A DNA stretch of 25,168 nucleotides from the IMG/VR virus record IMGVR_UViG_3300010354_010583, positions 1 through 25,168 of that record. One strand, written 5' to 3'. The stretch's first letter is position 1, and the number at the start of each line of letters is the position of its first letter. A program made the translations under genes and the position numbers. This document shows positions 1-25,168 of this stretch, one piece after another. Under the pieces are notes generated by a model. That model saw nothing but the letters and a program-made list of their open reading frames with translations, did not search any database and was not told where the DNA came from. This DNA is from a virus.

Positions 1-1
1 T

Positions 2-364
2 CCTGGAAACCTTTATCTGTTTGAATACAAAGCAACTTATGCTAGTAAAATAAATTACTATGATGAGTTTCCTTTAGTATACGTCACTCAAGGTGGTAAA
101 AGTTTTTCCGGCGCCAACTTACATTACTTAGGATATAAAGCAAGATTGAATGCCATTCTTCAATTGGAAGAAGGAGTTATGGAAATTCCTCCACAGTGCT
201 ATCATAATTATGTGCAAGCAGGACTAGAAACTCCACTATTTAAAATAAATAGAGAAGACTATAAGAGCGCAATATTTCTTCCTGTTGAAAATTTTGTATC
301 CAGAAAGAAAGATTCTTACAAACAATTAAGCAAATCCTTTGTCTGGGGAGACAGTAAGAAATGA
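2..364 (+). CDS. Conserved phage protein, 5' end missing (C-terminal 120 residues)
   Basis: The reading frame is open from the left edge (position 2) to a TGA at 362-364, so the true start lies upstream of the window. The TTG at 146 is internal and should not be taken as the start. The visible part reads PGNLYLFEYKATYASK, then a YYDEFPLVYVTQGG segment and a SGANLHYLGYKARL segment, ending in a basic, lysine-rich tail. No membrane segment is seen. The tyrosine-rich pattern with FPLV and LHYL resembles a conserved protein I associate with T4-like marine phages, but I cannot name its function. Its TGA overlaps the next ATG (ATGA at 361-364), implying translational coupling with the tail-tube-like gene and suggesting a structural or assembly role. 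It is not recognisably gp53. Confidence 0.75.
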   Translation, partial: PGNLYLFEYKATYASKINYYDEFPLVYVTQGGKSFSGANLHYLGYKARLNAILQLEEGVMEIPPQCYHNYVQAGLETPLFKINREDYKSAIFLPVENFVSRKKDSYKQLSKSFVWGDSKK

Positions 365-1188
365 CAACATCAATTAATGAAAATCAGATTCCAAATTTTA
401 AGGACTTTAAATCATACATTCAAAAGTTTGGATTTAGTCTAAGTAATTTTTATGATGTTAATTTCTTTCTAACTAATGGAACGAAAGGAAGTCTCGCAAA
501 TATTTTTAATAGAATTCCAGGAACTGATTTAGCAAATGCAAATGATGCTAATAATGCTAAAGGATTAATGAGATTGTATGCAGAAGAGTGTACAATTCCT
601 GGATATCAAATTAGCACAGGAGAGTTTAGAATTACCAATAGTCCCACCATGAAATATGGTTACGGAATTGTAAACAATGAAATTACTTTTTCATTTATTA
701 TGGATGCGGGTTCTGAAATTAGAAAAACTTTTGATGCTTGGCAAGCATACATTTACACACACATTGCTACCAACAACACTATTCCAAACATAACTTTAAA
801 TCCAAATTCAGTTAGTCAACTTGGACGCACCAGATATAAAGATGAATATGTTTCTGATATACAAATTATTAAATTTGAAAGATATGCTTCTAACTCTGGA
901 TTAATTCAAAAAAATGGAGAAATAAATAATTTCTTAAAAGGATTCCACCCAACCAAAGATATTATTCCAGATTCAACCGAAGATAAATCTTCTGGGTTTG
1001 GAAAAGCTATTCCAGTTTATTCTGTGAGACTTAGAAATGCTTTTCCAACAAACATTTCTTCTATGAGTTTGTCTAGTGGGTCTTCTCAATTATTAAAATT
1101 GCAAGTAACCTTTGAGTATGATTTGGCAATTCAAAGCAGTCTGTCTGGTAATTCTACAACTTCTGGTTCTTGGCCAACTGTAGTTTGA
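361..1188 (+). CDS. Tail-tube-like baseplate protein (gp19/gp48/gp54 type)
   Basis: This 275-aa protein contains, at about residues 71-130, the segment LYAEECTIPGYQISTGEFR followed by a tyrosine/glycine-rich stretch and FSFIMDAGSEIRKTFDAW. That pattern is typical of the tail-tube fold proteins of T4-like phages, including the tube subunit gp19 and the related baseplate proteins gp48 and gp54. At 275 aa it is longer than the T4 tube subunit (about 163 aa) and a little shorter than T4 gp54 (about 320 aa). With the adjacent hub genes, this favours a tube-initiator or tube-cap role where the baseplate meets the tube. The C-terminal third is serine-rich. The start ATG at 361 overlaps the upstream stop, and GGGGAGA about a dozen bases upstream may act as ribosome binding site. 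Which of the gp19/48/54 paralogues it is cannot be settled by eye. Confidence 0.7.
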   Translation: MTTSINENQIPNFKDFKSYIQKFGFSLSNFYDVNFFLTNGTKGSLANIFNRIPGTDLANANDANNAKGLMRLYAEECTIPGYQISTGEFRITNSPTMKYGYGIVNNEITFSFIMDAGSEIRKTFDAWQAYIYTHIATNNTIPNITLNPNSVSQLGRTRYKDEYVSDIQIIKFERYASNSGLIQKNGEINNFLKGFHPTKDIIPDSTEDKSSGFGKAIPVYSVRLRNAFPTNISSMSLSSGSSQLLKLQVTFEYDLAIQSSLSGNSTTSGSWPTVV

Positions 1189-1197
1189 TATTTAACA

Positions 1198-1205
1198 TAT
1201 AAATA
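1198..1205 (+). promoter_or_regulatory. T4-type late promoter -10 box (TATAAATA)
   Basis: A perfect TATAAATA lies in the 41-bp gap between the tail-tube-like gene and the gp26-like gene, 24 bp before ATG 1230. In T4 this octamer is the late promoter element read by host RNA polymerase carrying the phage sigma factor gp55. No -35 box is needed, and none is seen. It is well placed to drive the hub gene block from 1230 onward. The expected leader would be only about 15-20 nt, and no Shine-Dalgarno sequence is visible in it. Confidence 0.75.
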
Positions 1206-1229
1206 ATTTTACTTACATTATAGCATATT

Positions 1230-1940
1230 ATGCCATTACCAAAAATTGTTGCACCAACTTATGAGTTGCAATTGCCTTCAACCGAAGAGACTATCAGATA
1301 TAGACCATTCCTAGTTAAAGAAGAAAAGATACTTCTTATTGCTATGGAATCTGAAGATGAAAAACAAATGACGAATGCAGTTAAAGTTATTTTAAAAAAT
1401 TGCATTCTTTCTAAGATTAAAGTTGATGATTTAGCAACATTTGACATTGAATATTTGTTTCTCAATATCAGGGCAAAGTCTGTTGGTGAAGAGATTGAAA
1501 TTAATATTACTTGTCCAGATGATGGTGTGACTCAGGTTCCTGTTTCTGTTAATGTTGAAGACATTAAAATTGAAAAGGATAAAGAACACAATAAAATTAT
1601 TACGGTGACTGAGGATATTTCTGTTGTTATGAAATATCCTAGTATGGAAATGTTTGTTAAGAGTAATCTTGTTTCTTCTGGGAAAACCGAAGATGTTTTT
1701 GAAATTGCTTGCTCCTGTATTGACCAGGTAATTGAGGGTGAGGAAGTCTATGAATTTAAATCTTTCACCAAGAAAGAACAAATGGATTTCCTTGAGAGTT
1801 TTGATACGGCACAATTTCTAAAGATTCAAAAGTTTTTTGATACAATGCCTAAACTTTCTCATACTGTTAAGGTTACAAATCCAGAAACTCAAATTGAAAG
1901 TGATGTTGTAATTGAGGGACTTGCAAGTTTTTTCGCCTAG
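1230..1940 (+). CDS. 26: gp26-like baseplate hub / tail assembly protein (zero-frame product)
   Basis: This 236-aa protein starts APTYELQLPSTEETIRYRPF, followed by LVKEEKILLIAMESED, and has an internal ITCPDDG. This matches the T4-type baseplate/gp26 family (Pfam T4_baseplate), somewhat longer than T4 gp26 (208 aa). T4 gp26 is a hub-assembly factor. By position, just before the tape-measure-like genes, and by the frameshift at its end, it corresponds to the G-type tail assembly chaperone of lambda. It has no signal peptide or membrane segment, is rich in acidic residues and lysine, and is probably cytoplasmic. The ATG at 1230 follows the late promoter by 24 bp and lacks a visible Shine-Dalgarno sequence. 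The last codons (TTT TTC GCC TAG) sit on a T TTT TTC heptamer that probably gives a second, longer product. Confidence 0.88.
   Translation: MPLPKIVAPTYELQLPSTEETIRYRPFLVKEEKILLIAMESEDEKQMTNAVKVILKNCILSKIKVDDLATFDIEYLFLNIRAKSVGEEIEINITCPDDGVTQVPVSVNVEDIKIEKDKEHNKIITVTEDISVVMKYPSMEMFVKSNLVSSGKTEDVFEIACSCIDQVIEGEEVYEFKSFTKKEQMDFLESFDTAQFLKIQKFFDTMPKLSHTVKVTNPETQIESDVVIEGLASFFA
1928..1934 (+). promoter_or_regulatory. Programmed -1 ribosomal frameshift site (TTTTTTC)
   Basis: The zero frame reads AGT TTT TTC GCC TAG, so positions 1928-1934 are the textbook X XXY YYZ heptamer T TTT TTC. The -1 frame has a stop (TGA) at 1913-1915, and the zero frame stops at 1938-1940. A -1 shift can therefore join the two frames only within 1916-1937, which is where the heptamer lies. 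Beyond it, the -1 frame stays open for 62 codons to TAA 2120-2122. A short CTAG-centred imperfect repeat follows directly, but I see no convincing pseudoknot. Confidence 0.82.
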
Positions 1941-2122
1941 TCCTAGCGCATGAATCTCTTGAAAATTTTTTCAGAGTTAACTTTGTTTTGATACAACACC
2001 ATAAGTGGAGTTTAACTGAATTGGAAATGATGATTCCTTGGGAAAGGGAAATATATGTGCAAATGCTCATAGATTATATTGAAGAAGAAAATAATCGCAA
2101 TAAAACATCACAGTCGTTGTAA
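1934..2122 (+). CDS. 51: gp51/GT-like extension, read only by -1 frameshift from the gp26-like gene
   Basis: After a -1 shift at 1934 the ribosome would add 62 residues to the first 235 of the gp26-like protein, giving a 297-aa fusion. The extension contains HESLENFFRVNFVLIQHHKW, then SLTELEMMIPWEREIYVQML and an acidic end (DYIEEENN). The pattern of paired histidines, a proline-tryptophan turn and a C-terminal acidic helix is what tail-assembly chaperone T regions and short cyanophage gp51-like proteins look like. No ATG lies in this frame before 2027, inside the conserved part, so independent initiation would give only 31 residues. The stop TAA abuts ATG 2123 of the tape-measure-like gene, as in lambda G-T-H. 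This frame is the only coding candidate between 1940 and 2123. The function is inferred. Confidence 0.78.
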   Translation, partial: RLVLAHESLENFFRVNFVLIQHHKWSLTELEMMIPWEREIYVQMLIDYIEEENNRNKTSQSL

Positions 2123-4891
2123 ATGCCACAACCAACCATCAAACCTTTGATTAAGATAACTTCCTTTATTGGAAGGGGTAGAGGAGGCGGAGGCTCTGGA
2201 GGTGGAGGGGGTGTACTTTCATCTAGTGGTCAATTTGGTTCACCCGAATTAAACGAACTGAGAAAGATTAGACTCAATTTAGTTACTCTTCTTGATATAG
2301 AAAAAGCGCAAACAAAATATTTGGGAGATAGAATATTAAAGTTTGCTAGAAGTGACGAAAGAAAAAAATTAAAGAAGAGAGAATCAGCACAAGAGACAAA
2401 AAAAGGAACACAAACAAAATCAGATACTCAAAAAAATCCTATTGTTAAAGGATTTTTCAATGGGTTGCAAGGATTGTTTAGTTTCTTTGGAAATATTTTC
2501 AAAGCGTTTCTTGGATATAAAATTTTAGAATGGGTTGCAAAACCCGAGAATGAAAAAAAAGTTCAAGATTTTGTAAAACTTATTGGTGGAATATTTAAAT
2601 TTATAAGTGCAGTAGCCGGATTTGGTATAGATAAATTACTTGGTGGTATTTCAAAGATTTTAGACGGCGGAGGTATAACTAGAATCTTTGGATTTTTAGA
2701 AGCTGTTGTTGGATTTTTTACTCTTAAGTGGTTATTAAATCCAACAAAAATAATTTCTGACATTGCAATGATTGGCAATCTTTTTACAAAAACGATTCCC
2801 AATGCAATCAATGCGGTAGTTAATTTCTTTACTAAGATTATTCCAGGAGCTGCAGCATCAGCTGCTGATGATGCATTAAAAGAATCTGCGAAGGGTGTTG
2901 GAGATGCTTCTAAAACTGCAGTAAAGGGTGTAGAGGGTGCTACTACCGCAGCTGCAAAGACTGGGACTGCGGTCGCAAAAACTGGAGCTACTGCTGCAAA
3001 AGGTGCCGCGGCTGGTGCTGCCAAAGGTGGTGCGAAAATAACAGGGAAAAGTTTACTAAAAGCATTACCAATTATTGGTGCAGTATCTAGTGGAATATTT
3101 GCTGCAGATAGGGCATTCAAAGGTGACTGGTTAGGTGCTGGAATGGAAGTGGCGTCTGGTGCCGCTGCTTTGATACCTGGGTGGGGAACTGCAGCATCAT
3201 TAGGAATTGACGCTGCGTTGATTGGTAGAGACATCGCCAAAGAGCAAGGAATTCCAATGCTTGCCAAGGGTGGTATTGTCACCAAACCAACTCAAGCAAT
3301 AGTAGGAGAAGCCGGCCCAGAAGCTATTTTACCTTTAGATAAACTTGGTTCATTTGTAGGATTGAATAAGTCCGTAAGTGATACGGTTCCTAAGTTCATG
3401 AAACTTTTGACCATTCCATTTACAATTGTTGGAGCAGGTCTTGTATCATTAATATCATCTTCTTTGTCACTAATACCAGGAATTGGTCCTTTACTGACTC
3501 CGATTATTGGCAGTATCGCATCTACATTTGGAATTCCAAGTAGTATTGTAACTACTCTCGGAAAAGTATCTGGAGGTGTTGCAAGTCTAGTTAGTTCTGG
3601 TGCTAGTGGACTTGCTGAAATATTTGGCTTAAAGGACCCATCAGTTAATATGAGAGCAGGTTCTCGTTTTACTTTGAAAAAGGACAATAGTATTAGAGGA
3701 TTGCTTGCTAATATTCTTGGAGCATTAGTGAGTAAGTTGCCAAAAGAAAAGGAAGTTACTCCTGCACCAGCCCCAACCGCGACACCCACGGCGGCCGCGC
3801 CTGCTTCTTCTCCTTCTCCTTCTCCTGCACCTCCCCCCGCAGCCGCAGCTCCACCGGCATCCCCAACCCCTCCAAAAAATAATACAGGAAGTGTTGGTGG
3901 ATATGGCATAGGAGATAAAGTTCCTGCCTTGTTAGAACCAGGAGAATATGTATTAAATAAAAATGCTGTCCAGGGTGTTGGTGGTGCTAAAGTTTTGGAC
4001 CACATAAACCATAGGGTATATCCAAGATTTCAAACAGGTGGTTCCGTAACTCTTTTAACTTCTGGGGGAGGAACAAGTGCTCTAAAAACACCAGTTCAGT
4101 TTACACACTTGAGACCACACCATGGTACTGGAGATAGTAATAGGGCATATGGCATTACAAAAGATTACATATTAGATGGCTCTAAGTATCCAAATTATAA
4201 AGTTCCAACACCAGTTGCTGCTTCAGTAAAATTCGCTGGGTCTAATCCTGGTGGATATGGAAATATGGTTGAGTTGACGGATGACAAAGGCAGACCGTTG
4301 GCATTGTTTGGACACTTCTCGAAATTAATGGTTAAAACTGGAGACAAATTATCAGCAGGAGATATCCTTGGTATCCAAGGAAGTACTGGAAAATCTAGTG
4401 GTCCGCATGTTCACATTGATGCATCTAAAAAGTTTCATGAAACTTGGGCAAATTATGTTCTTGGAGTAAAGAGTAGTCTGGATGCTAGTAGTTTAGTTAA
4501 TGGTCCTGGATTATCTGGTCAAGATAGAACTACAGATTCAGATTCCGAACAACAAGAAGACCCAGAAATTTGGAACAAACTTGCTGCAAGTCTTCAAAAT
4601 CTTTTCAAAGCATTTAATCCTTCGGATACACCAGCATCAACACCTGTAGCTCCTGCAGCTAAAATTGATACTACGCCAAGTTCTTCTTCACAAACATTAC
4701 AATCTGTTCAAAAACAAAATAATCAAATCCAGTCACAAAATAGACAAACTTCTGCAAAACCAGCTGGTAACGTAGTTACTGTGGGGAATCCAAATCAAGT
4801 AATTCAATCTAGTGCAACACAACCTATAACCCCATCTTTGGGGGCAAATCTACCTCCAGTTTCCACCATACTAACTTCAACGAAACCATAA
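2123..4891 (+). CDS. Tape-measure-like virion protein with C-terminal M23 peptidase domain
   Basis: This is a 922-aa protein. In order it has a Gly-rich N-terminal linker (about 19-31), a charged helix (43-95), hydrophobic helices (106-240), an Ala/Gly/Lys-rich region (245-310), and a tape-measure motif KGGIVTKPTQAIVGEAGPEA (382-401). A second motif follows, PALLEPGEYVLNKNAVQGVG (601-620), after a Pro/Ala/Ser linker (546-585). An M23/LytM-type metallopeptidase domain covers about 655-785, with HHGTGD (666-671), GHFSK (730-734) and PHVHID (761-766), the last supplying the HxH zinc ligands. Such domains cut peptide cross-links in murein, here presumably during injection. The C-terminal 130 residues are Gln/Ser-rich. 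It occupies the gp29 (ruler) position and is partly paralogous to the next gene. The ATG follows TAA of the frameshift product directly (TAAATG), suggesting coupling. It could instead be a hub protein beside another ruler. Confidence 0.82.
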   Translation: MPQPTIKPLIKITSFIGRGRGGGGSGGGGGVLSSSGQFGSPELNELRKIRLNLVTLLDIEKAQTKYLGDRILKFARSDERKKLKKRESAQETKKGTQTKSDTQKNPIVKGFFNGLQGLFSFFGNIFKAFLGYKILEWVAKPENEKKVQDFVKLIGGIFKFISAVAGFGIDKLLGGISKILDGGGITRIFGFLEAVVGFFTLKWLLNPTKIISDIAMIGNLFTKTIPNAINAVVNFFTKIIPGAAASAADDALKESAKGVGDASKTAVKGVEGATTAAAKTGTAVAKTGATAAKGAAAGAAKGGAKITGKSLLKALPIIGAVSSGIFAADRAFKGDWLGAGMEVASGAAALIPGWGTAASLGIDAALIGRDIAKEQGIPMLAKGGIVTKPTQAIVGEAGPEAILPLDKLGSFVGLNKSVSDTVPKFMKLLTIPFTIVGAGLVSLISSSLSLIPGIGPLLTPIIGSIASTFGIPSSIVTTLGKVSGGVASLVSSGASGLAEIFGLKDPSVNMRAGSRFTLKKDNSIRGLLANILGALVSKLPKEKEVTPAPAPTATPTAAAPASSPSPSPAPPPAAAAPPASPTPPKNNTGSVGGYGIGDKVPALLEPGEYVLNKNAVQGVGGAKVLDHINHRVYPRFQTGGSVTLLTSGGGTSALKTPVQFTHLRPHHGTGDSNRAYGITKDYILDGSKYPNYKVPTPVAASVKFAGSNPGGYGNMVELTDDKGRPLALFGHFSKLMVKTGDKLSAGDILGIQGSTGKSSGPHVHIDASKKFHETWANYVLGVKSSLDASSLVNGPGLSGQDRTTDSDSEQQEDPEIWNKLAASLQNLFKAFNPSDTPASTPVAPAAKIDTTPSSSSQTLQSVQKQNNQIQSQNRQTSAKPAGNVVTVGNPNQVIQSSATQPITPSLGANLPPVSTILTSTKP
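3763..3875 (+). repeat. GC-rich low-complexity Pro/Ala/Ser linker, with a three-unit TTCTCC repeat at 3808-3825
   Basis: This stretch within the M23 tape-measure-like gene is much richer in G+C than its surroundings; it includes GCGGCCGC at 3791-3798. It encodes alternating Pro, Ala, Thr and Ser residues. Three exact TTCTCC units (3808-3825) encode Ser-Pro repeats in frame. The 6-bp unit means length changes would preserve the reading frame. It acts as a flexible spacer between the tape-measure part and the PALLEPGEY/M23 part. Confidence 0.7.
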
Positions 4892-4892
4892 G

Positions 4893-7808
4893 ATGGCAAT
4901 ATCTTCTCCGATTAATAAAGCATCATTTACAAATCCTTCGATTCTCAAAGAGTTGAAGGCTATTAATGTTGTGACAATGCAATTAAATAATGAGAAGAAA
5001 AAGAGATTCAATCTACAAAAAAAATTTGATGGTTTAATTGATAGATATGGAGAAAGAACATCGTATGATGAAAGAGAATCTGCTCAAGAAAAGAAAGATA
5101 CTCCAGTAGGAAAATCCTTTAAAAAATTTGTAAAGAATCAGTTCATGGGATTGGGTTCATTTTTATTTGACCTGATGAAAGTTTTTATTGGATATAAAAT
5201 TTTAGAGTGGGCTGCAAACCCAGAAAATTTACAAAAAGTTATTGGAATTGTGAAAGGTTTATCTGGTATATTTAAATTTATAAATTGGTTTGCTACTGGT
5301 TCTATAGATAATGCATTGAGTGGGTTACATAGTTTGTTATTTGGCGGTTCAATCTTAGAAAGAATTTTTGGATTCTTTAAAGCAGTTATTGGTTTTTTTG
5401 GAATCAGATATCTTTTAAATCCACTTAAAATAATTAAGGATTTAAATACTATAATTAAAAATGGTGATAAAATAGGTGAAGTTTTTAGTGCATTTAGAAA
5501 GAGTGGTATTGTTTCTGGAGTAGAAAAACTTCTCCAATCTTTACCAAAAACTGCTTCTGTTTTTAAACATGGATTATCAAGAGGATTGACTAGGGGTTTA
5601 TTAAAAGTATTTGGAAAAGGAGGATTTCAATTTCTTTCTAAAATTGCTGCAAAATCCGCGCCGACTGTAACCAAGTTTTTAGTAGAACCAATTAAAGCAT
5701 TTTCCAAAAAGACTGTCGCTGGAATACCTATTGTTGGTCCTCTTCTTAGTCTTGGTATTAACTTGGCACTTGGAGACCCAATTGATAAAGCCATCATAAA
5801 GACTGTTGGTTCTACTCTTGGAATGGGATTGGGTGGTCTAATTGGTTCAGCTATACCAGGTCCAGGAACTATAGTTGGTGGAGTTCTTGGAGGATTGTTA
5901 GGTGACTGGGCAGCATCTACTCTATATGATTGGGTCAAGGGAATGTTCTCAAAGCAAAAGACTCCAGAACTTGCCGCTGGTGGTATCGTAACTAGACCAA
6001 CCAAGGCAATTGTTGGTGAAGCTGGGCCAGAAGCAGTGGTTCCCTTATCACAGTTATATAGCGGAGATGTTTTTTCTGAACCTTTAGCTGTAATGGGTTC
6101 AGGATTGATTGGAGCAATTGATGCATTTGTTTCTTCGTTGGGAACAACTGGGGTCATGATACGACCATTTTCTAATCAGTTACTCGCACCATACTCAAGA
6201 GAATTTGGTTCAAAGTCTTTTGTTTTTAATTCTGATATAGGTAAAAATTCAAAAGTAGTATTACCTACAGGAAAAAAAGAAAATAATTCTAAAGATAAAG
6301 ACATTAATAAAATTTTAGGAAATAAAGAACCAAAGTTATTGACTACTAAAGATACAAATCCAAGAGCAAGATACAATAGTGGAAATAGTGTCTTTGCATT
6401 ATTGGGAGACATCTATAATAGTTTAGTAAATTTAGATTTTGATAATAAAAATATCAATGTCAATAGAGGTGGTAACGGAGGGTCTGGCGGCGCTGGCGGC
6501 GGTGGAATGCTTCCTGGAGACGCGCCCCCTGAAGTAAAGGCGATGCTTGATGCAATTGCTGGTGGAGAAGGTAGTTGGAATTCTGTTAACCCAAGTTTAA
6601 ATGTGCCTGGATTAAGTGATATGACAATCGCCCAGGCGAGATTAAAAGCTTTAGAAGTTTCTCGTGGTAAAGGTTCTGGAGCGATGGGCAAGTGGCAACA
6701 AATGCCTCAGTTTATCTTAGAAAGGGCTCGTGACGCTGGATTAGACCCAAATAAAGATAAGTTCAATCAGGAAAATCAAACTAAGATTGCTAGAATGTTG
6801 ATGGCAAGTGTGTATCCTGGTGGAGAATCACAATTAGTTAAGGATGCACAAAGGGACCCATTAGCTGCATCAGCCAAATTAAGAGGAACTTGGCCATCTT
6901 TGCCAGGCGGCAGTCAAGAGAATGCTCATAGTAGAGGATTTTTGGCAAGATATAATACAAATGTTGAAAGGTATCAAAAGATGCAGACTGGGGGAGCAGT
7001 ATTTGACCCCAGAAAATATCAAGAAGGAATGAAAAGTTCCAGATATATTACAGTTGGGACTAATGAAAATGCCAAATCATATAGTATTGGATATGTAAGA
7101 GAGGGTTCCAGTGGGACCTATACAATTAAATCAATCAGTAAGAAAGTCTCTGGAAATTTATTTGGTGGGGATAATTTAACTTCTGTAAAGATAAGTAGTG
7201 ATGAAGGGAAGAGAGTTTTAAATTCAGCAAATGTTAAAGATTATTTCAGAACAGTTCCTAATGGGGGATTATCTAGAAATCTTAAACTTGAATTGAAACC
7301 AGATGCACAATCTGATATTTTCTGGGCATATAATCAATCGTATCAAACAACTAAAAATGAATGGTTGAAGAAAGGAGTTTCTTTAGAACAGGCAGAACAA
7401 TATGCTGCCTCTGCTGCAAAGGAATTTGTTCTTACTAGAAGAGGAGCATCATGGAAACCAGGTTCCAGTAATGGTTTAGATGGAAAACTTGGTGATACTT
7501 CTGTGTCGGGTCCATCAGAAACTTCTTCACAAAAAGAAGATGATGTTAACTGGACTAAGATGGCTCAAAGTCTTGTGAATTTATATCAAGGATTTAACAA
7601 GACCGATGGAAATTCATTGAGCAAAAATAGTATGGATATGGTATGGTCAATGAAACAACAACCATTTATTTCCGATACATATATTATAACTCCAGGTACA
7701 ACTACAATTTCGAATGTTAATTTAATAAATCCTTTACCTGCAGTAGACTATACACCCTTATCATATTCTCAATTGGATTCTCATCTCCTACCAAAACGTA
7801 ATCTATAA
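4893..7808 (+). CDS. Tape-measure-like virion protein with internal lysozyme-like domain
   Basis: This 971-aa protein is paralogous to its upstream neighbour. It shares the charged N-terminal helix ending ERESAQE, the hydrophobic block with IGYKILEWAANPEN (99-112), a GFFGIRYLLNPLKIIKDL segment (167-184), and the tape-measure motif AGGIVTRPTKAIVGEAGPEA (362-381). A Gly-rich linker (526-538) leads to a lysozyme/transglycosylase-like domain (about 545-695) with AIAGGEGSWNSVNPSL (likely catalytic Glu559) and SGAMGKWQQMP (595-605). The C-terminal third has KEDDVNWTKMAQSLVNLYQG (881-900), matching a segment at the same relative place in the neighbour. The likely role is tail ruler or hub component that also cleaves glycan strands of murein. 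The ATG lies one base after the upstream TAA. No clear Shine-Dalgarno sequence is seen. The exact glycosidase family is uncertain. Confidence 0.8.
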   Translation: MAISSPINKASFTNPSILKELKAINVVTMQLNNEKKKRFNLQKKFDGLIDRYGERTSYDERESAQEKKDTPVGKSFKKFVKNQFMGLGSFLFDLMKVFIGYKILEWAANPENLQKVIGIVKGLSGIFKFINWFATGSIDNALSGLHSLLFGGSILERIFGFFKAVIGFFGIRYLLNPLKIIKDLNTIIKNGDKIGEVFSAFRKSGIVSGVEKLLQSLPKTASVFKHGLSRGLTRGLLKVFGKGGFQFLSKIAAKSAPTVTKFLVEPIKAFSKKTVAGIPIVGPLLSLGINLALGDPIDKAIIKTVGSTLGMGLGGLIGSAIPGPGTIVGGVLGGLLGDWAASTLYDWVKGMFSKQKTPELAAGGIVTRPTKAIVGEAGPEAVVPLSQLYSGDVFSEPLAVMGSGLIGAIDAFVSSLGTTGVMIRPFSNQLLAPYSREFGSKSFVFNSDIGKNSKVVLPTGKKENNSKDKDINKILGNKEPKLLTTKDTNPRARYNSGNSVFALLGDIYNSLVNLDFDNKNINVNRGGNGGSGGAGGGGMLPGDAPPEVKAMLDAIAGGEGSWNSVNPSLNVPGLSDMTIAQARLKALEVSRGKGSGAMGKWQQMPQFILERARDAGLDPNKDKFNQENQTKIARMLMASVYPGGESQLVKDAQRDPLAASAKLRGTWPSLPGGSQENAHSRGFLARYNTNVERYQKMQTGGAVFDPRKYQEGMKSSRYITVGTNENAKSYSIGYVREGSSGTYTIKSISKKVSGNLFGGDNLTSVKISSDEGKRVLNSANVKDYFRTVPNGGLSRNLKLELKPDAQSDIFWAYNQSYQTTKNEWLKKGVSLEQAEQYAASAAKEFVLTRRGASWKPGSSNGLDGKLGDTSVSGPSETSSQKEDDVNWTKMAQSLVNLYQGFNKTDGNSLSKNSMDMVWSMKQQPFISDTYIITPGTTTISNVNLINPLPAVDYTPLSYSQLDSHLLPKRNL

Positions 7809-9145
7809 TGCAACAACTATACTCAGGAGATTTTTCTCTTAAATCCGTAAAACTGACTCCAGTTATTAAAAATTCTGGTGCGATAGAATTAAAACAACTT
7901 GTGAAAGAAATTTCAATTTATGAAAGTGTTATTGCCACTAGTTTGTATTGCCAAATTGTTGTTAGTGATATTGGAGAAAATTTAATTGGGACACTCCCTC
8001 TGATGGGACAAGAAAAAATTCAAGTCGTTATTGGTGTAGCTTCTAAAACTTATGACTTGAACTTTTTTGTTTATAAAATTGATGGTCGTGTTATGCAGGA
8101 AAAAAACCAAGCATACGTCATACATTGTTTAAGTTTTGAGGCATTAATTAATGAACAAACCAGAATTTGTGAGAGAGTAGATGGTAAGAAATCTCACGAA
8201 TTTTTAAAAGAGAAATTTGAAAGTAAAAATAAATCTGGTTCTTCTGCTTTTACTAAAAAGAAATTTGATGCAGATGTATCTTTGTACCCATTCAATATGT
8301 ACATTCCCAATTGGAGATTGTTTGATACTGCTGTTTGGATGTCTAGAAGAAGTGTATCATCAAAGTACAAAAATTCTATTGGATATCTTTTCTATGAGAC
8401 TCTAGATGGATATAAATTTAAATCTCTAGATGAGTTGTTTGAAAAAACTCCATATCCAAATGCCAATACTAAGTATACCTTTTCACAAGCAAATACAAGT
8501 GCTAAAGGAACAAAAGCAAACGATTATAGAATCATTAATTACTCTTCTCCAAAGGCGTTTGATATCATGGACGATATGAGAAATGGAGCATTTTCTCATA
8601 ATTCTATCTACGTTGATATTACAAATAGAACTTATAAAGTTTTTAGAACAACCGCAGATGACTACTGGAAAGATATGAAACATCTGGAGGGATTGAAACC
8701 ATATAGAACAGATGGTCCACTTCAGTTAATGAATTACCCAACAAGATTAGTGTATCGACCCACTACAATAAATACATTTGGTTGGAAAGAAGTTGATATT
8801 GCAGGCAAGAATAATATTGATGAAGTCAATAAGAATTATGAAAAATCTTTATACAGATACTATTTTCTAGAGTATAATAAGCTGGAAATTGCTGTCCCTG
8901 GAGATTTAAATATCAGAGCCGGAAACGTAATACAAGTTTCCATACCATCTCCAAAGAGAAGTGCTGATGGTAAAGTTTTAGAAGATACAAGAATTAGTGG
9001 AAAGTACTTGGTTCATTCTATCAAACATTCTATTCTAAATAGAACAGAATTAAGAACTACAATTACTTTAACCCGAGATTCTTTCGGTGGCACTACCATT
9101 GGAGATTCAACAGTAACTGGAAGTCAAACCAATTTAGGGCAATAA
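7808..9145 (+). CDS. 27: gp27-like baseplate central hub protein
   Basis: This 445-aa protein is slightly longer than T4 gp27 (391 aa), which forms the trimeric ring joining the gp5 spike to the tail tube. The N-terminal part reads as a beta-rich domain (AIELKQLVKEISIYESV, then a SLYCQIVVSDIGENL stretch), as in gp27-like hub proteins that recall tail tube folds. The C-terminal part, around 357-430, has KLEIAVPGDLNIRAGNVIQV and then SGKYLVHSIKHSIL before a TTITLTRDSFGG end, typical of phage late-control/hub proteins of this group. No membrane segment or enzyme motif is seen. The start codon overlaps the previous stop (TAATG at 7806-7810), so translation is coupled with the lysozyme-bearing tape-measure-like gene. 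The gp5-like spike gene downstream fits this call. Confidence 0.8.
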   Translation: MQQLYSGDFSLKSVKLTPVIKNSGAIELKQLVKEISIYESVIATSLYCQIVVSDIGENLIGTLPLMGQEKIQVVIGVASKTYDLNFFVYKIDGRVMQEKNQAYVIHCLSFEALINEQTRICERVDGKKSHEFLKEKFESKNKSGSSAFTKKKFDADVSLYPFNMYIPNWRLFDTAVWMSRRSVSSKYKNSIGYLFYETLDGYKFKSLDELFEKTPYPNANTKYTFSQANTSAKGTKANDYRIINYSSPKAFDIMDDMRNGAFSHNSIYVDITNRTYKVFRTTADDYWKDMKHLEGLKPYRTDGPLQLMNYPTRLVYRPTTINTFGWKEVDIAGKNNIDEVNKNYEKSLYRYYFLEYNKLEIAVPGDLNIRAGNVIQVSIPSPKRSADGKVLEDTRISGKYLVHSIKHSILNRTELRTTITLTRDSFGGTTIGDSTVTGSQTNLGQ

Positions 9146-9147
9146 AG

Positions 9148-9366
9148 ATGTCTAAAGAAACTATCGATTCTCACATTCAACACGACATTGATGAACTTGA
9201 TAATCCAAACATCAATAGTCAACGTCGTAGACATTTAGAGATTGAGTTAGACCAACTCATGAGATATAAGGATACACATCCAAATGAAGACAAAGACCCA
9301 ACTGGTCTAGATTTATATTGTAATGATAATCCAAACGCACCTGAGTGCCGTATTCACGATATCTGA
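9148..9366 (+). CDS. Small acidic conserved phage protein between hub and spike genes
   Basis: This 72-aa protein is acidic, with an N-terminal predicted helix carrying an RRR patch (SQRRRHLEIELDQLMRY) and a C-terminal segment DLYCNDNPNAPECRIHDI with two cysteines. It resembles short hypothetical proteins of cyanomyoviruses that end in a similar CxxNPxAPEC motif; I do not know a function for them. It begins 3 bp after the gp27-like stop and ends 4 bp before the gp5-like start, so it is co-translated with both. Its position suggests a hub assembly factor or a minor hub subunit, which is inference only. No signal peptide or membrane segment is seen. AGGGCA upstream of the ATG is at best a weak ribosome binding site. 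Confidence 0.72.
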   Translation: MSKETIDSHIQHDIDELDNPNINSQRRRHLEIELDQLMRYKDTHPNEDKDPTGLDLYCNDNPNAPECRIHDI

Positions 9367-9369
9367 TAT

Positions 9370-11811
9370 ATGTCGATTAATCCTACATTACAAAACTCTG
9401 CTTTTCTAGGCAACCAAGATTTTACTTGGTGGCTTGGAACAGTAGAAAATGCTGATGATAAAGATGCCAAACTAGGTAGAGCTAAGGTTAAAATTCTAGG
9501 GTTCCACAAACCAGATGAAAAACCAGACGACCTACCTTGGGCTCTTGTAATGCAACCTACTACCAATGCTGCTGTAAGTGGTGTTGGAAATGCTCCCAAT
9601 GGAGGATTAAAGGCAGGAAGTTTTGTGATGGGATTCTTCCTAGATTACCCAGATTGTCAACAACCTGTGGTATTGGGCACGTTTTATAATCAAATTAAAG
9701 CAGTTGTTGAACCAGAATCTCAACAAAGTAGAGATTTACCTGGTGCAGTTAATATAATATCTGGGGAAAATCAAGCACCAAAAGATTCTACTGCTACAGC
9801 AGAGACTACTCCAGCAACAACTGTTTCAGATAGTGTTGCTGCAAAATCTTTACCAGCTTCTCCATCAAATCCTTCGGGACAACTGGGAAGTACCTCTGTA
9901 GCAAATGGAAAGGACGGACCACTTCAGGTTTTAGCAGAAGATATCAAAAGATGCATTGAAGGTCTTGGAAATATTTTTAAGACTGGAGAAATATATCAAC
10001 CAAATAAAGCAAACCCTACTCTAACTCACGATGTATCAAAAGAACAACAGTATATCCCTGTATCAAACATTCAAGCGTTTCCTCCAACAGGTAAAATTAA
10101 AATCGGAAGCGAAGAGATTGGATATAATGGCAAAAATGAACATTCTCTAGTTCTTGTCAAAAGGGGTATGTCAAAGACTGCCCCAGCTGTATATCCCAAA
10201 GGAACAAAAGTAACCTTTGTCCATAAAACAGACGCCCCTTATGAAATTGTTGGTAAATTTACCAGCAAAGTTGTTGATTTAAAATCAGCAATTGATTTGT
10301 GTATACAAACTATTCGTAATTTGGTTTGGCATATAGTGAATATTGTCAAATCTTGGTTGATGGAACAGGTTACCATTGCTTTGAATGCATTGGGTCTTGC
10401 CTCTGTAAATCCTCTTCCATATTTTGTCAAGGTTGTAACTGAAGTTTTACTACAGGTTCTTAAAACTATCGGATGCACTCTTGATGAAGCCCTAGTCGAA
10501 GCAATTATGGGTGGAATTGAGGGATTTATTGAAGGATTTATCGACCAAATGATTAATTGGTTGTTAAATAAAACCAACGAATTTATTAATTTTGTCGAAC
10601 AATGTATTAATGATGTCTTTGGTGTCATATTTCAAATAACTTCCATCGCAACTCAGATTGCAGATGCTATTGAAGGAATTATTGATTTAGTTAATTCCGT
10701 TGGAGGTATTGCAGGTACGCCATTGTTTGATGCTAATGGATTTGTTAATGTAAATACATTAACAAACGTAGGAAATATTGTTGCATTTATTTTAAACATT
10801 TTAGGAATTGGTTGTAATCGAACTACTGATGCACCGTTGCAAATACAATGGGATAGTTGTGAAATAACTCAAAACAATTGTAATCCGTTAAACTTTACTA
10901 TTACAGGAGGAATTCCTGGAAGATGGAACCCAGAGTATTCTAAAATTACAATGACATCCTCTGAGGTTGGTCATGTTATTGTCATGGATGATACGCCTTA
11001 CAGTAATCGATTGGTAATTGAGGCGGGTGGAAGTAGAACAGGTTTCCATATATTAGATAATGGTGATATCGAAGTTACTAATAGTAATAATAAAACAGAA
11101 GTTACTTTTGGTAAACAACAAGTTAGTATTAAGGGTGATGCATTTATCAATGTTAAGGGAAATTATCACTTGCAAGTTGGAGGAGATTATCATTTAGAAG
11201 TTAGAGGAAAATATAACGTATCAGCATCAAGAGAAAGTAAAGTGACCTATTGTGGAGAACACGAAACAATATACAAAAATGATGCTAAACTTTCCGCTGC
11301 AAATGGATTTGCTATTGCAGCATCAAAACTAGGATTGAGTGCCTCGGGTCAATGTGATTTGTATGCACCATCCTATTCAACTTTTACAACGGAACAGAAT
11401 CATTTATGTACAGGTTCTTATAACAGATTCTGTATGTACGATAATAAAACTATCGGATTAAATGCATTCAAACTAATCGGTGGATTTAAAAATACCTTTA
11501 GAGTTGGAACCGATGTTGATTGGGGAATCGGTGCAGCAAATTGGTTCCAGGCAGCAGGTAAGGTAGATGTAAAGGGAGCTTTTAGTACAGAAAATATATT
11601 TGGTATCGACACTAAAAATAAACTATCCATTGATACTAAAAATGTATTTGGTGTTTGTGCAAAAAATACCAAGTCTATTAACTTCAAAGATATTGGTGGA
11701 TTGGACCTGGGTAATTTCTCTGGTGCTAAATTTACAACTGCCACAGGACTCAAGTCAGACATATCTGCTGCTTTAGGATTAACCAAGAATCCGTTCACGT
11801 TCCACACTTGA
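9370..11811 (+). CDS. 5: gp5-like baseplate hub/spike protein, without lysozyme domain
   Basis: This 813-aa protein has an N-terminal OB-fold domain (about 15-115) with FTWWLGTVENADDKDAKLGR and DYPDCQQPVVLGTFYNQ, as in T4 gp5 and other central spike proteins. A low-complexity linker (115-185) follows, then a domain at about 233-290 with FPPTGKIKIGSEEIGYNG. A long run of hydrophobic helices (about 305-485) comes next. The C-terminal part (about 575-800) is repetitive and beta-rich (INVKGNYHLQVGGDYHLEVR), as in the gp5 beta-helix needle. T4 gp5 carries a lysozyme between its OB-fold and beta-helix; here I see no lysozyme motif, and the helical block stands in its place. It should form the trimeric membrane-piercing spike under the gp27-like hub. 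It has no evident Shine-Dalgarno sequence and starts 4 bp after the previous stop. Its TGA overlaps a sigma70-type -35 box. Confidence 0.83.
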   Translation: MSINPTLQNSAFLGNQDFTWWLGTVENADDKDAKLGRAKVKILGFHKPDEKPDDLPWALVMQPTTNAAVSGVGNAPNGGLKAGSFVMGFFLDYPDCQQPVVLGTFYNQIKAVVEPESQQSRDLPGAVNIISGENQAPKDSTATAETTPATTVSDSVAAKSLPASPSNPSGQLGSTSVANGKDGPLQVLAEDIKRCIEGLGNIFKTGEIYQPNKANPTLTHDVSKEQQYIPVSNIQAFPPTGKIKIGSEEIGYNGKNEHSLVLVKRGMSKTAPAVYPKGTKVTFVHKTDAPYEIVGKFTSKVVDLKSAIDLCIQTIRNLVWHIVNIVKSWLMEQVTIALNALGLASVNPLPYFVKVVTEVLLQVLKTIGCTLDEALVEAIMGGIEGFIEGFIDQMINWLLNKTNEFINFVEQCINDVFGVIFQITSIATQIADAIEGIIDLVNSVGGIAGTPLFDANGFVNVNTLTNVGNIVAFILNILGIGCNRTTDAPLQIQWDSCEITQNNCNPLNFTITGGIPGRWNPEYSKITMTSSEVGHVIVMDDTPYSNRLVIEAGGSRTGFHILDNGDIEVTNSNNKTEVTFGKQQVSIKGDAFINVKGNYHLQVGGDYHLEVRGKYNVSASRESKVTYCGEHETIYKNDAKLSAANGFAIAASKLGLSASGQCDLYAPSYSTFTTEQNHLCTGSYNRFCMYDNKTIGLNAFKLIGGFKNTFRVGTDVDWGIGAANWFQAAGKVDVKGAFSTENIFGIDTKNKLSIDTKNVFGVCAKNTKSINFKDIGGLDLGNFSGAKFTTATGLKSDISAALGLTKNPFTFHT

Positions 11812-11836
11812 CAAGCCAACCGACCCGTGGTATGAT
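11808..11836 (+). promoter_or_regulatory. Sigma70-type promoter 1 (TTGACA-N17-TATGAT)
   Basis: TTGACA at 11808-11813 and TATGAT at 11831-11836 are separated by exactly 17 bp, close to the bacterial sigma70 consensus. The -35 box contains the TGA stop of the gp5-like gene. Transcription should start near 11843, giving a leader of roughly 17 nt before ATG 11860. In T4-like cyanophages such host-type promoters serve early genes, so this would start an early transcript inside a late structural region. Confidence 0.82.
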
Positions 11837-11859
11837 GGTTGAGTAGCCACCACCACGAC

Positions 11860-12066
11860 ATGAACATTCGAGAAGATTCAAACCTGAGTAAAGTAAGCAT
11901 CAATATGCTGTCAAGAAAGATTGATTTGTATGGTGATGATGGTGAACATGTACAGATTGCAGAGTCAAATGGAGATGATTTTACATCAATGTGTAAGTTT
12001 GTAAATGAAACTCTGACTAAAGAAGTGCAGGAAGTGTTTAAAGTTAATGTGGAGTACGTCTTTTGA
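11860..12066 (+). CDS. Small acidic hypothetical protein under its own sigma70-type promoter
   Basis: From ATG 11860 this encodes 68 residues: MNIREDSNLSKVSINM, then RKIDLYGDDGEHVQIAESNG and a C-terminal helical half with KFVNETLTKEV, ending in VEYVF. An in-frame TTG at 11839 would lengthen it by seven residues (including three histidines), but it lies upstream of the expected transcription start of promoter 1, so the ATG is preferred. The protein is acidic, with no membrane segment, signal peptide or recognised motif. The pattern of short beta strands plus a helix resembles many small early proteins of cyanophages, but I do not recognise a family. Its TGA at 12064-12066 lies inside the -35 box of the next promoter. 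No Shine-Dalgarno sequence precedes it. Confidence 0.7.
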   Translation: MNIREDSNLSKVSINMLSRKIDLYGDDGEHVQIAESNGDDFTSMCKFVNETLTKEVQEVFKVNVEYVF

Positions 12067-12091
12067 CAAAACACGGAGGACATGGTATGAT
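12063..12091 (+). promoter_or_regulatory. Sigma70-type promoter 2 (TTGACA-N17-TATGAT)
   Basis: TTGACA at 12063-12068 and TATGAT at 12086-12091 are 17 bp apart, the same boxes and spacing as promoter 1. The TGG before the -10 box is also shared (TGGTATGAT). The -35 box contains the TGA stop of the 68-aa gene. The expected start is near 12098, and the transcript would carry tRNA-Leu and speD. Confidence 0.82.
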
Positions 12092-12210
12092 AAGGGGGTC
12101 CGTGTGAAGGAAGTCGTTTCTGGGGTCAAAATTGGGCCCTGATTACAAAAAGCCCGAAAAAAATTTCTCCAGGCCAAATCGTCTGTAGAGTTTTTCAGGG
12201 TTTTCTTTGC
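12092..12210 (+). other. Non-coding leader between promoter 2 and tRNA-Leu
   Basis: This 119-bp stretch contains no credible ORF. It has a GGGCCC palindrome (12134-12139), a GGGC...GCCC pair closing a 13-nt loop, and distant complementary arms CCCTGA (12137-12142) and TCAGGG (12195-12200), the latter followed by TTTTCTTT. It is most likely the 5' leader removed when RNase P makes the tRNA 5' end. A structured RNA or partial attenuator cannot be excluded. Confidence 0.45.
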
Positions 12211-12283
12211 GGGAGTGTAGCCCAGCGGAAGAGGCAAACGACTTAAAATCGTTCAAGGGTGGGTTCGAATCCCACCACTCCTA
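12211..12283 (+). tRNA. tRNA-Leu(UAA), with short (class I) variable loop
   Basis: A cloverleaf can be drawn by hand. The acceptor stem pairs 12211-12217 (GGGAGTG) with 12276-12282 (CACTCCT), with one G-U pair at the end. The D arm is at 12220-12235. The anticodon stem AACGA/TCGTT encloses loop CTTAAAA, with anticodon TAA at 12244-12246. The variable region CAAGG (12254-12258) has only 5 nt. The T arm GTGGG-TTCGAAT-CCCAC spans 12259-12275. The discriminator is A12283, as leucine tRNAs require. No CCA is encoded. It should read UUA (and UUG by wobble), which are common in these AT-rich genes. Most bacterial leucine tRNAs have a long variable arm, so this one is unusual. It sits between promoter 2 and speD. 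Confidence 0.92.
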
Positions 12284-12320
12284 TACTAAATATTGCCAGT
12301 ATATTTTTTGGTGAAGTAGA

Positions 12321-12656
12321 TTGGATAAACTTGGAAAACATTGTGTAGCTGAAGTTTACGGTTGTCAGCATGATATTCTAAATGATGAGGAATTACTCGT
12401 CGAAATGTTCACAGAAGCAATTAAACTAGCTGGTGCAACATTACTAAATATCGCATCTCATAAGTTTGAACCGCAAGGTGTTACTATTGTTGCGCTTCTT
12501 TCAGAGAGTCATATCAGCATTCACACTTGGCCAGAAACAGGTTCAGCTGCTTTGGATGTATTTACTTGTGGAATTAGTAAACCAGAGTTAGCACTACTTC
12601 ATTGCATCGAGATTTTAAAACCAACAGAGTATAATATGAATTGTTTCGATAGGTGA
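12321..12656 (+). CDS. speD: S-adenosylmethionine decarboxylase proenzyme (auxiliary metabolic gene)
   Basis: This 111-aa protein is the bacterial class of AdoMet decarboxylase. It makes decarboxylated AdoMet, the aminopropyl donor for spermidine synthesis. Visible hallmarks are an N-terminal [12 protein letters not shown], the processing site [12 protein letters not shown] with cleavage expected between Glu62 and Ser63 (Ser63 becoming the pyruvoyl cofactor), catalytic His68, and Cys83 in LDVFTCG. Key residue positions fall at the numbers known from the Thermotoga maritima enzyme; the C terminus is shorter than that enzyme's (about 130 aa). The start must be TTG 12321: an in-frame TGA lies at 12312-12314 and the first internal Met is residue 29. 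GGTGAAG upstream may serve as a weak ribosome binding site. It is probably transcribed with the tRNA from promoter 2. speD is known from cyanomyoviruses, where it is thought to support polyamine supply during infection. Confidence 0.93.
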
Positions 12657-12667
12657 TTTGATTTTGT

Positions 12668-12675
12668 TATAAATA
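12668..12675 (+). promoter_or_regulatory. T4-type late promoter -10 box (TATAAATA) before the giant fibre-like gene
   Basis: A perfect TATAAATA lies in the 50-bp gap after speD, 31 bp before ATG 12707. It sits inside a small AT-rich inverted repeat, TGATTTT (12659-12665) and AAAATCA (12675-12681), which could form a weak hairpin. No sigma70 -35 box is seen. This would restart late transcription after the host-type-promoter island. Confidence 0.75.
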
Positions 12676-12706
12676 AAATCAGATTCTAAGCCCTCCGAGA
12701 AACAAC

Positions 12707-15700
12707 ATGGCTTTAACAAGAGTAACATCTGGTGGTATTGCTCCAGGTGTCGTAATTAAATTCGATAGTAATAATACGCCAACATCTCCTGCATTTTCAT
12801 TCAACGGCGATGAAAATACGGGTATTTACCAATCAGCAGCAGATGAAATCTCTATTTCCACCGGCGGTGTTAAGAGATTAACAATCGGGTCAGACGGAAA
12901 AATTAAATCTTTCCGTGATGCTAGTGACACAACTGGTTCTATTCTGGGTGGTACTAACCCAGACTTTGTGAACGCAAAGAATATTATGCTTTATGTCAAC
13001 CAATCCGACTTGAATGCTACGGATTCGATTGACAATGATGGTGGTAACGTAAATAAACCCTTCAAAACTATCGAACGTGCTTTGTTGGAGGCAGCGCGTA
13101 GAAGTTATATTGCAGGAACAGCAAATGATAAGTTCGAGGCATTTACCATCATGGTCATGCCTGGTGATTATACAATTGATAACAGACCAGGTGTTACTGG
13201 AACACTTTCGACTAATTTAACATTCACCAATTTCGAATCTGAACTCTATAAGTTCAACCCTAAGAATGGTGGTGTTATCGTTCCTAGAGGTACTTCCATT
13301 GTTGGTTATGACCTAAGAAAAACTGTTGTTCGTCCTAAGTATGTTCCAGACCCAGCAAGTGCTCTAGGAAGCGACACTGGAGATTCTCTAGGAATCAGCC
13401 ACGTCTTATATGATGCGGCTAACATGATTGAAAGAAACCGTGGATATATTCAAGAACAATCCCAACTTTCAATCGCCGCAACAGCAGGTTATACTGGACT
13501 TACAGCTACTCAAAAAGCATATTGCATTCGTGATATTGGATACTTCATTGATGGTATCATTGCTGACCTTCGTACTGGTGGAAACGCAAACTCATTTATC
13601 GTTGGTGAGTTCTATACAAATGGAACTACTAATCAATTCTTAAATAATGCAAATGAAATTTCTGCAACTGTATCTGCATTTAACTATGCAAGAGACCTGA
13701 TTATTAAGGCAGCACACAACTGGTCAGGTTCGTATGCACACACTCCTCTTTCTGGTGCTACAGTAACTAAGACTACATTTACGGGTGGAGTTGATTACAC
13801 TGTAGGAAATGGTGACTGCTCTACCGTCGATTCTGCAGTAACAGTTCTTGCTGCAATTGTTACTGGTATCATTCAAAACCCAGATACCTATACAACTCTT
13901 TACAAAAAGACTCCTGGTGTATTTGAACAGACTTCCATCTTTAAGGTAACTGGTGGTTGCTATTTCTGGCAGATGACCTTTAAGGATGCTCTAACAAATC
14001 CTTATAAGTCTGTAACTTATTCCTCGGGTATTCCAACATTTACTCAAGCATCAACCACTGCTTATTCTCACCACAGAGTTGTTGCATTTACATATGCAGA
14101 CCAGAGAACAACTGATGGTGAACTGGACGAATACTACAAGAAAATTGACCTATGGGATACCACAATTGATGGTGGTAACGCTAGAGAAGTTAAGAAGGAA
14201 GAATACGAAATCGTTGGTGATAGAAGCAGAAATACCACGATTGATACTGTCAATTCTTGCTCACCATATATCTTCAACTGTTCTCTACGTTCTGTCTTCG
14301 GTCTATGCGGTATGCATACCGATGGTAGTAAGGTTGCTGAGAACAGCTTCAAGTCGATGGTTGTTGCACAGTTTACTGGTATCTCTCTACAAAGAGATAA
14401 CAATGCATTCTTCCAACCAAAAGACCCAGAAGGTGATGGAAACAACTCTGCATACAATGACCCAACTGGTACTACCAATCCACCAATTTATGCAGACCCA
14501 GATGCTGAATATCGTCCAGATTGGAGACACTTCCACATCAAGGCATCGAATGGTGGTTTCATCCAGGTAGTTTCGGTCTTCGCAGTTGGTTACGCTGACC
14601 AGTTCCTAGCAGAGTCTGGTGGTGATATGTCCATCACCAACTCTAACTCTAACTTCGGTCAAATCTCTCTGCGTGCTAAGGGTTCTCAGTTCACTTCGTT
14701 TGCTCCTGCAGCAAACGGTAAGATTACTGCTCTTATTCCACCAAGAGGTATTTCTTCTACTGCATCGAATGTTGAATTCTATGCAATTGATTATTCCACA
14801 ACATGGGAGAAGAACGGACAAGGAGATAAGAACTACAACGCTAACTTAATTTCAAATTTCACATCTAACCTTAATAAGTTTAGACTCTATCTTGATATTG
14901 GTGGATTGAACTCAGAAGGAGATATTCCAGAACTTGTTGTTGAGTCTTTTGATTATGCGACTAGCACAACAGTAACTAAGAGATATCTTAACTTTGGTTC
15001 GAACCAGAATTACAATCTTTTCAGAGATTACTACACAACTTCTGGAACTGTTAATGCTTCAAATGCAAAAATTCAAACCACTGTTGAAACAGAAACTGGT
15101 GGCGTAAATGTATACACCGCAAATGTTCTTCTAACAGGCGAAACAAGTGCTGAAACCTCTGGAAATAACTCTCAGAGACAAGGTTACTTCTGGGACGCAA
15201 CTGAAAATAAAATTTACATCAAAGTAAATTCAAACGATTCTGCAACTCAGTCATTCCTAAACAACTATATCTTCTCTACTACAACTGAATCTGTATTCAC
15301 GACAACTGAGACAACAAATGCAGACGGTTCTATCTCCATCAAAACTGGTACTACCAACATTCAAGTATTGCAATACTTTGATGGATTCCCATCTACTCTT
15401 GCAACATCCAAGTATCTAGATAATAGAACTTCTTCTCCATCAGATTTACTCTGGAGAGTTGAATACACAATTCCAAAAGGTCTGACAACTATTCCAAAAC
15501 CACCTGAAAAGAGATTTATTATTAAGGGAACTAGACCAGAAAATGGTATTGATGGAATGCCATATACTGATTATCGTTTCATGATTTATGACGTTGAGGA
15601 AATTACATCTTGGGAAAAAGATACCAGAGATGGTGTCTATTATCTAACTGTTATTCGTGCTGATATTAATAAGTTTGTAGATAACACTTCAAACGTTTCT

Positions 15701-18700
15701 AGCACTATTACCAGAAGACCAACTGGTTTGTCAAACATGACAACTGGTTCCTTCACTACTTCTAAGATTGAAGAAGTTAATAATTACGACAAAGATACAA
15801 GAGTTGCTTCTAACATCAACTATCTCTATCCTTCTATTAACGAAGAGGGTCCAACTTATGATATCAAGAAAATTTGGAACCCACCACAAACCGATTCTCG
15901 TGTTCTAATTGAAGCTATTGGAAGTGGAAGAAGAGTAAAAGATTTATCTGTTCCGAATGGAATTTACTACAGAAGTTCTGGCACTGTAGGAAGCACTGGT
16001 TCTGCAGCTCCATTTGCAGAAATTCCTTCTATGGCTTCTGTCACTGCAGAATCTGTCCATAGATTAGTTCAGTGTCTAGACCTATATTATACACAAACCA
16101 CATCTGCTGCCTCTTCCAGAGTTGCTGTTTCACCTGTTCTAGGATGGGATTACAGAAAAGGCGGTAATGGATTTGAAACTGATGTTAACATTTATGGTAC
16201 AGGTTCTTTCAGAAGAGGTCCTACTGGAGTAACTTATTCTATTAGTTCTACAGCAAGTGAAAATACTTTTGGTATTGATAACGAACCTTCATTCAGAAGA
16301 ATTGTTGTTTCTACCAAAGGAGCAGTAGGAATTGTAGATTCTAACCTCCAAGAGAAAGCGCCAACGGTTCCTCTTTACAGACCATCTATTCTCCGTGCAT
16401 CTTCACACACTTGGGAATATGTCGGTCTAGGTTCTGGTAACTACTCAACTGGTTTCCCAAATCTACAGACAAGAGTTCTAAAACCATACGAGCAATTCAT
16501 CGCTCAGGGTTATGAGAATGCTGGTGGTTTCGTTGCTTCTACTGGTACTAACTCTAATGGAGACCAGTATGTTGGAAACCAAGTCATTCAAGCTGGTGGT
16601 ACTTCAACAGTAACTCTAAACGTACCTAAAGTTCGTAAGTCTTCCGAGTCTAACTACGTTGACATCACCAACATTGAAAACAGAATTTCTAACTCTGTTG
16701 TTAACGTAACAGCTTCTACAAGCAATAAGAGTTCTTCTTCTCAGTCTGCACTTAAGGCACTTTCTAACTTCTTCAACACTGCTAAACTCAGTGTTACTGA
16801 CCGTGCTACAATTCAGAACTTAATTGTTAATTCTAGACTCTATATTGCAAATACCAGAATTAATAATGGTCCTCAGTTCCCTGAAGCAAATACAGAAGCA
16901 TATGGTTTCGTTAAGGCAGCAAGACCAGAGAAGACTGGTTTCATCTCAACTGATACTAACGACAGACTCTATGTTTCTCCTAAGTTCCTTGATGCTTGGA
17001 GAATCAAGAGACAACTTGTTTCTGCTTCAAACGTAACTCTTGACAATAATAGAATTTATATTCAACCATTGGCAAGAACGTTGATTGATGGAACATCAAC
17101 AACTACTTCAACTGCTCTTACTACTACAACTTCAACTATCCTTGTTAAGGAATCTGCTGGTATTCCTTCCTATGGAGATATTGATGTTGAGATGACTCTC
17201 AAGTATGTAGAGAATGGAGATTATAAGATTGATGGCGGCGTTAACGTTTATTTAAATCCAAAAATCAATATTTCTCTAAGTTATTCTTCTGTTGATTACA
17301 CAACAAATGAAATTGCATTAGATGCAAATCAAAACTATATTGCAAGACAAACATACCTACAAAATATTCTAGGAACTTCTGGATACAATACTGTTATCAA
17401 AAACTGGTCCAGCCCAATTGATGCTGGTTCTGATGCAAGTGAAAAGGATGTTAAGTACCTTCGTTCTATTCTTACAACAAGCGTTGCTGTAGATACAGTT
17501 GGTAGTCCATCTCCATCTTCCCCATATACTATCACCATTTCAAACACAAATGGTGAGTGGACCGTCTTCCCAGATAGAGGTTGTGTAACTCTTCGTGAGT
17601 ATCCAAAGGGTGGAAGCTTTAGATATTCCACATATGTTTACTACAAAGGTTCAACCACTGGAGAACTTAAACTAATTAGAAAAGTTCCAAACGCTTCTGG
17701 AAATGATTCTGGTCACACATATTCATCTACATACAACAATGGTTATGCAGGTATTGAAGAAAGAAACGTATTCTTTACTGGTTGCACAACCACAGTTTCT
17801 TTCGCTGATAGATGGGCAAGAGAAGAACCATTTATTCCTTCTGTCGATTCTCTATCTGAAGATGTTGACCTAGAAGCAGCAACTCTATACACAGTTCCTG
17901 AAAAAGTTGTCGCTTACACTGGTGAACTCGATACGACCTATGTTAATAACAGTCTACCAAACCCATTCTCTGCAAAAGCTTTAGGTGTTAACCTACAGAA
18001 CAGACAAGCAGTTAAAAAGTTTGCTCCATTTGCATATCTAAATCAAGTTCAAACTTGGTGTGAGAATTCTGGATTTGGAACAAGTGAAAATGTTGAACTT
18101 CTCATGAAACCAGGATACTATAAGTTAGATGGTTCCACATTCCCATGTACAATTACAATTAATGGTTCTGGTCTCGTAAAGAGTAGTATTTTTGCAGGTA
18201 AAGAACAAACTGGTACATCCGCTGGAAGAGTTGGTGGATATCTAGAGGATAGTGTTAAGAGAGGTGATACCATCTCATTCTATCGTGCTCCTAGTTTTGG
18301 TGACCAATACGGTCAAAATACCGATAGAATGTATGTTAGTGTTGGCGGAGGAATTACCACAAAAGGAGGACTTAATCTTTCCAACGTTAACTTCCTCGGA
18401 TTAAACGAAGCAGTCACCAAGAATGAAATTCTTGATGAATTGTATACTACAGATACTAGACTTATTGAAGCTAGAAGAACCGTAAGAAAGGCATTCTACA
18501 TCAAAGATGTCATCAAGAAAAATGATTCCACATATACTAATTTGTCTTTAGACAATGCATATGGAACATTATCATTTACTGCAAACACAACCTCTGGCAC
18601 AGGAAAAGCAAAAATCGATTGGTATCTAAACAGTACTAATATTGCTAACTCTGTCTTTGGTACAACAAATTTTGCAGAACTTAATTCTGCAGATAAGACA

Positions 18701-21700
18701 ACTGCCAGATACATGGTTCTAACTCTGAATGCTTCGGATTTTACCAGCACTACAAATGGAACTGGTCAACCAGCAATTGCTTCTCCATCGCAGAGATTTA
18801 TCTGGGCAAGAAGATACATCATTCCTGGTACAACCATGTACTGGTTCCCAAATCTAGCAGATACTGCAAATATTAAAATTTCGGCAAGTGCAAAATCTGG
18901 TAAAGTTCTTGCAGTAAGATATACAAATCTTCAATCTTCAACAAATCCAACCAGCGGAAATTGGTCCACTAGTGGTGAAAAGATTGAAATTCTATTATCT
19001 CTATATCAAACTGCTTCTGGAACAACTGGAGGTAACCAATCAGCATACACAAACGCTACGGAAGACCTAGATGTAACTTCTTATAATAACACTCAAGATG
19101 CAAAGATTACATTCTTGCATCAGGATAACTCAGAGTTTACAACTCTTGCATACAATTGGGCTGTTAATAATAGAAAGTCATTCTTACCAAAAGGATTCTC
19201 CTATAATGGTGGATATCAGGCGGGAATTATTAAGACAATTTCTTCCTCCAGCACAGCAAGCACACCAGATACCATTACATTTAATGAGGATATTTCGGAA
19301 CTTCAAGTTGGTGATATTGTTTATGGAACCAACATTGCATCTGGAACAACAATTTCTATAATTAATACAGGAACCAAGACAATTACATTATCTGATGACA
19401 CTACAGGAACTCTAACTGCAGGTGCAAAAGTTTCATTTACTCAACTTGATAATTTTGGAAATGTAATTACCAAATATGATAGACCAGAAATTTTTGGTGT
19501 CACCAACGGTTTTGAACAGGGTAGAATCAACTTGGTAGTTGACTTGAATCCAAGTTATGAAACAGACCCATCTATTCAACCATATCCATCTAGAAACTTT
19601 AGTTCTTATAAAGCAGTCATAATGCAGATGAAGGATTCCTTCACAACATCTGTTGCTGGTGCTGCGCTAGAAGATGGTGCAATTACTATTCCATATAAGT
19701 ATAGAGGTTTCAGAAGAATCACTGGATTTGTTTCCGACAGATTCTTACTTCTAGAGGTTGACCCAGGAAGCATTGCATCCAGTTCTGACCCAACCACTGC
19801 AAATACTTCGGTAACTCCATATATCGATAATGCTGGTTTCGATGCTGCAATTCTTTCTCAGTTTGCTTCTTATACTCCATTGACAATCGCTGGAGGTGGC
19901 GGAAAGGGTTCAGGATTTACATCAAATACTGTATCACTTTCTAATGTAACCAGCACATCATCTCTTGCTTCATCTTTAACTGCTGCAATCACAGCTGGTG
20001 GTGCAAATTATAATGGTCTTGCCACCGTGACTCTTTCTGGATTGAGTCAGGGTGCAGGTGCTATCTTCTCGGTTTCCATTAATAGTTCTGGTGCGATTAC
20101 GGCAATTAACGTTAGTGGCACAATCACAACTGGTTATACAGGAACTGCAACTATCACAATCACTGATAAGAAAGGTTATATTAACGTTAACGGAACTACT
20201 GTGAACCTCCTATCAACAAGTCTTGACGGAGACCAGTTTACAGCAGTTGCAAAAGAAAACTTACTTACTGGATTAAATGGTGCATCTCCTTATCTAAGAA
20301 CAGGAAGTACTCAATCAAATGCATTTGGTAAGAACCTTTACATTTCCTGGCCATATTGCTACAGAACTTTAAGAAAGAGATTCCTCTCTGCATCACTACC
20401 AAACATTGGTAACTTCTGTGCTCCAATTGTTAACGTTGATGCTATTCCTGGTTCAAACGTTCCTCTTAACTTGTCTGGTGTTACTATCGGGGCACAGTCT
20501 CCTTCAGATACTTCTGCAAACACATTTGGTGGTGGATATTCTGGTGGTATTATTCGCTCCAGAGGTGCAAGACTCACTCTTACAGGAACAAGATTTAGAG
20601 GAAATCTTTCTCTTGAGTGGACTGGTCTTCTTTATACTGGAGAAACCAGAAGTGGAAGTGCTGGTGGCGCTCAGTCATTCACCTTCGGACACTCTGTTGA
20701 AATGTTGCAAATGGAAGATTCCAACTCCTTTGCTAGAGTTGGTGGTACTCCTGCAACATATATCGGTACTTCCAAAGACGACGAAGACTTCAGAAGAATT
20801 ACTGAATTTAGACCAGATACAAACCTCTATCTAGAACCATCCAAAGACCCATATGGAAATCTTTGTGATGGTGACGGTAGAACATTCCCAATGACTACCT
20901 ACCAGGCAATTAAGAGATTTAACCAAAACACATCTTCAATTACTATCGACGGAACGACGATTGCCTCTGGCGGTCTCATGACCAAGATTCAGTTGAGTGA
21001 GAGATATCAGGCTCCATATCCAATTTTCTATGATGATACGACAACAACAACTCCATCAAGTGGCAGCGCACTAGCAACTGCTTCTTCTGGTAGTGCATCT
21101 GCTGTAAAACTCAGATGGAATAATTCCTCTAGTTCTACACTATCTACTGGAAACTCCGTTGGTGGTTCTCTTGCTGCAAAACAGTTATCATTCCTATATC
21201 CTGCAGATACAACTGAAGGTAGAGACTTAGTTGGTAATATTTTCCTTGGTGCTTTTGCTACAAAATTTGTTAAGACCACCAACATTGATACAACATATGC
21301 AACTGTAACAAAGGTTGAACTACCAGTACAAAGATATACTTCTGCTGGAGTAGCAAGTAGTTCTGGTCCATACAGAATGGCACTCGTTAAATATAGTGGA
21401 AACATCCCTGTATCTGCTGCGAATGGCAATTCCATTCAGTTGTTTACCACATACTTAACTTCTAGAAGATATAAGTATGTCACAACCACAACTTCTAGAT
21501 ATGCTAAAGAAAATACAGCCGGACATTCTAAACTAAATCTTGCTGCAACTGGAACTCAATATGCTGTTCATGGGGATGTTAAGATTGAAGTAACAGGAAC
21601 CATGACGGCAAATATTACAAGACAAAATGTTTATTATCTTGTAAATACCAGAGCAGGTTCTGTTGCCGGTCAGTGCAGACTATCTACAAATAATTCTGGA

Positions 21701-24700
21701 CAATTAACATCATTTGACTTCCTCGATTACGGTTCTGGACATTTAGAAACAGATACATTCAGCATTCAAACCGCTGCTTCTGGTGGAACTGTTGTTACTA
21801 CTGGTATCACTCTTACTGCAGTAAGAAATCTCACCGATGATATTAAGATTTTCAAACCAGGTGAATACTTCGGTGTTCTTCCACAAAACTGCTTTGTTCT
21901 CAACAGTATCAACAATCCATCAATTTCCACACTTAAGACTGAACTACAAAAAGCAAAACTAATTTTTAGACCAGGTAGTTTCATTCAACAAGGTAGTACC
22001 TACTATAAGATTGCTAAAGATGACACAAGCAATGGTACTGTAACTGGACAACTTGGAAATAAACCATATATTGGCATTTACAGATATATCAGTGAATCAA
22101 ATGTCTCGGACATTCGTGCAAATATTGTAATCATGCTTGAGGACCAAGAGTATACTCCTACATGGTCAGGAAACACTAGATTTGACATCTTCGATGCTGA
22201 TAACCTCCTCGACTACTGGCCAACAAGTGGAAGGATTACAATTGGTAATCTAGAAACTTGCGATTTTGTTAAGGGTGGAGACCCAACATCCAATACTGGT
22301 TATACCTTAACTCTAACCAGAAGCATGACCAAATACTGGCCAAGTTACATTCGTGACTGGGAAGGTTTGGACCCTAACGATGCATTGTCTGAAACTGTTA
22401 CAGTTGAATCGTTTATTCCAACTGAAATCAGACTTGCTGACCCAATTGATATTACCTGTTTTGGATTGAAGAGAATTCTTCCTGCTGGTACTCAAATTTC
22501 AACATCGACTGTTCCATCATTTGTCTCACCAACTGGTGTTATTTCTACCTCTGTTGCAAAAGTTTCTATTCCTTCAACAAATGTTGATGCTGACTTTGAG
22601 AAACTATCGGTCGGTCAAATTGTAACGATTCCATATAAGAATCTATCATCCTTTACAGACTGGGCAAGTTGCACAGTTACAGTAGGTGCAGCTAAAGGAA
22701 CAGCCGGTTCTAATAACTCTTCCAATAGAGCAGGTGACCTAAGAATTTCTGGAAGAATTGCAAAATCACAAAATCAATATTATGTTTACTATAACTATCC
22801 ATTCCAGATTTTTGGTTCTTCAGTTTCCAACAGCAATATCTTTAACTCAGTTAACCCACTAACAACTGCAAAACTATATTCTTCTCCTGGTGGATACACT
22901 GGACTTGCAGGAAATGCCTTCCAGACAGGTGCTGGTGGATTGAGACTTTATAATTACTTCTGGTGTCAAGCAAATGCTACAGCCGCGGGAGGTTCTGCAT
23001 CGTTAACTGTTACATCTGCATATGATACAACTTCCATTTCAACAAATGGTACATTCACTGGTACAATTGGAACTCCAGATGCGAATGGAAATGCATTGTT
23101 AACGGTATCTTCAATGTCTACTGGTGGTCTATTTAGAGGTCAACAAGTTAGAATTACAAATACTTCTGGTACTATAGTTGGATATGTTACTGGTGTTGCT
23201 GGAGATGATTTTGATTCTTACAAATCACTAACAAATAATGCACTTCTAACTGGTAGAGGTGGTGCTGGTACATATATCGTATCTGGTGCTACTGCAACCT
23301 CGTCCCAGTCTCTATTTGGTACATGTGCTACTGGTCCTGGTGACTACATTGTATACTATGAAGGTCAGACTGGTTACTGGCAAAGAACAATTTCTAGCAA
23401 GACTGTAGACGCTAACGGAGTTACTACTCTCACATTAAACACCACTACAACAAATAATACTCCTGCCGGAAGTTGGATTCTTATCTATGTTTATAACTAT
23501 TTCGATAACAACGTAACGTTTACCCTTGATAAAGCTCTGAGTGCCGATATTACGGCTGGAGATACATTTAAGATTATGCCATCGCTCAATATTCAAGATG
23601 GTTCTTATGGTGCATATTATCCAAGAACGGAAAATTCCTTCTTGTTCAAGTCTAAGATTATTGATATCGATAAGACAGCAGGTACTTCAGTCAATCTTTA
23701 TCTTGCAGACCCACTCCCAGAAAACTTTAATGATACAGACTGCAGACATTATGGTATGATGTTTATCAACCATGGTGGATGGACTTATCCTAAGACTGGT
23801 GGTTCTTCTTTCCGTGTCAATAACGTCACTCTTGGTTCTACCACCACTACTATTACACTTCCAAATAGAAGTGGAAGAATTCAACCAGGTGATAACTTAT
23901 CCTATACATGGGAAGACGATTTAACTGTTCTTGCCAGCGGAAGTGGAAATATTACTTGTGCAACAAATAGTGCTACGGTTACTGGAACCAGTTTTGATAC
24001 ACAATTATGGCCTGGTTATAAACTTTATAACTCTTCTGATGTCTTAATTGGAACAGTTTCATCTATTCAAAGTGCTACTTCATTAACTCTTACTGAAAAT
24101 GCAAAAGTTGCGGTTTCCAACAGTACATGGAAGTATACTTCAATTGGTGGTACTGTAACCTACAGTGGTAAGATTACTGCAGTTGGTTCTGTTGATGGAA
24201 ATGGATATGCACAAATTACACTTGATACCTCTTCTAACCACATTCTTTATTCTACATATCCATTTAAGAAAAACTGGTTAAGTATTGATGAAGTATTTGT
24301 AAGTCACAGAACTGGAAACTTTGCAAATGACGGTCCTGTTGCTGATAAGTTTATCTACAGCGATACTGGTGTTAAACTTCAATTTGGTGATTATAATATG
24401 TGGTATGAAAACTATAGTAACTATATTTCTTCACCAGATGGTATTACGGGCAGACAAGGATGGGTTGGAAACTTCGGTATTACAACCAGTGGAAAACTAA
24501 TTGATGGTATTTCATTCAATGGTTCATCTGCAGTTCAGTGGGGAAGACAATATAATTCTTCTCTATGGTTGAGTGCAGTTCCTGTACACGCAAGATGGCA
24601 GTCTGCATCTTTTGCTCCATATATGTCAAGTATTGAAAGTAATGCTTCCTTTGAATCTGTATTTGCTCCAAATACTCAAGCAATTTATGATGGTGCAGGA

Positions 24701-25168
24701 ACCCATCACTTCCAGCCAATTAACCATACTTCACTTGCTACAGGTAGTGTATTTGTTGGAAATAACACAGGTTCCTACTACTCTCAGGGTGGAGATGCAT
24801 ATGATACAAAACAATATCGTTTCTCTCCAACCTCAACTAATCTAATTTACGCACTACAAGATGCAACAATTAGTGGAAGTGGAGTTGTAACGAACGGTAA
24901 TAACGCTAGAATTACTGAACAGTATGTTCTAAGTCGTGTTGTTCATTACAGACCAGCGCTTGATGTTTCAACTTGTGCTACAAGTGTTAGTGCGCTTGGA
25001 ACTTTTTCAATTACAACAACTACAAGTTCCAATACAATTACTGCAGACTTAAGAGGTGTTGTTGTTCCTGGTGATGCACTATACAGTGCCGCAACTCCAA
25101 CTTCCGCTACATATATCGGAACAGTTGTTTCTGTAACCAGTACAACGACAACTCTTGCAAGAAATGCA
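12707..25168 (+). CDS. Giant fibre-like virion structural protein, 3' end missing (at least 4154 codons)
   Basis: The frame starting at ATG 12707 is open to the last base, so at least 4154 residues are encoded and the stop lies outside the window. The N-terminus (about 1-65) has the segment SFNGDENTGIYQSAADEISI, a motif that begins many cyanophage fibre-like proteins. Residues about 90-230 have a pectate-lyase-like beta-helix pattern (GNVNKPFKTIERALLEAAR, then a MVMPGDYTID stretch and GTSIVGYDLRKTVV). The rest is Thr/Ser/Gly/Asn-rich, beta-rich and repetitive, with no membrane segment or coiled coil noted. It is probably a very long tail fibre or surface filament used in host contact. A weak GAGAA lies before the ATG, and the late promoter is 31 bp upstream. 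Compared with the 361-2122 genes it uses more C-ending codons (AAC, TTC, GAC). Function beyond virion structure is inferred. Confidence 0.88.
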   Translation, partial: MALTRVTSGGIAPGVVIKFDSNNTPTSPAFSFNGDENTGIYQSAADEISISTGGVKRLTIGSDGKIKSFRDASDTTGSILGGTNPDFVNAKNIMLYVNQSDLNATDSIDNDGGNVNKPFKTIERALLEAARRSYIAGTANDKFEAFTIMVMPGDYTIDNRPGVTGTLSTNLTFTNFESELYKFNPKNGGVIVPRGTSIVGYDLRKTVVRPKYVPDPASALGSDTGDSLGISHVLYDAANMIERNRGYIQEQSQLSIAATAGYTGLTATQKAYCIRDIGYFIDGIIADLRTGGNANSFIVGEFYTNGTTNQFLNNANEISATVSAFNYARDLIIKAAHNWSGSYAHTPLSGATVTKTTFTGGVDYTVGNGDCSTVDSAVTVLAAIVTGIIQNPDTYTTLYKKTPGVFEQTSIFKVTGGCYFWQMTFKDALTNPYKSVTYSSGIPTFTQASTTAYSHHRVVAFTYADQRTTDGELDEYYKKIDLWDTTIDGGNAREVKKEEYEIVGDRSRNTTIDTVNSCSPYIFNCSLRSVFGLCGMHTDGSKVAENSFKSMVVAQFTGISLQRDNNAFFQPKDPEGDGNNSAYNDPTGTTNPPIYADPDAEYRPDWRHFHIKASNGGFIQVVSVFAVGYADQFLAESGGDMSITNSNSNFGQISLRAKGSQFTSFAPAANGKITALIPPRGISSTASNVEFYAIDYSTTWEKNGQGDKNYNANLISNFTSNLNKFRLYLDIGGLNSEGDIPELVVESFDYATSTTVTKRYLNFGSNQNYNLFRDYYTTSGTVNASNAKIQTTVETETGGVNVYTANVLLTGETSAETSGNNSQRQGYFWDATENKIYIKVNSNDSATQSFLNNYIFSTTTESVFTTTETTNADGSISIKTGTTNIQVLQYFDGFPSTLATSKYLDNRTSSPSDLLWRVEYTIPKGLTTIPKPPEKRFIIKGTRPENGIDGMPYTDYRFMIYDVEEITSWEKDTRDGVYYLTVIRADINKFVDNTSNVSSTITRRPTGLSNMTTGSFTTSKIEEVNNYDKDTRVASNINYLYPSINEEGPTYDIKKIWNPPQTDSRVLIEAIGSGRRVKDLSVPNGIYYRSSGTVGSTGSAAPFAEIPSMASVTAESVHRLVQCLDLYYTQTTSAASSRVAVSPVLGWDYRKGGNGFETDVNIYGTGSFRRGPTGVTYSISSTASENTFGIDNEPSFRRIVVSTKGAVGIVDSNLQEKAPTVPLYRPSILRASSHTWEYVGLGSGNYSTGFPNLQTRVLKPYEQFIAQGYENAGGFVASTGTNSNGDQYVGNQVIQAGGTSTVTLNVPKVRKSSESNYVDITNIENRISNSVVNVTASTSNKSSSSQSALKALSNFFNTAKLSVTDRATIQNLIVNSRLYIANTRINNGPQFPEANTEAYGFVKAARPEKTGFISTDTNDRLYVSPKFLDAWRIKRQLVSASNVTLDNNRIYIQPLARTLIDGTSTTTSTALTTTTSTILVKESAGIPSYGDIDVEMTLKYVENGDYKIDGGVNVYLNPKINISLSYSSVDYTTNEIALDANQNYIARQTYLQNILGTSGYNTVIKNWSSPIDAGSDASEKDVKYLRSILTTSVAVDTVGSPSPSSPYTITISNTNGEWTVFPDRGCVTLREYPKGGSFRYSTYVYYKGSTTGELKLIRKVPNASGNDSGHTYSSTYNNGYAGIEERNVFFTGCTTTVSFADRWAREEPFIPSVDSLSEDVDLEAATLYTVPEKVVAYTGELDTTYVNNSLPNPFSAKALGVNLQNRQAVKKFAPFAYLNQVQTWCENSGFGTSENVELLMKPGYYKLDGSTFPCTITINGSGLVKSSIFAGKEQTGTSAGRVGGYLEDSVKRGDTISFYRAPSFGDQYGQNTDRMYVSVGGGITTKGGLNLSNVNFLGLNEAVTKNEILDELYTTDTRLIEARRTVRKAFYIKDVIKKNDSTYTNLSLDNAYGTLSFTANTTSGTGKAKIDWYLNSTNIANSVFGTTNFAELNSADKTTARYMVLTLNASDFTSTTNGTGQPAIASPSQRFIWARRYIIPGTTMYWFPNLADTANIKISASAKSGKVLAVRYTNLQSSTNPTSGNWSTSGEKIEILLSLYQTASGTTGGNQSAYTNATEDLDVTSYNNTQDAKITFLHQDNSEFTTLAYNWAVNNRKSFLPKGFSYNGGYQAGIIKTISSSSTASTPDTITFNEDISELQVGDIVYGTNIASGTTISIINTGTKTITLSDDTTGTLTAGAKVSFTQLDNFGNVITKYDRPEIFGVTNGFEQGRINLVVDLNPSYETDPSIQPYPSRNFSSYKAVIMQMKDSFTTSVAGAALEDGAITIPYKYRGFRRITGFVSDRFLLLEVDPGSIASSSDPTTANTSVTPYIDNAGFDAAILSQFASYTPLTIAGGGGKGSGFTSNTVSLSNVTSTSSLASSLTAAITAGGANYNGLATVTLSGLSQGAGAIFSVSINSSGAITAINVSGTITTGYTGTATITITDKKGYINVNGTTVNLLSTSLDGDQFTAVAKENLLTGLNGASPYLRTGSTQSNAFGKNLYISWPYCYRTLRKRFLSASLPNIGNFCAPIVNVDAIPGSNVPLNLSGVTIGAQSPSDTSANTFGGGYSGGIIRSRGARLTLTGTRFRGNLSLEWTGLLYTGETRSGSAGGAQSFTFGHSVEMLQMEDSNSFARVGGTPATYIGTSKDDEDFRRITEFRPDTNLYLEPSKDPYGNLCDGDGRTFPMTTYQAIKRFNQNTSSITIDGTTIASGGLMTKIQLSERYQAPYPIFYDDTTTTTPSSGSALATASSGSASAVKLRWNNSSSSTLSTGNSVGGSLAAKQLSFLYPADTTEGRDLVGNIFLGAFATKFVKTTNIDTTYATVTKVELPVQRYTSAGVASSSGPYRMALVKYSGNIPVSAANGNSIQLFTTYLTSRRYKYVTTTTSRYAKENTAGHSKLNLAATGTQYAVHGDVKIEVTGTMTANITRQNVYYLVNTRAGSVAGQCRLSTNNSGQLTSFDFLDYGSGHLETDTFSIQTAASGGTVVTTGITLTAVRNLTDDIKIFKPGEYFGVLPQNCFVLNSINNPSISTLKTELQKAKLIFRPGSFIQQGSTYYKIAKDDTSNGTVTGQLGNKPYIGIYRYISESNVSDIRANIVIMLEDQEYTPTWSGNTRFDIFDADNLLDYWPTSGRITIGNLETCDFVKGGDPTSNTGYTLTLTRSMTKYWPSYIRDWEGLDPNDALSETVTVESFIPTEIRLADPIDITCFGLKRILPAGTQISTSTVPSFVSPTGVISTSVAKVSIPSTNVDADFEKLSVGQIVTIPYKNLSSFTDWASCTVTVGAAKGTAGSNNSSNRAGDLRISGRIAKSQNQYYVYYNYPFQIFGSSVSNSNIFNSVNPLTTAKLYSSPGGYTGLAGNAFQTGAGGLRLYNYFWCQANATAAGGSASLTVTSAYDTTSISTNGTFTGTIGTPDANGNALLTVSSMSTGGLFRGQQVRITNTSGTIVGYVTGVAGDDFDSYKSLTNNALLTGRGGAGTYIVSGATATSSQSLFGTCATGPGDYIVYYEGQTGYWQRTISSKTVDANGVTTLTLNTTTTNNTPAGSWILIYVYNYFDNNVTFTLDKALSADITAGDTFKIMPSLNIQDGSYGAYYPRTENSFLFKSKIIDIDKTAGTSVNLYLADPLPENFNDTDCRHYGMMFINHGGWTYPKTGGSSFRVNNVTLGSTTTTITLPNRSGRIQPGDNLSYTWEDDLTVLASGSGNITCATNSATVTGTSFDTQLWPGYKLYNSSDVLIGTVSSIQSATSLTLTENAKVAVSNSTWKYTSIGGTVTYSGKITAVGSVDGNGYAQITLDTSSNHILYSTYPFKKNWLSIDEVFVSHRTGNFANDGPVADKFIYSDTGVKLQFGDYNMWYENYSNYISSPDGITGRQGWVGNFGITTSGKLIDGISFNGSSAVQWGRQYNSSLWLSAVPVHARWQSASFAPYMSSIESNASFESVFAPNTQAIYDGAGTHHFQPINHTSLATGSVFVGNNTGSYYSQGGDAYDTKQYRFSPTSTNLIYALQDATISGSGVVTNGNNARITEQYVLSRVVHYRPALDVSTCATSVSALGTFSITTTTSSNTITADLRGVVVPGDALYSAATPTSATYIGTVVSVTSTTTTLARNA
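19270..19430 (+). repeat. Diverged beta-rich module in the giant protein, copy A
   Basis: This stretch encodes TITFNEDISELQVGDIVYGT followed by TISIINTGTKTITLSDD. It shows the pattern: strand, Val/Pro-Gly-Asp/Tyr turn, hydrophobic pair, 'I..I.t.tkTitLs', also seen at 23948-24112 and 25036-25168. Similarity is at protein level only and was judged by eye. Confidence 0.4.
23948..24112 (+). repeat. Diverged beta-rich module in the giant protein, copy B
   Basis: This stretch encodes ATVTGTSFDTQLWPGYKLYN then DVLIGTVSSIQSATSLTLTE and NAK. It shares the 'PG-x-x-LY...IGTV-S-I/V-x-S-x-T-x-L-T-L...NA' pattern with the copy at 25036-25168. Confidence 0.5.
25036..25168 (+). repeat. Diverged beta-rich module in the giant protein, copy C (cut by window end)
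   Basis: This stretch encodes TITADLRGVVVPGDALYSAA then YIGTVVSVTSTTTTLARNA, which lines up with copy B (PG..LY...IGTV.S...T.T.L..NA). The module may continue past the window edge. Confidence 0.5.

Follow-up and report, generated by a model that had tools for sequence, protein, structure and literature searches.

Tail assembly chaperones and frameshifting

In phage lambda, the tail assembly chaperones G and GT are produced by a -1 frameshift close to where the first ORF terminates; the extension has no start codon of its own, and the tape-measure gene comes next. The lambda slip sequence is G GGA AAG, and we know of no Shine-Dalgarno-like (SD-like) stimulator described for it. In phage P2 (E and E+E′) and its relatives, T TTT TTG or T TTT TTC codes for Phe-Phe, and an extension of about 60 codons is followed by the tape-measure gene. 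In a host gene, dnaX of E. coli, the slip sequence A AAA AAG is preceded at about 10 nt by an SD-like element and closely followed by a hairpin.

Vladimirov, Gautam and Davidson (2022, doi 10.1016/j.virol.2021.11.003) identified the tail assembly chaperones of T4-like phages, as cited in PMC10274946 (PRFect) and PMC12846349, and the latter paper (2025) credits the same work with poly-T slip sequences in T4-like TAC-N genes (TAC-N, tail assembly chaperone N-terminal protein). Thus, the family assignment and at least some of the frameshift sites are known, and the earlier note on the DNA analysed here, which did not know of a frameshift described for the gp26/gp51 pair of T4-like cyanophages, was only partly right on this point. 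According to PMC12846349, the -1 frame stays open past TAC-N in all genomes of the Vandenendeviridae and Andersonviridae, a GTTTTT motif is invariant there, and this locus is cited as similar to the T4-like TAC-N. These are other phage families, and stimulator elements are not described for them in the parts of PMC12846349 used here.

The gp26-like locus and its surroundings

The window, i.e., the whole stretch of viral DNA that was analysed (25,168 nt), carries a gp26-like gene from which, as far as can be judged from the sequence, a programmed -1 ribosomal frameshift very probably yields two forms of a tail assembly chaperone. The features of the locus are as follows.

361..1188, + strand: tail tube protein, 5′ of the chaperone gene (PF23849, E 3.4e-10; phrog_45, 1.8e-30)
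1230..1940, + strand: predicted short form, gp26-like TAC-N, 236 aa (PF12322, 8.5e-73; phrog_150 "baseplate hub", 3.3e-79)
1914..1918, + strand: SD-like GAGGG, whose 4-base core GAGG ends 10 nt 5′ of the heptamer; a likely frameshift stimulator (anti-SD pairing across 54 clusters)
1928..1934, + strand: slippery heptamer T TTT TTC, in phase with the gp26-like ORF (direct reading; 156/156 relatives with a -1-frame gp51)
1934..2122, + strand: gp51-like -1-frame extension, 62 codons plus TAA (phrog_634 "baseplate hub assembly catalyst", i.e., gp51, 4e-28; phrog_150 C-terminus, 1.4e-6; purifying selection in the -1 frame)
1938..1940, + strand: zero-frame stop TAG, one codon past the heptamer (direct reading)
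2123..4891, + strand: tape-measure-like protein with an M23 peptidase domain, the putative chaperone client (position; PF01551, 1.8e-12; mixed PHROG matches including tape measure)

The gp26-like ORF ends with AGT TTT TTC GCC TAG, and in most relatives, too, the zero-frame stop stands 0–1 codon past the heptamer. The -1 frame is closed by TGA at 1913-1915, open over 1916-2119 and terminated by TAA at 2120-2122, directly before the ATG at 2123. Upon a slip, base 1934 would be read twice, giving a fusion of 297 aa (235 + 62). The first -1-frame ATG in the window is at 2027, with TTG codons at 1988 and 2021. The earlier note had placed the heptamer between the TGA and the TAG, counted 62 codons past the slip and a fusion of this size, and seen no -1-frame ATG before 2027; all of this was confirmed, the coordinates being right to the base.

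The number of T TTT TTC heptamers was rejected as evidence in itself: the AT-rich window holds 10 of them against 13.7 expected by chance, so the sequence is not enriched, and its meaning rests on comparison, i.e., on its place and conservation. A second T TTT TTC lies at 1966-1972, in phase in the -1 frame (AAT TTT TTC AGA), where a further slip would terminate within two codons at TAA; it is absent from the nearest relatives and is therefore probably incidental.

The layout resembles that of lambda G/GT, with a short and a long form by a probable -1 frameshift, an extension without its own start and a tape-measure-like gene next. The likeness to lambda concerns the gene layout, whereas the slip sequences differ (G GGA AAG versus T TTT TTC). 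With P2 and its relatives, the window shares a T-rich heptamer for Phe-Phe, the approximate length of the extension and the next gene; homology between the extension and that of P2 E′ was found to be unsupported (hhalign of A6 against A7, probability 0.85%). With E. coli dnaX, it shares the SD-like element but not the hairpin.

The gene order tail tube, chaperone, tape measure is thus present, although the family evidence for the tape measure is mixed and its assignment rests on position. With 31% identity over 536 columns (E 4e-43), the ORFs at 2123-4891 and 4893-7808 count as paralogues, which suggests a tandem duplication of the tape-measure-like gene; the M23 domain is found in the first paralogue only. 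Two host-type metabolic genes are located within the tail region: a CP12 gene (PF02672) at 9148-9366 is flanked by tail genes, and 12321-12656 encodes an S-adenosylmethionine decarboxylase (PF02675, 2.4e-37). The virus is T4-like and probably has a cyanobacterial host, and the CP12 gene fits a cyanophage. An open frame of more than 4154 codons (12707-25168) runs past the window end; no Pfam match was found in the two pieces of it searched.

Conservation of the slip site

Relatives were collected from viral contigs and annotated phages as 200 gp26 loci with a complete end, of which 160 are distinct; a scan of viral contigs with the Nitratidesulfovibrio phage gp26 found no relatives. The gp51 profile matches the -1 frame in 156 of the 160, and every one of these 156 carries an in-phase heptamer, T TTT TTC in 139, T TTT TTT in 16 and T TTT TTG in one. 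The heptamer spans the Kyanoviridae, Pelagibacter phages, Schizotequatrovirus, Ceceduovirus, Menderavirus, Emdodecavirus, the Pootjesviridae and the Nitratidesulfovibrio phage, and the set takes in Straboviridae outside the T4 group. T is invariably the last base of the codon preceding TTT, whichever of S, D, N, A, T or H that codon specifies. Given the codon usage, a chance presence of T TTT at this position in 33 clusters (formed at 50% identity) has a probability of about 10^-11.7, a value to be taken as a guide rather than an exact test because the clusters are still related.

A different reading would make gp51 a separate short gene, translated from an internal start or by re-initiation at the gp26 stop, with the heptamer merely coding for a conserved Phe-Phe. 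Phe-Phe alone leaves unexplained why T TTT TTY stands at the junction in 155 of 156 loci (the exception having TTG), while elsewhere in gp26 just 5 of the roughly 158 Phe-Phe pairs are written in this way.

The four remaining loci differ from one another. In L103, an internal stop in its gp26 accounts for the missing pattern, and in L019 the contig ends, the heptamer being present, so that neither is counter-evidence. In Vibrio phage K452 (1402-2405), an ORF in the -1 frame comes after the gp26-like gene, but there is no heptamer; the ATG of this ORF overlaps the stop, the neighbour genes differ, and this phage has possibly switched to translational coupling. Finally, in L057 (2001-2894), gp26 and gp51 are fused in frame; the slip site has disappeared, the sequence there being shorter by about two bases. 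The fusion is the sole copy found in its 236-kb record and may be real or an assembly error. A +1 shift in L057 would meet TAG at once; therefore, the short form might there be the shifted product.

The unbroken L057 fusion and the error-prone nature of homopolymer runs could be taken to mean that a single original ORF was split by sequencing error or gene decay. The identical split base in 156 distinct loci, finished isolate genomes included, speaks against this, and its probability is negligible.

Entry into the -1 frame

The question of a separate gp51 gene depends largely on where translation of the -1 frame could begin. Public records annotate gp51 as such (the P-SSM2 record is an example), no joined feature exists at this junction among the T4-like records inspected, and possible starts do occur: many relatives have an early in-frame ATG, which in many cyanophages is -1-frame codon 5, and some phages show a TAATG overlap. 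On the other side, no ATG is found within the first 17 codons past the slip in 75 of the 156 loci, 51 loci have no ATG, GTG or TTG within the first 15, and no start codon of any kind occurs in the -1 frame of the Nitratidesulfovibrio phage (L092). In the window, translation starting at the ATG at 2027 would drop 33 codons; selection acts on the first of these in start-less loci, the window included.

This selection was estimated for codons 3 to 15 in 14 start-less loci from cyanophages, a set to which the window belongs. The pN/pS ratio amounts to 2.47 for the zero frame and 1.01 for the +1 frame, but to 0.23 for the -1 frame; by these ratios, purifying selection on codons 3 to 15 of start-less loci is confined to the -1 frame. 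Moreover, the early ATGs lack a Shine-Dalgarno sequence: the mean pairing energy is -0.83 kcal/mol as against -1.16 for random positions and -3.54 for the own starts of gp26, and in the main cyanophage group the ATG lies inside a hairpin. Taken together, the start-less loci, the selection in the -1 frame and the early ATGs without SD sequences indicate that separate gp51 genes, as in P-SSM2, are probably annotation choices, and a separate gene is an improbable explanation of the locus, although free gp51 may be made to some extent in relatives with an early ATG.

The earlier proposal of a programmed -1 frameshift from the gp26-like to the gp51-like frame is, therefore, strongly supported by conservation, phase and -1-frame selection. 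Its suggestion to look for the heptamer across relatives gave the 156 of 156 loci mentioned above, while the expectation of a start-less -1 frame held for the 75 loci without an ATG in the first 17 codons, the others having early ATGs without SD sequences. The contrary arrangement, a start codon with no slippery site, is not the rule among relatives, where the heptamer is near-universal, but Vibrio phage K452 does lack the site.

Candidate stimulators of the frameshift

Upstream of the heptamer, pairing with the anti-SD sequence is stronger than expected: the mean over 54 clusters is -6.92 versus -5.16 in synonymous shuffles (z of the mean, -10.2). The spacing peaks across relatives with the SD-like core ending 10–11 nt before the heptamer (10 in the window), and the Glu of a conserved Glu-Gly is written GAG in 107 of 124 loci against a usage of 29%.

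Downstream of the heptamer, the folding energy is below that of synonymous shuffles (mean z -1.59, t -7.0), the excess of structure lying mainly in the first 60 nt or so, and control windows inside gp26 depart less (-0.2 to -0.6). An 11-bp covarying hairpin, beginning 5 nt past the heptamer, is found in 51 cyanophage loci. Its pair 21-35 is GC in 21, UA in 17 and AU in 10 of them, and changes on both sides occur in 32 cells versus 9.5 in shuffles. In the main cyanophage group, the hairpin encloses the codon-5 ATG. No downstream hairpin or other structure was detected in the window (z -0.08 to 0.82), and its nearest relatives are also without the hairpin.

These signals bear on whether the shift takes place on the ribosome at all. 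Transcriptional slippage is used by some bacterial genes, and an extra T inserted into the mRNA at the T6 run would yield the identical protein. A run of six bases is short for such slippage, however, and the site carries signals directed to the ribosome, namely the SD-like spacing of 10–11 nt and the hairpin at 5 nt, which makes slippage of the polymerase very unlikely.

For ribosomal frameshifting, we lean towards the view that in T4-like chaperone genes it is driven by a dnaX-type signal, consisting of an SD-like element at fixed spacing and, in most cyanophages, a covarying hairpin that hides a false gp51 start. On this view, the signal would be ancestral, and both the two-gene form of T4 and the L057 fusion would have escaped from it later. 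A literature search, which covered Vladimirov, Gautam and Davidson 2022 through the papers citing it, found no account of the SD-like element or the hairpin, and this stimulator anatomy is possibly new.

Protein families and fold

The family matches of the two frames (see the feature list) are complementary: on the 282 positions of phrog_150, the zero-frame match covers 5-232, and the -1-frame match picks up at 228-276. Pfam matches of the extension (Stealth_CR2, DUF6760) were discarded as weak and scattered; that of DUF6760 with about residues 14-59 (A6 alignment, E 0.11-0.12) may be a remote link. A PDB sequence search with gp26 gave nothing relevant, and no second gp26 copy was present among the ORFs scanned in the window, the 25-kb record being partial.

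AlphaFold2 models of the window gp26 (pLDDT 86) and the L057 fusion (pLDDT 90) are confident. With the gp26 model, the HK97 tail assembly chaperone 2OB9 ranks top of 350,542 PDB chains, at an E-value of 0.48 and with poor overall superposition. With the fusion model, the highest probabilities among the matches listed belong to 3FGX, described as a chaperone (PMC9603447), and to 2OB9, with E-values above 5 (5.5). The modelled likeness to the chaperone fold thus provides hints that are not significant by E-value; a BFVD search returns other baseplate hub proteins.

Comparison with gp26 and gp51 of T4

T4 gp51 (249 aa) matches PF12322 over residues 1-201 and phrog_634 over 147-246, with the alignment continuous through the junction; as it spans both families, it represents a long form encoded by a single ORF. 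The short form, T4 gp26, is encoded on the opposite strand; its gene ends with G TTC TTT, where the -1 frame is closed immediately. The two forms of T4 and those predicted for the window, therefore, belong to the same protein families, but T4 has two full genes on opposite strands and has lost the slip site, whereas the window has one gene and the slip site. The link to G/GT-type chaperones put forward in the earlier note gains support from the gene order and from T4 gp51 as a one-ORF long form, and weakly from the fold similarity to the HK97 protein.

A proposed mechanism and its implications

The sequences show the site, its phase and conservation, the selection and the homology; we infer slippage, an efficiency at which it concerns a minority of ribosomes, and a chaperone role. 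Most ribosomes would terminate at TAG 1938, giving the 236-aa gp26-like short form (TAC-N). The remaining ones would slip on T TTT TTC, from TTT TTC to TTT TTT, and read on for 62 codons to give the 297-aa long form (TAC-NC), so that the helical gp51-like tail would not be produced as a free protein. Slippage is probably promoted by base pairing between 16S rRNA and the SD-like element, at a distance of 10 nt upstream, by analogy with E. coli dnaX; the downstream hairpin would be an additional element in most cyanophage relatives, absent from the window. By analogy with lambda G and GT, the short form would coat the product of the following gene, the tape-measure protein, and the tail tube protein would be recruited by the long form.

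The locus is best regarded as an unannotated frameshifted tail assembly chaperone, real and well supported, from a family already known together with some of its frameshift sites. This speaks in favour of gp26/gp51, the "baseplate hub" pair of T4-like phages, acting as chaperones, and it suggests that the arrangement of one gene with a frameshift is widespread, the two genes of T4 being a derived exception. The short "gp51" gene in many records of cyanophages and other T4-like phages would then stand for a free protein that is probably made rarely or never, and the upstream and downstream elements offer a testable model for how the ratio of the short to the long form is set.
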